Shown in pieces: positions 1 through 64,000 of a stretch of DNA of 64,000 nt. Source of the stretch: Polynucleobacter sp. AM-25C3. GTDB lineage: Bacteria; Pseudomonadota; Gammaproteobacteria; Burkholderiales; Burkholderiaceae. The position numbers and the translations under genes are program-made. The notes beneath the pieces are model-generated. The model saw only the letters and a list, made by a program, of their open reading frames with translations. It did not search any database and was not told the DNA's origin. The number at the start of each line of letters is the position of its first letter. Position 1 is the stretch's first letter. The DNA lies in assembly GCF_018882335.1 (NCBI RefSeq), contig NZ_JACVOS010000012.1, forward strand, positions 1 to 64,000. Direction: 5' to 3'.

Positions 1-181
1 TCAAAATGCGCTTGCAGAGCGGGTGAATGGCATATTGAAAACAGAATTTTTGTTAAATAAACCGTATGACCTAAAGCAGGCTAAACAAATGGTGAAAGAG
101 TCGATCCGTATCTACAACCAAAAGAGGTCGCATCTAAGCTTAAAATACAAAACGCCTGATGCGGTGCACCAGGCGTTTTAG
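1..181 (+). CDS. IS3-family transposase (OrfB), C-terminal end only
   Basis: Reading frame 2 from the window edge gives 59 residues ending at TAG 179-181. It contains ERVNGILKTEFL near the start and YNQKRSHLSLKYKTP near the end. This is the C-terminal end of the DDE integrase core of IS3-type OrfB, with the catalytic Glu region represented by the ALAERVNGILK segment. The 5' part lies outside the window, so neither completeness nor activity can be judged. It matters mainly as a marker that an insertion sequence borders this region. Confidence 0.9.
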   Translation, partial: QNALAERVNGILKTEFLLNKPYDLKQAKQMVKESIRIYNQKRSHLSLKYKTPDAVHQAF

Positions 182-228
182 GATCATAAAATAGATTTTT
201 AACTGTCAACCTATATTAGGACGAGTCA
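1..228 (+). mobile_element. Right end of an IS3-type insertion sequence
   Basis: The transposase stop at 181 is followed by about 45 bases ending in a sequence that reads, on the minus strand from 228, TGACTCGTCCTAATATAGG and onwards. It begins with the TGA common at IS3-family termini, and I take it as the terminal inverted repeat (about 203-228). The other end and any target duplication lie outside the window, so the boundary at 228 is inferred. Confidence 0.65.
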
Positions 229-247
229 ATTGATATCAGGTAAGGGC

Positions 248-1711
248 TTAATTCTTGAGCGGTGTACCCAACAATAAAATTTCTCTAGTCAATAGCCCGC
301 TATCGCTTTCACGCATATTCCACAGATCTAATTGGGTAGTGGGAGCATAAGGGTCTACATAGACTCCATCCTTCCTTAATTCAAAATGCAGGTGAGGGCC
401 CGTTGATCTGCCGGTTGATCCAACATAACCAATCTCAAGACCACGACGTACTTCATTGCCCACTTCTAGCTCTACGTTGTAATTACTCAAATGCGCATAG
501 TAGGTCCGGTAATTGCCTGGATGCTCAAGGATGATGAGATTACCAAAGGCGCCGCTATAACCCAGATGAACTACCTTGCCAGTGGCTACGCTAAAGATTG
601 GGGTTCCGATTGGTGCCGAATAATCGATGCCCATATGAGTGCGATATCGCTGCTTGGGAGCTGCTGCAGTTGCGACTCCATTTTTTGCTGGTGCAACTTT
701 CTTCATTGAGGCTCGCACACTACCAACACCTCGTGATATGCGTCGATAGCTAAGGGGGTTAGTCCAGAAGGTGCGCTCAATAGATTCTCCGCTGGCGGTA
801 TAAAAGGCGCCAGGAATATCGTTGCGCTCGATCCAGAATGCGCTAGAAAATACCTCTTTTGATGTGGGATCAATAATTTCTGCAGCCCAAATTTGCGCCC
901 AATGCTCTTTGTCGCCAAAGTCCACAATGAGGCGAACAATACTGTTCGTATTTTCGAGGGCGTTACTTTCTTCCGGGTAAATTTGTTTAATGACAGAATT
1001 CAATTCCCAAACTAGTTCGACGGGTAATTTATCCCCTACTTTTTTAGGATCGTAGAGCACATCACTTAGGGGCAATTCAATTTCTGTAAATCGTTTGGAT
1101 TCCTCTTTTAAGTAGTCTTGCTGAATCAAAAAACTGCCAGCCGCTGATGGAGTAAAGGTCCAGATCTCGGTCTTAGCATCTTGCAAGGGGCCATTCATGA
1201 TGCTGAGTGATTCGAATCGATTACGACTTCCAAGAGCAAGAGCGTAAGGAATGCAATTGCCCCGCATCCGATCAAAAAAGCCTTTGGTTTGGGATCTAAA
1301 AAAATCATTAAAGTTGCGATCTTCCAGGCCTAGATTGGATGGAAGACTCTCTTCGTTATAGCTACGACGTAGGCAGCCTCGTTGAACGCGGTAATCTAAG
1401 TTGCTTCCACCTGCGGCGCTGTATTCACCCTCAATTCGTTTAAATAGCTCGGGATTTAGGCTCATGCTTTTGGAGGGTTGGTTGAGCGAATTTTCCCTGA
1501 GCTTGATGCCAGATTGTTTGCTGCTTTGTATGGCAGTCTTTTGTTTGATCTGTGGCGCTTTACTGGTTTTGCTATTTTGGCTCGCAGTTTGTGCGAGTGC
1601 ACTGGGGATGAGCTCTACCCCTGGTAGTTGAATGAGGCCAACTAGCGCAAATCCAATTATTTTGATTGCCCCTTTAAAAAAGAGGGGCTGCACACAGACA
1701 TTTTTCTTCAC
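248..1711 (-). CDS. M23-family peptidoglycan endopeptidase, secreted
   Basis: About 487 residues. The C-terminal third is a clear peptidase M23 (LytM-like) domain: HMGID around residue 359 gives the first zinc His and Asp, and GPHLHFE around 438-444 gives the HxH. The N-terminal part has a basic start, a hydrophobic stretch and a plausible ALAQ signal-peptide cleavage, so the enzyme should act in the periplasm on peptidoglycan cross-links. The long middle region is not recognised. There is no ATG near the N-terminus. I chose GTG at 1711 (reads MKKN), but TTG at 1738 is possible. It stands alone next to the IS end. Confidence 0.85.
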   Translation of the reverse strand: MKKNVCVQPLFFKGAIKIIGFALVGLIQLPGVELIPSALAQTASQNSKTSKAPQIKQKTAIQSSKQSGIKLRENSLNQPSKSMSLNPELFKRIEGEYSAAGGSNLDYRVQRGCLRRSYNEESLPSNLGLEDRNFNDFFRSQTKGFFDRMRGNCIPYALALGSRNRFESLSIMNGPLQDAKTEIWTFTPSAAGSFLIQQDYLKEESKRFTEIELPLSDVLYDPKKVGDKLPVELVWELNSVIKQIYPEESNALENTNSIVRLIVDFGDKEHWAQIWAAEIIDPTSKEVFSSAFWIERNDIPGAFYTASGESIERTFWTNPLSYRRISRGVGSVRASMKKVAPAKNGVATAAAPKQRYRTHMGIDYSAPIGTPIFSVATGKVVHLGYSGAFGNLIILEHPGNYRTYYAHLSNYNVELEVGNEVRRGLEIGYVGSTGRSTGPHLHFELRKDGVYVDPYAPTTQLDLWNMRESDSGLLTREILLLGTPLKN

Positions 1712-1782
1712 AGGCCAATTATCCAATATTGTTATCAAGGATCTGGATTTTTTGGGGCGTGCCGTACCGCAATAATGTGAAT

Positions 1783-2709
1783 TTAATTCAATTCAGGTGC
1801 TATTTTTAGCACTTCAAAGGCCGCCTTGAGTCGTGTCTCATAGACTTGCTTCATCTGGGCCGCCTCTTCGGGTGACCACTCTCTGAAACCTGCCCCTTTA
1901 GCCATTCCTGTTTTTCCGGCATTTACAAGATCCATGACGCAGGGAGGTGGTGCGCTAATGTTAGAGAGAGATGGGTAAATGACTTCTGCTGCCAATGCCA
2001 TACCTTCCCAGCCGGAGATTTCTTTTTGAGTCATGGGGCCAACTGCGGCGTAGCGAAAGCCAAAGCTATAGCGCACCGCAGTATCTACGTCATCTGGCGA
2101 GGCAATACCTTCTTGCACTAAAGAAAGTGCTTCACGCATTAATGCATGCTGAATTCGGTTGGCTAAAAATCCTGGAATATCGCGCTTCACTAATACGGGT
2201 TTTTTACCATGGGCGCGATAAAGCGCGCAAATCTGCTCAGCTATCTGAGCATCAGAATTTTCACCTAAGACCACTTCCACTAAGGGAACGATGTGCGCAG
2301 GCATAAAGTAGTGGGTATTCAACATCCGATTACTTGTGGCTAATCCTTGAGCAATATCACTGATCGGAAAACCCGAGCTATTACTACCAATGGGAATGGT
2401 GGGTGGAATACGCTGATCAAGCTCGCTAAAGAGTGCTTGTTTGAGGTCTAGACGTTCAGAGATGGTTTCAATAACGAGATCAGTATTCTGCCAATCCGAC
2501 CAATCCGCTATCGTTCCGGCAAGTAGGGGAGTTCCGCCGTCTCGCCACGCAGCATTAATAGAATTAGCGCATGCTTCTACCTTAGAAAGGCTGCCCTGCG
2601 CCTTCTTGAGATCTCTACCTAGCAAAATCGTTTGAGCGCCAAAAGCCAAGAAGCCGGCGGCAATACCCACCCCCATGGTGCCTGTACCAATGACAACGAC
2701 TTTACTCAT
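1783..2709 (-). CDS. 3-hydroxyacyl-CoA dehydrogenase-like NAD-dependent enzyme (copy 1)
   Basis: 308 residues. The N-terminus carries a Rossmann fold with GTGTMG, the middle has SNSSGFPISDIA and NTHYFMPAHIVP, and the C-terminal helical domain has DIPGFLANRIQHAL. These are hallmarks of the short 3-hydroxyacyl-CoA dehydrogenase / L-gulonate 3-dehydrogenase / carnitine dehydrogenase group, which oxidise a beta-hydroxyl with NAD. The start at 2709 is chosen because GAGGG sits five bases upstream; a longer form from 2739 lacks this support. It is divergent from the enolase-family gene at 2828 and paralogous to the gene at 9099. The substrate is unknown; a hydroxy acid is inferred from context. Confidence 0.85.
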   Translation of the reverse strand: MSKVVVIGTGTMGVGIAAGFLAFGAQTILLGRDLKKAQGSLSKVEACANSINAAWRDGGTPLLAGTIADWSDWQNTDLVIETISERLDLKQALFSELDQRIPPTIPIGSNSSGFPISDIAQGLATSNRMLNTHYFMPAHIVPLVEVVLGENSDAQIAEQICALYRAHGKKPVLVKRDIPGFLANRIQHALMREALSLVQEGIASPDDVDTAVRYSFGFRYAAVGPMTQKEISGWEGMALAAEVIYPSLSNISAPPPCVMDLVNAGKTGMAKGAGFREWSPEEAAQMKQVYETRLKAAFEVLKIAPELN

Positions 2710-2827
2710 AGCGCCCTCAAATAATCGTAGATGAAGCATATTGATGATGGACTCATTATTCCTTATTTAGGAGCCGTCAGATAATGCGAATTATGGCTAC
2801 AATAATTTTTTGAATACAGGAGTTCTC

Positions 2828-3961
2828 ATGCCCATCATTGAGTCAGTATCAGTTGCTGCAGTAGCGGTGCCCCTGGATAAGGTCACATCCTTTTCCACGC
2901 GAACGGTTTCAGAGCGGCACTATTGCTTAGTCAAGGTACGTGGCAAGGATGGCAATGAGGGTATTGGTTTTTGTTATGTTGGCAGCGCGGGCGGCGATAT
3001 TGCCAAGATTGCGGTAGAGCAATTGCTAGCCCCAAAACTGATTGGTCAAAATAGCCATCGCAGCGAAGGCTTGTGGATGGAGATGTATAACGAATCCATT
3101 CTGCAGGGACGTGCTGGCGCTGTCATGCGTGGCATCTCCATCTTGGATACGGCGCTCTGGGATTTAAATGCCCATGCCGCAAAGTTGCCCCTTCACCATT
3201 ATTTAGGTTCGGTGGTGGACGACCGCGTTCCAGCCTATGCCAGCGGTGGCTACTACCTAGACGGAAAAACGCCTGCCAAGTTGGGTAAGGAGATGGAGTC
3301 TTACGTTAAACAGGGTTTTAAAGCCGTCAAAATGAAAGTAGGACGTCTTTCTCCAAGAGAAGAAGAGGCGCGGGTTAAAGCGGCTCGTAAGGCCGTAGGC
3401 GAGGATGTTCTGCTGACGCTCGATGCCAACAATGCTTGGCGCGATCTACCCACTGCCCTAGAGTACATTCGTCGCTTTGAAGCTTACAACCCATACTGGA
3501 TTGAGGAACCTTTTTCTCCGGATGCCATTGATCTGCATGCGGCTCTGGCTCGCCAGACCAAGATCAATGTGGCGACCGGTGAAATGGAAGCGGGGCGCTG
3601 GCGTTTTAGGGAGTTAATTGATGCGGGCGGTGCTGCTATCTTGCAATCGGATGCAGCAGTGTGTGGGGGTATTACTGAGTGGCGGCGTATTTCTGCTTAC
3701 GCGGATTTAAAAGGCGTGATTGTTTGCCCGCACTGGATGCATGACTTGCATGCGCCTTTGGTGGCTGCAACGCCGAATGCTCGTTTTGTTGAATTCTTCC
3801 TGGATGATCAGGTCTTGAACTTCCGTAGACTAATTAATAAGCAGCTTACCTTTAAGAATGGCGATTTGATTTTGCATCAAACGCCAGGCTTGGGTTTTGA
3901 GTTTGATGAGGCGGCGATTAAGAAATATGCTGGTAAAGCAGCATGGACAAAGATTGTCTAA
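2828..3961 (+). CDS. Mandelate racemase/muconate lactonizing enzyme family protein
   Basis: 377 residues, the usual size for the enolase superfamily. Visible features in order are a capping domain, KMKVG (KxK catalytic lysines), LDANNAW (metal Asp), WIEEP (metal Glu), VATGEME (metal Glu), LQSDAA (Asp) and CPHWMHDLH (His). The Lys plus His/Asp arrangement is that of the mandelate-racemase subgroup, which mostly dehydrates or epimerises acid sugars. ATG at 2828 is preceded by AGGAG with seven-base spacing. It lies between two hydroxyacid-type dehydrogenase loci and a TRAP importer, so I infer acid-sugar or hydroxyacid dehydration. The exact substrate cannot be read from sequence. Confidence 0.88.
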   Translation: MPIIESVSVAAVAVPLDKVTSFSTRTVSERHYCLVKVRGKDGNEGIGFCYVGSAGGDIAKIAVEQLLAPKLIGQNSHRSEGLWMEMYNESILQGRAGAVMRGISILDTALWDLNAHAAKLPLHHYLGSVVDDRVPAYASGGYYLDGKTPAKLGKEMESYVKQGFKAVKMKVGRLSPREEEARVKAARKAVGEDVLLTLDANNAWRDLPTALEYIRRFEAYNPYWIEEPFSPDAIDLHAALARQTKINVATGEMEAGRWRFRELIDAGGAAILQSDAAVCGGITEWRRISAYADLKGVIVCPHWMHDLHAPLVAATPNARFVEFFLDDQVLNFRRLINKQLTFKNGDLILHQTPGLGFEFDEAAIKKYAGKAAWTKIV

Positions 3962-3982
3962 TTTAATTCATTCATCAGTAAT

Positions 3983-4013
3983 AAAAAATCCCTCACATGA
4001 TGCGGGATTTTTT
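3983..4013 (+). terminator. Bidirectional intrinsic terminator between convergent genes
   Basis: AAAAAATCCC and GGGATTTTTT pair around an 11-base loop, giving a T-run on both strands. It sits 22 bases after the enolase-family stop and about 45 bases beyond the stop of the convergent TRAP permease gene, so it can end both transcripts. Confidence 0.85.
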
Positions 4014-4056
4014 ATGAGGATTAGAACCGGCCCCAGTCTTCAGTTATTGAAAAATC

Positions 4057-6069
4057 TCAGCTCGATCGTGGATTGAGTTTGAAGTGGGTAATCGATTGTG
4101 TGATCAGCACCAAGCCAAATCCAACGAACCCAATAATGTCTGCCTCGGTTGAGGGGTAAGCAAGCGCTACACCTGCGATCACCATGATGATGCGTTCAAA
4201 GGTTTTAGTCTTTTCAATGAACCAACCTTGGAGCCCCCCAGCCAAGCAGATGATGCCAACTACTGCCGTAAATGAAACCCAGGCTATCTGTGACCAGTCA
4301 GCTTGCTCTAGGGCGGTAGTGGAGCCCATAAGCAATAAGCTTACGCCCGACTTATCGAGTACGAACATGAATGGCACCAAGATAGCGGGGGCAACGTACT
4401 TCCAAGTCTGCAAAGTAGTCTTGTAGGGATTACCTTTGCAAATCGCTGCAGCCGCAAACGGTGAGAGCGCTGTTGGGGGCGAGACCTCAGATAGCACGGC
4501 GTAATAAAAGATGAACATGTGCGCTGCAAATTCTGGAACACCTAAATTGATCAGCGCAGGCGCGGCGATCACGGCGCAAATAATATAAGAGGCTGTGACT
4601 GGCACGGCAAGGCCTACTACCCAGACTACCAAGCCAGTAAAAATCGCGGTGAGCAAGAGTGAGCCACCCGCATATTGAATGACGATGGAGCTGAACTTCA
4701 GACCTAAGCCAGTGAGGGTAACGGTGCCAACAATCAATCCAGCGCCAGCGCAGGTGACGGCAATCGCCAGAACACCAGTAGAACCAGATGCCAGTGCTTT
4801 AGTGAGGTTCGAGTTATATAGGCCAGAGAAAATCTTCTCTTTACCTTGGAACCACTCCCAGGGAATGATGGCGGTATCACGACGCAACATGCTTGAAAGT
4901 GCCGAAACAACCGTTGCCCAGAATACTGACATGACTGGTGAAAAACCAAACATCATGAAGACCACAATTGAAATCAATGAGAAAAAGTGGAACCAATATT
5001 TTTTGGTTAACTTCCAAGCAGATTCCGCCGCTTGGAAGTGGATGTTCTTCATGCCGTATTTGCGAACATCAATTTCTACCATGACTAATAGACCAAGATA
5101 AAACAGAATGGTTGGAATGGTTGCCATCAGCAACACATCTAGGTAAGAGATTTTAAGGAAGTCCGCAATCAAGAATGCAGCTGCGCCAAGAACGGGAGGG
5201 GAGATGATTGCCCCTAGTCCACCCGCTGCCAACAAACCACCCGCTGCATTTTTCTCGTAACCTACTTTATCGAGCATGGGGGCGGCTACCGAGCCAACAG
5301 TGACGGTGGTAGCTACGCCAGAGCCTGATGGGCCACCGAGTAAGAATGATGAAAGAACAATCGTCCTACCAACACCGGAGGATTTGCCACCCATAGCGGC
5401 AAAAGAGAAATCAATAAAGAATTTACCTGCACCAGTGAACTGCAGGAAGGCGCCAAAGATAGTGAAGAGAATAATTAGGGTGGCAGATACATCCACCGCA
5501 GTACCGTAAATACCCTCAAGCGTCATATACATATAGCCGACTAGACGGTCAAGGTCATAGCCCTTGTGTGTCCATGGGGCTGGCAGGTAGTTGCCAAATA
5601 AGGCGTATAGCAAAAACAGGGAGGTAACGACAACTAAGACCATGCCATTGGTTCTTCGTACGCTCTCCAGAATGATGGCGATGAGAAAGACGCCAACCAT
5701 GACATCGGTTGAGTTCGGTGCGGTATTGCGATCAAATAGGTCGTCCCCACTACTTAAAATGTAATAGGCAACAGCTAGTGACCCCACGGCAAATAAAATA
5801 TCCCACCACATGAGGCGGTTCTTAAATCGGGCTGCAATCGGAAAGCTAAGGAAAACCAAAAATAGTACTAAGGCTACGTGGATAACACGCAGTTGCTGGG
5901 TGGGGACAATTGAGTAAGCGGCATACAAATGAAACAAGGACATGCCAACGGCAACCAAGGTGATGAACTTAGCCAAGAGACCTTTGTAGTCATTGGAGTC
6001 ACCTTCTTCTTGCTTAATGAAGGCGTCTAATTTTTCTTGTGTTTCATTATCAATTACAGCTTGCGTCAT
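4057..6069 (-). CDS. TRAP transporter permease, fused 4TM/12TM type
   Basis: 670 residues and hydrophobic throughout, with a short charged N-terminus. The length fits a fusion of the small (DctQ-like) and large (DctM-like) TRAP membrane subunits. Such fusions normally pair with TAXI-type binding proteins, and one lies directly upstream at 6166. TRAP systems are sodium- or proton-driven secondary importers of organic acids. Glycine-rich GGPSGSGVATT and SPPVLGAAAF segments match the large-subunit core. It is the last gene of a minus-strand operon that starts at 9013. Confidence 0.92.
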   Translation of the reverse strand: MTQAVIDNETQEKLDAFIKQEEGDSNDYKGLLAKFITLVAVGMSLFHLYAAYSIVPTQQLRVIHVALVLFLVFLSFPIAARFKNRLMWWDILFAVGSLAVAYYILSSGDDLFDRNTAPNSTDVMVGVFLIAIILESVRRTNGMVLVVVTSLFLLYALFGNYLPAPWTHKGYDLDRLVGYMYMTLEGIYGTAVDVSATLIILFTIFGAFLQFTGAGKFFIDFSFAAMGGKSSGVGRTIVLSSFLLGGPSGSGVATTVTVGSVAAPMLDKVGYEKNAAGGLLAAGGLGAIISPPVLGAAAFLIADFLKISYLDVLLMATIPTILFYLGLLVMVEIDVRKYGMKNIHFQAAESAWKLTKKYWFHFFSLISIVVFMMFGFSPVMSVFWATVVSALSSMLRRDTAIIPWEWFQGKEKIFSGLYNSNLTKALASGSTGVLAIAVTCAGAGLIVGTVTLTGLGLKFSSIVIQYAGGSLLLTAIFTGLVVWVVGLAVPVTASYIICAVIAAPALINLGVPEFAAHMFIFYYAVLSEVSPPTALSPFAAAAICKGNPYKTTLQTWKYVAPAILVPFMFVLDKSGVSLLLMGSTTALEQADWSQIAWVSFTAVVGIICLAGGLQGWFIEKTKTFERIIMVIAGVALAYPSTEADIIGFVGFGLVLITQSITHFKLNPRSS

Positions 6070-6165
6070 GTCTCTACCTATTTTTATATACCACTTTTTT
6101 ATTATTACAAATTCGGAGCTGCTAAAAAACTCAGGAGTGCTTTAAGGGCACTCCCGATATAGCCA

Positions 6166-7116
6166 TTAATTTACTTTGATATTTTTTTCTTTGAAATACT
6201 TTAGCGCGCCTGGATGGTATGCGATTGGTGTGGAGTTTTGTTTTTGATTCTCAAGAGTTACGTTGATATATTCCTTGTGGGTGCGAACTAACTCCAACTT
6301 ATTGTCAAATACTGCCTTCACAATCTTGTAAGCTTCATCGTCAGGCATATTGGCGTTCACTACAAGGATGTTGGCTACACCAGCCACTTTGTTGTCTTTG
6401 CCCATGCCACTGTAAGTTTCCTTTGGGATGTCGGCAGCAAAATACAGGTTGCCATACTTCTTATTCATGGCAGCTACTTCTGCAGAGTTATCCACCATCA
6501 CAATTTTCATGCCAGGACTATTAGCAAGATCAGTTACAGCCGCAGTTGGTAAACCGCCAACCCAGAAGAAGGCGTCGATTTTGCGATCTTTAACGGCGTT
6601 AACAGATTCCGCTACGCTTAGGCGCTCACGCTTCACGTCTTTGTCTTTATCAAGCCCTGCAGCCTCAAGCAAGCGAAAAGCCATTACTTCAGTTGCGCTA
6701 CCTGGGGCGCCAGTACTCACACGTTTACCCTTGAGATCCTTCATGGACTTAATGCCAGTAGAGTCCACTGTGACCACGTGCATGAGGTTTGGATACAGAA
6801 CCAAGAGTGTGCGTAAATCCACTTTCTTGTTCGCGAATTTGCCCTCACCATCTTTAGCATCTTTAGCTGCGTCGGCCATAGAGAAGCCAACGTAGGGCTT
6901 GCCTGTGCCGATGAGGTTGAGGTTATCTACTGAGCCCCCAGTCACTTCGGCAGTAGCTGACATTCCGGGTACTTTGCTAGAGAGTACTGAGGCAAGTCCA
7001 CCACCCATTGGGTAGTAAACGCCACCAGTACCGCCGGTTGCGATGGAAATGTTTTGTGCTTGTGCGGCACCGAACAGCATAGTGAGTGATACGGCAATAA
7101 CTTTAATTAGCTTCAT
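6166..7116 (-). CDS. TAXI-family TRAP transporter solute-binding protein
   Basis: 316 residues. The signal peptide has a basic MKLIK start, a hydrophobic core and AQA cleavage after about residue 20. The mature protein opens with ISIATGGTGGVYYPMGG, the signature of the TAXI subfamily. It is periplasmic and delivers ligand to the fused TRAP permease encoded 96 bases downstream. The DapA-like gene lies 28 bases upstream, so uptake and metabolism are probably co-transcribed. Ligands of TAXI proteins are poorly known (glutamate or dicarboxylates in some cases), so none is assigned. Confidence 0.93.
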   Translation of the reverse strand: MKLIKVIAVSLTMLFGAAQAQNISIATGGTGGVYYPMGGGLASVLSSKVPGMSATAEVTGGSVDNLNLIGTGKPYVGFSMADAAKDAKDGEGKFANKKVDLRTLLVLYPNLMHVVTVDSTGIKSMKDLKGKRVSTGAPGSATEVMAFRLLEAAGLDKDKDVKRERLSVAESVNAVKDRKIDAFFWVGGLPTAAVTDLANSPGMKIVMVDNSAEVAAMNKKYGNLYFAADIPKETYSGMGKDNKVAGVANILVVNANMPDDEAYKIVKAVFDNKLELVRTHKEYINVTLENQKQNSTPIAYHPGALKYFKEKNIKVN

Positions 7117-7144
7117 TTTTGTCTCCTGTTATGCGTTTGTTTAA

Positions 7145-8071
7145 TTAAAGACCTGGCATGCTGAAATTCATTTTTTCTAATTCGCTCAGCAATTTCGCTT
7201 GCTGGTCTGCGCTCAGTTGCATGAGTGGTGGGCGTACTCGTAGCCACTCAGAATCTTTACTGTAATGCGCAACTGCAGTTTTCATACCGGCAATCATTTG
7301 ATATTGAGCAAAAATTGAGCGTACTTGATCTAAGGATTCTTGGCGTTGATCTGCGTCAGATTCCCTCCAATGGGCGGCTAATTCAGCGATAGCCCTAGGG
7401 TTTACGTTAGCAGTTGCTGAGATACAACCAACTCCGCCTGCACGTAAGGCCCGCATTAAGAACACTTCGCTACCAGCGTAAACGCGAAAACCAGATGGCG
7501 CCAATAATTTAATGACAGATTCCGTATATGACCAATCTCCAGAGCTATCCTTCATACCAACAACAGTCTTTGGATATTCTTTAGCAAGGCGCTCTAGCAA
7601 TGAAAGACTCAGGTTAATTTTGGTAACGGGTGGAATGTTGTAAATATAAACTTGCAATGCTGCGTCACCCACCTTTTGAATCACTTCTGAGAAGTAGGCA
7701 AAGAGGCCATCATCTGTGACGTCTTTGTAATAGAAGGGCGGAAGCATCAACACGCCAGCACATTGATGTTGAACCGCATGGCGCGTCATATTAACAGTGG
7801 CATCAATCGACGTAGCACCCGTGCCAGGCATCATGTGTGCTGGGTTTAAGCCGCCTTCAATCAAGGACGTGAGCGTCCCCATTTTTTGCGGGGCAGACAT
7901 CGAGTTTGCTTCTGAGTTTGTTCCGAAGATGGCTTGGCCAACACCATTGGCTTCGAGCCACTGACATTGCTTTAGTAATTTTTGAGCATCTGGGCTGCCA
8001 TCTTCTTTAAATGGAGTTAATACCGGTGAGAGCACTGCTGGCAGTGTGGACGGGTGTAGGGAAATGGTCAT
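7145..8071 (-). CDS. Dihydrodipicolinate synthase-family (class I) lyase/aldolase
   Basis: 308 residues, a DapA/N-acetylneuraminate-lyase TIM barrel. The Schiff-base lysine is in VGMKDSSGD (K174) and the activating tyrosine in YIYNIPP (Y144). The substrate-carboxylate loop is GTNSE rather than the GTTGE typical of lysine-pathway DapA, which argues for a catabolic 2-keto-acid aldolase or dehydratase rather than DapA itself. It sits 12 bases after the hydroxyacid dehydrogenase gene and upstream of the TAXI-TRAP genes. Cleavage or dehydration of a keto-deoxy acid made by the enolase-family enzyme is inferred. Confidence 0.9.
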   Translation of the reverse strand: MTISLHPSTLPAVLSPVLTPFKEDGSPDAQKLLKQCQWLEANGVGQAIFGTNSEANSMSAPQKMGTLTSLIEGGLNPAHMMPGTGATSIDATVNMTRHAVQHQCAGVLMLPPFYYKDVTDDGLFAYFSEVIQKVGDAALQVYIYNIPPVTKINLSLSLLERLAKEYPKTVVGMKDSSGDWSYTESVIKLLAPSGFRVYAGSEVFLMRALRAGGVGCISATANVNPRAIAELAAHWRESDADQRQESLDQVRSIFAQYQMIAGMKTAVAHYSKDSEWLRVRPPLMQLSADQQAKLLSELEKMNFSMPGL

Positions 8072-8083
8072 GCTTGCTCCGGT

Positions 8084-9013
8084 TTAATTTTTAATTTCGG
8101 TCAGAAGTGACTGTTGATTGTAAAAAGCTTCTAAATTATCTATTGCTAAGTTTGTCATCAATTGACGCGTTTCCGAAGTTGCGCTTCCAATATGCGGTGT
8201 TAATAAGACATTATCAATATTTAAGAAATCGGCGTTCGGATTTGGTTCATTTTCAAATACATCGAGTGCCGCACCAGCGATCTTTTTTTGTTGCAGCGCA
8301 ACTAAAAGTGCCGCTTCATCTACTACGCTACCGCGGGCAATATTAATGAGATAGCCCTTGGGTCCTAAAGCATCCAATACTTCAGCGTTGATCATCTTGT
8401 CTGTCTCTGGGCTGGCGGGGCAGGCAAGAAAAAGAATGTCACATTCCTTTGCCAATGCCTTGATATCGGGGTAATAGTCGTAAGGAACATCCTTACGCGC
8501 GGGCCCGGTATAGGCAATTTTGACTTTGAAAGGTTCTAGGCGCTTAGCAAGATCTTGGCCAATGCGACCCATTCCTGCGATACCGACTTGTTTGCCAGCG
8601 AGAGTCGTGGTGACTGTAAACAAACCCTTGGACCAAGCTGAACTTTTAACAAATTCGTGCGCCTGCGGAATGCGACGCAATAAACCAAATAGCATACCAA
8701 TTGCTAGTTCACAAACTGCGTCATTGAGAACGCCTGGAGTATTACTGGCCTTGATCCCCTTGGCCTTGAGGTAGTCCAATGGGAGGTTGTCGTAACCTAC
8801 GCCACAAGTTGCGACCATCTTCACCATGGGGAGCTTCTCAAGTAATTGGATGGGTAGTTGGGTATTTGAGCGAATCAAAATACTCTCGTAAGAACCGGGC
8901 GGTAGATTGGTGTTGAGGTCGGCAAGGCGAACTGGAGTAATGCGCTGGTCAATGACCGTTTGCATTACCTCAGGAAATTGGCCGACCTGCAGTACCGAAT
9001 TGACTGGGATCAT
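8084..9013 (-). CDS. D-isomer-specific 2-hydroxyacid dehydrogenase
   Basis: 309 residues with the standard two-domain fold. NAD(P) binding is shown by GMGRIG (about 148-152). The catalytic residues are R227 in NIARGS, E256 in the FENEP segment and H274 in LTPHIGS. Family members reduce glyoxylate, hydroxypyruvate or other 2-keto acids. It is the first gene of a minus-strand operon with the DapA-like enzyme and TAXI-TRAP importer, and is divergent from the dehydrogenase gene at 9099, so the 85-base gap between them probably holds both promoters. Glyoxylate or hydroxypyruvate reductase activity is plausible but not proven. Confidence 0.92.
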   Translation of the reverse strand: MIPVNSVLQVGQFPEVMQTVIDQRITPVRLADLNTNLPPGSYESILIRSNTQLPIQLLEKLPMVKMVATCGVGYDNLPLDYLKAKGIKASNTPGVLNDAVCELAIGMLFGLLRRIPQAHEFVKSSAWSKGLFTVTTTLAGKQVGIAGMGRIGQDLAKRLEPFKVKIAYTGPARKDVPYDYYPDIKALAKECDILFLACPASPETDKMINAEVLDALGPKGYLINIARGSVVDEAALLVALQQKKIAGAALDVFENEPNPNADFLNIDNVLLTPHIGSATSETRQLMTNLAIDNLEAFYNQQSLLTEIKN

Positions 9014-9098
9014 GTCTCACTTACTTTTTTATTGGAATAATGAAATCATTGTAAGAGGATTTGTAATCCTTATCTTGCCACCGAAGGAGAAGTTAAAA

Positions 9099-10040
9099 AT
9101 GTTATTTACCCCTGCCGAAACAAAAGTGGTGATCGTTGGTGGCGGCACTATGGGCGCTGATGTAGCAGCTGTTTGTGCACGTGGAGGTTGCGCAGTGCAG
9201 GTGCTTGAACTTACGACAGAGCGCCGCGCACTCTTGCCAGATTACTTTGCCAGCACCATGATCGACCTAGGTTATGAAAATCGCCTACATTTACTGACTA
9301 CCGCCGGTTCATTAGAGGAGGTGGATTGGCCGGAAGTAGATCTGGTAATTGAGTGCGTACCTGAGCGCTTAGACATTAAACAAGAATTGTTTGCCAAGCT
9401 GGAGCAATACGCAAAACCTGAAGCGGTCCTGGCCAGTAACAGCACCAGCTTTCCGATTAGTGATATTGCGCGTGGTCTGAAAACACCTGCCCGTATGATC
9501 GGCCTACATTTTTTCATGCCGGCGCATTTAGTGCCTTGTGTAGAAGTGGTCTACGGTGCGAAGACTTCCCCTATGGTTGGTGAAAGCCTTTCTCGACTAA
9601 TGACTGCTTGTGGCATGGTGCCAGTGACCGTGAAAAAAGATTTACCGGGTTTTTTGGCTAATCGTTTGCAACATGCTCTATCGCGCGAAGCTTTTGCTAT
9701 GGTCGATGCGGGCATTGCTAGTTTGGAAGATATTGATAAGGCCGTGCGTTTTGGTTTTGGCTTTCGCTACATTGCGGCTGGACCTGCCATGCAAAGAGAT
9801 CATGCTGGGCTAGATGTGCATGGTGCTGGGGGTGCGACGATTTATCCCACCCTCAATAATTCCCCCGATATTGCGAAATGCTTAAGTGATCGGATTGCTA
9901 GTGGCAAGTTGGGCATGAAAACAGGCGAAGGTTTTTATTCTTGGACTGCGGAGACGATGAAGGCGGAGCGTGAACGCTATCAGGATGCCCTGCGTGCAGG
10001 GCTGAAGATTATCCAAAAAGATATTCCAGAGATTAAATAA
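9099..10040 (+). CDS. 3-hydroxyacyl-CoA dehydrogenase-like NAD-dependent enzyme (copy 2)
   Basis: 313 residues. GGGTMG lies at 14-19, followed by SNSTSFPISDIARGL, GLHFFMPAHLVPCVE and LPGFLANRLQHAL. It is a clear paralogue of the gene at 1783, sharing the same motif variants. The ATG at 9099 has AAGGAG eight bases upstream; a longer frame from 8907 would overlap the divergent gene and is rejected. It belongs to the beta-hydroxyacid dehydrogenase group that includes L-gulonate 3-dehydrogenase and carnitine dehydrogenase, as well as short 3-hydroxyacyl-CoA dehydrogenases. Two copies flanking one transporter operon suggest oxidation of related substrates or successive steps. Confidence 0.88.
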   Translation: MLFTPAETKVVIVGGGTMGADVAAVCARGGCAVQVLELTTERRALLPDYFASTMIDLGYENRLHLLTTAGSLEEVDWPEVDLVIECVPERLDIKQELFAKLEQYAKPEAVLASNSTSFPISDIARGLKTPARMIGLHFFMPAHLVPCVEVVYGAKTSPMVGESLSRLMTACGMVPVTVKKDLPGFLANRLQHALSREAFAMVDAGIASLEDIDKAVRFGFGFRYIAAGPAMQRDHAGLDVHGAGGATIYPTLNNSPDIAKCLSDRIASGKLGMKTGEGFYSWTAETMKAERERYQDALRAGLKIIQKDIPEIK

Positions 10041-10078
10041 ATCTGGGGTCAGAGCGCCCGATGTTTTATCCTGAGGGC

Positions 10079-10759
10079 ATGAAAAAAATTATTCGTATTT
10101 GGGATCTGCCAATTCGCTTGTTTCACTGGCTCTTGGTGATCTGCATTGTTGCTAGCTTTATTACTGTCAATATTGGTGGCAATGCAATGGAGTGGCATGC
10201 ACGGGTAGGTTACTGTGTTCTGACTTTAATTGTTTTCAGAATATGTTGGGGTGTCATTGGATCTCACCACGCACGCTTCGTGAATTTTGTCCCCAGTCCT
10301 AAAGGCTTGCTCGCCTACCTATCTGGAAAAACCAAGGCAGGTCTTGGCCACAATCCCTTGGGCGCCCTATCGGTGGTTGGGCTACTTTTTTCGGTCGGTC
10401 TTCAAGCGGTGACGGGCCTTTTTGCAAATGACGACATCATGTTTGAGGGCCCCTTTGCAAAATATGTTTCGAATAGCACTGTGGAGCTCTTGACCTCTAT
10501 TCACTATTTCAATGAAAAGGTTCTGATTATTCTAATTGCGCTCCATTTATGCGCGATCTTGTATTACCAAAAGTTCAAGGGTGAGAATTTAGTCAAGCCA
10601 ATGCTGCTAGGCGATAAAGAAATTGACCCAAGCGAGGAGGCAAAGTATTTACCATCTGACTTGGGTCATGCCTCCAAAGATGGAGGTCTGCAACGCGGCT
10701 TTGCTTTATTTCTGCTTAGCCTGATTGCGGTGATTCTGGGTTACTTCATTACTAAGTAG
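10079..10759 (+). CDS. Cytochrome b561-type membrane protein
   Basis: 226 residues from ATG 10079. A start at 10061 adds six residues; I prefer 10079 because MKKIIRIWDLPIRLFHW is the usual family beginning. The bacterial cytochrome b561 (Ni-Fe hydrogenase b-subunit-like) domain shows RLFHW, MEWHARVGY and SIHYFNEKV, with histidines that would ligate b-haem in a four-helix membrane bundle, and a C-terminal membrane helix. It is convergent with a cytochrome c' gene whose stop codon abuts this one. The likely role is electron transfer between quinol and that periplasmic cytochrome. Confidence 0.88.
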   Translation: MKKIIRIWDLPIRLFHWLLVICIVASFITVNIGGNAMEWHARVGYCVLTLIVFRICWGVIGSHHARFVNFVPSPKGLLAYLSGKTKAGLGHNPLGALSVVGLLFSVGLQAVTGLFANDDIMFEGPFAKYVSNSTVELLTSIHYFNEKVLIILIALHLCAILYYQKFKGENLVKPMLLGDKEIDPSEEAKYLPSDLGHASKDGGLQRGFALFLLSLIAVILGYFITK

Positions 10760-11209
10760 TTATTTTTTCTTGAAGTCATCATGGCAACCTTTACAGGTAG
10801 CACCGGCTGCACCAAAAGCCTTTTTAATTGCTTCTTGATCTCCTGACTGCGCGGCAGTATTGAGGTTTGCAACAGCGAGCTGCATTTTCTCGGAAGCAGA
10901 TTTGAATTTGGCGTTATCAGACCATACCTCTGGTAGCGCATTCCCACCTTCAGTGCCTGTGCCAAAGGCTTGCCATGGCAAGGTAGAAATCATTGCAACA
11001 ACTGCCGCATTTTTAGCGACATCATCCTTGTTGTATGGAGCTTCACCTTTTACGACTGCGCTAATTTTGCCAAAAGAGTTAGCCATTACTGTGAATGCGC
11101 TCTGGCGATATTTAATTGCGTCTTCTGGCTTTTTAAATTGCGCATAGGCAATCCCACTAACCAATAAGGTTGGTGCAAGGGTAGCCAAAACAAGATGTTT
11201 GAGTTTCAT
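10760..11209 (-). CDS. Cytochrome c' (class II c-type cytochrome)
   Basis: 149 residues starting at MKLKH, with GGAG six bases upstream. The in-frame start at 11230 lacks this support. A signal peptide ends near AYA. The single haem motif CKGCH is at the extreme C-terminus, which is typical of four-helix cytochrome c'. It is periplasmic. It lies tail to tail with the cytochrome b561 gene (stops at 10759 and 10760), a pairing seen in many proteobacteria. Roles proposed for this family are electron transfer and NO binding; neither can be decided here. Confidence 0.93.
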   Translation of the reverse strand: MKLKHLVLATLAPTLLVSGIAYAQFKKPEDAIKYRQSAFTVMANSFGKISAVVKGEAPYNKDDVAKNAAVVAMISTLPWQAFGTGTEGGNALPEVWSDNAKFKSASEKMQLAVANLNTAAQSGDQEAIKKAFGAAGATCKGCHDDFKKK

Positions 11210-11301
11210 AAGGAGCTCCAATAATTTCAATAGATTAGGGGGGTGACGCTATGTTTGCTCAGCATACTCTCGAACTACTTTTTTTGCCGACGGGAATTTG
11301 T

Positions 11302-11964
11302 TTAGAAAATCATTCTTAAGGGGCTGGTCAGCAGCAGAATCAACCACTCAAAAAAGGCCATCAATGGAGTCATCCAAAGGCTGCCAATAATGCCAGTAAA
11401 TACGAGGCCCAAGACAATAAAAAATCCCCAAGGCTCTAGCTTTCCGAGTGCGATGGACTGGCGGGCTGGCAACAAGCCGGCTAGTATGCGACCGCCATCT
11501 AGCGGAGGGAGTGGAAAGAGGTTAAATACCAAGAGACCTAGATTCCAGGTAATTCCCGCCTGAGACATAGAGATTAAGAACTTTTCATTCACTCCAAGGC
11601 CAACGAGAACTATTAGTAGGATGAGCCAAATTAAGGCTTGGATGAAATTAGATCCAGGCCCAGCCAAGGCTACCCAAATAGAGTCAATGCGGGGGTTTCT
11701 GAGGCGTCCAAGGTTGACTGGTACGGGTTTGGCATAGCCTACTAAAAAAGGGGATCCCGACAAAATGAGTAGCAGAGGGATCAGAATCGTCCCCACTGGA
11801 TCTATATGTTTAAGGGGGTTGAGGCTTACTCTGCCGAGCATATAGGCGGTATTGTCACCAAATTGACGCGCTGCATAGCCATGGGCAGCTTCATGGATGG
11901 TGATGGCAAAAATCAAAGGAATCGCATTAATCGCGACGGCTTGGATAGAATAGTCAGTAATCAT
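11302..11964 (-). CDS. Site-2 protease-type M50 membrane metallopeptidase
   Basis: 220 residues from MITDYS. The zinc motif HEAAHG occurs in the first membrane helix and a later NLFPLPPLDGG gives the NxxPxPxLDG motif with the third zinc ligand. This is the compact, PDZ-less rhomboid-like form common in bacteria (YwhC type), a membrane-embedded protease of unknown substrate. A longer frame from 12021 has no added conserved residues and overlaps the divergent small gene at 11994. Confidence in family is high; the target is unknown. Confidence 0.93.
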   Translation of the reverse strand: MITDYSIQAVAINAIPLIFAITIHEAAHGYAARQFGDNTAYMLGRVSLNPLKHIDPVGTILIPLLLILSGSPFLVGYAKPVPVNLGRLRNPRIDSIWVALAGPGSNFIQALIWLILLIVLVGLGVNEKFLISMSQAGITWNLGLLVFNLFPLPPLDGGRILAGLLPARQSIALGKLEPWGFFIVLGLVFTGIIGSLWMTPLMAFFEWLILLLTSPLRMIF

Positions 11965-11993
11965 GGCAATATGATATCCATAGGAGTAAAAAA

Positions 11994-12161
11994 ATGACTG
12001 ATGATAAAAAACCTGAATCAAAAACCCCAGCTAAGTCCGCGCTGGCTAAGCCAGCAGCCCGTCCACCAGCCCCAAAAGGCCCATCTGGTCCTGGCGGTAG
12101 GCCTCAGGCAGGCTTTGGAGGCGGAAAAGCCATGATGCGCAAGGCTGGCCGCGGCCGATAG
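11994..12161 (+). CDS. Small basic Pro/Gly/Ala/Lys-rich protein (55 aa)
   Basis: ATG 11994 is preceded by AGGAG with seven-base spacing and opens a 55-residue frame ending at TAG 12161. The composition is low complexity: Lys, Pro and Ala in the first half, Gly and Arg in the second, ending GRGR. No membrane segment is present and it is probably disordered and nucleic-acid or membrane-surface binding, but I do not recognise a family. It starts 30 bases from the divergent M50 protease start. The strong ribosome binding site is the main reason to believe it is translated. Confidence 0.6.
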   Translation: MTDDKKPESKTPAKSALAKPAARPPAPKGPSGPGGRPQAGFGGGKAMMRKAGRGR

Positions 12162-12205
12162 TGGATAATTGCGCTATCAATTAATGTGTTTAATGAGGAT
12201 TTAGC

Positions 12206-12343
12206 ATGAACGAATGGCATAAAGAGTCAAAAGACGAAATCAACAAAAAGATCATTACTTTGATCGTGATGTTGGCAGCCGCTACTAGCCTGGCTATTTT
12301 GTTTGCATTGGTTGCAGCTCATACTGGTTACGTATTCGGTTAA
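12206..12343 (+). CDS. Small single-span membrane protein (45 aa)
   Basis: ATG 12206 has GAGG seven bases upstream. The 45-residue product has a charged N-terminus (MNEWHKESKDEINKK) followed by about 25 hydrophobic residues and a short GYVFG tail, which predicts one transmembrane helix with the N-terminus cytoplasmic. No family is recognised. It lies 44 bases after the basic small protein and 9 bases before the dioxygenase gene, suggesting a four-gene run with crcB. Confidence 0.6.
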   Translation: MNEWHKESKDEINKKIITLIVMLAAATSLAILFALVAAHTGYVFG

Positions 12344-12352
12344 TTTGCATTA

Positions 12353-13132
12353 ATGACTAGCCATCGCCAACCTGCAGTATTTGCTGGCCATGGCAGTCCG
12401 ATGTACGCCATTGAGCCCAATCGCTATACAGCCGCTTGGGCCACTCTTGGTAAATCCCTTAAGCGCCCAGATGCCATCTTGGTTATCTCGGCCCATTGGG
12501 TAACTCGGGGAGTTTGGGTTACTGCAATGCCTAAACCCAAAACCATTCATGACTTTGGCGGATTTCCGCAGGCTTTGTTTGATATTCAGTATCCAGCACC
12601 AGGAAGTCCTGCGCTTGCGGATCGAGTAAAAGAGCTCTTGGATGTTCCTGTTGTGCTTGAAGAGAATGAATGGGGCATTGATCATGGTGCTTGGTCTGTT
12701 CTCAAATACCTCTACCCCAATGCTGATATTCCTGTAGTGCAGCTCAGTTTGGACGGCTCCCTTTCTGCAAGCGAGCACTATGAGCTAGCCAAAAAATTAC
12801 GCCCTTTGCGGGATGAAAATATTTTGATTCTGGCTAGCGGCAACGTTGTGCACAATTTGCGTACCATTCATTGGGAAGAGGGTGCGACACCGTATCCTTG
12901 GGCCAAAGAGTTCAATGATTTTTTTGTTTCGGAGATGAAAGCAAATCATCATGAGACCTTGATTCATTGGGAGCAATTTGGCGACTCTGCTCATTTGTCT
13001 ATTCCGACCCCTGAACATTATTGGCCTGCCTTGTATGTGCTCGCCCAGCAAGAGCATGGGGAAGAGTCTAAAGTGCTAGTGGATGGAGTAGAAATGGGTT
13101 CCATTGGCATGCTCACTTTTTCAATTCAATAA
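12353..13132 (+). CDS. Class III extradiol dioxygenase family (4,5-DOPA dioxygenase-like)
   Basis: 259 residues matching the YgiD/DODA family. An early FAGHGSPM supplies the first metal histidine, ISAHWVT the second, and ILASGNVVHNL a third conserved His. Members are non-haem iron or zinc enzymes that open catechol rings; E. coli YgiD acts on DOPA in vitro, while physiological substrates are mostly unknown. The start lacks a clear Shine-Dalgarno sequence and lies just after the stop of the 45-residue membrane protein, so translational coupling is likely. Its end lies 10 bases before crcB. Confidence 0.9.
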   Translation: MTSHRQPAVFAGHGSPMYAIEPNRYTAAWATLGKSLKRPDAILVISAHWVTRGVWVTAMPKPKTIHDFGGFPQALFDIQYPAPGSPALADRVKELLDVPVVLEENEWGIDHGAWSVLKYLYPNADIPVVQLSLDGSLSASEHYELAKKLRPLRDENILILASGNVVHNLRTIHWEEGATPYPWAKEFNDFFVSEMKANHHETLIHWEQFGDSAHLSIPTPEHYWPALYVLAQQEHGEESKVLVDGVEMGSIGMLTFSIQ

Positions 13133-13142
13133 ATATCAAAAT

Positions 13143-13520
13143 ATGTGGCCATCTATTCTTGCAATTTTCTGTGGAGCTGGTTTAGGCGCATTGCTGAGAG
13201 CGGGATTTAATCTGGCGACGGTCAGTATTTCCTCAACGCTACCACTGGGAACCTTTATCTCCAATATGGTGGGTGGATACATGATCGGTATCGCCGTAGC
13301 TTTTTTTGGCAACAACCCCGGCCTTTCTCCTGAATGGAAGTTATTTGTGATTACCGGCTTCTTAGGCGGACTCACAACTTTTTCTAGTTTTTCTGCTGAA
13401 GTCGTAGGCTTTATGCAGCGCGGTGAAGTCACTTGGGCGCTCGGTACCGCGCTCTTGCATTTAGTTGGCTCACTGTGTCTTACTTTCTTGGGTATTTTGA
13501 CTTACCAAGCGCTGAAGTAA
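13143..13520 (+). CDS. crcB: Fluoride exporter CrcB/Fluc
   Basis: 125 residues, the standard Fluc subunit size, with four hydrophobic helices. Landmarks are GAGLGALLR near the start, PLGTFISNMVGGYMIG (pore Asn) and GFLGGLTTFSSFS (conserved Phe and Thr residues lining the pore, with the sodium site nearby). Dual-topology dimers export fluoride passively. ATG 13143 matches the family start; an in-frame ATG at 13104 would extend into the dioxygenase gene and adds nothing conserved. No fluoride riboswitch is apparent upstream, as the gene directly follows the dioxygenase frame. Confidence 0.92.
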   Translation: MWPSILAIFCGAGLGALLRAGFNLATVSISSTLPLGTFISNMVGGYMIGIAVAFFGNNPGLSPEWKLFVITGFLGGLTTFSSFSAEVVGFMQRGEVTWALGTALLHLVGSLCLTFLGILTYQALK

Positions 13521-13537
13521 GTCTTGCAGTAAGACTT
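13519..13537. terminator. Weak hairpin between convergent crcB and Bug-protein genes
   Basis: AAGTCTT and AAGACTT pair around a five-base loop and span the 15-base gap between the crcB stop (13520) and the opposing stop (13536). T-runs are short, so termination efficiency is doubtful. Confidence 0.4.
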
Positions 13538-14513
13538 ATTCGGGCTTGATATTTCCGGCCCTCACTACGGCACTCCATTTAGCAGCTTCAGATTTAATTA
13601 AGGCTGCAAAGTCTGCGGGGGTACCGCCACCAATTTCATTTCCTTGGGAGAGCATGAGTTCTCTCAGTTGTGGATCTTTAAGCGCTTCATTAGCAGCTTT
13701 ATTTAATGTATCAATAATGGGTTTCGGTGTGCCGGCAGGCGCAATGAATCCCTGCCAATTAAGCACTTCAACTTTAGGATATCCAAGCTCTGCAAAGCTA
13801 GGCACATTTGGAAAGAGGGGCGATCTCTTTTTACTTGTGATGGCGATCGGGCGTAGCTTGTCTGCTCTGATGCTGGGCACTGCCGAATACATTTGGTCAA
13901 ACATCATGTCGACATTACCACCCATCAAGTCTGTCAAGCCTGCAGATCCACTCTTGTAGGGCACATGAATCATTTGAATGCCGGCATTTTGCATAAAGAG
14001 TTCTGCTGAGAGTTGATGGCTGCCACCAATGCCTCCTGATGAGAAGGTCAGGGTGCCCGGTTTTGCTTTGGCTGCAGTAACAATATCTTGAATAGTCTTG
14101 TATGGCGAATTTGGATTAACCACTAAAACTAGGGGTCCTTTTTCTATCAAGATAATTGGGATTAGATCGGTTTCAGGATCGTAGCGCAGGTTGCCAAATA
14201 GCGTTTTATTAACCGCCATGGGAGCAAAGTTGCCCATACCAATCGTGTAGCCATCTGGCGTGGATCTTGCTACAAACTCAGTGCCAATATTTCCGCCGGC
14301 ACCCGGTTTGTTGTCAATGACAAAGGGTTGCTTCAGGATCACACTCATTTTCTGGGCCAACTGCCTACTACGAGAATCTGCACTCCCGCCTGCGCCATAA
14401 GGCACAACCACAGTAATGGGTTTATTGGGGTAATTGGTTTGGGCTTGTGGCGTAGCAACAGTTAGCAATGCCGCACAGAGTGCAGATATCTTTAAAAGTT
14501 TCATCATTGTCAT
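13536..14513 (-). CDS. Bug-family tripartite tricarboxylate transporter binding protein (1)
   Basis: 325 residues. The signal peptide runs MKLLKIS to about PQAQ, and the mature protein begins YPNKPITVVVPYGAGGSADSRSR, the standard Bug/TctC opening. Bug proteins are periplasmic ligand receptors for TTT transporters and are greatly expanded in Burkholderiales. No TctA or TctB membrane genes are nearby, which is common for this family. Its ATG overlaps the upstream chromate-transporter stop by four bases (ATGA), so it is translationally coupled to that operon. The ligand is unknown. Confidence 0.93.
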   Translation of the reverse strand: MTMMKLLKISALCAALLTVATPQAQTNYPNKPITVVVPYGAGGSADSRSRQLAQKMSVILKQPFVIDNKPGAGGNIGTEFVARSTPDGYTIGMGNFAPMAVNKTLFGNLRYDPETDLIPIILIEKGPLVLVVNPNSPYKTIQDIVTAAKAKPGTLTFSSGGIGGSHQLSAELFMQNAGIQMIHVPYKSGSAGLTDLMGGNVDMMFDQMYSAVPSIRADKLRPIAITSKKRSPLFPNVPSFAELGYPKVEVLNWQGFIAPAGTPKPIIDTLNKAANEALKDPQLRELMLSQGNEIGGGTPADFAALIKSEAAKWSAVVRAGNIKPE

Positions 14514-15031
14514 ATCACTCCCATGATTCCTAGGGTTGCGCCTAGTGCGATTAAATATAAAGGATGCCAGCGAGTCAATACAGCTATTCCAATGGTGAAT
14601 AGCGTAAGTGCATATGCTGCGTAGCTATGATTAATTTGCAAAGCAATCTGCCATGCAGACGAGAGTACTAAGCCGATTGCAAGAGCTGCTGCAGCATATT
14701 GAATGGACTTCTTTTTGTGAGCATCGTTCATGCCCAATATCAGGCGTTGCAAGTGGTAAACCAAAATGGACGATGGCCAAGCAATTGCAATGGTTGCAAC
14801 TAGGGCTCCTAAGACACCATGAACATGCCAGCCGATGAGAGTGACTGTCATGAAGTTTGGGCCGGGCGCAGCTTGTGCGATGGCAAAGTAATCTGCAAAA
14901 GTTTGTAAGTCAATCCAATGCTCTTGATTTACAGACAGATCCAATAGGCTGGGAAGTAGCGCATTCACTCCTCCGAATGCAATCAGAGAAAAGGCGGAAA
15001 GCTTTAAAAAGAGACTGATTAACACGCTCAT
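14510..15031 (-). CDS. Chromate transporter-like protein, second half (short CHR)
   Basis: 173 residues from ATG 15031, chosen because it overlaps the preceding stop as ATGA. It is hydrophobic, with GGVNALLPSL and AQAAPGPNFMTV, the latter being the CHR-domain PGPN motif. Full-length ChrA has two CHR domains; here each is a separate gene (short-chain CHR pair), which is a recognised arrangement. Short CHR pairs must work together. Chromate export is the known role, but substrates of many such pairs are untested and the operon context (2-hydroxyacid dehydrogenase, Bug protein) does not point to chromate. Confidence 0.88.
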   Translation of the reverse strand: MSVLISLFLKLSAFSLIAFGGVNALLPSLLDLSVNQEHWIDLQTFADYFAIAQAAPGPNFMTVTLIGWHVHGVLGALVATIAIAWPSSILVYHLQRLILGMNDAHKKKSIQYAAAALAIGLVLSSAWQIALQINHSYAAYALTLFTIGIAVLTRWHPLYLIALGATLGIMGVI

Positions 15032-15615
15032 AGTTTGCGCGCCTTTTTTTGTGCCAAGATCCACGCAAGCGGAGAAGCAATGAGAACCACCCAGCCAAGA
15101 CCGAGCTGGTAATAACTGGCGGCAATTACAGTTACAGCTACCACTAGTAACATCGCAGGAAAGCGCAACTCATCACGCAACATTTTGATTCCAGTGGAGG
15201 CAATTAAGCCCACCCCAACAGCAGAAATACCCCGCAGAATGCCTTGGACGGATTCCAGATAGCTGAAATGTGTATAGAGAAGGGCTAGCAGCATCACAAT
15301 GCAAATGGGTCCAAGCGTTAAGCCAAGTACGGCTGCTAATGCGCCCTTTGCACCGGCAAAGCGGGAGCCAATACAAACTGCCAGATTAACAATGTTGGGA
15401 CCCGGAACAATTTGACATATTCCAAGAATGGCGCTGAAGTCTTCAGAGCTTAATACTTTATCTCGCTCAACCAGAGTCCGGCGCGCCCAAGGTAAAACCC
15501 CGCCAAAACCAGACATCCCGATTTTGCTGAAGCTGATAAATAATTCTGCGGGGGTAAGTGTCTTCAAGTGAATTAAGGTTCGAATGGATGGGGAATTGGC
15601 TTTTGATCGAGCCAT
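15028..15615 (-). CDS. Chromate transporter-like protein, first half (short CHR)
   Basis: 195 residues with FSKIGMSGFGG followed by ICQIVPGPNIVN, both CHR-domain signatures, and about six hydrophobic segments. It overlaps the next CHR gene by four bases. The start at 15615 makes a 43-base overlap with the upstream hydroxyacid dehydrogenase gene. An in-frame TTG at 15567, just after that gene's stop, is an alternative giving about 179 residues and keeping the whole CHR domain. Likely partner of the downstream half in a heteromeric membrane transporter. Confidence 0.87.
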   Translation of the reverse strand: MARSKANSPSIRTLIHLKTLTPAELFISFSKIGMSGFGGVLPWARRTLVERDKVLSSEDFSAILGICQIVPGPNIVNLAVCIGSRFAGAKGALAAVLGLTLGPICIVMLLALLYTHFSYLESVQGILRGISAVGVGLIASTGIKMLRDELRFPAMLLVVAVTVIAASYYQLGLGWVVLIASPLAWILAQKKARKL

Positions 15616-16547
15616 GCTTCTAGCGTTTGAGTGATGCCTTGCGAGAAGGTTTCAAAAATAGGCTCTGCAATAAACCCGAGATGAGGTGTCACTAGTAGGT
15701 TGGGTGTATAGCGAAGTGGATCATCCTTTGGCAGCGGTTCGATGTCAAAGACATCTACTGCGGCTTGCGCGGGACAACCCTTTTTAAGCGCGGCACCTAA
15801 ATCGGGCATATTGATTAATGCTGAACGCGAAGTATTTACCAAAATGGAATCCGGGCGCATTAAGGCAAGTTGATCGGCGCTAATGATGCCCTTAGTGCCA
15901 GGGCCGGCTACCAGATGCATCGTGATTACTTTTGATGTACTCAGTAATTCATCTAGGCTAACGGATGTTGCATTTTCAGCAGCAGCACGTTCCGGTGTCA
16001 TGCGGGGACTCCAGGTCACGACTTCCATGCCAAACGCATGGCCAACTCTCGCTACTCGACTACCGATTGCACCTAAGCCCATCACACCAAGCCGTTGGCC
16101 AGAAAGCATTGGTAGTAGAGATAGTTCATCGCGCCAGCCACCAGTAGAAATTAACTTGTTCTGCTCAATCAGGTGTTTAGAGGCGCCTAAGATTAAGGCC
16201 CAGGTTAACTCGGCGGTGGTCTCTGTTGATGGGCCACCGGGCGTACATGCCATGGGAATGTTTCTGGAGGCCAAAGAGGTGGCCTCAAGTGTGCCATTCC
16301 GTTTACCGGTAAACATGAGGAACTTGAGCTTTGGGAGTCTTGCGATCATGGCCTCATTAAAGGGTGATCGATCGCGCACGATAGCAATCGCATCAGCGTC
16401 TTTTACGGCCTCATATAGCGCCTCATCTCGCAAGGGCTCATGATGAATTGTGAGGTTTGCACTCTGGTCGAGCTTATCCCAGTTTGAGAAGCGACGCAGG
16501 GCGCGTTCGTAATCCCCTAGGATGACAATGTTAGGTAAATTGGTCAT
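15573..16547 (-). CDS. D-2-hydroxyacid dehydrogenase family protein
   Basis: 324 residues. The NAD site is GLGAIGSR (158-165); the catalytic triad is R241 (NTSRSAL), E270 (DVFDIEP) and H289 (VTPHLGF). It falls in the branch often labelled D-2-hydroxyacid or phosphoglycerate dehydrogenase-like, without a C-terminal ACT domain, so it is not a full SerA. It heads a minus-strand operon with the two short CHR genes and a Bug binding protein, all overlapping, which suggests one metabolic purpose involving a 2-hydroxy or 2-keto acid. Substrate unknown. Confidence 0.9.
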   Translation of the reverse strand: MTNLPNIVILGDYERALRRFSNWDKLDQSANLTIHHEPLRDEALYEAVKDADAIAIVRDRSPFNEAMIARLPKLKFLMFTGKRNGTLEATSLASRNIPMACTPGGPSTETTAELTWALILGASKHLIEQNKLISTGGWRDELSLLPMLSGQRLGVMGLGAIGSRVARVGHAFGMEVVTWSPRMTPERAAAENATSVSLDELLSTSKVITMHLVAGPGTKGIISADQLALMRPDSILVNTSRSALINMPDLGAALKKGCPAQAAVDVFDIEPLPKDDPLRYTPNLLVTPHLGFIAEPIFETFSQGITQTLEAWLDQKPIPHPFEP

Positions 16548-16620
16548 GTCTCTTTTCTTATTTATTATTCTGTTTGAGTTTACTATCGATCCCTAAGCCA
16601 TTTTGACAAAGGAAATTCCC

Positions 16621-16923
16621 ATGATTTTGGAGCATTGTGATATTGAAATTGACCCAACTAAGGGTGCTCAGTTTGAAGAAGCTATTTTGCACGGCGTAAA
16701 TACGGTAATTGCTAAAGCGAAAGGCTTTCGAGGCTTTAAGGTCAACCGCAGTATCGAAAGTCCAGCGCGGTATTTGCTCTTAATTTACTGGGATACCTTA
16801 GAAAATCATACCTTGGATTTTAGGGGGTCAGAAGCCTTTGCTGAGTGGCGTGCGATTGTTGGCCCATTTTTTGTAAAGCCCCCTTTTGTTGAGCATATGA
16901 CTTTGGTGGGTAAGTCGGATTAA
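16621..16923 (+). CDS. Antibiotic biosynthesis monooxygenase (ABM) domain protein
   Basis: 100 residues from ATG 16621, with AAAGGAA six bases upstream; the frame also opens at TTG 16603, which is not needed. A dimeric ferredoxin-like ABM fold is indicated by the pattern AKGFRGFKVNRSIESP and YLLLIYWDTLENHT. Members include quinol and haem monooxygenases, but many have no known activity. It is divergent from the hydroxyacid dehydrogenase at 16547 and convergent with trhO. Confidence 0.8.
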   Translation: MILEHCDIEIDPTKGAQFEEAILHGVNTVIAKAKGFRGFKVNRSIESPARYLLLIYWDTLENHTLDFRGSEAFAEWRAIVGPFFVKPPFVEHMTLVGKSD

Positions 16924-16936
16924 TGGTGTTGGCTTT

Positions 16937-17704
16937 CTAAGCCTTCAGTTTTTTACGGATGGAGCGCTCTACTGGGATGGAATCTAGGTTGGGCTCCAAA
17001 GCCTCTCGTTCATCAAAGACAAAGCAAGTGCCCGTGTAGTGAGCCGATCCGACCTCCTCAAAGTACTTGAGGATGCCACCTTCCAGTTGGTAACTATGCC
17101 CCATGCCAATCTCGCGCATATACAGACCAGATTTTTCACAGCGTATCCCGCCGGTGCAAAAGCTCACCAAGGTTTTATCTGCTAACTCTTCTTTTTTGGC
17201 CGAAATTGCTTCCGGAAATTGTGTAAATTTCTCGATATTAAAATGCAGTGCATTCTCGAAGGTGCCATACTCCACTTCGAAAGCATTGCGTGTGTCGACC
17301 ATCACTACAGGGCGTCCTAGATCATCTGTGCCACGATCAAGCCACTCTTGTAATTTCTTCGGCGCAATGAAATTCGCGCGACCCTCTTCTGGACGAATGG
17401 TGGGGTGATTCATGCGAATGATTTCATTCTTTAGTTTGATGAGCATCTTCTTAAAGGGCTGGGTTTCTGACCAGCTATCTTTAGACTCGAGAGATTTGAA
17501 GCGGGGGTCTTCTCGCAACCAATCTAAAAATCCACGCAACTCAGGCCCGCTCCCAGCTAAGAACATATTGATGCCTTCACCAGTCAGCAAAATAGTCCCC
17601 TTGAGATGACGGGCATTGCATTCTCCCAACATTTTGTCGCGCAACTCTGCCAGATTGTCTAGACTGACAAATAAATAGGCGGCTATGTTCAATATTGGCT
17701 TCAT
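16937..17704 (-). CDS. trhO: tRNA uridine(34) hydroxylase (rhodanese domain)
   Basis: 255 residues. The N-terminal acylphosphatase-like domain covers roughly 1-95 (GEGINMFLAG), followed by a rhodanese domain with the catalytic loop CTGGIRCEKSG, C183 being the expected active cysteine. TrhO (YceA) catalyses O2-dependent hydroxylation of U34 to ho5U in tRNA, an alternative to the prephenate-dependent TrhP route. Length fits short betaproteobacterial forms, which lack the extended C-terminus. It stands alone between convergent and divergent neighbours. Confidence 0.93.
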   Translation of the reverse strand: MKPILNIAAYLFVSLDNLAELRDKMLGECNARHLKGTILLTGEGINMFLAGSGPELRGFLDWLREDPRFKSLESKDSWSETQPFKKMLIKLKNEIIRMNHPTIRPEEGRANFIAPKKLQEWLDRGTDDLGRPVVMVDTRNAFEVEYGTFENALHFNIEKFTQFPEAISAKKEELADKTLVSFCTGGIRCEKSGLYMREIGMGHSYQLEGGILKYFEEVGSAHYTGTCFVFDEREALEPNLDSIPVERSIRKKLKA

Positions 17705-17793
17705 CTTTAATCTCTCTTGGCTACGCGCACCATTATCAAACAGGCTGCGCAGAGCGGTGGTAATCTTGCAGTCTTACCTGAAGGAGACATGCA

Positions 17794-18792
17794 ATGCTGA
17801 TTTTATTAAAAAAGGCTAAAAAAGCCCTGTTATTCAGCGTATTTTTGATGGTGGCTAGCTCTATTGCCATTGCCCAAACCGCCGGAGTAGGCGCTTGGCC
17901 TACCCAAAAACCAATCCGCCTTATTGCTGTTTTCCCACCGGGAGGCTCCGTTGATCAGGTTGCCCGTGTATTGGCCCCGGCTTTGCAGTCGGAATTAAAG
18001 CAAAACGTGATTGTGGAGAACGTGGGCGGCGCCTCTGGAGTGATTGGTACTGCGGCCATGACAAGATCTGATCCAGATGGCTATACCTTTGCGGTGGTAT
18101 TTGATACCCATGGCGTGAATCCTTCCCTTAAAGATAAGCTTCCCTACGACACCATTAAAGACATCGCCCCTGTCATTCTGATTGGTACATCACCGATGGT
18201 CTTGGTTGCGAGTAAGAAATCAGGCATCACTAGCTTTAAGCAGTTGGTCGATCTTTCTAAAACAGGCAAGCAATTTAGTTACGGCTCTATCGGAGTCGGA
18301 AGCTTAGGACACTTAGCAATGGCCCGTCTCGCAAAACAAGCGGGTTTTGATTGGAATCACGTTCCTTATCGTGGTGGTGGTCCTATGATGCAAGATGCCT
18401 TGGGTAGTCAAGTTGAGTTGGCAATAGGCTCAGAGTTTTTAGTAAAACCCCATGTTGATAGCGGCGGCGTGATTCCACTGGTGATTACCACGGCCAAAAG
18501 ATCCCCATCCTTGCCAAATGTACCAACGATTTCTGAGAGTGGGTTCCCGGGCTTTAGTGCGCCAGCTTGGTGGGCGGTATTGGCTCCCGGTAAAACACCT
18601 CCGGCAGTGGTCGATGCGATGAACAAGGCGTTGAATAAAGCGTTGAAAACCTCAGCAGTTGCTGAAAAGTTCAAGGCACAAGGCATTCAAATTGTTGGGG
18701 GTACCCCTGAAGCTGCTCAAGAGTTTATTGGTAAGCAAATTGGAATTTGGGGTAAGTTTGTTATCGAAAACAACATCAAAGAGACGCAGTAA
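17794..18792 (+). CDS. Bug-family tripartite tricarboxylate transporter binding protein (2)
   Basis: 332 residues. GAAGGAG lies upstream of the chosen ATG with about seven-base spacing. A signal peptide ends near AIAQT, and the mature start WPTQKPIRLIAVFPPGGSVD is the Bug/TctC signature. It is a periplasmic receptor for a carboxylate-type ligand. A carboxymuconolactone decarboxylase-family gene follows after 9 bases, so the ligand may be an aromatic-derived or related acid, which is inference. No TctAB genes are in the window. Confidence 0.92.
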   Translation: MLILLKKAKKALLFSVFLMVASSIAIAQTAGVGAWPTQKPIRLIAVFPPGGSVDQVARVLAPALQSELKQNVIVENVGGASGVIGTAAMTRSDPDGYTFAVVFDTHGVNPSLKDKLPYDTIKDIAPVILIGTSPMVLVASKKSGITSFKQLVDLSKTGKQFSYGSIGVGSLGHLAMARLAKQAGFDWNHVPYRGGGPMMQDALGSQVELAIGSEFLVKPHVDSGGVIPLVITTAKRSPSLPNVPTISESGFPGFSAPAWWAVLAPGKTPPAVVDAMNKALNKALKTSAVAEKFKAQGIQIVGGTPEAAQEFIGKQIGIWGKFVIENNIKETQ

Positions 18793-18801
18793 GGAATCTA
18801 T

Positions 18802-19353
18802 ATGACTGAACGTTTAATTCCTTATCAGCCAATGGATTTGGCTGAACCGGCCGTCCTTGTGGCTGCGATCCGCCAGCGACGGGGAGGTCAGTTTATTAAT
18901 TTAGACCGCATGCTTTTGCATAGCACCCCGATTGCCAAGGGTTGGAATCACTTCATTGGAGAGATTCGTAACAATCTTTCTTTAGATCCCAAGTTACGCG
19001 AGCTAGCGATGTGTGGTGTGGCCGTTCTTAATGGCGCTGAATATGAATTCTTTCATCATACCCCTCCGTTTATCAAGGCGGGTGGTACTGAGGAGCAGGT
19101 TAAAGCACTTCGTTTAATTGGCCAACCCAGTTTCCCCAAAGCCCCTTTCTCTTCTCTTGAAAATGATGCGGTAGAGTTGACTCTCCAGATGACGCGCAAT
19201 ATTCAGGTGGATAGCGCTTTGATGAAACGTTTGCAGGCTACCCTCGGCAATACAGACACGGTAGAGCTGGTGACGGTTGTGGCAGCGTACAACATGGTCT
19301 CTCGCTTTTTAATTGCCTTAGATGTGAACCCTGAGGAGCATCCTCCTGAATAA
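18802..19353 (+). CDS. Carboxymuconolactone decarboxylase/AhpD-like family protein
   Basis: 183 residues. The alpha-helical CMD domain is seen in ELAMCGVAVLNGAEYEFFHH and the following GGTEEQVKAL. The CxxC of AhpD peroxidase-type members is absent, so redox activity is unlikely. The family includes gamma-carboxymuconolactone decarboxylase and many uncharacterised proteins. It is co-directional with the Bug protein 9 bases upstream and the methyltransferase 3 bases downstream, making a three-gene unit. Confidence 0.85.
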   Translation: MTERLIPYQPMDLAEPAVLVAAIRQRRGGQFINLDRMLLHSTPIAKGWNHFIGEIRNNLSLDPKLRELAMCGVAVLNGAEYEFFHHTPPFIKAGGTEEQVKALRLIGQPSFPKAPFSSLENDAVELTLQMTRNIQVDSALMKRLQATLGNTDTVELVTVVAAYNMVSRFLIALDVNPEEHPPE

Positions 19354-19356
19354 GCC

Positions 19357-20547
19357 ATGAGCCAAGATAGCGTCATTCATTGGGAAGAGAATAGCCATCC
19401 GCATACGGCACTCTGGCATTCTGAGAATGGCATAGTGCCACACAAAAAAGTGGTGCCTGCAGATGACGCGATGACGGCTGACGATGCCTATCATTTGGCA
19501 TGTGAAGGTACAGCAATCCTTTGGAAGGGTGATTTTCAGAATGCTCGACAACTATTGCAGGCTTTGGTTCGTAGGATAGATAAGCCTTCGAAAAAATCCA
19601 AGCGCGCAGGAAAGAGGGTTGATAAATCGGTTGATACTGCCGTCAAGAAAACCGCAAAAGATATTTTCAATCGGCATCGCCTCATTCAATCTCAACGAGC
19701 AAGAATACTGGGCATGCTGTTGATCCAATGCAATACTGATCACACGATTTCATTACGTCGCGCACCAGACGTCACTCAGGCCTGCCTAGAAGCCTATGGC
19801 AGCGTTAGCGAGCCCTATGTCATTTCATTGCGAGAGCTATTAGGTGTGATTAGTGCGCATGAATGGCGCAAGAATGGATTACCTATTCTGGCTGATGGCG
19901 ATGGGGAACCCATTTTTGTTCATCCGCATTACGGTGTTTTCTCACCTGTTCGTGGTGAATATATTGAGCTGGTATGCAATGCACCATTACCCAAAGCGTT
20001 GGATGCGGAATCTATTGCATTTGATATTGGCGTTGGCACTGGGGTGCTCTCTATTATTTTGGCAATGCGTGATGTACAAAACATTGTTGCCACCGATCAA
20101 GATGACCGTGCCCTCGCTTGCGCTAAAGAAAATATTGCGTTTTTGAAGCTAGGCTCGCAAATAGAGATTGTGAAGGCCAATTTATTTCCAAAAGGAAAGG
20201 CTTCGCTGATCCTATGTAATCCACCTTGGGTACCAGCAAGACCTAGCTCAACCTTAGAGCACGCTGTCTATGATCCTGATAGCCAAATGCTCAAAGGATT
20301 TTTAGCTGGATTGAAAGATCACCTATTACCTCAGGGAGAGGGGTGGTTAATTCTGTCTGATTTAGCCGAACATCTCGAGCTGAGAACTCGACAAGAGTTG
20401 CTCTCGTGGATTGAGGATGCAGGTTTGATTGTTTTAGGCCGTATTGATACCAAGCCCAAACATCCTAAAGCATTTGATGATTCTGATTTACTGTATTTTG
20501 CAAGAGCAATTGAAGTCACTTCACTTTGGCGATTAAAAGTAATTTAG
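19357..20547 (+). CDS. Class I SAM-dependent methyltransferase with NPPW motif
   Basis: 396 residues. The SAM-binding motif I is AFDIGVGTG (222-229), the acidic post-II residue is in IVATDQDD, and the catalytic loop is NPPW (288-291). NPPY/W places it with enzymes that methylate amide or exocyclic nitrogen (PrmC, RlmF/RlmG, adenine methyltransferases). The N-terminal 200 residues are a separate domain containing a Lys-rich stretch at 77-101 that may bind nucleic acid. A specific target cannot be named. Starts 3 bases after the CMD gene. Confidence 0.85.
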   Translation: MSQDSVIHWEENSHPHTALWHSENGIVPHKKVVPADDAMTADDAYHLACEGTAILWKGDFQNARQLLQALVRRIDKPSKKSKRAGKRVDKSVDTAVKKTAKDIFNRHRLIQSQRARILGMLLIQCNTDHTISLRRAPDVTQACLEAYGSVSEPYVISLRELLGVISAHEWRKNGLPILADGDGEPIFVHPHYGVFSPVRGEYIELVCNAPLPKALDAESIAFDIGVGTGVLSIILAMRDVQNIVATDQDDRALACAKENIAFLKLGSQIEIVKANLFPKGKASLILCNPPWVPARPSSTLEHAVYDPDSQMLKGFLAGLKDHLLPQGEGWLILSDLAEHLELRTRQELLSWIEDAGLIVLGRIDTKPKHPKAFDDSDLLYFARAIEVTSLWRLKVI

Positions 20548-20678
20548 AACTTTTGATAATTTTTCCAGGATATAGATATCCCTAATAAATGCAGCCCCTT
20601 AGCCTAAAGGGTTGTTAATGCAAGTTACTAACCCTAAAATTACTGACAATATTTTCATAAAGTTTCAGTAATTAAGAG

Positions 20679-21260
20679 TTGAGTTTGCTAAAAATTTTTA
20701 AGTTAATTCCCATCCAATCTAGGTGGATTATTTCCCTAGTGCTTGGTATGCATTTATTCGTTCTATTTAGCTCCTTTAACGAACAATCAATTTCATCCAG
20801 CAAATTTCCTGCTGATATTTTAAGTATTGCTATTGTGAGAAATGCCTCAGTACATAATTCAATAAATTCTGATCAAAAATCTGATTTCATTCAAACTGCC
20901 AGGATCGGTATTAGCCATGATCCTTCCCCGGCAAGAGCGCCTGGGAGTACCGGCATCGATCTATCCCTGCCAAGATCCCTACCAAATTTGAGTGAAAGAA
21001 ATATCCATTCCAATCCAAAGCCTCCATACCCCCTTGCCAGCAAGCGACTTGGAGAGCAAGGCGCTGTCAAGCTTAGCTTGTGTATTAATCGCCTTGGCAC
21101 TGTTGAAATAGTCTCCATGGTGAATAGTTCCGGCTATGAGAAATTAGATAGATCAGCTTTGGAAACAGTAAGAACTTGGAAATTTTCCGCGCTAGAGATC
21201 GAGGATCAATCCCTATCTCACTGCTACCTTCTCCCCATTCACTTTAGGTTGGAGGCTTGA
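20679..21260 (+). CDS. tonB: TonB-like energy transducer
   Basis: 193 residues from TTG 20679. A later ATG at 20748 would cut the only membrane helix (about residues 16-31), so the TTG is preferred although no good Shine-Dalgarno sequence is seen. The C-terminal 85 residues form a TonB C-terminal domain: NPKPPYPLASKRLGEQGAV, then a YEKLDRSALETVRTWKF segment. The linker is shorter and less proline-rich than in classic TonB. It is followed by hemP and a TonB-dependent receptor, so it probably energises that receptor. No exbB/exbD is adjacent. Confidence 0.85.
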   Translation: MSLLKIFKLIPIQSRWIISLVLGMHLFVLFSSFNEQSISSSKFPADILSIAIVRNASVHNSINSDQKSDFIQTARIGISHDPSPARAPGSTGIDLSLPRSLPNLSERNIHSNPKPPYPLASKRLGEQGAVKLSLCINRLGTVEIVSMVNSSGYEKLDRSALETVRTWKFSALEIEDQSLSHCYLLPIHFRLEA

Positions 21261-21261
21261 T

Positions 21262-21438
21262 ATGAATTTGGAGCTTAAAAGCTCAGCTAAGGATTTATTC
21301 TTTATCGACCCAAACTTACCCAAGATAATTCCAAGCTCAGCTTTATTTGGCAAAGAAAAATCGATTGTTATTAATCATGACGGGCAACGATATGTTTTAC
21401 GAATTACCAAATTAAGGAAACTCATTTTGACTAAATAG
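21262..21438 (+). CDS. hemP: Hemin uptake protein HemP
   Basis: 58 residues. ATG 21262 lies one base after the tonB stop, with GGAGG six bases upstream. The C-terminal segment INHDGQRYVLRITKLRKLIL is the HemP domain (PF10636-type). In Burkholderia and Bordetella relatives HemP is small, cytoplasmic, Fur-regulated and needed for expression of haem uptake genes. Its presence between a tonB-like gene and a TonB-dependent receptor marks this unit as iron or haem uptake. Confidence 0.88.
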   Translation: MNLELKSSAKDLFFIDPNLPKIIPSSALFGKEKSIVINHDGQRYVLRITKLRKLILTK

Positions 21439-21522
21439 TCATGCACTATTTTTTTAGCCAGCAAAAGTATTTTGATATGCGATTAGCCAGCGATTTTTTG
21501 TACATATCTCTGGAGATTGCAT

Positions 21523-23580
21523 ATGAAGCAGCAAAAAGTAGCTTGGGCCTCATGCTTTGCACTGGCTTGCGGATGTTCGTTGGCTTTAAGTGTTCATGCT
21601 AAAGAAGTCGAATTACCGAGACTCGATATTGTGGGTCGGGAAGAAAATGCCCGCTCAAAAATCCCCGGGACTGTTGATGTTATTAATCAACAGCAGTTGG
21701 AGATACTTCAGCCCTTATCTATTCAAGATGCGCTGAAGACCGTTCCCGGTATCAATATTCGTGGAGATGAGGGTGGGTTAGGAGCCATTCCCAATATTGG
21801 CATTAGGGGTCTTAATCCTAGTCGAAGTCAAAAGGTGCTGTTGCTTGAGGATGGGGCTCCGATTCATCCTAGCTTGTTTATTTCTAGTGCATCCTATTAC
21901 AGCCCTCCAGTTGACCGCATGAGTGGGATCGAAATTTTGAAAGGGGCATCTGGCTTGCAGTATGGGCCATCCAATATTGGCGGCGTTATTAATTACCTTA
22001 CTAAAACTCCGGAAGAGGGCTTTAAGCTCTCCGCTAAAGCAGGTAATTATGGATATCAATTGGCTCAAATTGAGGCGGGTGGAAAGTCAGAGAGTAATGG
22101 TGCTGTAGCAGGTATCAACATTATCAAGTCAGAGAGCGATGGATATCAAGGTAATGGATTCAAGATGTATGACATCTTATTTAAAGGCGGTGTCGCAATT
22201 GATCAAAATCAATGGCTAAGTCTCAAATATACTCATTACGATAACAACATTAATACCTCATATGTAGGCTTAAGACCAGACCAATATAACAATAATTTTT
22301 CATCAAATCCCGCTCCAAATGATTACTTTATTACTCAGAGAAATGCGGTTGATTTAAATCATTCTTGGGAGTTGGGTGAAGGTACTAAGCTGAATACTCT
22401 TTTGTATTGGAGTCGACTGGGTAGAGATTATTGGCGCCAAGGTATCACTGGACGCAAGGTAGATAAGACCGTTTTTAATTCGTGCAATGGTTCAAATGAT
22501 TGCATGTTTGGACGCAATCGTGAATTCCAAATGCTCGGATTAGATTCTCGCGTTTCCCAAACTTACTCAGCCATGGGCATACAAAATGAGTTTGAGTTTG
22601 GCCTACGCCTGCATACTGAGACACAATCAAACCAGCTTGTGGCATCGCGCAGTTTTAGCAAGTCGGGAAGATTAGCAGGTCATGAAGAAAACAAAGCAAA
22701 TTCAATTGCACTTTTTGCTCAAAATCGATTTATGTTGACTAAAGACTTTGCTATTACCCCTGGTATTCGGATTGAGAGTTATAACCAGTCCCGAAATAAT
22801 ATCCTTACCGAAAAATCAGGTAGCGCAAAAAATGTAGAGACTGTTCCCCAAATCGGCGCTACTTGGCAGATTGATCCAGAGATACAGATTTACTCAAGTG
22901 TGTATAAGGGTTTTGCACCTGCACAATTAGCCACTGCCATCAGCGAAAAAGGTATAGACCAGCAATTAGATCCTGAAAGATCAACTAATTTTGAGATTGG
23001 TCTAAGAGGTGTCGATGCTGGGTTTAGTTACGATGCAGCAGTTTTTAGCATGAACTTTAGCAATCAAATAGTAAATCAAAGTCTTGCGGCAGGCATCACT
23101 AAAGCTAATGGCGGTCAAAGCTTGCACCAAGGTATGGAGTTGGCTTTGGGTTATGAATTGGGTGCTGGATGGGGTCTAAATGGAAATCTCACTTACATTC
23201 CAGTTGCGAAATTTGTGGGAAATTCTTCAATGGGAGGGGATGGAAATCGAATTCCATACACTGCTAAGATGGTTTCAAACCTGGGGGTAAATTATCAAAA
23301 AAATGGATTTAATACTTTGCTTAGCTTGAATTACCTATCACCCCAATTCGCTGATGCGGCAAATACGAGTTTGCCAAACTCCATTGGCACTCTCGGGGAG
23401 ATCCCATCTATCACCACCGTTAATTGGAGTGCACATTACGCGATTGATAAAAGTTGGAAGGTATTTGGCGCAGTGAATAATGTATTCAATAAGCGTTATG
23501 TAGCTAGCAGAAGTCCTGATGGTATTTTTCTAGGTGCACCGCTCAATTTTCAAGCGGGTATGAGTTACCAGTTTTTTTAA
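21523..23580 (+). CDS. TonB-dependent outer-membrane receptor (FecA-like)
   Basis: 685 residues from ATG 21523 (GGAG seven bases upstream). A signal peptide ends near VHA. The TonB box is probably within the ELPRLDIVG region. The plug domain shows GIRGLNPSRSQKVLLLEDGAP and GASGLQYGPSNIGGVINYLT, closest to my knowledge of FecA-type receptors; the C-terminus ends in the aromatic SYQFF typical of outer-membrane barrels. The hemP neighbour suggests haem, the plug motif suggests ferric citrate or a similar chelate, so the ligand is left open. The gene is visibly more A+T-rich than the housekeeping genes downstream. Confidence 0.9.
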   Translation: MKQQKVAWASCFALACGCSLALSVHAKEVELPRLDIVGREENARSKIPGTVDVINQQQLEILQPLSIQDALKTVPGINIRGDEGGLGAIPNIGIRGLNPSRSQKVLLLEDGAPIHPSLFISSASYYSPPVDRMSGIEILKGASGLQYGPSNIGGVINYLTKTPEEGFKLSAKAGNYGYQLAQIEAGGKSESNGAVAGINIIKSESDGYQGNGFKMYDILFKGGVAIDQNQWLSLKYTHYDNNINTSYVGLRPDQYNNNFSSNPAPNDYFITQRNAVDLNHSWELGEGTKLNTLLYWSRLGRDYWRQGITGRKVDKTVFNSCNGSNDCMFGRNREFQMLGLDSRVSQTYSAMGIQNEFEFGLRLHTETQSNQLVASRSFSKSGRLAGHEENKANSIALFAQNRFMLTKDFAITPGIRIESYNQSRNNILTEKSGSAKNVETVPQIGATWQIDPEIQIYSSVYKGFAPAQLATAISEKGIDQQLDPERSTNFEIGLRGVDAGFSYDAAVFSMNFSNQIVNQSLAAGITKANGGQSLHQGMELALGYELGAGWGLNGNLTYIPVAKFVGNSSMGGDGNRIPYTAKMVSNLGVNYQKNGFNTLLSLNYLSPQFADAANTSLPNSIGTLGEIPSITTVNWSAHYAIDKSWKVFGAVNNVFNKRYVASRSPDGIFLGAPLNFQAGMSYQFF

Positions 23581-23609
23581 GACAATAAATCCAGTGCTAC
23601 TCAAGCTAA

Positions 23610-24032
23610 TTATTTTGCAAATAGTTGGCTTGGGTCTTCGAATGCTTTGAATTCCAGGGCATTGCCAGCAGGGTCGAGGAAGAACATCGTGGCTTGCTCA
23701 CCAACTTTGCCTTTAAAGCGAATCTGTGGCTCCATAATGAATTTCATACCGCTATTGCGCAATCTATCGGCTAAGGTATGCCAATCTGGCATCGTTAACA
23801 CAACCCCAAAATGTTTTACAGGAACTTGATGGCCGTCAACTTCATTTGAGGCTGCATGGCCGCATTCTTCAGGTGCTAGGTGGGCAACCAATTGGTGTCC
23901 AAAGAAATCAAAGTCAATCCATTCATCAGAGCTACGACCTTCGGCGCAACCTAAGGTGCTACCGTAAAAAGTGCGAGCTGCCTCTAAGTTGTCTACAGGA
24001 AATGCAAGGTGAAAAGGTTGAATGCTTGACAT
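23610..24032 (-). CDS. VOC-family (glyoxalase/bleomycin resistance) protein
   Basis: 140 residues with the paired beta-alpha-beta-beta-beta repeats of the vicinal oxygen chelate fold. The opening [17 protein letters not shown] supplies a metal His, VKHFGVVL a second, and [15 protein letters not shown] ends with the Glu ligand. This is a single-domain enzyme likely to dimerise. Functions range from glyoxalase to dioxygenase, and none can be assigned. Standalone on the minus strand. Confidence 0.87.
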
Positions 24033-24143
24033 GACGATCCTTCATAATGATATGGAGCTGAGCTTAGCATGCCCCAATGTGTGTGTTGGCAAAGTTTAGT
24101 ATATTGAGATCATAAAAAATATTAATATTTGGCGGAGACAACC

Positions 24144-24173
24144 ATGTTGAGCGATCGATTGGATGGGCTATGA
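24144..24173 (+). CDS. Leader ORF, nine codons, overlapping the dehydratase start
   Basis: ATG 24144 has GGAG six bases upstream and encodes MLSDRLDGL before TGA 24171-24173. That stop overlaps the ATG of the downstream dehydratase as ATGA. The downstream gene itself has a poorer ribosome site, so translation may be coupled. No regulatory codon run is visible. Could be chance, but spacing and overlap are both right. Confidence 0.4.
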   Translation: MLSDRLDGL

Positions 24174-25921
24174 GCGGTAGTGTGAGTAAAGACAAAAAAC
24201 AAGCTCCTGTAACTGGCTTACGCAAGGGATTAACGAGTTACGGTGATAAAGGATTTTCTTTGTTTTTGCGTAAAGCATTTATTAAAGGTGCGGGGTATAC
24301 CAATAGCGCCTTAGATCGTCCTGTCATTGGGATCATCAATACTGGCAGTGCCTACAACCCTTGTCATGGCAATATGCCGCAGTTGATTGAGGCTGTAAAA
24401 CGCGGCGTGATGTTGGCGGGTGGTTTGCCGATGGACTTCCCGACGATTTCAATTCATGAAAGCTTTGCTGCTCCAACCAGTATGTATTTGCGTAACCTGA
24501 TGTCGATGGATACCGAGGAGATGCTGCGCGCTCAACCCATGGATGCGGTAGTCATGATTGGTGGCTGCGATAAAACGGTGCCGGCACAAATGATGGGCGC
24601 GGCCTCAGCGGGTTTGCCCGCTATTCAATTAATTACCGGTTCAATGCTGACTGGTTCACATCGAAGTGAGCGTGTAGGTGCATGCACTGACTGTCGTCGC
24701 TATTGGGGAAAATTCCGCGCTGGGGAAATTGATGAAGTTGAAAAAGATGAAGTGAATGACCAGTTAGTAGCCAGTGTTGGCACCTGCTCAGTGATGGGTA
24801 CCGCTAGTACGATGGCTTGTATCTCTGAGGCATTGGGAATGACCGTGCCTGGAGGAGCTACCCCGCCAGCGGTAACGGCAGATCGTATTCGGATTGCTGA
24901 AGAGACGGGTACTCGTGCCGTGCAAATGGCTAAGGATGGTTTAACAATTGATAAGGTATTAACTGCTGATGCTTTTGAGAATGCCATGCGAGTCCTATTA
25001 GCTATCGGCGGCTCGACGAATGGGATTATTCACTTAGCCGCTATCGCTGGACGTATGGGCTTAGAAATTGATTTAGACGCTCTCGATAAGATGGGTGATG
25101 AGACGCCGGTACTGGTTGATTTGAAGCCATCTGGTGATCACTACATGGAGAACTTCCATGATGCCGGTGGCATGACAACCTTGCTGCGTGAGCTAAAGCC
25201 TTTGTTAAAGCTTGATGCGATGACGGTGACTGGTCGCACTCTAGGCGAGGAGATTGATGCTGCCCCTCCAAGCTTTAAACAAGATGTAGTGCGCAAATTG
25301 GATAACCCGATTTATCCACGCGGCAGTATTGCGGTCTTGCATGGCAACTTAGCTCCTGGCGGCGCCATCATCAAGCAATCTGCTGCTAATGAAAAATTGA
25401 TGGAGCATGAGGGCCGTGCTGTTGTCTTTGAAAACAGTGAAGATCTTGCGAATCGCATTGATAGCCCGGAGCTAGATGTTACTGCTGAGGATATTTTGGT
25501 GCTCAAGAATATTGGTCCTAAAGGTGCTCCCGGTATGCCTGAAGCGGGATACATCCCAATTCCGATGAAACTGGCGCGTGCCGGCGTAAAAGATATTGTC
25601 AGAATTTCTGATGGTCGTATGAGTGGCACTGCATTTGGAACCATTGTGTTGCATGTCACTCCTGAAGCTGCAGTCGGTGGGCCGCTAGCGCATGTAAAAA
25701 ATGGTGATCGTATTCGTTTGAGCGTTAAAAATCGTGAGATTAGTTTATTCGTCTCGGAGGAAGAGTTGGCCAAGCGTGCAAAAGAAAACCCAGTGATCGA
25801 GCCCACTGCAGAGCGTGGTTACTTAAAGCTATTCTTGGATACAGTTACGCAAGCAGATAAGGGTGTTGATTTTGATTTCTTGAGGGCTGCGAAGATGGTT
25901 GGTAAAACACCGAAGCGCTAA
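24170..25921 (+). CDS. IlvD/Edd-family dehydratase, probably sugar-acid type
   Basis: 583 residues. The iron-sulphur cysteines are C65 (NPCHGN), C133 (GGCDKT) and C206 (GTCSVMG); K135 is the metal-bound lysine and DGRMSGTAFG carries the catalytic serine. The family dehydrates dihydroxy-acids or aldonates to 2-keto acids. The segments NTGSAYNPCHGN, FRAGEID and TDCRRYWG look more like the arabinonate/xylonate-dehydratase branch than housekeeping IlvD, so I give no symbol. It is a single-gene unit ending before a hairpin shared with ssrA. Branched-chain amino acid synthesis remains a possible alternative. Confidence 0.85.
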   Translation: MSGSVSKDKKQAPVTGLRKGLTSYGDKGFSLFLRKAFIKGAGYTNSALDRPVIGIINTGSAYNPCHGNMPQLIEAVKRGVMLAGGLPMDFPTISIHESFAAPTSMYLRNLMSMDTEEMLRAQPMDAVVMIGGCDKTVPAQMMGAASAGLPAIQLITGSMLTGSHRSERVGACTDCRRYWGKFRAGEIDEVEKDEVNDQLVASVGTCSVMGTASTMACISEALGMTVPGGATPPAVTADRIRIAEETGTRAVQMAKDGLTIDKVLTADAFENAMRVLLAIGGSTNGIIHLAAIAGRMGLEIDLDALDKMGDETPVLVDLKPSGDHYMENFHDAGGMTTLLRELKPLLKLDAMTVTGRTLGEEIDAAPPSFKQDVVRKLDNPIYPRGSIAVLHGNLAPGGAIIKQSAANEKLMEHEGRAVVFENSEDLANRIDSPELDVTAEDILVLKNIGPKGAPGMPEAGYIPIPMKLARAGVKDIVRISDGRMSGTAFGTIVLHVTPEAAVGGPLAHVKNGDRIRLSVKNREISLFVSEEELAKRAKENPVIEPTAERGYLKLFLDTVTQADKGVDFDFLRAAKMVGKTPKR

Positions 25922-25926
25922 ATGAA

Positions 25927-25952
25927 AAACGCCACCCTGGTGGGTGGCGTTT
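25927..25952 (-). terminator. Intrinsic terminator for ssrA, possibly bidirectional
   Basis: A perfect ten-base stem, AAACGCCACC with GGTGGCGTTT, encloses a six-base loop. On the minus strand it is followed by TTTTTCATTT, fitting termination of ssrA. On the plus strand the T-run is only three bases, so it would end the dehydratase transcript less well. Confidence 0.85.
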
Positions 25953-25986
25953 GACTGTTGCTAAAGCAAGTTCTTCAAATTGGGTG

Positions 25987-26342
25987 TGGAGTCGGCGGGA
26001 ATCGAACCCGCGTCCGCAAATCCTCTACAACAAGTTCTACATACTTAGTCATATCATTTAATTTAGCTAGCTAGTCACAGACTGACATGTTCCACGCTGG
26101 CGATTCACTAAGTTTTCGAACCATTCCCCGTGACATGAAATGATCTTATCTCTTGTAAATGACCCTGACCTAGCTTTCGCTAGCTGACCCAAGAGAGAAT
26201 CAGTTCAGGGGCAACCGCAATTAAGCGGCTAGTGCGAAACGTTCGTCGTTTGCAGTTATTACATTCCCATTGATTTACGAGATAACGGGTCCTCGGTATG
26301 CCCTTGATGCTTTGTAATCCACGTCGAAACCATGTCGACCCC
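25987..26342 (-). ncRNA. ssrA: tmRNA
   Basis: Rescues stalled ribosomes with SmpB. The 5' GGGGTCG (26342-26336) pairs with CGACTCC at the 3' end (25994-25988) to form the acceptor stem, and the T arm GCGGG-TTCGATT-CCCGC is intact. The tag frame at 26253-26221 reads ANDERFALAA then TAA, the form expected in betaproteobacteria. About 356 nucleotides. The discriminator A at 25987 is followed by CAC rather than CCA, so the CCA end is apparently not encoded and must be added. A strong hairpin terminator follows. Confidence 0.96.
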
Positions 26343-26410
26343 GGAGTTCATGCATTGGAATCTCTATTTTAAGGCTCTTAGCCTTTAAATGCTCGATATC
26401 TTTTATATCC

Positions 26411-27088
26411 CTATTTAGGGAAGATGATTTCCAGCAATTCGAGCGGGTGGCGCACTAGATAATCTGCGCCCCAAGATTCTGGAGGTTCTTCACAGCCGCA
26501 ATAACCATACGCTGCCGCAATGGTTTTCATGCCCGCTGCTTTGCCTGCCACGATATCTCTAATGTCATCGCCAACGTACAGCGACCGGCTTGGGTCAATA
26601 TTGGCGACTCTGGCAGCATGCAAAATGGGCTCAGGATGTGGTTTTGAGTAAGGAGTGGTGTCGCCTGAGACGGTAGACACAGATCTTTGGCGCAAACCCA
26701 TTAGAACGGTCAAGGGATTGGTAAAGCGCTCACCTTTGTTCGTCACAATCCCCCAGGGGAGCTTTGCACCATCCAGTTGATCTAGTAAGTGATCTACACC
26801 CTCAAAAAGCACGCTATCAACCAGCAAGGCTTTTTCATAGTTCTCAAAAAACTCATCACGTAATGAAATGAAGTCGGGGTGATCGGTATCGATACCAAAC
26901 GCTCCACCGATTAGGCCTCGCGCACCAGCTGAGGCGCAAGGGCGCAAGACTTCGTATTGCTTGGGGGGAAGATTGCGGGCAATCAGGAGCTGGTTAGCGG
27001 CTGCCACAAGGTCTGGAGCGGTGTCCGCAAGGGTGCCATCCAAGTCAAAAAAGACCCCCTTGTAAGGACTTGCTAACCCGTTACTCAT
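26411..27088 (-). CDS. gph: Phosphoglycolate phosphatase (HAD superfamily)
   Basis: 225 residues. The HAD motif FFDLDGTL gives the nucleophile D15 and D17; later VTNKGERF (motif II), KPHPEP (motif III lysine) and YVGDDIRDI (motif IV) complete the site. Removes phosphate from 2-phosphoglycolate. In proteobacteria a close homologue next to ubiG is common and may instead be the MupP-type N-acetylmuramate-phosphate phosphatase, which cannot be excluded here. Its start overlaps the ubiG stop by four bases, so the two are coupled. Confidence 0.87.
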
Positions 27089-27774
27089 TTACGTACGGCA
27101 ATCATGTAATTCACATCCACATCATCACCTAGGCTGTATACCTGGGTAAGGGGGTTGTAGCTCATCCCCTTCATGCCGATCATTTCCAGTCCAGCTTGGC
27201 GCGTAAATGCGACCAACTCAGATGGTTTAATGAATTTCGCGTATTCGTGAGTACCTTTGGGAAGCAATCTCAAGACGTATTCAGCGCCAATAATGGCAAA
27301 TAAGTAGGATTTGGGGCTGCGGTTCAGGGTGCTAAAAAAGAGGGTGCCACCAGGCTTGCAGAGCTTGGCACAGGCCCGAACTACTGACGAGGGATCTGGG
27401 ACGTGCTCAAGCATCTCCATGCAGGTCACAACGTCATACTGCTCTGGCTGCTCTTCGGCTATGGCTTCAGCTGAAATAGAGCGGTATTCGAGGCTTGCAC
27501 CCACTTCAAGGGCATGCAATTCAGCTACTTTGAGGGCTTTTTCGGATAAATCAATGCCGCAGGTATCGGCACCGGATTGAGCGATAGACTCGGCCAAAAT
27601 GCCGCCACCACAACCGACATCTAGAACCTTCTTGCCCTGGAGGTCAACAAAAGACTTGATCCAGTTGAGGCGCAAGGGGTTAATTGCATGCAGGGGCTTA
27701 AATTCACTATTAGGATCCCACCAGCGGTGGGCTAAGGCGCTAAATTTAGCGATTTCAGATTGATCGACGTTCAT
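27085..27774 (-). CDS. ubiG: Ubiquinone biosynthesis O-methyltransferase
   Basis: 229 residues. SAM motif VLDVGCGGG lies near residue 49 onwards, preceded by the typical UbiG start [15 protein letters not shown] and followed by [11 protein letters not shown]. Catalyses both O-methylation steps of ubiquinone synthesis at the inner membrane. It is the first gene of a two-gene minus-strand operon with the phosphatase gene. Confidence 0.96.
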
Positions 27775-27831
27775 AGGAATTTGGGCGCAGGAAGCGCTTT
27801 GGAATAAATGAAATACGAATATAGCGGAAAT

Positions 27832-27860
27832 AAAAAAGCCCGGCAGAACCGGGCTTTTTT
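27832..27860 (-). terminator. Intrinsic terminator downstream of the OmpA-like gene
   Basis: AAAAAAGCCCGG and CCGGGCTTTTTT form a twelve-base stem around a five-base loop, 15 bases after the OmpA-family stop. T-runs on both strands make it potentially bidirectional, but both flanking genes are on the minus strand. Confidence 0.92.
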
Positions 27861-27874
27861 ACAAGTAAAAAGAA

Positions 27875-28444
27875 TTACTTAACTGCAGCTGTACCAACAA
27901 CTTCGATGTCGGTGCGGCGGTTCTTAGCGCGGCCTTCAGCAGTTGCATTTGATGCAACTGGATTGCTCTTGCCTTTTGATTCTGTGTAAATACGGCTACC
28001 GTCAACACCTTTGCTTACCAAGTAAGCTTTAACGGACTGAGCACGACGTTGGCCGAGAGCCATGTTGTAAGCATCAGTACCAACGCTATCAGTGTTACCA
28101 ACAGCAATAATGACTTCTAATTTGATCTTGCCTAAGTCTTTAGCGATTTTGTCTAAAGTAGCCATGCCTTCTGGCTTCAATGTAGCTTTATCGAAGTCAT
28201 AGAGTGTGTCAGCTTGCAAAGTGATCTTGCTTTGGCTTACACCAGCGGCAGATTTAGGAGCCAACCAGCCATCACAACCAGCAGCTGCAGTTGCAGGTGT
28301 CCAGTTGTTATCACGCCAGCACAATGTGCCGTCGCCGTTTTTCCAGTTCAAGCCAGAGCTGTTTTCCCAGTTATCAGAAGCCATCGCTGCAGAAGCAGAA
28401 ACAGTAACAACAGAAGCTAACAACACTTTTAGGGTTTTGTTCAT
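27875..28444 (-). CDS. OmpA-family outer-membrane protein
   Basis: 189 residues. A signal peptide ends near AMA (about residue 22). A short Trp-rich region (NWENSSGLNW, CWRDNNW) is followed by a C-terminal OmpA domain with LYDFDKATLKPEG, GNTDSVGTDAYN and NRRTDIEV, the peptidoglycan-binding motif with its Asp and Arg. There is no eight-strand barrel; the N-terminal region is only about 60 residues, as in many Burkholderiales OmpA proteins. Likely tethers the envelope to peptidoglycan. GAGGAC lies six bases before the ATG, and its own terminator follows, so it is a monocistronic and probably abundant message. Confidence 0.92.
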   Translation of the reverse strand: MNKTLKVLLASVVTVSASAAMASDNWENSSGLNWKNGDGTLCWRDNNWTPATAAAGCDGWLAPKSAAGVSQSKITLQADTLYDFDKATLKPEGMATLDKIAKDLGKIKLEVIIAVGNTDSVGTDAYNMALGQRRAQSVKAYLVSKGVDGSRIYTESKGKSNPVASNATAEGRAKNRRTDIEVVGTAAVK

Positions 28445-28604
28445 TTTTAGTCCTCAAAAATCTCTTTTTTAATTAAAGTCAAACTTAAATGTAATTCGCC
28501 CTACTTTGAAGCAAAAAACCGCAAAGCGACACATCTCAATTTCGTACAAACTGACAGAATCTTAGCATAGGGGCTATCAGTCATCAAAATGATATTATTT
28601 CTAA

Positions 28605-31319
28605 ATGGAACAAGCCGCTAAAGAAACACTACCAATATCCCTAGAAGACGAAATGCGGCGGTCCTATTTGGACTACGCAATGAGCGTCATTGTCGGCAGA
28701 GCCCTGCCAGACGTACGTGACGGCCTTAAACCGGTCCATCGCCGGGTCTTATTCGCGATGTATGAATTAAACAACGATTGGAACCGAGCTTACAAAAAAT
28801 CTGCCCGTATAGTTGGCGATGTGATCGGTAAATACCATCCACATGGCGATTCTGCGGTGTACGACACCATCGTTCGTATGGCCCAAGATTTCTCTCTGCG
28901 CTATATGCTGGTTGACGGACAGGGTAACTTTGGCTCCGTGGACGGCGATAACGCTGCTGCAATGCGGTATACCGAGATCCGCCTCCGTAAGATTGCCCAT
29001 GAGTTATTGGCCGATTTGGACAAAGAAACCGTGGATTTTGGGCCAAATTACGACGGTAGCGAGAAAGAGCCCCTTATTCTTCCTGCAAAAGTACCTAATT
29101 TGCTGATTAACGGCAGTTCAGGTATTGCAGTGGGTATGGCGACTAATATCCCTCCCCACAACCTAGATGAGGTGGTTACAGCCTGTTTGCACGTCTTACA
29201 CAACCCAGATTGCACGATTGATGAGCTAATTGAGATCATTCCGGCACCAGATTTTCCGACCGCCGGCATTATTTATGGTGTTCAAGGGGTTCGTGAGGGC
29301 TATCGCACTGGCCGTGGTCGTGTGGTGATGCGCGCTAAAACCCATTTTGAAGACCTCGACAAGGGCGCTCGTCAGTCCATCATCGTGGATGAGTTGCCAT
29401 ACCAAGTAAATAAAAAGAATTTGCTCGAACGCATTGCTGAGTTGGTGAATGAGAAAAAAGTAGAGGGTATTTCTGATTTGCGTGATGAGTCTGATAAGTC
29501 AGGTATGCGCGTAGTGATCGAACTAAAGCGTGGTGAAGTGCCTGAAGTCGTTCTCAATAATTTGTATAAGAGCACACAACTGCAAGATAACTTCGGCATG
29601 AACATGGTGGCCTTGGTGGATAACCAACCACGTCTGTTGAACTTGAAGCAGATGCTCGAGTACTTCTTGCAACATCGTCGCGAAGTAGTTACGCGCCGTA
29701 CTATTTTTGAATTACGCAAAGCACGTGAACGTGGTCATGTCTTAGAAGGTCTTGCTGTTGCATTAGCAAACATTGATGAATTTATTGCGATCATCAAAGC
29801 TGCTGCAAATCCAGTAATTGCTAAACAAGAATTGATGAGCAAGGCATGGGACTCTTCCATGGTGCGTGAGATGTTGGCGCGTGCTGAGACAGATACCCCT
29901 GGCGGTCGCAACGCTTATCGTCCTGAAGGCTTGTTGCCAGAGTACGGCATGCAAACTACTGGACTCTATCGCTTGTCTGATAGCCAAGCACAAGAAATTT
30001 TGCAGATGCGTTTACAACGCTTGACTGGCCTTGAGCAAGACAAGATTGTGAATGAATATAAAGAGGTAATGTCTGAGATTTCTGACTTGCTCGACTTACT
30101 TGCTAAGCCAGAGCGCGTCACTCAAGTCATTGAATCTGAGCTGAAGGAAGTTCAAGCGGAATTTGGTATTGCTGGGGGCGATTCTGGCCGTCGTTCATTT
30201 ATTGAAATGAATGCAACCGAGTTGTTCACAGAAGATTTGATTACACCGCAAGATATGGTGGTCACACTTTCCAACACGGGTTATATGAAGAGCCAGCCTC
30301 TGAGTGAATATCGTGCGCAAAAGCGTGGTGGTCGCGGCAAGCAAGCTGCAGCTACTAAGAATGAAGATTGGATTGAAACCCTCTTCGTCGCAAATACGCA
30401 TGACATCATTTTGTGCTTCTCTGATCGTGGCCGTATGTACTGGCTCAAAGTATGGGAAGTCCCGCAAGGTAGCCGTAACTCACGTGGCAAGCCTATCGTC
30501 AATATGTTCCCATTGATTGAAGGTGAAAAGATTACTGTGATTCTCCCGATTAAGGGATATCAAGATGATCATTACGTCTTTATGGCAACAAGCTTGGGCA
30601 CTGTGAAGAAGACGCGATTGTCTGACTTCTCCAATCCTCGCAAGGCCGGAATCATTGCGGTCGATTTGAATGAAAACGATTTCTTAGTTGGCGCCGCAAT
30701 TACCGATGGCCAGCATGATGTGATGTTGTTCTCGGATGCCGGTAAAGCGGTGCGCTTTGATGAGAATGATGTTCGCCCAATGGGGCGTACAGCGCGCGGT
30801 GTACGTGGTATGAGCTTGGGTGAAGGACATCAAGTGATTGCCATGTTAGTTTCTCAAGCAGAGGTGGCGGAAGGTGTTGAGGCTGCGGTAGTAGATGAGA
30901 GCGGCCTTGCTATTCCAAGTAGTGTATTGACTGCAACTGAAAATGGTTTTGGTAAGCGCACTCCGATTGCTGAATACACCCGTCACGGTCGCGGCACTAA
31001 AGGCATGATCGCGATTCAGACTACGGAGCGAAACGGTAAAGTCGTTGCTGCTGCTCTGGTTTCTCCTGAAGATCAAATTATGTTGATCACCACCGGTGGT
31101 ATCTTGGTGCGTACGCGTGTTTCAGAGATTCGTGAAATGGGTCGCGCTACTCAAGGCGTTACCTTGATCAACGTGGACGAAGGCACTCGTTTGTCTGGCT
31201 TACAGCGTATTGCTGAAAGCGATTCTGATGATGAGAATGAACTCGATGATGGTGAAGAGGGTGATGTTGCTGCAGATCCAGTAGTTGATTCCAATTCTGA
31301 TGAAGCTGGTGATGCCTAA
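28605..31319 (+). CDS. gyrA: DNA gyrase subunit A
   Basis: 904 residues. The catalytic tyrosine is Y122 in AAMRYTE. The quinolone-determining region reads [10 protein letters not shown] with S83 and D87, both wild-type by E. coli numbering. The C-terminal DNA-wrapping domain begins near the GyrA box QKRGGRGK. An acidic tail follows ([16 protein letters not shown]). With GyrB it introduces negative supercoils using ATP. It starts the long plus-strand cluster; serC follows after 31 bases. The intergenic region upstream (28445-28604) must hold divergent promoters, but I find no convincing -35/-10 pair. Confidence 0.99.
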
Positions 31320-31350
31320 CTGGCATTCATACAAGGTTAATTAATTCATC

Positions 31351-32448
31351 ATGACGTTTGACCGCCGCATTTTCAATTTCGCTGCGGGGCCTGCTACCGT
31401 ACCTGAAGAGGTATTAAAGCAAGCCGCTGCAGAGATGTTGAATTGGCAAGGACTTGGTGCTAGTGTGATGGAGGTAAGTCACCGCGGCAAAGAGTTCATG
31501 GCTCTTTACGAGGAAGTACTCCAAGATCTTCGTACCCTCATGGGCATTCCTGATTCTTATGAAATATTGATGCTTCAAGGTGGGGGCTTGGGTCAAAATG
31601 CGGCCATTCCCATGAACCTCATGAGCCTTGCTAAGAATGGTCCTAAGGCGGACTTCTTAGTAACCGGCATTTGGTCTGAAAAATCTTACAAAGAAGCGGA
31701 TAAGTATGGCGTTGCTCATCTAGCAGCGTCTTCAGCAGCAGAAAAATTCAACACGATTCCAGCAAGATCGACTTGGCAACTATCAGATGATGCTGCCTAT
31801 GTGCATTACTGCGCTAATGAAACCATTGGTGGCGTAGAGTTTCCAGATGTGCCGGATGTGAACGGCAAGGTATTAGTTGCGGATATCTCTAGCAACATTC
31901 TTTCTAAAGAGATGGATATCAGTAAGTGCGGCGTTTGGTTTGGTGGCGCACAAAAAAATATTGGCCCATCCGGTGTAACGATCGTGATTGTGCGTAAAGA
32001 TTTGATGGGTCACGGCATGAAGATCACTCCATCGATTTGGGATTGGTCTAAGCAAGCTGCCAATCAATCGATGCTCAATACGCCCCCGACATTTGCTATC
32101 TACATGGCTGGCCTAGGCTTTAAGTGGTTGCTAAAGCAGGGCGGTGTTAAAGCAATCGAACAGCGCAATCAAGAAAAAGCAGATCTACTTTATAACTACT
32201 TAGATCAAAGTAGCTTGTATGAGAATCGCGTTACCAAAGAATATCGGTCTAGAATGAATGTTACCTTCTTCTTGAAGGATGAAAATCTAAACGCAGAGTT
32301 TTTAGCGCAATCGAATGCGGCAGGCTTAGTTGCCCTGCGCGGTCATAAGGCTGCAGGTGGTATGCGGGCCAGTATTTACAACGCAATGCCACTAGAGGGC
32401 GTTAAGGCGCTAGTGGACTTTATGCGTGACTTTGAAAGGCGTGCCTAA
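31351..32448 (+). CDS. serC: Phosphoserine aminotransferase
   Basis: 365 residues, class V aminotransferase. The PLP lysine is K202 in GGAQKNIGPSG. The start FNFAAGPATVPEEVL is characteristic. Converts 3-phosphohydroxypyruvate to phosphoserine, and also the equivalent step of pyridoxal phosphate synthesis. It precedes pheA, with TAATG overlap sharing one base, the same gyrA-serC-pheA order found across Burkholderiales. Confidence 0.98.
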   Translation: MTFDRRIFNFAAGPATVPEEVLKQAAAEMLNWQGLGASVMEVSHRGKEFMALYEEVLQDLRTLMGIPDSYEILMLQGGGLGQNAAIPMNLMSLAKNGPKADFLVTGIWSEKSYKEADKYGVAHLAASSAAEKFNTIPARSTWQLSDDAAYVHYCANETIGGVEFPDVPDVNGKVLVADISSNILSKEMDISKCGVWFGGAQKNIGPSGVTIVIVRKDLMGHGMKITPSIWDWSKQAANQSMLNTPPTFAIYMAGLGFKWLLKQGGVKAIEQRNQEKADLLYNYLDQSSLYENRVTKEYRSRMNVTFFLKDENLNAEFLAQSNAAGLVALRGHKAAGGMRASIYNAMPLEGVKALVDFMRDFERRA

Positions 32449-33542
32449 TGAGCTCCAAAGACCAGAGTACTGAGGAGCAGCGCCTAGCGCCAATCCGTGA
32501 CAAGATTGATGCGCTCGATGCGCAGATTTTGGATTTGTTATCGCAACGCGCAAAAGCGGCCCAAGAAGTTGGTCACATCAAGGGTGGATTTTCCTCGCCA
32601 GTGTTTAGGCCAGAGCGTGAGCGACAAGTTGTTGCGCGCTTACAAGAACTCAGCAAGGGCCCATTGTTACCTGATGGCATAGCTGCAATTTGGCGAGAGG
32701 TGATGTCAGCTTGCCGTGCCTTAGAGGCTCGTCAGACAATTGCTTATCTCGGACCAGTGGGAACATTTTCAGAGCAAGCAGCCCAGACTTATTTTGGTCA
32801 CTCGATTGCTGGCTTGCCTTGCAACAGTCTTGATGAAGTATTTAAAGCGGTTGAGAAGGGCGCGGCGCAATTTGGTGTTGTTCCTGTTGAGAACTCAAGC
32901 GAAGGCGCCATCTCCCGTACTTTAGATTTGCTGCTAGATTCTCCAATGCGTATTAGTGGTGAAGTGGTTCTGCCTATTCGTCACCACCTCTTAACCAAGA
33001 GCGGTAACCTGGATGGTGTAACCACCGTATGTGCGCATGCCCAAGCCTTGGCGCAATGTCAGCAATGGTTGAGTGTGCATGCGCCTCAATTAAAGCGTCA
33101 GGCAGTCAGCAGCAATGCCGAGGCTGCTCGCATGGCTTCCATTGATCCAGCATTAGCAGCTATTGCAGGTGACCCAGCGCAAGAAGCCTACGGTCTTCAA
33201 GCAGTGGCTGCCCAGATTCAGGATGATCCGCATAACCGGACACGTTTTGTGGTGGTCGGCACTTACGAGTGTCAGCCTACCGGCAAAGATCAAACATCCT
33301 TGGTTCTCTCGGTAGATAACCAACCAGGCGCTGTACACCGATTGTTAGAGCCCTTAGCGAAGCATGGTGTTTCCATGAATCGTTTCGAGTCTCGTCCTGC
33401 TCGCAAAGGCACTTGGGAGTATCACTTCTACATTGATGTAGCGGGTCATACTGAGGATGCGAAAGTGGCTAAGGCATTGGATGAGTTAAAAACGACAGCG
33501 GCTTTTTACAAAAACCTTGGCTCATACCCCCATTCCGCATGA
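32448..33542 (+). CDS. pheA: Bifunctional chorismate mutase/prephenate dehydratase
   Basis: 364 residues. The N-terminal chorismate mutase (about 1-95: IRDKIDALDAQILDLLSQR), prephenate dehydratase (about 100-280: YLGPVGTFSEQAA and a VPVENSSEGAI substrate loop) and C-terminal ACT domain (MNRFESRPARKGTWEY) are all visible. Makes phenylpyruvate for phenylalanine. The ESRP motif in the ACT domain indicates feedback inhibition by phenylalanine. The stop overlaps hisC by four bases. Confidence 0.98.
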   Translation: MSSKDQSTEEQRLAPIRDKIDALDAQILDLLSQRAKAAQEVGHIKGGFSSPVFRPERERQVVARLQELSKGPLLPDGIAAIWREVMSACRALEARQTIAYLGPVGTFSEQAAQTYFGHSIAGLPCNSLDEVFKAVEKGAAQFGVVPVENSSEGAISRTLDLLLDSPMRISGEVVLPIRHHLLTKSGNLDGVTTVCAHAQALAQCQQWLSVHAPQLKRQAVSSNAEAARMASIDPALAAIAGDPAQEAYGLQAVAAQIQDDPHNRTRFVVVGTYECQPTGKDQTSLVLSVDNQPGAVHRLLEPLAKHGVSMNRFESRPARKGTWEYHFYIDVAGHTEDAKVAKALDELKTTAAFYKNLGSYPHSA

Positions 33543-34663
33543 GCTCTAAGATTGGTTTAAAACATATTCATGCGATAGCGCCTTATGTAGGTGGACGACC
33601 TATCAGCGAGGTAGCGCGTGAGTATGGCTTGGATGAAAGCAAGATCGTCAAACTGGCGTCCAATGAAAATCCATTGGGCATGCCAAAATCAGCGCAAGAA
33701 GCGATGCTCAAAGCGGCTAGTGATTTAGGTCGTTATCCCGACTCGAATGGTTTTGAGTTAAAGAATGTTTTATCGGCACGCTTAGGTGTTCCAACGAATT
33801 GGATTACCTTAGGTAATGGCAGCAACGACATTTTGGAATTGGCTGCCCGCGCAGTAGCTCAAACTGGCGATGAAGTGATCTTCTCTAAGCATGCCTTTGC
33901 CGTTTATCCGCTGGCTACTCAAGCTGTAGGTGCCAAGGCAGTCGAGGTGGCCGCTACTGAAATGTATGGTCATGACCTACCTGCCATGCTACAGGCAGTG
34001 AAAGCGGCTGGCGATAAAGCCAAACTCGTCTTTGTAGCTAATCCCAATAATCCAACAGGCAGTTATTTGACCGCCAAAGAGATCGAGGATTTCTTAATCG
34101 CCGTGCCTGCCCATGTTGTGGTGGTCTTGGATGAGGCTTATAACGAATATCTCACTGCTGATCAGCGCTATGATGCGATTGCTTGGGTAAAGCGTTTCCC
34201 GAACATGATTTTGTCCCGTAGTTTCTCTAAAGCCTATGGCCTAGCAGGCTTACGAATTGGTTACGGCGTAGCACAGCCAGGCTTGACGGATTTGCTTAAT
34301 CGCATTCGTCAACCGTTTAACGTTAATAGTCTTGCACAAGCAGCGGCGATTGCGGCGTTTCAAGACTCTGCTTTTTTGCAACAAGGCTTTGAATTAAACC
34401 GTGCTGGTTTTGCTCAATTAACCCAAGCTTTCGATGAGCTCGGTCTGACCTACTTACCATCTGCTGGTAACTTTGTGTTGGTGAAGGTGGGTGAGGATGA
34501 TGGCGCTGGCACTCGCATTAATTTAGAGTTACTTAAGCGCGGCATCATTGTTCGCCCGGTAGGAAATTATGGCCTGCCACAGTGGTTGCGTATTTCCATC
34601 GGCCTGCCAGAAGAAAACGCGGCCTTTATTGCTGCTCTTAAAGATATTTTGGCTCAGCAGTAA
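33539..34663 (+). CDS. hisC: Histidinol-phosphate aminotransferase
   Basis: 374 residues, fold-type I aminotransferase. NPNNPTG (168-174) and the PLP lysine K231 in SRSFSKAYGLAGLRIGY are clear. Its position between pheA and tyrA is typical for a HisC that also serves as an aromatic aminotransferase, so dual use for phenylalanine and tyrosine synthesis is likely (inference). ATG overlaps the pheA stop. Confidence 0.95.
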   Translation: MSSKIGLKHIHAIAPYVGGRPISEVAREYGLDESKIVKLASNENPLGMPKSAQEAMLKAASDLGRYPDSNGFELKNVLSARLGVPTNWITLGNGSNDILELAARAVAQTGDEVIFSKHAFAVYPLATQAVGAKAVEVAATEMYGHDLPAMLQAVKAAGDKAKLVFVANPNNPTGSYLTAKEIEDFLIAVPAHVVVVLDEAYNEYLTADQRYDAIAWVKRFPNMILSRSFSKAYGLAGLRIGYGVAQPGLTDLLNRIRQPFNVNSLAQAAAIAAFQDSAFLQQGFELNRAGFAQLTQAFDELGLTYLPSAGNFVLVKVGEDDGAGTRINLELLKRGIIVRPVGNYGLPQWLRISIGLPEENAAFIAALKDILAQQ

Positions 34664-34695
34664 TTCAACAGCAATTAGATCAATTCAATACGGCA

Positions 34696-35577
34696 ATGAC
34701 CATCATCAATCCATCTAGTAATTACGGCACCGTCACTATTGTTGGCGTTGGCCTGATTGGCGCTTCTCTTGGTTTGGCTTTAAAGAAAGCGGGCGTTGTT
34801 AACAAGGTACTCGGTGTTGGTCGCAGCCCCGCAAATCTGGATCAAGCGCTCAAGATGGGCGCGATTGATGGTGTGGTCGATTTAGTCGAGGCAGCCAAGC
34901 AGTCTGATGTGATTGTGTTGTGTGTGCCGGTCGCGCAAATGAGATCAGCCTTTGAGGTGATTGAGCCCCACCTTGAGCCTCGCACGATGTTGACTGATGC
35001 AGGTAGCACCAAGGGCGATGTGATTTTGGCTGCTAAGGAAGTCCTCGGCAAGAAGGCCTGTCAATTTGTGCCAGCCCATCCGATTGCGGGTGGAGCACAG
35101 CATGGTGCTAGCGCTGCTAAAGCAGACCTATTTCAGGGCAAACAAACGATTCTTTGCCCCTTGCAGGAAAACTCTCCACAAGATACTGAATTAATCGAAG
35201 GCTTTTGGCAGTCCGTTGGCTCTGTTGTGAAAAAAATCTCCAACGTGCAACACGATGCTATTTATGCTGCCGTATCGCATTTGCCACATATTCTCTCGTA
35301 TGCGCTGATGGCCAGCGTAGTGAACTCTGAGGATGCCGATCAAAAACTCAGTCATGTTGGTGCAGGCTTTAAAGATTTCACACGCATTGCCGCCTCTAGT
35401 CCGGAGATGTGGCGTGATATTTGTCTAGGTAATCGCACCGCCGTTCTCAAAGAGCTCGATCAATATTTGCTGATCGTCAATCACATGCGCAAATTGATTG
35501 CTGAGAATGATGGCGCTGGTTTGGAGAAGTTATTTAATAAGGCAAGCAAAGCACGTCAAGATTTGGATGTACTTTGA
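34696..35577 (+). CDS. tyrA: Prephenate dehydrogenase
   Basis: 293 residues. The N-terminal NAD site is [11 protein letters not shown] (about 16-26). The conserved [10 protein letters not shown] segment and [11 protein letters not shown] carry the catalytic and substrate-binding histidines. Oxidatively decarboxylates prephenate to 4-hydroxyphenylpyruvate, the tyrosine branch. No ACT domain is present. Its TGA shares a base with the aroA ATG (TGATG), so translation is coupled. Confidence 0.96.
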
Positions 35578-36905
35578 TGAGTGGGATTCCAGATATTCAG
35601 ATTGGTCCATTTAAGAAAGCCCAAGGCTCCATTGTCTTGCCAGGATCGAAGAGTATTTCCAATCGCGCCTTGTTATTGGCGGCGCTTTCCACTGGAACTA
35701 CTACGCTGAAAAACTTGCTGGATGCCGACGATACGCAGGTCATGCGTAATGCCTTGCGTCAGTTAGGTTTGTCTGTAACCGACCAAGCAGATAATGTGTG
35801 CGTGGTGGAAGGTTGTGGCGGTAAATTCCCCGCGCAAGATGCAGATCTCTTTATGGGTAATGCAGGTACGGCGATACGTCCATTAACAGCGGCACTTGCA
35901 ATGCAAGGTGGTAACTATCGCTTATCTGGTGTGCCGCGGATGCATGAGCGCCCCATTCGTGATTTGGTAGATGGCTTGCGTCAAGTGGGCGCAAAGATTG
36001 ATTATGAATTGCAAGAAGGTTATCCTCCCATCAAAATTTCTGCTGCGGATATTCAAATTAAAGATGTTGTTAAGGTGCGTGGCGATGTCTCAAGCCAATT
36101 CCTGACTGCCCTGTTGATGGCTTTGCCTTTAGTGGCTAAAGAGCCTGTCAAGATTGAAGTGATTGGTGAACTCATTTCTCGCCCTTATATTGAAATTACC
36201 CTCAAGCTTATGGCTCGATTCGGCGTCACGGTGGCACGTCCTGATGCACAGTCATTTGTGATCCCCGCCAAAACATCGGATGCGGTATATCAAAGTCCTG
36301 GGGTGTTATCGGTTGAGGGTGATGCATCCTCTGCCTCTTACTTCTTAGCGCTTGGTGCAATTGGTGGTGGCCCGGTTCGTGTTCTTGGTGTTGGTAGCAA
36401 TAGCATTCAAGGTGATGTGGCATTTGCTGATGCACTGGCGCTCATGGGTGCCAAGATTTCATCTGGTGAAGATTGGATTGAAGTTGCTGGCGTGAAGAAT
36501 GCCAATGGCAAACTCAATGGCATCACGATCGATTGCACGGAAATTCCAGATGCAGCCATGACATTGGCTGTTGCTGCATTGTTTGCTGAAGGGTCAACCC
36601 GCTTAAACAATATTGCGAGTTGGCGCGTGAAAGAGACAGACCGCATTGCTGCAATGGCTAAAGAGTTGAAAAAAGTGGGCGCTATTGTGGAGGAGGGTGC
36701 TGACTACATCGTCGTTCAAGCACCCAAATCACTTATCGACTGGAAGTCGCCTAGCGAAGGTATTGATACTTATGATGACCATCGCATGGCGATGTGTTTC
36801 TCATTAGCGGCATTTGGCCCAAATACTTTGCAGATCAATGACCCAAACTGCGTGGCCAAAACCTTCCCAAGCTACTTTGCTGAATTTGCAAAGATTGTTT
36901 CCTAG
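35577..36905 (+). CDS. aroA: EPSP synthase (3-phosphoshikimate 1-carboxyvinyltransferase)
   Basis: 442 residues from ATG 35577. [17 protein letters not shown] near the start, [15 protein letters not shown] (the PEP/glyphosate loop, here Gly-Thr-Ala-Ile-Arg-Pro, the sensitive class I type), [13 protein letters not shown] and [13 protein letters not shown] are standard signatures. Condenses shikimate-3-phosphate with PEP. It overlaps tyrA by one base and precedes cmk by 14 bases. Confidence 0.98.
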
Positions 36906-36919
36906 AATTCATTTATTTC

Positions 36920-37582
36920 ATGAGTCTGCCTCCAGTAATCGCCATTGATGGCCCAACTGCCTCAGGAAAAGGGACGGTCGCCTCTTTGGTGGCAGAAAAG
37001 CTCGGCTTTCACTATTTGGATAGTGGGGCGCTTTATCGCTTGGTTGCCTTGGGAAGTCAAAAAGCATTGATTGACCCCAAAAATGGCCCAGAACTGGGTA
37101 TTTTGGCCAAAAAACTAGTGATTTCCTTCAAAAATGGCCAAATTCTGCTCAATTCTGAAGATGTGACCGAAGACATTCGTACGGAAAGCATTGGTTTGCG
37201 TGCCTCAGCGATTGCCGTTCACCCAGAAGTTCGACAGGCTTTAGTGGCAGTTCAGCATGGTTTTAGAACTACTCCGGGCTTGGTGGCTGATGGCAGGGAC
37301 ATGGCTAGCGTCATATTCCCAGATGCAGCGCTCAAGGTTTTCCTGACGGCGACAGCGCAAGCCAGAGCCGAGCGTCGGTATAAGCAATTGATAGCTAAGG
37401 GAATTTCTGCTAAACTAGACGACTTGCTGCACGATTTGCAGGAGCGCGATGCCAGAGACAGTAGTCGAGGTACAGCACCCTTGCTAGTTGCAGATGGTGC
37501 CAAAGTGCTAGAAACATCAGAATTATCGATAGATCAAGCAGTTAAGACGGTTTTAGATTGGTATCAATCAAAAACAGCTTAG
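36920..37582 (+). CDS. cmk: Cytidylate kinase
   Basis: 220 residues. The P-loop is GPTASGKGT near residue 10; YLDSGALYR and [15 protein letters not shown] are CMP-binding signatures. Phosphorylates CMP and dCMP. Lies 14 bases after aroA and 145 bases before rpsA, the conserved aroA-cmk-rpsA order of proteobacteria. Confidence 0.97.
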
Positions 37583-37690
37583 TTTGTTGGTGAGTAGTAA
37601 AAAAGCAGTGGCAGTAGTTTTGGTGTCTTAAGGAACTCTACAACGCGATTATCTAATTTAGCGTGTTTCTTGGGGCTTTTTTAATCTAAC

Positions 37691-37709
37691 CCGTCGGGCC
37701 TTCTGACGG
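37691..37709 (+). promoter_or_regulatory. Hairpin in the rpsA leader
   Basis: CCGTC pairs with GACGG around a nine-base loop, ending 18 bases before the rpsA ATG. The leader has no strong Shine-Dalgarno sequence (GTGAATATATAA precedes ATG). In E. coli, rpsA also lacks a strong SD and relies on leader hairpins for autoregulated, S1-dependent initiation. A similar role here is inference. Confidence 0.45.
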
Positions 37710-37727
37710 CACAAAGTGAATATATAA

Positions 37728-39401
37728 ATGTCTGAATCATTTGCAGAATTATTTGAAGAATCATTAACCCGATCGAATATGAAGACCGGCCAAGTTATTT
37801 CGGCTGAAGTCCTTCGCATCGACCATAACTTCGTCGTTGTTAACGCTGGCTTGAAGTCTGAAGCGTTTATTCCTGTTGAAGAATTCCATAACGACGCTGG
37901 CGAGATTGAAGTAGCTCCTGGCGATTTCGTTTCTGTTGCTATTGACGCTCTTGAGAACGGCTATGGCGACACAATCCTTTCCCGTGACAAAGCGAAGCGC
38001 TTGGCATCATGGATGAATTTGGAAAAAGCTCTTGAGCAAGCTGAGATCGTTACTGGTACTGTTACCGGTAAGGTTAAGGGCGGCTTGACAGTTATGGTTA
38101 ACGGTATCCGCGCATTCTTGCCTGGATCACTCGTTGATACACGTCCAATCAAAGACACCAGCCCTTACGAAGGTAAGACGATGGAGTTCAAGGTTATCAA
38201 GCTTGACCGTAAGCGTAACAACGTAGTGTTGTCACGTCGTGCGGTTGTTGAAGCTAGCCAAGGTGAAGAGCGCGCGAAGTTGATGTCTAACCTCAAAGAA
38301 GGTAGCGTTGTTCAAGGTATCGTTAAGAACATTACTGACTACGGCGCGTTCGTGGACCTCGGTGGTATCGATGGCCTCTTGCACATTACCGATTTGGCAT
38401 GGCGTCGTGTGCGTCACCCAAGCGAGATGTTGACTGTTGGTCAAGAAGTTACAGCAAAGATTTTGAAGTTCGATCAAGAAAAGAACCGTGTTTCACTCGG
38501 CGTGAAACAGCTTGGTGATGATCCATGGGTTGGTATCGCTCGTCGTTACCCACCAAACACCCGTTTATTCGGTAAGGTAACCAACTTGACTGACTACGGT
38601 GCGTTCGTTGAAATCGAATCCGGTATCGAAGGTTTGGTACACGTTTCTGAAATGGATTGGACCAACAAGAACGTTGCTCCAAGCAAAGCTACTGCATTAG
38701 GAACCGAAGTTGAAGTCATGGTTCTAGATATTGATGAAGACAAGCGTCGTATTAGCTTGGGCATCAAGCAGTGCAAAGCAAATCCATGGGAAGAGTTCTC
38801 ACGTGGCCAACAAAAAGGCGACAAGTTGACTGGTGCAATCAAGTCTATTACTGACTTTGGTGTGTTCATTGGCTTGCCTGGCGGTATCGACGGTTTAGTC
38901 CACCTCTCAGACCTTTCATGGAATGAGCCAGGCGAAGAAGCTGTTAAGAAATACAAAAAAGGCGATGAAGTTGAAGCAACTGTATTGGCCATTGATGTTG
39001 AGAAAGAGCGTATCTCTCTTGGTATCAAGCAATTGTCTGGTGACCCATTCAATAACTACACATCTGTCAGCGACAAGGGTAGCCTTGTAACTGGTACTGT
39101 GAAGGCTGTTGATGCTAAGGGCGCAACGATTCACTTGGCTGATGAAGTTGAAGCTTACTTACGTGCTTCTGAGATCTCAACAGATCGCGTTGAAGATGCA
39201 CGCAATGTATTGAAAGAAGGCGATAGCGTAACTGCAATGATCATTAATATTGATCGTAAGTCACGCGTAATCAATCTTTCAATCAAGGCTAAAGACAGCT
39301 CTGACCAACAAGATGCTATGAGCAAGCTCCAAGGTGATGCGCAGTCCGGCACAACCAACTTGGGTGCTTTGTTGAAAGCGAAGTTGGACAATCAAGGCTA
39401 A
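37728..39401 (+). CDS. rpsA: 30S ribosomal protein S1
   Basis: 557 residues, the size of six-domain proteobacterial S1. Repeated OB-fold S1 motifs are evident, for example [30 protein letters not shown] and [15 protein letters not shown], each followed by GLLHI/GLVHV and KRISLGIKQ-type strands. Binds mRNA and brings structured or leaderless-poor messages to the 30S subunit. It is followed by a hairpin terminator and ihfB. Confidence 0.99.
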
Positions 39402-39409
39402 ATCAATAT

Positions 39410-39442
39410 CGCCGCTTTCCATTAGGAGAGCGGCGGTTTTTT
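39410..39442 (+). terminator. Terminator/attenuator between rpsA and ihfB
   Basis: CGCCGCTTTCC and GGAGAGCGGCG form an eleven-base stem (one G-U) with loop ATTA, followed by TTTTTT. It starts 9 bases after the rpsA stop and ends only 10 bases before the ihfB ATG, so it also occupies the place where an ihfB ribosome site would be. Confidence 0.88.
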
Positions 39443-39452
39443 ATTGATAGAT

Positions 39453-39797
39453 ATGTCAGATCAAGAGCAACAAGCAATCACTCGCTCCGAACTCGTGGAG
39501 AGCTTGGCGGAACAATTTCCCCAGCTATTACCTCGTGATGTGGAGTTGGCAGTAAAAACATTGCTAGACACCATGACTCACGCTTTAGCCGAAGGCAAGC
39601 GGATTGAGTTGCGGGGTGTTGGCAGCTTTGTTTTGCATCACCGTCCTGCGCGTACTGGCCGCAATCCAAAATCTGGTGAAAAGGTATTAATCCCAGAAAA
39701 ACGGGTGCCCCATTTCAAGCCTGGCAAAGAATTACGTGAGCGTGTTGATTACAAGCCTTTAAAGCAAGTGAGCCCTAAAGAGGGTTCTGGTGCCTAG
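39453..39797 (+). CDS. ihfB: Integration host factor subunit beta
   Basis: 114 residues from ATG 39453. The HU/IHF fold shows [17 protein letters not shown] at the start and the DNA-bending arm [27 protein letters not shown], with the intercalating proline. The N- and C-terminal tails are slightly longer than E. coli IhfB. With IhfA it bends DNA in recombination and transcription. A TTG at 39444 is in frame. Neither start has a Shine-Dalgarno sequence, because a terminator hairpin abuts the gene. Confidence 0.95.
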
Positions 39798-39816
39798 TAA
39801 CTTAGCGCACATCCAG

Positions 39817-39839
39817 TGGTCCATTCGGACCATTTTTTT
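39817..39839 (+). terminator. Intrinsic terminator after ihfB
   Basis: TGGTCC and GGACCA pair around a four-base loop followed by seven T. It lies 19 bases after the ihfB stop and 18 bases before the lapB start, so lapB probably depends on read-through or on a promoter inside ihfB. Confidence 0.85.
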
Positions 39840-39857
39840 ATTTAAGTTCTGCACAGC

Positions 39858-41069
39858 ATGATTCAGATCGCAACCTCCTGGCTACTGTTATTACCAGTCA
39901 TGTTTGGTATTGGTTGGTTGGCTTCGCGCTGGGATCTGCGTCTTGAGAATCGCATGGATGAACGTGAGCGCATGCGTCAGCAACGCTCCACATTTAAAGG
40001 CTTAAGCCTTTTATTAAATGAGCAACCAGATCAAGCGATTGAAACCTTAGTCAAAATTGCGCAACTTGATCCAGAGACAATTGAGTTACATTTTTCTTTG
40101 GGTAATTTATTTCGTCGCCGTGGTGAAACTGAGCGTGCGATACGAGTGCACCAACATTTAGCTAACCGTGATGACTTAAAGCCTCGTGATCGCGATCACG
40201 CTGCTTATGAGTTGGGCCGTGATTTTCTGCGTGCTGGTTTATTGGATCGCGCCGAAGCCTCATTAAATCGCGTTGGGGATGGTAAATTTGCGGCGCCTGC
40301 TAAAGAGAGCTTGCTTGAGATGTACCAAATTGAGCGTGATTGGAAAAAAGCCATCATTGCTGCAAGTGAGCTTGAGGGCTTGCAGGGTAAATCTCATCAT
40401 ACGGAGATTGCCCAGTTTCATTGTGAAATAGGGCAGGAGGCCTTGCGTCGCAAAGATCTTGCTGAGGTAGAACAATCGATTCAGTTAGCGTTACAGGCAG
40501 TACCTAATCACGCACGTGCACTGATTTTGCAGGGTGATTATTTAATCGCAATGGATCGACCGGCCCAGGCAATCGAGGCTTGGGGCCTGATTGCTAAAGC
40601 TCATCCTGCTTATATGCATTTACTAGCTGATCGCTGGATGGCTGCGCATGCTGCTTTGGATCAAGCGGATATTGGATTAAGTGCGCTTTGTGAGCTCTTA
40701 AAAACTCAGGCTTCTGGTGAGTTGCTCGATATTGTGCAAAAGCATATGACTCAACTTCGCGGCGCACAGGCTGCGGAGGAAATGTTGGTGGAGGTGATGC
40801 AGCATTCACCAAGCTTGAGTGCACTCTCCAAATTGGCTGAGACACGTTTGGTGTTGGCTGAGAGCAATGGCACACCAGAAAGAGTGTCTGATCTTCAGGC
40901 GACTCTGAGTTTATTAAAACAAAGAACCACTAGTTTGGCGCGTTATACCTGCGGTAATTGCGGTTTCCGGGCACGACGCTTTTATTGGCAATGTCCAGGC
41001 TGCAACCATTGGGAGGCTTACTCCCCAAGACGTAGCGAGGGTGCTGTGCCAAGCGGTCCATCGATGTAA
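39858..41069 (+). CDS. lapB: Lipopolysaccharide assembly protein B
   Basis: 403 residues. An N-terminal membrane helix (ATSWLLLLPVMFGIGWLAS) is followed by many TPR-like helical pairs and a C-terminal rubredoxin-type zinc ribbon with CGNCG and CPGC. LapB (YciM) is an inner-membrane protein that controls LpxC proteolysis through FtsH and so balances LPS synthesis. The next genes make LPS sugar precursors (ugd, hldA, hldD), matching this role. No clear Shine-Dalgarno sequence is seen. Confidence 0.95.
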   Translation: MIQIATSWLLLLPVMFGIGWLASRWDLRLENRMDERERMRQQRSTFKGLSLLLNEQPDQAIETLVKIAQLDPETIELHFSLGNLFRRRGETERAIRVHQHLANRDDLKPRDRDHAAYELGRDFLRAGLLDRAEASLNRVGDGKFAAPAKESLLEMYQIERDWKKAIIAASELEGLQGKSHHTEIAQFHCEIGQEALRRKDLAEVEQSIQLALQAVPNHARALILQGDYLIAMDRPAQAIEAWGLIAKAHPAYMHLLADRWMAAHAALDQADIGLSALCELLKTQASGELLDIVQKHMTQLRGAQAAEEMLVEVMQHSPSLSALSKLAETRLVLAESNGTPERVSDLQATLSLLKQRTTSLARYTCGNCGFRARRFYWQCPGCNHWEAYSPRRSEGAVPSGPSM

Positions 41070-41154
41070 ATAAACTCACTAAATAAGTTAACTAAACCGT
41101 CATCAAATAGTTTTTTAATGATGGTATTGAAATGAATATGAAATTGGAGCTATT

Positions 41155-42519
41155 TTGAAAGTCACCATCATCGGTAGCGGTTACGTTGGTCTTGTTACGG
41201 GCGCTTGTCTAGCGGAGCAGGGTAATAACGTCTTTTGCGTTGACGTGGATTCTAAAAAGATTGAGATTTTGAACTCTGGTGGCGTTCCTATTTATGAGCC
41301 AGGCTTAAAAGAAATGATTGAGCGCAATCGCGCTGCTGGCCGTTTGCAGTTCTCTACTGATATTGCCGCCTCAGTTGCCCATGGCGAGATTCAGTTTATT
41401 GCGGTTGGCACCCCTCCCGATGAAGATGGCTCGGCTGACTTGCAGTACGTAGTAGCAGCAGCGCGCAATATTGGTCGTCATATGACTACCCCTAAAGTAA
41501 TCGTCGACAAATCCACTGTCCCTGTGGGAACAGCAGACAAGGTCTCTGCAGCTATTACTGAGGAGCTGACTAAAAGAGGTCTCCCTCCGGAGCTGTGCTC
41601 CGTAGTTTCTAATCCCGAGTTCCTTAAAGAAGGCGCTGCGGTGGAAGATTTTATGCGCCCAGACCGCATTGTGATCGGTACGCAAAATACCCCAGCAGGT
41701 CTGCGGGCTAAAGAGCAAATGCGCAAGCTCTACGCCCCCTTTAATCGACATCATGAGCGCACCTATTACATGGATGTCAAAAGCGCTGAGCTCACTAAAT
41801 ATGCAGCCAATGCGATGTTAGCTACCCGCATCTCGTTTATGAACGAGTTAGCTAATCTGGCTGACTTAGTCGGGGCTGATATCGAAGCGGTACGCCAGGG
41901 CATTGGCTCAGACTCCCGTATTGGTTATGGCTTTTTGTACTCCGGTACTGGCTATGGCGGCTCTTGCTTTCCAAAGGATGTTTCGGCTTTATCTAAGACT
42001 GCAATTGAGCATGGCCGTGATTTGAAGATCCTGGATGCCGTAGAGGCAGTCAATGAGGCCCAGAAATACATCCTCGTTGAGAAGATTGAAAAGCGCTTTG
42101 GTAAGGATTTGTCAGGCAAGAAGTTCGCCTTGTGGGGCTTAGCATTTAAACCGAACACCGACGATATGCGTGAAGCACCAAGCCGAGTCATTATTGGTGA
42201 GCTAGTCAAACGGGGTGCCCAAGTTGTTGCCTATGACCCTGTAGCGATGCCAGAAGCCCAGCATTGCCTAGGTATGGACTTTAAAGGCAATCCAGAAGGC
42301 CTCAAGCAAGTATCTCTGGTTGATGATCCTATGTCAGCCACCCAAGATGCTGATGCCCTCGTGATCGTGACCGAGTGGAAAGCCTTCCGCAGCCCGGATT
42401 TTGATCTCCTTAAGGCCAAGCTCAAGACCCCCATTATCTTTGATGGCCGCAACCTCTATGAGCCTCAAGCTATGCAAGAATTAGGTATTGAGTACCAAGG
42501 TATTGGTCGTCATAATTAA
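41155..42519 (+). CDS. ugd: UDP-glucose 6-dehydrogenase
   Basis: 454 residues. The NAD site is IIGSGYVG at the start; the catalytic cysteine is C271 in [10 protein letters not shown]. Two successive oxidations make UDP-glucuronate for LPS or capsule. The start codon is TTG 41155, supported by GGAG five bases upstream and by the [12 protein letters not shown] family start. Followed by hldA after 37 bases. Confidence 0.97.
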
Positions 42520-42556
42520 AAAAGTAAAAAGAATCCATTAGAGAGATTAGTGCCCC

Positions 42557-43486
42557 GTGGAAAAAGCCAACCGAGAACAATTTTCTAAAGCCCGCTTACT
42601 GGTAGTGGGTGATGTCATGCTCGATCGCTATTGGTTTGGTGATACTAGTCGCATTTCTCCTGAGGCTCCTGTTCCAGTGGTTCAGGTGGGTAAGATTGAT
42701 GAGCGTTTAGGCGGCGCTGCCAACGTGGCTCGTAACGTAGCTGCTCTCGGTGCAAAGACAACCATCTTGGGTGTGATTGGTGATGATGAGCCAGGGCGTC
42801 GCGTTACGGAACTGTTGAAGTCTAGTGGTGTTAATAGTCAACTTGAAATAGATGGCAAAGTTCCAACTATCGTGAAGCTGCGCGTGATTGCAAGACAGCA
42901 ACAGCTCATTCGCCTAGACTTTGAAGAGGCGCCTAGTGAGACAGCTTTGGCTCATAAGCTCGAGCGTTATGAAAAGCTCATTGGTGATGCAGATGTGGTG
43001 ATTTTGTCTGACTACGGCAAAGGCGCTTTAGGTCAAGTAGCCTTGATGATTGAGCAAGCTCGCGCTCAGAAGAAAGTGATACTGGTCGACCCTAAGGGCG
43101 ATGATTACGCTAAATATCGCGGCGCTACTGTATTGACACCTAATCGCAGTGAGTTGCGCCAAGTAGTTGGCCAATGGACTAGCGAAGCAGATCTCACCAA
43201 GAAAGCACAAGACCTTCGGACATCTTTAAACCTCGAGGCGCTCCTCCTTACTCGCTCTGAAGAGGGTATGAGTTTATTTACCGAGGCCGGTGTGAGCCAC
43301 GTCAAGGCGCAGGCACGAGAAGTGTTTGATGTATCTGGTGCTGGTGATACCGTCATTGGAACTCTTGCGGTAGCACTTGCAGCGGGATGGCCGCTGGAAA
43401 GAGCGATGGCTTTGGCTAATCGCGCTGGCGGCATCGTAGTTGGAAAGCTAGGAACAGCCACAGTTACTTCTGAGGAATTGCAATGA
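42557..43486 (+). CDS. hldA: D-glycero-beta-D-manno-heptose-7-phosphate kinase
   Basis: 309 residues, ribokinase fold. [15 protein letters not shown] opens the protein, [15 protein letters not shown] binds substrate and [11 protein letters not shown] holds the catalytic Asp. It corresponds to the kinase domain (RfaE domain I) of HldE; the adenylyltransferase domain is absent, so a separate hldC is expected elsewhere. The start is GTG 42557 with GAGAGA ten bases upstream. It overlaps hldD by four bases. Confidence 0.95.
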
Positions 43487-44502
43487 CCATTATCGTGACC
43501 GGAGCCGCAGGATTTATTGGCGCTAATATTGTTCAGGCTCTCAATGCACGGGGCGAAAAAAATATTATTGCAGTTGATGATTTGCGTCCCGCAGATAAGT
43601 ATCGCAATCTAGCTGATTTAGACATCATTGATTATCTTGATAAAGACGAGTTTCTAGAGGCATTTAGAAGTGGTCGCTTTGGCAAGGTGAGGGCAGTTTT
43701 TCATGAAGGTGCGTGTTCAGACACGATGGAAACGGATGGCATCTTTATGATGGCAAATAATTTCCGTTACACCATGGATTTACTCGATATTTGTACTGAG
43801 CAAAAGGTGCAGTTGCTCTACGCTTCTTCGGCGGCGACCTATGGTGGCTCCGATGTATTTGAAGAGAGTCGTGAGCATGAGAAGCCGTTAAATATCTATG
43901 GTTACTCCAAGTTCTTATTTGATCAAGTAATGCGTAAGCGCTTTGCTGAAAAATCCAATACTGCGCAAGTAGTTGGTTTTCGATATTTCAATGTGTATGG
44001 CCCACGTGAGTCCCACAAAGGACGCATGGCTTCTGTCGCTTTTCATCAATATCACCAGTACAAAGCCAATGGCAAGGTAAAACTCTTTGGCGAGTATGGT
44101 GGCTATGGGCCTGGTGAACAAAGCCGTGACTTTGTCTCAGTTGAAGACGTAGTAAAAGTAAATCTTTATTTCTTGGATCACCCAGAAATCAGTGGCATCT
44201 TCAATCTGGGTAGTGGTCGCGCTCAGCCATTTAATGATGTTGCCCATGCAGTAGCAAACGCTATGCGCAAGATCGATAATGCCAATCCTGCCAGTCTAGA
44301 AGAGTTGGTCAAAGAAAAGGCGATTGAGTACATTCCTTTCCCTGAAGCACTCAAAGGTAAATACCAGTGCTTCACACAGGCAGATTTAACGAAACTGCGA
44401 GCAGCAGGTTACACAGAGCCCTTCCTGAATGTTGAGCAGGGTGTCAGTCGTTATATCGCTTGGCTATCAGCCAATGCAGATTTCTTAGCAAGCCCACTCT
44501 AG
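43483..44502 (+). CDS. hldD: ADP-L-glycero-D-manno-heptose 6-epimerase
   Basis: 339 residues, extended [14 protein letters not shown] binds NADP, SSAATYG supplies the Ser/Thr and YGYSKFLFD the Yxxx[12 protein letters not shown] and a C-terminal substrate loop match HldD (RfaD). Last step of ADP-heptose synthesis for the LPS inner core. It overlaps hldA (ATGA) and ends before an intrinsic terminator. Confidence 0.97.
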
Positions 44503-44548
44503 TCTTTAAAAAACAGTCAACAGTTCTCATCCTCATTCGTTGTAACTG

Positions 44549-44580
44549 ATCCACTTGCACTTGTTGTGAGTGGATTTTTT
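44549..44580 (+). terminator. Intrinsic terminator after hldD
   Basis: ATCCACT and AGTGGAT pair around a 13-base partly paired loop, followed by six T. It ends the ugd-hldA-hldD unit and lies just upstream of the ComEA-like gene, supporting the ATG at 44600 rather than an upstream GTG start. Confidence 0.82.
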
Positions 44581-44599
44581 ATTAACTGATGGAGATCGA

Positions 44600-44995
44600 A
44601 TGAATCAATTATTAAAGTCTTTAGTATTTTCAGTATTAGTTGCAGTTTCAGGATTGGCTGCCGCCTCCCCAATTAATGTAAATACCGCAACCCAAACTGA
44701 ACTCGAGAGCATTAAGGGCATAGGCCCATCCAAAGCAAAAACTATTCTTGCAGAGCGTTTGGATGGAGGGCATTTTCAGGATGCCAATGATTTGCAAAAG
44801 CGCGTTCGTGGTATTGGTATGAAATCCGTAGAAAAGATGGTGGATAACGGCTTAACCATCGAAGCGCCCAGTTCTTTTCGTGAGCCGCATGGTCGCACCA
44901 ATAAGGAAGCCTCCGGTACTGGGAGACGCAGTTCGCGTGGTCAAAGCAACTCTCGCCATAATCCGGATCGTGCGACGCCAAATCGCCGAAATTAA
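44600..44995 (+). CDS. ComEA-like helix-hairpin-helix DNA-binding protein
   Basis: 131 residues from ATG 44600, with GGAG five bases upstream. A signal peptide ends near AAA-SP. The HhH domain shows INVNTATQTELESIKGIGPSKA and ends RVRGIGMKSVEKM. The C-terminal 40 residues are basic and disordered (GRTNKEASGTGRRSSRG). Periplasmic ComEA proteins bind incoming DNA in natural transformation; the family also contains proteins of unknown role. No other competence gene is adjacent. Confidence 0.85.
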   Translation: MNQLLKSLVFSVLVAVSGLAAASPINVNTATQTELESIKGIGPSKAKTILAERLDGGHFQDANDLQKRVRGIGMKSVEKMVDNGLTIEAPSSFREPHGRTNKEASGTGRRSSRGQSNSRHNPDRATPNRRN

Positions 44996-45036
44996 GCTCT
45001 TTTACGTCTAGCTTGGCTTATGGCTAAAATGGTTTC

Positions 45037-45948
45037 ATGAGCACACCTTCTTACTTAACTATTTCACAGACCGTGGGTAATACACCCTTGGTTCGCTTGC
45101 AACGCATTCCGGGTGCCGAGAACGATTCCAAAAATAATCTGATTTTAGGAAAGTTAGAAGGTAATAATCCAGCCGGGTCGGTGAAAGACCGACCTGCGCT
45201 GTCGATGATCCTGCGCGCACAAGAGCGTGGCGATATTAAACCTGGCGACACTCTGATTGAGGCCACCAGTGGCAATACTGGTATTGCTTTGGCAATGACT
45301 GCGGCCATGTTGGGTTACAAGATGGTTTTAGTGATGCCTGAAAATCAAAGTATTGAGCGTCGGCAAAGTATGGCTGCATATGGTGCGGAGCTAATTCTGA
45401 CGGCAGCCTCTGGTGGTATGGAGTTTGCTCGTGATTATGCATTGCAACTTCAAAAAGAAGGTCGCGGCAGATTGCTCGATCAGTTTGCCAATCCCGATAA
45501 CCCTCGCGCTCATATTGAAACTACTGGCCCAGAAATCTGGCGCGATACTGATGGGCAGGTCACCCACTTCATTTCGGCAATGGGCACTACCGGGACGATT
45601 ACTGGAGTCTCCACTTATCTGAAGTCCATGAATCCGGACATTCAGATTATTGGTGCACAACCAGAAGATGGTTCGCAGATCCCCGGTATTCGTAAATGGG
45701 CCCCTGAGTATTTGCCAAAGATTTATCAGGGCGACAAGGTTGACCGTATCGAGTACGTGTCTCAGGCAGATGCGGAAGAGATGGCCCGTCGTCTAGCTGC
45801 TGAAGAGGGTATCTTCTGCGGCATTTCAGCTGGTGGAGCCTTAGTGGTTGCCTTACGAATTGCTCGTCAAGTAGAAAATGCCACGATTGTCTTTATTGTG
45901 TGCGATCGTGGTGATCGCTATCTCTCCACCGGAGTATTTCCCGCATAA
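45037..45948 (+). CDS. cysM: Cysteine synthase B
   Basis: 303 residues, fold-type II PLP enzyme. The PLP lysine is in NPAGSVKDRPAL, and EATSGNTGIALAM binds substrate carboxylate. The length and RRLAAEEGIFCGISAGGA segment fit CysM, which accepts O-acetylserine with sulphide or thiosulphate. Convergent with the MltB-like gene, 20 bases apart, with no obvious terminator in between. Confidence 0.95.
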   Translation: MSTPSYLTISQTVGNTPLVRLQRIPGAENDSKNNLILGKLEGNNPAGSVKDRPALSMILRAQERGDIKPGDTLIEATSGNTGIALAMTAAMLGYKMVLVMPENQSIERRQSMAAYGAELILTAASGGMEFARDYALQLQKEGRGRLLDQFANPDNPRAHIETTGPEIWRDTDGQVTHFISAMGTTGTITGVSTYLKSMNPDIQIIGAQPEDGSQIPGIRKWAPEYLPKIYQGDKVDRIEYVSQADAEEMARRLAAEEGIFCGISAGGALVVALRIARQVENATIVFIVCDRGDRYLSTGVFPA

Positions 45949-45968
45949 GAATTTCAGATTCTAGCGAT

Positions 45969-47264
45969 TTAAGTCTGCCTTACCTTTTTCTTGGCAGTAG
46001 ATTTCTTGGGCTTCGCTTTGACTGGCTCAGTCGATTTGGTTTCTGACTTTACTTCTGACTTTGTTTCTTTAGTGTTTGCTTTGGTTGGAGCGACCGGTAC
46101 TACGCTTTGATTCTTATATCCCAGGGCTTCTGCGAACTCGGCAACACTTTGGGCATAAAAATAGCTGCGGTTGTATTGCACAATCGTCAGGAAGTTGTTT
46201 AGGCCTACTACGTAGCGCACTTGATCATTCCCATCTTTGTCGGGGTAAGGAAGGTCAACGATGAGTGCTTTGCTTTGCGGCTCAACACCGCCCACTTGAA
46301 GGTCGCCTTGCGCCTTAGTCAAAATCCCTTTTTCATTGAGCTCTTGAATGGTGTACTTCAGTTGAGGCTCACCATCAGCTAATGCCTTAGCTTCGCTGAT
46401 AGCCGTTTCCTGTACGGGGAAGTAAATCGGCATACCTGGCTGCCAGCCATGCTTTCTCATAAAGTTGGCAACACTGGCGATGGCATCTTTAGGGCTTTGT
46501 TTTAGGTCGATGCGACCATCCCCATCCCCATCCACTGCAAAACTACGAATGCTACTGGGCATAAATTGGGGTAATCCAATGGCGCCAGCATAGGAGCTGT
46601 TTTGATTCAGGCAGGCGTTAAAGCGGGCCTGGTTCAAGCCTTGACTGCTATTTTTAGCTGGCAGAGTCCCGCCGCCTTCGGACCAACACATGAGGATTAA
46701 CTCCCGCAGCTGATCCTGAAATAGCTTTTCGCGACTCGCTTTATTGGGTGTATCTGGGTAGCTAAATGCAAGGGTGCTTAGTACGTCCTTTACCCGAAAG
46801 CTCCCAGTTTGGCGTCCATAGATGGTTTCGATCCCAATGATGGCCACAATTACCTCGGCCGGTACTCCAGATTCTTGCTCAACTTTGTTCAGGAATGCCT
46901 GGTTTTGCTCCCAAAAGGCTTTGCCAGCCTGAAGACGAATCGGCTCAATAAAGCGCTTGCGATAGGCAACCCAATTCTTTTTAAAGCTACCCGATGGGGG
47001 TAACACCAATTTGCGTATGGAAGGAATCGTTTTAGCATCTAGGAAGCTGGCTTCAAGCGTTGCCTGGGGGATTTCTTGGGTTTGAGCAATTTGGCTTATT
47101 AGCTGGTTTAGGTTCTGGCTAATTCGGGCTTCTGTAGCGGCATCCTCAGACTGGTTTACGATAGTCTCCGTAGGGCTAACTTGTTGTGTGGGGATGCTAG
47201 AGCAGGCGCCCAGAAGTAGCACGATGAATAGTGTGGCAGCAAGGTAGGAGACGCGAAAATTCAT
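45969..47264 (-). CDS. mltB: MltB-family membrane-bound lytic murein transglycosylase
   Basis: 431 residues. A lipobox LLGAC places the lipidated cysteine at C21. The SLT-2 domain contains AIIGIETIYGR with the catalytic Glu, ALSTLAFSYPDTP and AIGLPQFMPSSIR. The C-terminal 40 residues are a Lys/Thr/Glu-rich tail. Cleaves peptidoglycan glycan strands with 1,6-anhydro product formation at the outer membrane. Symbol given at family level; MltB versus a related soluble form is not certain. Confidence 0.88.
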   Translation of the reverse strand: MNFRVSYLAATLFIVLLLGACSSIPTQQVSPTETIVNQSEDAATEARISQNLNQLISQIAQTQEIPQATLEASFLDAKTIPSIRKLVLPPSGSFKKNWVAYRKRFIEPIRLQAGKAFWEQNQAFLNKVEQESGVPAEVIVAIIGIETIYGRQTGSFRVKDVLSTLAFSYPDTPNKASREKLFQDQLRELILMCWSEGGGTLPAKNSSQGLNQARFNACLNQNSSYAGAIGLPQFMPSSIRSFAVDGDGDGRIDLKQSPKDAIASVANFMRKHGWQPGMPIYFPVQETAISEAKALADGEPQLKYTIQELNEKGILTKAQGDLQVGGVEPQSKALIVDLPYPDKDGNDQVRYVVGLNNFLTIVQYNRSYFYAQSVAEFAEALGYKNQSVVPVAPTKANTKETKSEVKSETKSTEPVKAKPKKSTAKKKVRQT

Positions 47265-47347
47265 GGATAAGAAAATGGGTTTTTGAGAGGTTGACGGGTT
47301 TTATTAAATTATAAAAATTACAGTTTTGCTATTGAGGATTTCTAGTA

Positions 47348-48268
47348 ATGACAACAGGATACATAACTCATCCAGATTTTTTAAAACATGAGATGGGCAG
47401 CCACCATCCCGAGTGCCCAGAGCGTATTCAGGCAATTAATGATCAGTTAATTAGAAGCGGCATCGACCGCTTCTTGCACCATTTGGACGCGCCATTAGCA
47501 ACCGAGGAGCAACTAGAGTTGGTTCACAGCCCAGAGCATATTGCCTTTGTGAAAGAACGCTCACCAGCTAGTGGTTATTTCATGCTCGATGGCGATACCA
47601 TTATGAACCCCCATACTTGGAGCGCCGCTCTTCGTGCGGCGGGCGCGGCCATCGCTGGTGTTGATGCGGTAATGAGGGGTGAGGTCGAGAATGTATTTTG
47701 TGCCATTCGTCCACCGGGCCACCATGCTGAGCCAAATCGCTCAATGGGATTTTGTATTTTTGACAATGTCGCCGTAGCAGCGCGATATGCGATCGAGACA
47801 TACGGCATCGAGCGTGTGGCCATCATCGATTTTGATGTCCATCACGGCAACGGGACTGAGGCGGCATTTTTCAATGATCCCAACGTGCTTATGTGCAGCT
47901 TCTTTCAGCATCCGTTTTATCCGTATAGTGGATTAGATGGAGCAAATAATATGGTGAACGTCCCGCTTCCAGCATCTACACGCGGTGATGTTGTACGCTC
48001 CACAGTAGAGGAGCAGTGGTTACCACGTTTGCGTGATTTTGAGCCACAACTCATCATCATCTCCGCAGGGTTTGATGCCCATCGTGAGGATGACTTGGGG
48101 CAAATGGGTTTAGTTGAGGATGACTATGCTTGGATTACTAGGCAGCTCAAGGTCATTGCAAACCAATATGCCCAGGGCCGTATCGTTAGTTGTCTAGAGG
48201 GTGGTTACAACCTTTCTGCTTTAGGCCGTAGTGTGGTGGCGCACGTTAAGGCGCTTGCCGACATTTAA
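47348..48268 (+). CDS. Histone deacetylase-family metal-dependent amidohydrolase
   Basis: 306 residues. The active site shows RPPGHHAEP (H125, H126), IDFDVHHGNG (D163 and H165, zinc ligands) and SAGFDAHRED (third ligand). Bacterial members act on acetylpolyamines, acetoin-related or other acylated small molecules; the substrate is unknown here. It lies 48 bases upstream of an acyl-CoA synthetase in the same direction, as commonly seen in betaproteobacteria, and likely belongs to the acyl-CoA unit. Confidence 0.9.
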   Translation: MTTGYITHPDFLKHEMGSHHPECPERIQAINDQLIRSGIDRFLHHLDAPLATEEQLELVHSPEHIAFVKERSPASGYFMLDGDTIMNPHTWSAALRAAGAAIAGVDAVMRGEVENVFCAIRPPGHHAEPNRSMGFCIFDNVAVAARYAIETYGIERVAIIDFDVHHGNGTEAAFFNDPNVLMCSFFQHPFYPYSGLDGANNMVNVPLPASTRGDVVRSTVEEQWLPRLRDFEPQLIIISAGFDAHREDDLGQMGLVEDDYAWITRQLKVIANQYAQGRIVSCLEGGYNLSALGRSVVAHVKALADI

Positions 48269-48316
48269 GCGCAATGAGAAATCCCGATTTAAAAAAGATG
48301 AATACTTAAGGAATAC

Positions 48317-49969
48317 ATGACCAATATTTTTGAGCAGGGTTTAGAGCGTAACCCCGCAAACTTCACTCCGATTACTCCACTGTTGTTTCTTGAGCGGTCG
48401 GCTGAGGTTTATCCGGATCGGCTGGCGATCGTTCATGGCAAGCTGCGTCAGACTTGGGGTCAGACTTATGAGCGTTGCCGTCGCTTAGCGAGCGCCTTGC
48501 AACAACATGGCATTGGACTGGGTGATACGGTGGCTGTGATGTTGCCCAATACGCCGCCCATGGTTGAGGCCCACTTCGGTATTCCAATGGCTGGGGCGGT
48601 ATTGAATGCTTTAAATACGCGCCTTGATCCGGAGTCAGTTGCCTTCATGCTAAATCATGGCGAGGCAAAAGTCGTGATCGTGGATCCTGAGTTTTCCGCG
48701 GTGATGAAAAAGGCCCTCGAGATTGCGAAAAAAGAAAGTGGTCGTGAGTTCTTAGTCATTGATGTTGAAGAAAAAGAGTTTGATGTTCCTGGTGAAAAGC
48801 TGGGTAAGTTGACTTATGAAAAACTCTTGGCCGAAGGCGATCCACAGTTTGCTTGGCAGGTCCCGGCAGATGAGTGGCAAGCCATTTGCTTGAACTACAC
48901 CTCAGGCACAACTGGCAACCCCAAAGGGGTGGTGTATCACCATCGTGGCGCTGCCATTAATGCCGTGTCCAATATTTTGGATTGGGATATTAATAAGCAC
49001 CCAATCTATCTATGGACGCTTCCGATGTTCCATTGCAATGGCTGGTGTTTCCCATGGACGATAGCGGCCCGTGCCGGTATTAATGTCTGCCTGCGTCGCG
49101 TTGATGCTCAGCATATTTTTGCCGCCATTAAAGATCATGGGGTTACGCATTACTGCGCAGCCCCGATTGTGCACAACCTATTGGTTAATGCCCCTGATGA
49201 ATTAAAAGAAGGTGTACCTAGTGGTGTAAAAGGGTTGATCGCAGGCGCTGCACCTCCAGCATCCATCATCGAAGGTATGGAAAAGTTAGGTTTTGATTTG
49301 ACCCACGTCTATGGCTTAACGGAGGTCTACGGGCCTGCAGCCGTTTGTGTAAAGCAAGATGAGTGGAATGACCTTGATATTGGCGAGAGAGCTCGTCTTA
49401 ATGCACGTCAAGGTGTTCGCTATCACATGCAACAGGCGATTGCTGTTCTTGACCCTGAAACCCTCGAGCCAGTTCCCGCTGATGGTGAGACTATGGGTGA
49501 GATTATGTTCAGGGGCAATATCGCCATGAAGGGCTACCTTAAGAATGAGAAGGCGACCAAAGAGGCGTTTGAGGGAGGCTGGTTCCATTCGGGGGACTTG
49601 GCTGTAATGAATCCCGATGGCTATGTGAAGATGAAGGATCGTAGTAAAGACATCATCATTTCTGGTGGTGAAAATATTTCCTCGGTCGAAGTAGAGGATG
49701 TGCTTTATCGTCATCCCGCTGTGATTGCAGCAGCAGTGGTTGCCAAGCCTGATCCTAAGTGGGGTGAGACGCCATGCGCCTTTCTGGAGATCAAGCCGGG
49801 CATGGAAGTCACGCCAGCCGACATCATCGCCCATTGCAAGCAACATCTGGCTGGATTTAAGGTGCCCAGGGCGATTGTCTTCTGTGAGCTGCCAAAGACT
49901 TCTACTGGCAAGATCCAAAAATTTGAACTTCGCAAGCAGGCTGGTTCCGCTTCAGCAATCGACGTTTAG
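48317..49969 (+). CDS. Acyl-CoA synthetase, DmdB-like subfamily
   Basis: 550 residues, ANL adenylating enzyme. Motifs in order are YTSGTTGNPKGV (P-loop), YGLTEVYGP, GGWFHSGDLA and KDRSKDIIISGGENISS, ending with the TGKIQKFELR lysine loop. The stretch LPMFHCNGWCFPW is typical of medium-chain and 3-methylmercaptopropionyl-CoA ligases (DmdB). AAGGAA precedes the start. The neighbours EtfBA and a DmdC-size acyl-CoA dehydrogenase make a route for activation then oxidation of an acyl acid. Medium-chain fatty acid versus methylmercaptopropionate cannot be resolved from sequence alone. Confidence 0.88.
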   Translation: MTNIFEQGLERNPANFTPITPLLFLERSAEVYPDRLAIVHGKLRQTWGQTYERCRRLASALQQHGIGLGDTVAVMLPNTPPMVEAHFGIPMAGAVLNALNTRLDPESVAFMLNHGEAKVVIVDPEFSAVMKKALEIAKKESGREFLVIDVEEKEFDVPGEKLGKLTYEKLLAEGDPQFAWQVPADEWQAICLNYTSGTTGNPKGVVYHHRGAAINAVSNILDWDINKHPIYLWTLPMFHCNGWCFPWTIAARAGINVCLRRVDAQHIFAAIKDHGVTHYCAAPIVHNLLVNAPDELKEGVPSGVKGLIAGAAPPASIIEGMEKLGFDLTHVYGLTEVYGPAAVCVKQDEWNDLDIGERARLNARQGVRYHMQQAIAVLDPETLEPVPADGETMGEIMFRGNIAMKGYLKNEKATKEAFEGGWFHSGDLAVMNPDGYVKMKDRSKDIIISGGENISSVEVEDVLYRHPAVIAAAVVAKPDPKWGETPCAFLEIKPGMEVTPADIIAHCKQHLAGFKVPRAIVFCELPKTSTGKIQKFELRKQAGSASAIDV

Positions 49970-50027
49970 ATCAAGATAGCCCTAGACAGATAAAATAGAA
50001 AAGTTACTCAAAAATAGAGAATCAAGA

Positions 50028-50777
50028 ATGAAAATCTTAGTAGCGGTAAAACGCGTCGTTGATTACAACGTTAAAATTCGCGTGAAGTCAGATAACTCTG
50101 GCGTTGATCTAGCCAACGTCAAAATGAGCATGAACCCATTTGATGAGATCGCCATAGAAGAGGCGGTTCGCTTAAAAGAAGCGGGTGTTGCTACTGAAGT
50201 GGTGGTGGTTTCTGCTGGTCCTGCGCAATGCCAAGAAACGCTTCGTACTGCTTTAGCCATTGGCGCTGATCGCGCTATTCTGGTAGAGACCGACGCAGAA
50301 TTACAGCCCCTGGCTGTTGCCAAAATTCTCAAAGCGCTCTCTGAAAAAGAGCAGGCGCAGATCGTGATCCTGGGTAAGCAGGCGATTGATGACGATAGCA
50401 ATCAGACTGGTCAGATGTTGGCTAGCCTGATGGATATCCCACAGGCGACTTTTGCTTCTAAGGTAGTCGTTGCTGACGGCAAGGCCAGTGTGACTCGTGA
50501 GGTGGATGGTGGTTTGGAAACTATCGCCATTACATTGCCCGCAGTCATCACAACAGACTTGCGTTTGAATGAGCCGCGTTATGTGACCTTACCCAACATC
50601 ATGAAGGCCAAGAAGAAAACTCTTGAAGTAGTAAAGCCTGAAGAGCTTGGTGTTGACATTGCCCCACACCTCAAAACCCTCAAAGTAGAAGAGCCGCCGA
50701 AGCGCTCAGCTGGTGTGATGGTGGCCGATGTAGCCGCTCTGGTAGAAAAACTTAAAAATGAAGCGAAGGTGATTTAA
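50028..50777 (+). CDS. etfB: Electron transfer flavoprotein beta subunit
   Basis: 249 residues. The start [19 protein letters not shown] and AMP-binding core [13 protein letters not shown] are those of EtfB, and [16 protein letters not shown] is a signature. Accepts electrons from acyl-CoA dehydrogenases and, with EtfA, passes them to ETF-ubiquinone oxidoreductase. Directly abuts etfA with no gap. Confidence 0.97.
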
Positions 50778-51722
50778 ATGGCCGCACTTGTTATTGCTGA
50801 ACACGACAATCATTCTTTAAAGGCCGCTACGCTCAATGCGGTAGCTGCTGCTCTGCAGTGCTCTGCTGAGGTCGACATTCTGGTTGCTGGTAGTGGCGCT
50901 GATGCAGTTGCCACCGCAGCGAGTCAAATTGCCGGCATTCGCAAAGTGATTCAGGTAGATGACCCAAGCTTGGCAGACCAATTAGCCGAACCTTTGGCCG
51001 CTCAAATCCTCTCCATTACTAGTGGCTATAGCCATGTATTGGCCCCAGCAACTGCGAATGGTAAGAATGTACTTCCACGCGTTGCGGCTAAGTTAGACGT
51101 AGCTCAGTTATCTGACATTACTAAGGTCATTAGTGAGGATACTTTTGAGCGTCCAATTTACGCAGGTAATGCGATTGCTACTGTGCAATCAAGCGATCCT
51201 GTAAAAGTCATTACCGTTCGTACCACCGGCTTTGATCCTGTTGCCGCAAGTGGTGGCTCTGCCGCTGTTGAAAAACAATCTGTTGCGCAAGCTGTAGGCA
51301 ATTCTGCTTCATCTTCTTTTGTAGGGCGCGAGCTCACTAAATCAGACCGCCCAGAATTGACTGCCGCCAAAATTATCGTATCCGGTGGTCGCGGTCTAGG
51401 TTCTGGCGAAAAATATCAAGAGATTATTGTGCCCCTGGCTGATAAGTTGGGCGCAGCCTTAGGTGCATCACGCGCTGCAGTGGATGCTGGCTATGTACCC
51501 AATGACTATCAAGTGGGTCAAACTGGCAAAATTGTTGCTCCACAACTCTATGTGGCGGTTGGTATCTCTGGTGCGATCCAGCACTTGGCAGGTATGAAAG
51601 ACTCTAAAGTCATCGTAGCAATTAATAAAGATCCAGAAGCGCCCATCTTTAGCGTGGCTGACTATGGCTTAGTCGCCGATTTAAATACTGCCGTTCCCGA
51701 ATTAATTAATTTACTTCCTTAA
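50778..51722 (+). CDS. etfA: Electron transfer flavoprotein alpha subunit
   Basis: 314 residues. The C-terminal FAD domain has [33 protein letters not shown] and [10 protein letters not shown], all family signatures. Begins at the base after the etfB stop, so translation is coupled. Followed after 36 bases by the acyl-CoA dehydrogenase it probably serves. Confidence 0.97.
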
Positions 51723-51758
51723 GCCCTTTATTACCCTCGACTGATTGATAGGAGTTTT

Positions 51759-53546
51759 ATGCCATACGTAGCCCCAGTGAAAGACATGCTGTTTGTGATG
51801 AACGAATTAGCGGGGTTATCTGAGGTTGTCTCCTATCCTTCCTATGCAGAGGCAGGCGCCGATGTGGATTTGGCGCCAGCGATTTTGGAAGAGTCCGCTA
51901 AATTTAATCAAGATGTTGTGGCCCCACTCAATTGGCCTGGTGATCAGAATCCCAGTTCACTAAAGGATGGTGTTGTAACTACTACTCCGGGCTTTAAAGA
52001 GGCCTTTGAGCAGTTTGCTGCGGCCGGTTGGCAAGGCGTTGTGCATCCCGCAGAATTCGGTGGTCAAGGCTTACCAAAACTCATTGCTACTGCTTGTTTT
52101 GAGATGGTTCACTCAGCAAGCCTTTCTTTTGCCTTATGCCCGATGTTGACTGATGGGGCGATTGAAGCCTTGTTGACTGCAGCCAGCCCTGAGTTACAAG
52201 AGCGTTATGTTCCCAAGATGATTTCTGGTGAGTGGACTGGTTCAATGTGCCTCACTGAGCCTCAAGCTGGTTCAGACTTGTCGATGGTGCGTTCCCGTGC
52301 TGTTCCTGAAGGTGATGGCACATACAAAATTTTTGGCACCAAGATCTATATCACTTATGGTGAGCACGACATGGCAAAAAATATTGTCCATCTCGTGTTG
52401 GCTAGAACACCGGATGCGCCAGAAGGCGTGAAGGGCATTTCTTTATTTGTGGTGCCCAAGTTCTTGGTCAATGCGGACGGCTCTTTGGGTGAGCGCAACG
52501 ATGTTCACTGCGTCTCTATCGAGCATAAGTTGGGCATTAAGGCTAGCCCTACCGCAGTGTTGCAATTTGGTGATCATGGTGGCGCAATCGGCTACTTGGT
52601 CGGCGAAGAAAATCGTGGCCTGGAATACATGTTTGTCATGATGAATGCTGCCCGATTTGCGGTGGGCATGCAAGGCATCGCAGTAGCAGAGCGCGCATAC
52701 CAAAAAGCAGTTCAGTATGCAAAAGATCGCGTACAAAGTCGTGATCTTGCTGGTTCTCCAGGCCCTGTAGCAATCATTCATCAGCCAGATGTCAAGCGGA
52801 TGCTGATGACGATGCGTGGCTACATTGAGGCATCTAGATCTTTGGCTTATTACGCTGCTGCAGCCTATGATGCACAGCATGCTTCTCCTGATGAAGCTGC
52901 GCGCAAACAGAATCAAGCGGTATATGAGTTCCTAGTGCCGATTGTGAAGGGCTTCTCCACTGAGATGTCAATTGAGGTTGCGAGTTTGGGTGTTCAGGTT
53001 CATGGTGGCATGGGCTTCATTGAAGAGACGGGTGTCGCGCAATACTATCGTGATGCCCGTATTCTGACGATCTATGAAGGCACAACAGCCATTCAGGCAA
53101 ATGATTTGATTGGCAGAAAAACAGTACGTGATGGTGGCGTAACTGCAAAAGCGTTTGCAGAAAAGATCATGCAAACTGAAACAGATTTGGCAAGCAGTGG
53201 CACTGCTGATGCAAAAGCAGTATTAAAGCAATTGACTGCGGCTCGCGAAGCGTTTGAATCTGCTGTTGCGTATATTGTGGCCAATGCCAAGACTGATATC
53301 AAGGCAGTGTATGCAGGCAGCTTTGCCTACTTGCGTTTATGTGGTTTGGTATTGGGTGCGTGGCAAATGGCCCGTGCCTTATTGGCTGCCCAAGAATTAC
53401 GCGCGGGGGACCCGAACTTCTTTGATGCCAAGATTGCTACTGCGCGTTTCTTTGCAGAAAACTTGTTACCGCAAGCTCAGGCTTTGGCAATCTCGATTCT
53501 AGAGAGCGGTCAATCTACAAATGCACTGACAGCGGAGCAGTTTTAA
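51759..53546 (+). CDS. Acyl-CoA dehydrogenase, long (DmdC-like) subfamily
   Basis: 595 residues, longer than the usual 380-400 by an N-terminal extension and a C-terminal extra domain. FAD and substrate signatures are MCLTEPQAGSDLS, VHGGMGFIEETG and ILTIYEGTTAIQANDL; the catalytic base is presumably the Glu in IYEGTT. The long form includes 3-methylmercaptopropionyl-CoA dehydrogenase (DmdC) and fatty acyl-CoA enzymes. TAGGAG precedes the ATG. Together with EtfBA and the DmdB-like ligase it forms one oxidation unit ended by a hairpin terminator. Confidence 0.9.
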   Translation: MPYVAPVKDMLFVMNELAGLSEVVSYPSYAEAGADVDLAPAILEESAKFNQDVVAPLNWPGDQNPSSLKDGVVTTTPGFKEAFEQFAAAGWQGVVHPAEFGGQGLPKLIATACFEMVHSASLSFALCPMLTDGAIEALLTAASPELQERYVPKMISGEWTGSMCLTEPQAGSDLSMVRSRAVPEGDGTYKIFGTKIYITYGEHDMAKNIVHLVLARTPDAPEGVKGISLFVVPKFLVNADGSLGERNDVHCVSIEHKLGIKASPTAVLQFGDHGGAIGYLVGEENRGLEYMFVMMNAARFAVGMQGIAVAERAYQKAVQYAKDRVQSRDLAGSPGPVAIIHQPDVKRMLMTMRGYIEASRSLAYYAAAAYDAQHASPDEAARKQNQAVYEFLVPIVKGFSTEMSIEVASLGVQVHGGMGFIEETGVAQYYRDARILTIYEGTTAIQANDLIGRKTVRDGGVTAKAFAEKIMQTETDLASSGTADAKAVLKQLTAAREAFESAVAYIVANAKTDIKAVYAGSFAYLRLCGLVLGAWQMARALLAAQELRAGDPNFFDAKIATARFFAENLLPQAQALAISILESGQSTNALTAEQF

Positions 53547-53572
53547 GATTTAAAAACTGTTGCTGCTCCTCC

Positions 53573-53605
53573 AAAAGCTATCTGCATTATTGGGATAGCT
53601 TTTTT
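53573..53605. terminator. Intrinsic terminator at the end of the acyl-CoA unit
   Basis: AAAAGCTATC and GATAGCTTTT pair around an 11-base loop with six T on the plus strand. It follows the acyl-CoA dehydrogenase by 26 bases and overlaps the last codons of the convergent membrane-protein gene (stop at 53587), so it may act on both. Confidence 0.82.
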
Positions 53606-54033
53606 GCTTCTAGCAATTGCGAGATAAAGAATTGCTCAAAAGCAATTGCTAGGAATGTCATCATCACACCCGCACCAAATACCAAAGAAAAAATCACCGT
53701 GAGCACGACCGGCCAGCCCGATCTGGTGGCGCGACTAGGATCTAATCTAGGATTAAATTGCGCATCCCATTTTTCATCAGGGCGCAAGCCGAAAGCGATG
53801 GTAGTTAACCAACTAGCTTCTAGTGTGATGAAGCCAAAAGTGATTAACACCCAACCCGGTGCAGAGTGGAAGTGCGTATCTTTGAGAATCAGCCAACCAG
53901 CGATTCCGCCGATGAAGGAAAAGAGTTGCGCCCAGCCCCAGAAGGACTTAAGGCCTTGCAAATAAAAACAATTCAAGCCAGTGCCAGGAAAAAATAATCC
54001 GAGGGAGCAGAACAGCAGTTTGTATTTTTTCAT
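53587..54033 (-). CDS. Membrane protein with TM2-like N-terminus
   Basis: 148 residues. The early FFPGTGLNCFYLQGLKSFWG segment resembles a TM2-domain turn, followed by hydrophobic stretches and a final long helix (VVLTVIFSLVFGAGVMMTFL). About four membrane segments are predicted. No function is known. It is 39 bases downstream of a META-domain lipoprotein in the same direction. Confidence 0.7.
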   Translation of the reverse strand: MKKYKLLFCSLGLFFPGTGLNCFYLQGLKSFWGWAQLFSFIGGIAGWLILKDTHFHSAPGWVLITFGFITLEASWLTTIAFGLRPDEKWDAQFNPRLDPSRATRSGWPVVLTVIFSLVFGAGVMMTFLAIAFEQFFISQLLEAKKLSQ

Positions 54034-54072
54034 TCAGGCTTTCGGTAATGAATATTGAATCAATCAAATAAT

Positions 54073-54597
54073 TTATTTTGCGGAATTACTTTTTTGCATA
54101 AAGCTGAGGACTTCACGATCGGCGCCAATCATGAGTAACTGATCGCCATTGCGCACAATCGTACGGTAATCATTTAATTCGTATAGGAAGTCATTCTCGA
54201 GTTCCATGCGTTGTGGTGTGCAGGCCATCTTGGTGCTGGTGATTTGATCAAGAGTAAAACCTCGGGCATCTTCGGTAATGCGTGCAGTAAAGCGATTGCA
54301 ACCCGTTGATCCGCTCATGCGCTCACCATCAACATCAAAAACTATTTGAATGGGGTTGCTGTTGTCACCTAGGGGGATTTGTCGAGTGCGAACCTCACCC
54401 CTAGCATTGGGCGCTAAATTCCAGCGAACCAGCTCCCACTTCGTGTTTCGGAACTCGCTACTAGGAGGGCTGGTTTTGGCAGTGCAGGGTGGAATGACAT
54501 TGGCGCAGCCCGTCAAAAAAGCTAAACCGAGACAAGAAAGAATGAGAAAAATGCGCTTTATAGGGCCTTTAAAGGGTCTAAAAATGGCGGTTTTCAT
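54073..54597 (-). CDS. META-domain (HslJ-like) lipoprotein
   Basis: 174 residues. The LAFLTGCAN segment is a lipobox with the lipidated Cys near residue 31. A META domain follows: TKWELVRWNLAPN, then SGSTGCNRFTARI and FTLDQITSTKMACTPQRMELE. These match HslJ/META proteins, outer-membrane-linked and implicated in stress resistance in some species. The exact role is unknown. The N-terminus is longer than usual and the start (54597) could be internal. Confidence 0.85.
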   Translation of the reverse strand: MKTAIFRPFKGPIKRIFLILSCLGLAFLTGCANVIPPCTAKTSPPSSEFRNTKWELVRWNLAPNARGEVRTRQIPLGDNSNPIQIVFDVDGERMSGSTGCNRFTARITEDARGFTLDQITSTKMACTPQRMELENDFLYELNDYRTIVRNGDQLLMIGADREVLSFMQKSNSAK

Positions 54598-54850
54598 GGG
54601 GATATTTCTGTAAGTTATTGTTTTTAATAATTATTTTATGAATTACTGGTTTCTATTCTACTGTTGAAGCTAAAAAGGTGCCCGCTTAAATAGGTGGATC
54701 AAGTAGAGGTTTTCGTCTAGAATATGAGGTTTTCCGCTATACCGTGCATTTGTTTTGTTCATTTGCTCAGTTAGCTGGAGCCCAAGATTTTGCAGTAATT
54801 TCATTGGGTTGTAATCAACCTGTTTTCATTTTAGATTTTAAGGAATAAGT
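54598..54850. other. Largest intergenic gap, upstream of rpsP
   Basis: 253 bases between the META lipoprotein (minus) and rpsP (plus). It must hold the promoters for both. A TAGAAT at about 54717-54722 resembles a -10 element but no good -35 is correctly spaced, so I do not call a promoter. TAAGGAATAAGT precedes the rpsP ATG as its ribosome site. No further gene, repeat or structured element was recognised. Confidence 0.5.
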
Positions 54851-55096
54851 ATGGTCGTCATTCGACTGGCACGCGGCGGTTCAAAGAAGCGCCCTTTTTA
54901 TAGCATCGTGGCTACAGACAAGCGCAATCGTCGCGACTCGAACTTTATCGAGCGTATTGGTTACTTCAATCCACAGGCAGCAGAGACTGAGCAAGCAATG
55001 CGTATTGCTCAAGATCGTTTGACCTATTGGACTGGTGTTGGCGCGCAGATCTCTCCAACAGTAGTTCGTTTGATCAAAAACAATCCTGCAGTCTAA
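54851..55096 (+). CDS. rpsP: 30S ribosomal protein S16
   Basis: 81 residues with the universal start [19 protein letters not shown] and the central [15 protein letters not shown]. Binds 16S rRNA in the 5' domain. AAGGA is seven bases upstream. First gene of the rpsP-rimM-trmD-rplS cluster conserved in bacteria. Confidence 0.98.
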
Positions 55097-55189
55097 AGAC
55101 TTCAATTCCAAAGACTTTCTCTTAGCGACAAAGTCTTTGGTAGCAGAATTTACTGGTAGTGTTATTTGGGGAGTAGCGGTGGCTTCAAT

Positions 55190-55753
55190 ATGAATACACC
55201 TTCCCTAGATGATTTGATTGAGCTTGGTGCTGTTCAAGACGCCCAAGGCTTACAGGGTCAGATTAAGGTTCGCCCTCATTCTCCCGATCCCGTAGCCCTC
55301 TTATCTAGCAAAGAACTGTGGTTATCACTCATTCCACGTCGGAGTGCGGGTGTTGCTGCGTCTCATGAGCAAGCATCATTAAAGTTATACAAGGTGAAGC
55401 TAGCCAAGATGCATAGCGGTACGGTAGTTATTGCCTTGGATGGCATTACTGATCGTGATCAAGCTGAAGCTTTAAAAGGTGCACGCATCTTAGTTGCGCG
55501 TGATGTATTTCCAAAGGCAGAAAACGATAGCTATTACTGGGTTGATCTGATCGGTTGCAAAGCAATTAATCTCCAAGGCGAAAGTCTGGGTGAAGTGATT
55601 GATGTGAACGATAACGGCGCGCATGGAATCATTGCCCTTGGCGATCCAGAAACCAAAACAGTAAAACAGCTAGTACCTTTCGTAAAAGAAACGGTGCAGA
55701 ACGTTGACTTGCCAAACAAGCTCATTACACTGGATTGGCAAGCTGATTGGTAG
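55190..55753 (+). CDS. rimM: Ribosome maturation factor RimM
   Basis: 187 residues from ATG 55190. The frame also opens at TTG 55166, but the first conserved residues (DLIELGAVQDAQGLQGQIKV) are reached from the ATG. The PRC-barrel C-terminus has YYWVDLIGCKA and LVPFVKETVQNVDL. Assists assembly of the 30S head with S19. Between rpsP and trmD as usual. Confidence 0.95.
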   Translation: MNTPSLDDLIELGAVQDAQGLQGQIKVRPHSPDPVALLSSKELWLSLIPRRSAGVAASHEQASLKLYKVKLAKMHSGTVVIALDGITDRDQAEALKGARILVARDVFPKAENDSYYWVDLIGCKAINLQGESLGEVIDVNDNGAHGIIALGDPETKTVKQLVPFVKETVQNVDLPNKLITLDWQADW

Positions 55754-55796
55754 TCCAATTGGCCTGGTAAACAGTCTTTGATGCTCTATTCCTACT

Positions 55797-56543
55797 ATGC
55801 GCTTTGATGTAGTCACCTTATTCCCTGAAATGTTCTCTGCGTTAACGCAGTGGGGTATTACTGGGCGCGCTTGTGAGCAAGTCCTTGCCAGCGTGAACCT
55901 CTGGAATCCTCGAGACTACTGCACCGATCCCCGCAAGACTGTGGACGATCGCGCCTATGGTGGCGGTCCCGGCATGGTCATGATGGCAAAACCACTGGAA
56001 GATACGATATCTGCTGTTAAAGCAGCTCATCAATCTCAAAACGTTGTTTCTGGCCCAATTTGCCTTCTCGCCCCTCAAGGGGAGGTCTTTTCTCAGAAGA
56101 TAGCGACAGATATCCTCAATTACGGCAATTTAACCTTTATTTGCGGTCGATATGAGGCTGTTGACCAGCGTTTTATCGATCGAAACATCGATTTACAGCT
56201 TTCTATGGGTGATTTTGTGGTTTCTGGCGGTGAATTGCCGGCCATGACCATGATGGATGCGGTAATTCGCCTCATTCCTGGAGCTTTGGGCGATGGTGAA
56301 TCAGCTGTCCAAGACAGCTTTATTAATGGCCTTTTGGACTATCCGCACTACACCCGCCCAGAAATATATGAAAATTTATCTGTTCCGGACGTGCTTTTGG
56401 GCGGACATCACGCTAAAATAGCAGATTGGCGTCGGCAGAAGTCTTTAGAGCTGACGTTAAGGCTTAGGCCTGATTTAATTAAATCGGCAAGAGCCAATGG
56501 GTTGCTAAGTAAAGAAGATGAGCAATTTCTTCGAACGCTGTAA
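55797..56543 (+). CDS. trmD: tRNA (guanine(37)-N1)-methyltransferase
   Basis: 248 residues. The trefoil-knot SAM site is indicated by GGGPGMVMMAKPL, FICGRYEAVDQRFID and GDFVVSGGELPAM. Methylates G37 next to the anticodon and prevents frameshifting. Follows rimM after 43 bases; no clear Shine-Dalgarno sequence is seen. Confidence 0.98.
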   Translation: MRFDVVTLFPEMFSALTQWGITGRACEQVLASVNLWNPRDYCTDPRKTVDDRAYGGGPGMVMMAKPLEDTISAVKAAHQSQNVVSGPICLLAPQGEVFSQKIATDILNYGNLTFICGRYEAVDQRFIDRNIDLQLSMGDFVVSGGELPAMTMMDAVIRLIPGALGDGESAVQDSFINGLLDYPHYTRPEIYENLSVPDVLLGGHHAKIADWRRQKSLELTLRLRPDLIKSARANGLLSKEDEQFLRTL

Positions 56544-56669
56544 GTAATTATGGTTTTGAATAAAGTGTTTGTGTTTTGATTTAGTGAAATGGTTTTAACT
56601 GCATCCTCTGTCTGGTCCGTTGATGAAAGTCTCGGGATTAAACGCTGACAAGATGTTTAAGGATTAATA

Positions 56670-57071
56670 ATGAATTTGATCGAAAAAATTGAGCAAGAAG
56701 AAATTGCTCGCTTAAGTGCCAACAAAGTATTGCCAAGTTTTGCTCCCGGCGACACAGTAGTTGTTGGTGTAAACGTAGTTGAAGGTACACGTAAGCGTAC
56801 CCAGGCCTTTGAAGGCGTTGTGATTGCTAAGCGCAATCGCGGACTGAATTCCAGCTTTATCGTTCGCAAGATTTCATCTGGCGAAGGTGTAGAGCGTACA
56901 TTCCAAACTTACTCACCATTGATCGCTAGCATTGAAGTGAAGCGTCGCGGTGATGTACGTCGTGCGAAGTTGTACTACTTGCGTGATCGTTCAGGTAAGT
57001 CTGCACGTATTAAAGAGAAGCTTCCTGCTCGTAAAGTTAAAGTAGTAGTTGCTGAGACTGTAGCGGAATAA
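56670..57071 (+). CDS. rplS: 50S ribosomal protein L19
   Basis: 133 residues, somewhat longer than E. coli L19 at the C-terminus. [38 protein letters not shown] and [25 protein letters not shown] are diagnostic. It sits at the 30S-50S interface. AAGGATTAATA lies before ATG. Last gene of the cluster, with its own terminator. Confidence 0.98.
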
Positions 57072-57086
57072 GGTTGGCTTTAATGC

Positions 57087-57116
57087 AAAAAAAGGCGGCC
57101 TAGGCTGCCTTTTTTA
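57087..57116 (+). terminator. Intrinsic terminator after rplS
   Basis: AAAAAAAGGCGGCC and GGCTGCCTTTTTT form a stem with one G-U pair and a very short TA-containing loop, followed by T residues, 16 bases after the rplS stop. Ends the ribosomal cluster. Confidence 0.88.
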
Positions 57117-57134
57117 TTGCCCTAAAATAACGCC

Positions 57135-57872
57135 ATGACTCAGAAATCAAACCCCCAAGATCAGGCATTCAGCGTTGCTGTGCCTGCGGGTTTTGATGCC
57201 CAAGCAATTCCGATTCATGAGGTGTGTGCAAGTCAGTCAAAAGTAGCAGCTCATGTTTTGGATCCATTCAATTTACGGGATCGTTTTCAGAGTCCGCCGG
57301 TTTGGCAGCCAGAGATCACTGATGAGAATCGACAAGTTATTGCGGCGGAAATTATTCAGAGGCGCCAGGCTGCTGGAAAGGTGACCCGCGCTGCAGTTTT
57401 GATTCCGCTTCTACTGAAGAGTGATGGGCTCTCTGTGCTTCTAACTCAAAGAACCGATCATTTGCACGACCATGCCGGACAAATTAGCTTCCCTGGTGGG
57501 CGGATGGATCCGGGTGATTTCAGCCCCAATGACACCGCTTTGAGAGAAAGTGAGGAGGAGATTGGGCTTAATCGAGCGGGTGTGGAGATCATCGGCCATT
57601 TACCCCAGTATTTAACTGTTTCGGGCTATAGTGTGACGCCAGTTGTAGGATTGGTGAAACCTCAGGCAGAATATGTCTTAGATGCTTTTGAAGTGGCAGA
57701 TGTTTTTGAAGTGCCTTTACATTTTTTAATGGATCCTGCAAATCATCAAGTGCGGGTCTGGGAGAGTGATCAGGGTAGTCGTCGGTTTTATTCAATGCCC
57801 TATGAAAATCGTTTTATCTGGGGTGCTACTGCTGGAATGTTGCGTAACCTTTATCATTTATTAAAAGTATGA
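57135..57872 (+). CDS. CoA pyrophosphatase (Nudix hydrolase)
   Basis: 245 residues. The CoAse-type Nudix box is FPGGRMDPGD followed by TALRESEEEIGL, with the REUxEE metal ligands. The preceding VLLTQRTDHLHDHAGQISFPGG is a CoA-pyrophosphatase (NudL/YeaB) signature. Hydrolyses CoA to 4'-phosphopantetheine and 3',5'-ADP. The stop overlaps the next gene as ATGA. Confidence 0.92.
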   Translation: MTQKSNPQDQAFSVAVPAGFDAQAIPIHEVCASQSKVAAHVLDPFNLRDRFQSPPVWQPEITDENRQVIAAEIIQRRQAAGKVTRAAVLIPLLLKSDGLSVLLTQRTDHLHDHAGQISFPGGRMDPGDFSPNDTALRESEEEIGLNRAGVEIIGHLPQYLTVSGYSVTPVVGLVKPQAEYVLDAFEVADVFEVPLHFLMDPANHQVRVWESDQGSRRFYSMPYENRFIWGATAGMLRNLYHLLKV

Positions 57873-58828
57873 CTTTCTTTTCTATTCTCTTCGCCCTCAT
57901 TGCTGAGCAATATCGCCCAGTGACCGCCAATCATTGGATTGCGCGTATTAGCGCTCGCTGGCTGGATTGGGTTGCCGACGAATTCGGCGGCAAGACTGAA
58001 CAAGGCGCAAGCCCTGTTGGTGCGCGCATGGCCTGTTTAGTTGCCTTCATTTTGCCGACATTCTTGGTCTTTGTGCTTTACGTTGTTTTCATGGTGACCT
58101 TCCCCATTTTGGGATTCTTGTGGAACGTAGTAATTGCCTATTTATTTTTTGGCTTTCGCCAATTTAGTCACTCCTTCACATTGGTTCATGAAGCAATTGC
58201 AAATCACGACTTGCCAGCGGCTCGCTTAGCGCTAGCTGAGTGGTATGGCCCAGAGTTAGATGCCTCCAATCTCACTGAGACTGAAGTAATTTCATTGGCT
58301 TTGGAGCGCGCGATCATCGGTTCTCATCACCATGTGTTTGGCGTGCTGTTCTGGTTCATGATGCCAATGGGCCCTGCGGGCGTGGTCTTGTATCGCTTGG
58401 CTGACACTGCTGCTCTGCGCTGGTCAGAAAAAGGCGATTTCAATTTAAGTGAAGCTGCGCGTCATTTCTTCTACGTATTAGATTGGGTTCCAGCTCGCAT
58501 TACTGCGATGGGCTTTGCGATCGTAGGTAACTTTGAAGGCGCAGTCTATGCATGGCGTCACCTGACTGGCAAATGGTCTGACTCTTTGTCCGCAGTGATC
58601 TTGGCATCGGGTAGTGGCGCTTTAGGTGTTCGCTTGGGTGAGCCTATGAGCGAGCCTGATAGTGATGAAGCCTTACGTATGGCTGAAGCTGGTGAGCCAG
58701 TAGTCTATGAAGTAGGTCTGGAGCCCAATGAGCGCACAATGCGTTCAGCCATTGGTTTGGTGTGGCGCTTGGTTATCGCTTGGATGGCTTTATTGCTAAT
58801 GCTGACCATCGCTCTTTGGCTTGGCTAA
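57869..58828 (+). CDS. CobD/CbiB-like membrane protein
   Basis: 319 residues with several hydrophobic segments and the CobD/CbiB-like openings ALIAEQYRPVTA and AEWYGPELDASNLTETEVISLALERA. True CbiB joins aminopropanol to adenosylcobyrinate in cobalamin synthesis, but no other cobalamin gene is in the window and this branch is common in betaproteobacteria with unproven function. ATG overlaps the Nudix stop. Its last 56 bases overlap the convergent rsgA, so transcripts would be antisense there. Confidence 0.82.
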   Translation: MTFFSILFALIAEQYRPVTANHWIARISARWLDWVADEFGGKTEQGASPVGARMACLVAFILPTFLVFVLYVVFMVTFPILGFLWNVVIAYLFFGFRQFSHSFTLVHEAIANHDLPAARLALAEWYGPELDASNLTETEVISLALERAIIGSHHHVFGVLFWFMMPMGPAGVVLYRLADTAALRWSEKGDFNLSEAARHFFYVLDWVPARITAMGFAIVGNFEGAVYAWRHLTGKWSDSLSAVILASGSGALGVRLGEPMSEPDSDEALRMAEAGEPVVYEVGLEPNERTMRSAIGLVWRLVIAWMALLLMLTIALWLG

Positions 58829-59786
58829 TTCCCTGAATCTGCGTATCGGCAGTTTTTGAGTCAGAACGCAATTGTCTAAATAGCGCCAGTCTTTCTGGTG
58901 CTATTTCATTTCTGTCTACCGCTTCTCTTATTGCACAGTCCGGCTCAGTTTGGTGCGCGCAATTATGAAAGCGGCACTTGCCTAGCAAGTCATGAAACTC
59001 CCTAAAGGCATGTTCGAGTTCGCTTACTGACATGTGCGCCAAGCCAAACTCCTGAAAGCCCGGAGAATCAATCAAAGCACCCAATTTGCCGCTGGCATCA
59101 CGACCCCAAGCCTCTGGCAGCTCAAAGTAGCGACAGGCCGTGGTGGTGTGTTTGCCGGTATCCAAGCGCACTGAATACTCTTGCGTAATAGCTGCTGCAT
59201 TGGGAACCCAGGCGTTCAGCAAGCTGGATTTACCCATACCTGATTGCCCTACAAACACAGATACTTTCCCGCAAATAGCAGGGCGTAGGGCTTCTATAGA
59301 AGCTTCATCAAACTTGGCGGAGACCTCGGTAACGGGATAGCCCATACGTGCATAGGGCGCAATGATTTTGCGTGCGTGCTCTAAGTTATCTTTGAGGTCG
59401 CATTTGTTGAGCAGAATATGCAAACCAATTTGATTGGTCTCTGCCGCTACAACTGCTCTACCTAAGAGGTCTGGCGAGAAGGCAGGTTGCGTAGCAAGCA
59501 CGACCAATATTTGATCTACGTTTGAGGCAATCAATTTACTTTTAAAGGCATCAGATCGATAGAGTAAATTTTCTCGTGGCTCAATACGAATAATGCGTGC
59601 TTGATCAACTGAGGTCATCTCTAGCAACATGCGATCACCAACCGCGCCAATGTGCTGCTTGGCTGGCGTACTCACTTGAATTAATTCACCAACCGGGGAT
59701 TCATTTCCACGCGCATCTTGCACTAAGCGCTGCGCTAAATAATGCCTTCCATAGGAGGCAGTTAGTAGTGCGTGAAATTGTTCCAT
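58773..59786 (-). CDS. rsgA: Ribosome small-subunit-dependent GTPase A
   Basis: 337 residues, circularly permuted GTPase. NKCD (127-130) comes before the P-loop GQSGMGKSS (180-188), which defines the permutation. The C-terminal zinc site is C271, C276, H278, C284. The N-terminal OB domain is present. Checks late 30S maturation. The C-terminal codons overlap the convergent CobD-like gene. Confidence 0.97.
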   Translation of the reverse strand: MEQFHALLTASYGRHYLAQRLVQDARGNESPVGELIQVSTPAKQHIGAVGDRMLLEMTSVDQARIIRIEPRENLLYRSDAFKSKLIASNVDQILVVLATQPAFSPDLLGRAVVAAETNQIGLHILLNKCDLKDNLEHARKIIAPYARMGYPVTEVSAKFDEASIEALRPAICGKVSVFVGQSGMGKSSLLNAWVPNAAAITQEYSVRLDTGKHTTTACRYFELPEAWGRDASGKLGALIDSPGFQEFGLAHMSVSELEHAFREFHDLLGKCRFHNCAHQTEPDCAIREAVDRNEIAPERLALFRQLRSDSKTADTQIQGISQAKERWSALAIKPSKR

Positions 59787-59809
59787 TAACTAAATATATT
59801 CCAGATTAC

Positions 59810-61060
59810 TCAGTTAAAACGTTTGAGATTGGCAATGCGTAATGGGGCTGGAGGATGCGAACTATAAAAAGCGGTGTAGATCGGATCAGGCGTCAAGGTG
59901 GAAGCGTTGTCCTGGTATAGCTTTACCAGTGCGGTAACTAAATCAGTTGCAGAAGATTTATCTGCAGCAAATCCATCTGCCTCGTATTCGTGTTTGCGCG
60001 ATGCTAGGCTGGATAACGGAGTCAGGAAGAAGCTAAATACGGGCGATACCAACATGAAGAGCGCTAAAGCCAAGCCACCGTTATAGCCATTGGGGTTGGG
60101 CATGATGCCGAGATCGCTGTAGAACCAAGGCTGCGTGCTAATCCATCCTAAGAGAGCAAACGTCGCAAAGCTCAGGGCAAAAGAAACCAACAAGCGCTTA
60201 CGGATATGGTTGCACTTGTAATGACCAAGCTCATGCGCAAGCACGGCTTCTACTTCGCCGGGATTGAGCTTTTCAATCAAGGTATCAAAAAAGACAATCC
60301 GTTTGGCTTTACCCATGCCGGCAAAAAATGCATTGCCGTGCGCGCTGCGTTTACTGCCATCCATGACAAACAGACCTTGGCTTGCAAAATCACAACGCTT
60401 TAGCAAAGCTTCAATTTGAGTCTTGAGTGGGCCTTCTTCTAGAGCTTGAAACTTATTAAAAATAGGCGCAATAAATGTTGGGAAGATCCATTGCATTAAA
60501 AGACTAAAGGCCGTGAGGACGCCCCAAGCCCAGAGCCACCATAAATCACCAGCTTGAGCCATGAGACTAAGGATGACCCAAAGAAGAGGAACGCCAATTG
60601 CGCCACCAACACCAAGACCCTTGAACATGTCGCTGAAGAAGAGTTTGCCATTCATACGATTAAAGCCAAAACGCTCCTCAAGATAAAACTGTTTGTACCA
60701 AGAGAAGGGCAGGTCAATAATTCCGGAGATGAGCACAATGGAAACAAGCAAGGCTATTTGTTGTGCAATGCCTTCGCCTAGCAATTGCAAGAGACCCATA
60801 TTGAGAATCTGCAATCCACCTAAAAGAGTGAAGGCGATCAAAATAATGGCGCTGACGCCATTCTCTAAAATACCCAAGCGGAGTTTAGCGATGGTGTAGT
60901 CGGCAGCCTTTTGATGTTCTTCTAAAGAAATCTGAGAGGCGAATTCTGCGGGCACTACATCGCGGTTGATGGCGACGTGATGAATTTGGCGTTGGGACAA
61001 CCAGTGGCGTAGACCAAAGCTGGCGATAAAGGCGATTAGAAAAATAATTGTGAATGTCAT
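59810..61060 (-). CDS. M48 family (Ste24/HtpX-type) membrane metalloprotease
   Basis: 416 residues from [19 protein letters not shown] supplies HExxH and [13 protein letters not shown] the third ligand. Seven or so hydrophobic segments and length match the Ste24-like M48A branch rather than short HtpX. Role is likely membrane-protein quality control. The longer frame from 61129 would overlap orn, so the ATG at 61060 is used. Divergent from orn, with 15 bases between starts. Confidence 0.9.
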
Positions 61061-61075
61061 GAGATGATTATAGAT

Positions 61076-61663
61076 ATGAGTGAAAAAACAGTTACCCCGG
61101 CAGTAAAGACGCCACCAGCCAATGAGCACCTGATTTGGGTGGATATGGAGATGTCCGGTTTAGACCCTGAAAAAGAGCGCATTTTGGAAATTGCGGTGAT
61201 CGTGACCGATGCGCACCTCAATACCATTGCAACCGCCCCTGTGTGGGTGGTGCATCAAGATGAAGCCTTGTTAGATGCAATGGATGCTTGGAATAAGGGT
61301 ACCCATGGGCGCTCAGGCCTAATTGATAAGGTCAGGGCCTCAACAACGGATGAAGCCACTGCTGAGGCTGAATGTATCGCCTTCCTGAAGAAATACATCA
61401 AACCAGGTATCGCGCCAATGTGTGGCAATACGATTGGGCAAGATCGACGCTTTATGGCGAAGTACATGCCAAAACTAGAGGCCTTCTTTCATTATCGAAA
61501 TATTGATGTCTCAACCTTAAAAGAGCTCTGTAAGCGTTGGCATCCCGAGCTAGTCAAAGGTTTTACCAAAAAGCAGGCTCATACCGCGTTAGCGGATATT
61601 GAAGAATCCATTGAAGAGCTGAAGTACTACCGCGATAAATTTATCGTGCCCTTGCCAGAGTAA
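61076..61663 (+). CDS. orn: Oligoribonuclease
   Basis: 195 residues from ATG 61076; an in-frame ATG at 61064 adds four residues and is possible. DEDDh exonuclease: [11 protein letters not shown] (D23, E25), [11 protein letters not shown] (third Asp) and [14 protein letters not shown] (His and last Asp). Degrades 2-5 nt RNA fragments and dinucleotides from c-di-GMP. No clear Shine-Dalgarno sequence; divergent from the M48 gene and convergent with the Mog-like gene. Confidence 0.96.
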
Positions 61664-61676
61664 TCTAGCATCCACC

Positions 61677-62300
61677 TTATTTCTTGATGGCGCTCTTAGG
61701 TCTAAAGGCCTTGATGATGGTCTCATCCGTTTCGATATATGGACCACCAATGAGATCAATGCAGTAAGGTACGGCAGCAAAGATGCCGGGCACAATCGAT
61801 TTGCCCTCAGCATCCTTCAATCCTTCAAGCGTTTCCTTGATCGATTTAGGTTGGCCTGGCAGATTAATGATGAGGGCAGTATGTCCCTCGATTTCTCGCA
61901 AAATAGCCGTCTGGCGGGACAAAATGGCGGTGGGTACAAAGCGCAGACTAATTTGACGCATTTGCTCGCCAAATCCGGGCATTTCCCGGGTTCCCGCATC
62001 CATTGTGGCCTCAGGGGTTACATCTCTTCGGGAGGGGCCTGTACCGCCTGTAGTCAGGACTAAATCACACCCAAGATCGTCTGAAAGCTCTACGATAGTT
62101 TCGGCAATAACCTCCCGTTCATCGGCAATCAGGCGCTCATGGAAGACACAAGGGGTGCTGATGGCAGTCTGCAGCCACAATTTCAGGGCAGGAATCCCCT
62201 CATCTGTATAAACGCCCTTACTTGCTCTATCGGAGATCGAGATCAGGCCAATTTTGATTTCGTTAGGGGAGGATCTTTTCCAGGCTTCGGTATGCTTCAT
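61677..62300 (-). CDS. mog: Molybdopterin adenylyltransferase (MogA/MoaB-like)
   Basis: 207 residues. KIGLISISDRASKG opens the fold, and VLTTGGTGPSRRDVTPEATM is the MPT-binding signature; a later INLPGQPKSIKETL is conserved. Adenylates molybdopterin before molybdenum insertion. The substrate-loop form fits Mog more than MoaB, but other molybdenum-cofactor genes are not in the window. Divergent from pmbA. Confidence 0.9.
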   Translation of the reverse strand: MKHTEAWKRSSPNEIKIGLISISDRASKGVYTDEGIPALKLWLQTAISTPCVFHERLIADEREVIAETIVELSDDLGCDLVLTTGGTGPSRRDVTPEATMDAGTREMPGFGEQMRQISLRFVPTAILSRQTAILREIEGHTALIINLPGQPKSIKETLEGLKDAEGKSIVPGIFAAVPYCIDLIGGPYIETDETIIKAFRPKSAIKK

Positions 62301-62326
62301 GTTTCTATTCTAGCTATTATTAGGGC

Positions 62327-63673
62327 ATGTTTACATACTCATCAAATCAGTTTCAAGAAATCATTGAATTCATGCTCAAAGAGGCCAAAAGACGGGGTGC
62401 CTCAGATGCTGTCGCAGAGATTTCCGAAGGTCAGGGTCTTTCAGTCACCGTTCGCAAAGGCGAGGTCGAGACGATTGAGCAAAGTCTAGACAAGCAGGTT
62501 GGTGTTACGGTTTTTTTGGGACACCATCGAGGCAACGCTAGTACGAGTGATTTCTCTAAAGAGTCCTTAAAGGCAACGGTCGAGGCTGCGTACCATATTG
62601 CTCAACATACAGCAGAAGATTTGTGTGCCGGTCCTGCTGAAAAATCGCTCCTAGAAGAGCATCCTTTGGATCTCGATTTATTTCATCCATGGGATTTGGA
62701 TTCTGCGACGGCAATTGATATTGCTCGTACAGCAGAAGGCGCTGCTTTTGCAGTGAGTAAGCAAATTCAGAATAGTGATGGCGCTTCGGTATCAGCGCAT
62801 CATGCGCATTTCATGATGGGAACAAGCCATGGTTTTATGGGGGGCTACCCGTTCTCGCGCCACTACATTTCATGTGCACCAATTGCCAACGAGGGCGGTA
62901 AAAAATCCCGCATGCAAAGAGATGATTGGTATTCCAGTTCGCGCATTCCACAGGAGTTGGCTGATCCAGGGGCGATTGGTAAGTACGCTGCAGAGCGCGC
63001 ACTCTCACGTCTAAAAGCGCGCTCCTTAACCACCCGTCGTTGCCCAGTTATTTTTGAGGCACCCTTAGCGGCTGGCCTATTGGGTGGCTTGGTGCAGGCG
63101 GTATCAGGTGGCGCTCTATATCGTCGCTCTAGTTTTCTATTGGATAGCTTGGGCAAGCAAGTATTACCTAAGCATGTCAGTCTCTTTGAAAATCCGCACC
63201 TAAAGTCGATGACTGGAAGTGCGCCCTTTGATGAAGAGGGTGTGAAGACTTCCGCAAGAACCGTAGTTGAAAAAGGGGTTTTGCAAGGCTACTTCTTATC
63301 AACATATTCCGCCAGAAAACTCGGTATGAAAACAACCGGTAATGCCGGTGGTTCTCATCACCTGACATTACAAAGTCGGAAGACGCCTAAAGGCGGATTG
63401 CCTGCACTCCTCAAAGAAATGGGTACCGGCTTGCTGGTAACCGAGCTCATGGGGCAGGGCGTGAACTACGTCACTGGTGATTACTCTCGTGGCGCCTTTG
63501 GTTACTGGGTAGAGAACGGGGAGATTCAATACCCAGTTGAAGGAATTACGATTGCCAGCAACTTGCGCGATATGCTGATGGATATTCAGATGATTGGTAG
63601 TGACACCTTAATCCGGGGCACCAAAGAAACGGGCTCTATCTTGATTGGATCAATGACGGTTGGTGGAAAATAA
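62327..63673 (+). CDS. pmbA: TldD/PmbA-family protein, PmbA
   Basis: 448 residues. The PmbA signatures KGEVETIEQSLDKQ, VSAHHAHFMMGTSHG, IFEAPLAAGLLGGLVQAVSGGALYRRSSFL and GFYTR-equivalent VTGDYSRGAFGYWVENG are present. With TldD it forms a heterodimeric metalloprotease that processes microcin and antitoxin peptides; PmbA itself lacks the zinc site. It is followed 18 bases later by a TRAP binding protein gene. Confidence 0.93.
   Translation: MFTYSSNQFQEIIEFMLKEAKRRGASDAVAEISEGQGLSVTVRKGEVETIEQSLDKQVGVTVFLGHHRGNASTSDFSKESLKATVEAAYHIAQHTAEDLCAGPAEKSLLEEHPLDLDLFHPWDLDSATAIDIARTAEGAAFAVSKQIQNSDGASVSAHHAHFMMGTSHGFMGGYPFSRHYISCAPIANEGGKKSRMQRDDWYSSSRIPQELADPGAIGKYAAERALSRLKARSLTTRRCPVIFEAPLAAGLLGGLVQAVSGGALYRRSSFLLDSLGKQVLPKHVSLFENPHLKSMTGSAPFDEEGVKTSARTVVEKGVLQGYFLSTYSARKLGMKTTGNAGGSHHLTLQSRKTPKGGLPALLKEMGTGLLVTELMGQGVNYVTGDYSRGAFGYWVENGEIQYPVEGITIASNLRDMLMDIQMIGSDTLIRGTKETGSILIGSMTVGGK

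Positions 63674-64000
<327 letters not shown>

Follow-up and report, generated by a model that had tools for sequence, protein, structure and literature searches.

A conserved Polynucleobacter gene module with a TAXI-TRAP importer and a likely role in sugar-acid or hydroxyacid catabolism

The window analysed here comprises 64,000 nucleotides of DNA from a freshwater bacterium (Polynucleobacter). A sequence-only reading had placed a catabolic set of seven genes within it, and all seven were recovered as open reading frames that fell into the claimed families by domain and NCBIfam profiles. The set was nevertheless incomplete, as an IlvD/Edd partner further downstream had been overlooked. The features are the following:

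1783-2739, reverse strand: HCD1, NAD(P)-dependent dehydrogenase of the 3HCDH family, optional copy (PF02737/PF00725)
2810-3961, start probably ATG 2828, forward strand: putative MR-subgroup enolase-superfamily acid-sugar dehydratase (PF02746/PF13378)
4057-6069, reverse strand: fused TRAP permease (QM) (TIGR02123)
6166-7116, reverse strand: TAXI solute receptor (TIGR02122)
7145-8071, reverse strand: GTNSE-type DapA-fold Schiff-base lyase of the DHDPS family, probable 2-keto-3-deoxy-acid aldolase (PF00701)
8084-9013, reverse strand: D-2-hydroxyacid dehydrogenase, glyoxylate/hydroxypyruvate reductase group (PF02826)
9099-10040 (open reading frame from 8907), forward strand: HCD2, second dehydrogenase of the 3HCDH family (PF02737/PF00725)
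24170-25921, forward strand: IlvD/Edd [Fe-S] sugar-acid dehydratase, predicted displaced partner of the module (PRK06131)

Two starts were revised: the MR enzyme probably begins at ATG 2828 (MPIIESV) rather than at 2810, and HCD2 at ATG 9099, which is preceded by GGAG, instead of at 8907. Wherever it could be computed against six other loci, dN/dS of the seven genes did not exceed 0.12, and that of HCD2 was 0.011-0.021; these are rough values, as dS was mostly saturated. The low ratios, together with conservation that holds within the genus and extends in large part beyond it, argue that the gene set is not a product of chance. No published description of this gene set was found by literature searches.

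Members of the MR subgroup are recognized by a KxK motif, Asp/Glu/Glu metal ligands and a His-Asp dyad. All of these are present in the product of 2810-3961, where K174xK176, D205, E232, E258, D281 and H308 were invariant in 38 of 38 alignment rows. Judged from its sequence, the protein is an MR-subgroup acid-sugar dehydratase, with dehydration as the predicted reaction. Its predicted model (pLDDT 92.6) has aldarate dehydratases among the nearest folds listed, the top three of these being L-talarate/galactarate dehydratase (Z 48.2-48.4, rmsd 2.4-2.6, 369-370 residues aligned). The best solved relative by sequence was 2og9, a Polaromonas protein that is also the one in the L-glucarate complex 3cb3, while the highest identity among the listed chains was 34% (3ozm, 3h12 and 3op2); 3ozm, a structure with m-xylarate and L-lyxarate, gave a Z of 45.8. 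An uncharacterised Streptomyces member, 2ovl, tied with the top folds (Z 48.2, rmsd 1.7), and 3,6-anhydro-L-galactonate cycloisomerase (Z 47.3) and mandelate racemase (Z 46.9) scored nearly as high, so specificity in this superfamily is not predictable from fold. None of the 17 NCBIfam models listed for the enzyme reached its cut-off, and assignment as L-talarate/galactarate dehydratase by NF047820 was rejected at 232.6 bits against a cut-off of 500.

The GTNSE loop reported for the DapA-like lyase was located at residues 50-54. The Schiff-base lysine, tyrosine and GTxxE-type loop of a DapA-fold class I lyase are all found in this protein (pLDDT of the predicted model 93.3), and Lys174, Tyr144, Thr51 and Glu54 were retained in 22 of 22 rows. 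At the position of Arg138 of DHDPS, the residue for the second substrate, valine was found in 21 of the 22 rows and glutamine in one. A role as the DHDPS of the lysine pathway was rejected on account of this change, of a TIGR00674 score of 129.8 bits against a cut-off of 206.15, and of a separate DapA homologue elsewhere in the genome (G000:C51). KdgD (5-keto-4-deoxyglucarate dehydratase) was rejected as well, since TIGR03249 reached 51.6 of 373.95 and PRK03620 58.4 of 278. The DapA fold includes both aldolase and dehydratase-type reactions; the GTNSE enzyme is more probably an aldolase.

The overlooked gene at 24170-25921 scored 886.4 bits with PRK06131 (cut-off 539) and is 73-85% identical to the IlvD/Edd proteins within MR-DapA clusters of Burkholderiaceae. 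It resembles L-arabinonate dehydratase, an assignment that was rejected at 682.2 bits against a cut-off of 882 (PRK13016). Across 16 genus genomes IlvD/Edd was intact exactly where the MR enzyme and the lyase were both intact (6/6 versus 0/10), a match with a probability of 1/8008 if kinship is ignored. From similarity and matched presence, we take this gene to be the missing, displaced partner of the module.

Among the dehydrogenases, the product of 8084-9013 had glyoxylate reductase as its best NCBIfam model, with a score below cut-off; hydroxyphenylpyruvate and glyoxylate/hydroxypyruvate reductases are among its neighbours in the PDB. HCD1 and HCD2 are indeed paralogues (43% identity), and both exceed the cut-offs of PF02737 and PF00725, which places them in the 3HCDH family. 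They could not be named as 3-hydroxyacyl-CoA, carnitine or FHMPC dehydrogenases, as the best equivalog scores were 189.5 (HCD1) and 216.9 (HCD2) against 500. CoA-thioester chemistry was also rejected because no thiolase, CoA ligase or hydratase was seen among the identified recurring gene clusters, several small clusters being unannotated. HCD1 was missing or reduced at many genus loci. The 3HCDH pair of alphaproteobacterial loci is not orthologous to HCD1/HCD2; its members, HCDa and HCDb, fall into separate long-branch clades, and a strictly co-inherited pair was rejected on this ground. At one related locus, L129, apparent CoA-related genes lie upstream, as read from translation starts.

Both parts of a TAXI-TRAP transporter were over cut-off, the receptor at 300.4 bits (TIGR02122, cut-off 84.35) and the fused QM permease at 531.7 bits (TIGR02123, cut-off 320.65). 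The claimed importer is therefore present here, but it is not a constitutive part of the module, as importers of related clusters vary between TAXI-TRAP, TTT, MFS and ABC types. TAXI ligands on record in the available parts of PMC11574862 and PMC12344293 are glutamate (with glutamine and pyroglutamate), 2-oxoglutarate/2-hydroxyglutarate and phthalate. Glutamate was rejected as ligand of the present receptor: Met80 occupies the position of the key glutamate-binding glutamine (Met in 29 of 30 rows, a gap in the other) and the nearby glutamate of glutamate receptors is asparagine in all 29 rows with a residue there, so that two polar contacts are gone while the tyrosine is retained.

Conservation was evaluated within and beyond the genus. 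Among 20 Polynucleobacter-like regions the six-gene core was found in 16, a decayed core in two and the lyase alone in two. Homologues scattered singly, named beforehand as evidence against a common pathway, were in good part not observed, except that the lyase stood without MR in G142 and G012; in two genus genomes the module genes had decayed together. A scan anchored on MR covered the best 80 of 585 relatives and is biased to close relatives of the enzyme; it comprised 29 genus-type loci, assigned by record titles and MR identity of at least 77% and partly short contigs, and 51 others. Within these 80, the GTNSE lyase lay within 11 kb at 21/29 genus-type and 24/51 other loci. The clustering recurs within the genus and in large part beyond it; 27 of the 51 showed no lyase in the flank available, among them 14 of the 35 whose flanks each measured 6 kb or more. 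For the same 51 loci, IlvD/Edd was found at 25, uronate-dehydrogenase-like genes at eight (none at the 29 genus-type loci) and SMP-30 lactonase at nine; recognised importers were TTT at ten, MFS at eight and TAXI at six, ABC being left out of the count. A 2-oxoacid reductase was near in 13 of the 24 that had the lyase. Within the stretches retrieved, the 20 lyase-anchored loci beyond the genus had MR in 13, IlvD/Edd in 14, at least one of them in 18 and neither in two. Separate single-linkage clustering of called ORFs from 105 loci gave MR in 63, lyase in 46 and IlvD in 42 of the 76 outside the genus type; our conclusions rely on the anchored counts instead.

This co-occurrence spans Alpha-, Beta- and Gammaproteobacteria and one Verrucomicrobia MAG (L124), in which MR, DapA, IlvD and 2HADH lie in a row. 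The order in Roseivivax is 2HADH-MR-DapA-3HCDH-3HCDH-GntR-TTT-IlvD, and in Paraburkholderia lactonase-galactarate-dehydratase-like-MFS-MFS-MR-DapA-2HADH-IlvD-GntR-uronate-dehydrogenase-like. In L137 and L143, MR, IlvD, 3HCDH and TAXI-TRAP are present and no lyase could be identified; the L143 contig is short and breaks off within IlvD. In Bosea, MR is accompanied by an HpaI/GarL-like aldolase, a semialdehyde dehydrogenase and a sugar ABC importer, an arrangement that suits an aldonate as well. The Bosea aldehyde dehydrogenase, used as query, matched at one of the 80 MR-anchored loci (L109; best 80 of 585 relatives) and, in the fetched genus and lyase-anchored regions, at its own locus only, which indicates few aldehyde-oxidising partners. 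An aldehyde-oxidase-type gene (PaoABC) is near MR in Roseivivax, with a relative in L040; FMN 2-hydroxyacid dehydrogenase family genes occur in nine loci, Ldh_2 or LarA genes in others, and some of the related clusters contain FAH-family genes. Two more distant MR relatives were viewed, from Thalassospira and a haloarchaeon, the latter with no DapA-family gene annotated. As much of the enzyme set recurs in distant bacteria with different importers, it probably represents a real pathway.

We are confident that these genes form a conserved catabolic module for a sugar acid or hydroxyacid. By family and linkage, a putative dehydratase and a 2-keto-3-deoxy-acid lyase are encoded together, as in non-phosphorylative sugar-acid breakdown, and the scheme proposed at the outset, in which an imported acid undergoes dehydration, cleavage by a lyase and oxidoreduction, is consistent with the families and retained catalytic residues. 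That the module takes up a polyhydroxylated carboxylic acid, most likely aldaric, and degrades it without phosphorylation through two unrelated dehydratases and one aldolase is a reading to which we give about even weight; an aldaric acid as such is held slightly less firmly. It is suggested by the MR relatives (2og9/3cb3, the L-talarate/galactarate dehydratase folds and 3ozm), by the uronate-dehydrogenase-like and SMP-30 lactonase genes at non-genus loci (best 80 of 585 relatives), by the few aldehyde-oxidising partners and by a TAXI receptor that is without two polar contacts of glutamate receptors. Against it count the nearly equal scores of folds other than aldarate dehydratases, the MR loci with no lyase (L137 and L143 included), the lyase without MR in G142 and G012, the Bosea arrangement, the non-orthologous 3HCDH pair of alphaproteobacteria, the finding of no uronate-dehydrogenase-like gene at the 29 genus-type loci, and an isomerase-type gene in the genome that passes two different isomerase cut-offs. 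We infer the substrate class, the reaction order and each individual reaction as follows. TAXI-TRAP would bring into the cell a single C5 or C6 aldaric diacid or several epimers of it. The MR-type enzyme (by Mg-dependent enolisation) and IlvD/Edd (Fe-S) would each dehydrate different epimers and so arrive at one shared 2-keto-3-deoxy acid, which the GTNSE enzyme would cleave by Schiff-base chemistry, releasing pyruvate together with a 2-oxo or semialdehyde acid. With a C5 diacid this second fragment would be glyoxylate, and with a C6 diacid tartronate semialdehyde. It may then be reduced by the D-2-hydroxyacid dehydrogenase, either as such (glyoxylate) or once isomerised (hydroxypyruvate), and HCD1 and HCD2 may oxidise or reduce the 3-hydroxyl, feeding in further epimers. 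The genome encodes tartronate semialdehyde reductase, glycerate 2-kinase, malate synthase domains and an isomerase-type gene over both the hydroxypyruvate isomerase and 2-oxo-tetronate isomerase cut-offs; no glyoxylate carboligase over cut-off was found in it. More speculatively, this could be an undescribed, widespread aldaric route in which dehydratases of two unrelated mechanisms, Mg-enolase and Fe-S IlvD/Edd, both supply a new GTNSE-type aldolase, the 3HCDH pair epimerises the substrate by oxidising and reducing it at C3, and importers of the TAXI-TRAP, TTT, MFS and ABC types replace one another freely. It would then include the first TAXI-TRAP for a sugar acid, as we know of no earlier one.

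The substrate could instead be an aldonate, a pentonate or 6-deoxyhexonate that MR and IlvD convert to a 2-keto-3-deoxy-aldonate, which the lyase cleaves to pyruvate and glycolaldehyde or lactaldehyde and hence to glycolate or lactate. The likeness of IlvD to L-arabinonate dehydratase points this way, as do the nine loci with FMN 2-hydroxyacid dehydrogenases, the Ldh_2 or LarA genes elsewhere, a full-length GlcD match slightly under cut-off in the genome (533 of 568) and nearness to the Herbaspirillum pentose routes as given in the available part of PMC6336799. We nonetheless regard an aldonate as rather unlikely, because IlvD, at 682 of 882, misses the cut-off for L-arabinonate dehydratase, the aldehyde-dehydrogenase query matched at one of 80 loci despite the PaoABC-type genes of Roseivivax and L040, the recognised importers were TTT, MFS and TAXI in the numbers given above (best 80 of 585 relatives, ABC uncounted), and uronate-dehydrogenase-like genes are a better match for diacids.

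A further reading, which we consider improbable, is that the GTNSE lyase acts in the manner of KdgD or L-KDA dehydratase, as a dehydratase with or without decarboxylation, and leads to alpha-ketoglutarate semialdehyde in a route of the Weimberg or oxidative uronate type. The DapA fold hosts dehydratase as well as aldolase chemistry, and the hexuronate oxidative route shares this fold and similar upstream enzymes (an MR member, uronate dehydrogenase and lactonase), but the KdgD models were far under cut-off, and the aldehyde-dehydrogenase query matched at a single MR-anchored locus as against a 2-oxoacid reductase at 13/24 lyase loci (best 80 of 585 relatives). Least credible by far is that MR, lyase and dehydrogenases belong to separate pathways and are adjacent through genome streamlining only. 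In its favour, the genes are divided between the two strands, HCD1 can be dispensed with and the lyase stands alone in two genomes; set against this, MR, GTNSE lyase and IlvD cluster repeatedly in varied orders in more than one phylum, module genes decay jointly and the displaced IlvD is matched in presence.

Polynucleobacter is an abundant freshwater group, and a studied strain was reported, in the available part of PMC3308952, to be without hexose kinases and PTS. A non-phosphorylative route would show how these bacteria can use sugar-derived carbon. TAXI-TRAP receptors are poorly characterised, and the link to a catabolic enzyme set makes the ligand of this one directly testable.

The oxidative hexuronate/aldarate route employs uronate dehydrogenase, galactarolactone cycloisomerase or glucarate/galactarate dehydratase, and KdgD (PMC5114784). 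The present module is like it in combining MR-superfamily and DapA-fold enzymes and, in our reading, in serving aldaric acids, and related clusters carry uronate-dehydrogenase-like and lactonase genes. It differs in that MR lies below all 17 NCBIfam cut-offs and the lyase below those of KdgD, and in the addition of IlvD/Edd, the 3HCDH pair, the 2-hydroxyacid dehydrogenase and TAXI-TRAP. L-talarate/galactarate dehydratase (2pp0, 2pp1 and 2pp3) and the Bordetella MR member 3ozm share fold and catalytic machinery with the MR enzyme, at 30-34% identity and with NF047820 at 232.6 against 500. The non-phosphorylative pentose routes I-III of Herbaspirillum huttiense, as far as the available part of PMC6336799 describes them, have UxaA/GarD-family and IlvD/Edd dehydratases in common with our cluster or its relatives, some of which also hold FAH-family genes; here an enolase-family dehydratase and a GTNSE lyase go together, and no aldose dehydrogenase was seen in the cluster. 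VcGluP and TtGluBP (available part of PMC11574862) belong to the same receptor family as the TAXI protein, in which the binding tyrosine is retained, whereas their critical glutamine is methionine and the nearby glutamate asparagine.

All seven genes that the sequence-only reading had placed in a catabolic cluster were found at the following coordinates, and all belong to the families it had assigned to them:

1783-2739 (-), 3HCDH-family dehydrogenase, HCD1
2810-3961 (+), enolase-superfamily (MR-subgroup) dehydratase, MR
4057-6069 (-), fused TRAP permease
6166-7116 (-), TAXI solute receptor
7145-8071 (-), DapA-like lyase with GTNSE loop
8084-9013 (-), D-2-hydroxyacid dehydrogenase, 2HADH
ending 10040 (+), 3HCDH-family dehydrogenase, HCD2

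Two starts were revised: that of HCD2 from 8907 to, probably, the ATG at 9099 that has GGAG ahead of it, and that of MR to, probably, the ATG at 2828. HCD1 and HCD2 share 43% identity. Across six loci, dN/dS of the seven genes was 0.007 to 0.12 where computable, lowest for MR and HCD2, with only two values for HCD1 and dS mostly saturated.

A cytochrome b561-family gene 20 bases past HCD2 and a cytochrome c' gene convergent with it (10061-11230) are common neighbours of HCD2 in the genus, sometimes with one gene of roughly 400 aa, which looks MFS-like on inspection, in between; they probably have no part in the module. Two Bug/TctC-like solute receptor genes (13536-14513 (-) and 17794-18792 (+); 25-30% matches to the TctC query) have no TctA match beside them within 1-24000. 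A second D-2-hydroxyacid dehydrogenase (15573-16547 (-)) is 24% identical to the cluster copy, its best NCBIfam model being phosphoglycerate dehydrogenase, below cut-off.

Within the Polynucleobacter-like genus the proposed grouping was upheld, as MR, permease, TAXI receptor, lyase, 2HADH and HCD2 occurred together in 16 of 20 regions selected by the lyase. A near full-length HCD1 match was present in only five (L055-L058, L060). Two regions contained the lyase alone, adjoining an M23 gene (L065 9442-10368, L066 9491-10417), and no MR match was found in either genome. In the remaining two (L070, L071) the cluster had decayed; almost every cluster gene was broken or missing in the decayed genomes except for an intact HCD2 in G264, and the adjoining M23 gene still gave one full-length match. 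Among 40 genus genomes, including the own genome (a 2.1 Mb assembly, with the rows closest to its MR bearing the name Polynucleobacter), the GTNSE lyase was intact in 32, broken in 2 and missing from 6. Genomes G127 and G206 are without it and retain MR, TAXI and HCD2 along with another 3HCDH gene, all inside 11 kb. In a related Polynucleobacter variant cluster (L122, 8794-18871) its place is taken by RraA-like, SDR and Ldh_2 genes and by another DapA-family gene with a GIMGE loop, read by eye from its start.

Beyond the genus the grouping held to a good extent. Among the best 80 of 585 MR relatives, 51 loci lay outside the genus type, and within 11 kb of MR these contained IlvD/Edd (Fe-S sugar-acid dehydratase) in 25, GTNSE lyase in 24, GntR in 18, 2HADH in 16, TTT permease in 10, SMP-30 lactonase in 9, uronate-dehydrogenase-like, MFS and galactarate-dehydratase-like genes in 8 each, and TAXI and any 3HCDH in 6 each. 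Of the 24 lyase-bearing loci in this set, 21 also had IlvD and 13 had 2HADH; where at least 6 kb of flank was available on both sides (35 loci), lyase was found in 21 and IlvD in 22. At the other 27 of these 51 loci the lyase was not found in the available flank, so MR may feed into more than one pathway. Conversely, the 20 best non-genus lyase loci (L032-L051) had MR in 13, IlvD in 14, at least one of them in 18 and neither in 2. Gene order differs among non-genus loci, and those bearing the lyase span Alpha-, Beta- and Gammaproteobacteria and one Verrucomicrobia MAG (L124).

Two loci were also seen with other surroundings. At L129 (8298-14961) MR is accompanied by SMP-30-like lactonase, GntR-like, Ldh_2-like and TctC-like genes; the two genes after these look, by eye, like the halves of an aconitase-type hydratase. 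On a Thalassospira marina plasmid (L080, 8920-17511) a TAXI receptor and a TRAP permease occur close to a distant MR relative (37%), and no DapA-family gene is annotated in that stretch.

An IlvD/Edd gene lies between 2HADH and HCD2 in three genus regions (L067-L069) and at loci L126 and L157. None is found at that place in the window; the enzyme is instead encoded at 24170-25921, and this gene is the missing partner of the module. It is 73-85% identical to IlvD/Edd of Burkholderiaceae MR-DapA clusters and about 62% identical to that of L067-L069. In 16 genus genomes, with 63% identity or more defining the kind, it was intact in the six with intact MR and lyase (G000, the own genome, and G188, G200, G253, G224 and G050), interrupted (59%) in G264, whose cluster has decayed too, and absent from the other nine, in which only a 31-35% kind was matched. 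The chance figure for this match is 1/8008, kinship ignored. G+C drops to 0.414 at 20001-24000, from about 0.46-0.49 in the rest of the window; this stretch contains a gene for a TonB-dependent receptor (21517-23580) that lies shortly before the IlvD/Edd gene.

The MR catalytic residues were invariant in 38 of 38 rows. The predicted MR model (pLDDT 92.6) matched three L-talarate/galactarate dehydratase folds best (Z 48.2-48.4, rmsd 2.4-2.6, 369-370 aligned), tied with an uncharacterised Streptomyces member (2ovl; Z 48.2, rmsd 1.7, 356 aligned); further MR members came within 1-3 Z units of them. Among the chains listed, identity was highest, at 34%, to a Bordetella protein; one of its structures, 3ozm (Z 45.8, rmsd 2.2, 364 aligned), contains m-xylarate and L-lyxarate. 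These model-based matches offer only a hint of the substrate. The lyase retains the Schiff-base Lys and the Tyr, and its GTNSE loop is shared by all 16 rows of one alignment and by 21 of the 22 rows of another, while the residue aligned with Arg138 of DHDPS, the position for the second substrate, is changed. Its nearest fold is 3b4u, titled dihydrodipicolinate synthase (Z 38.7, rmsd 1.7, 286 aligned). The role of the 3HCDH enzymes is the weakest part of the module reading; chemistry in this family is mostly oxidation next to a carboxyl function, and the alphaproteobacterial 3HCDH pair is not orthologous to HCD1 and HCD2.

Judged by gene content, glyoxylate and tartronate semialdehyde could each be consumed. 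The own genome has a malate synthase domain match, a best GlcD match of 533 of 568 bits, a PF13660 match, presumably of glycerate 2-kinase-type function, and no glyoxylate carboligase over cut-off. Homologues of hyi type and glxR lie side by side (L166 1776-3515, G000:C1): tartronate semialdehyde reductase is over cut-off, and its neighbour exceeds the cut-offs for both hydroxypyruvate isomerase and 2-oxo-tetronate isomerase.

Importer type requires 13 changes on the MR tree of 78 rows as compared to 36.9 with shuffled labels; importers (TAXI-TRAP, TTT, MFS or ABC) have therefore been exchanged, but clade by clade. In a report on VcGluP one Gln is described as dominating glutamate binding (PMC11574862). 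The TAXI receptor retains Tyr34, and in the alignment Met80 occupies the position of that Gln and Asn110 stands in for a Glu close by that aligns with Tt Glu111 and is taken to be VcGluP E125. Both replacements occur in all rows with a residue there (29 of 30), so the ligand probably lacks an amino group.

The substrate class is a prediction from gene families. A Paraburkholderia cluster points to aldaric acids, as it holds a uronate-dehydrogenase-like gene (matched to PDB entries for that enzyme with E 2e-53 to 2e-58), an annotated SMP-30 lactonase and a galactarate-dehydratase-like gene (TIGR03248 362.9, below the 730.85 cut-off). The aldehyde dehydrogenase of a Bosea cluster was matched in one (L109) of the 80 MR-anchored loci, the best 80 of 585. 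A Loktanella cluster contains a LarA-type gene, and a LarA homologue is described as able to epimerise D-arabinarate, a parallel that is suggestive only (PMC11770544).
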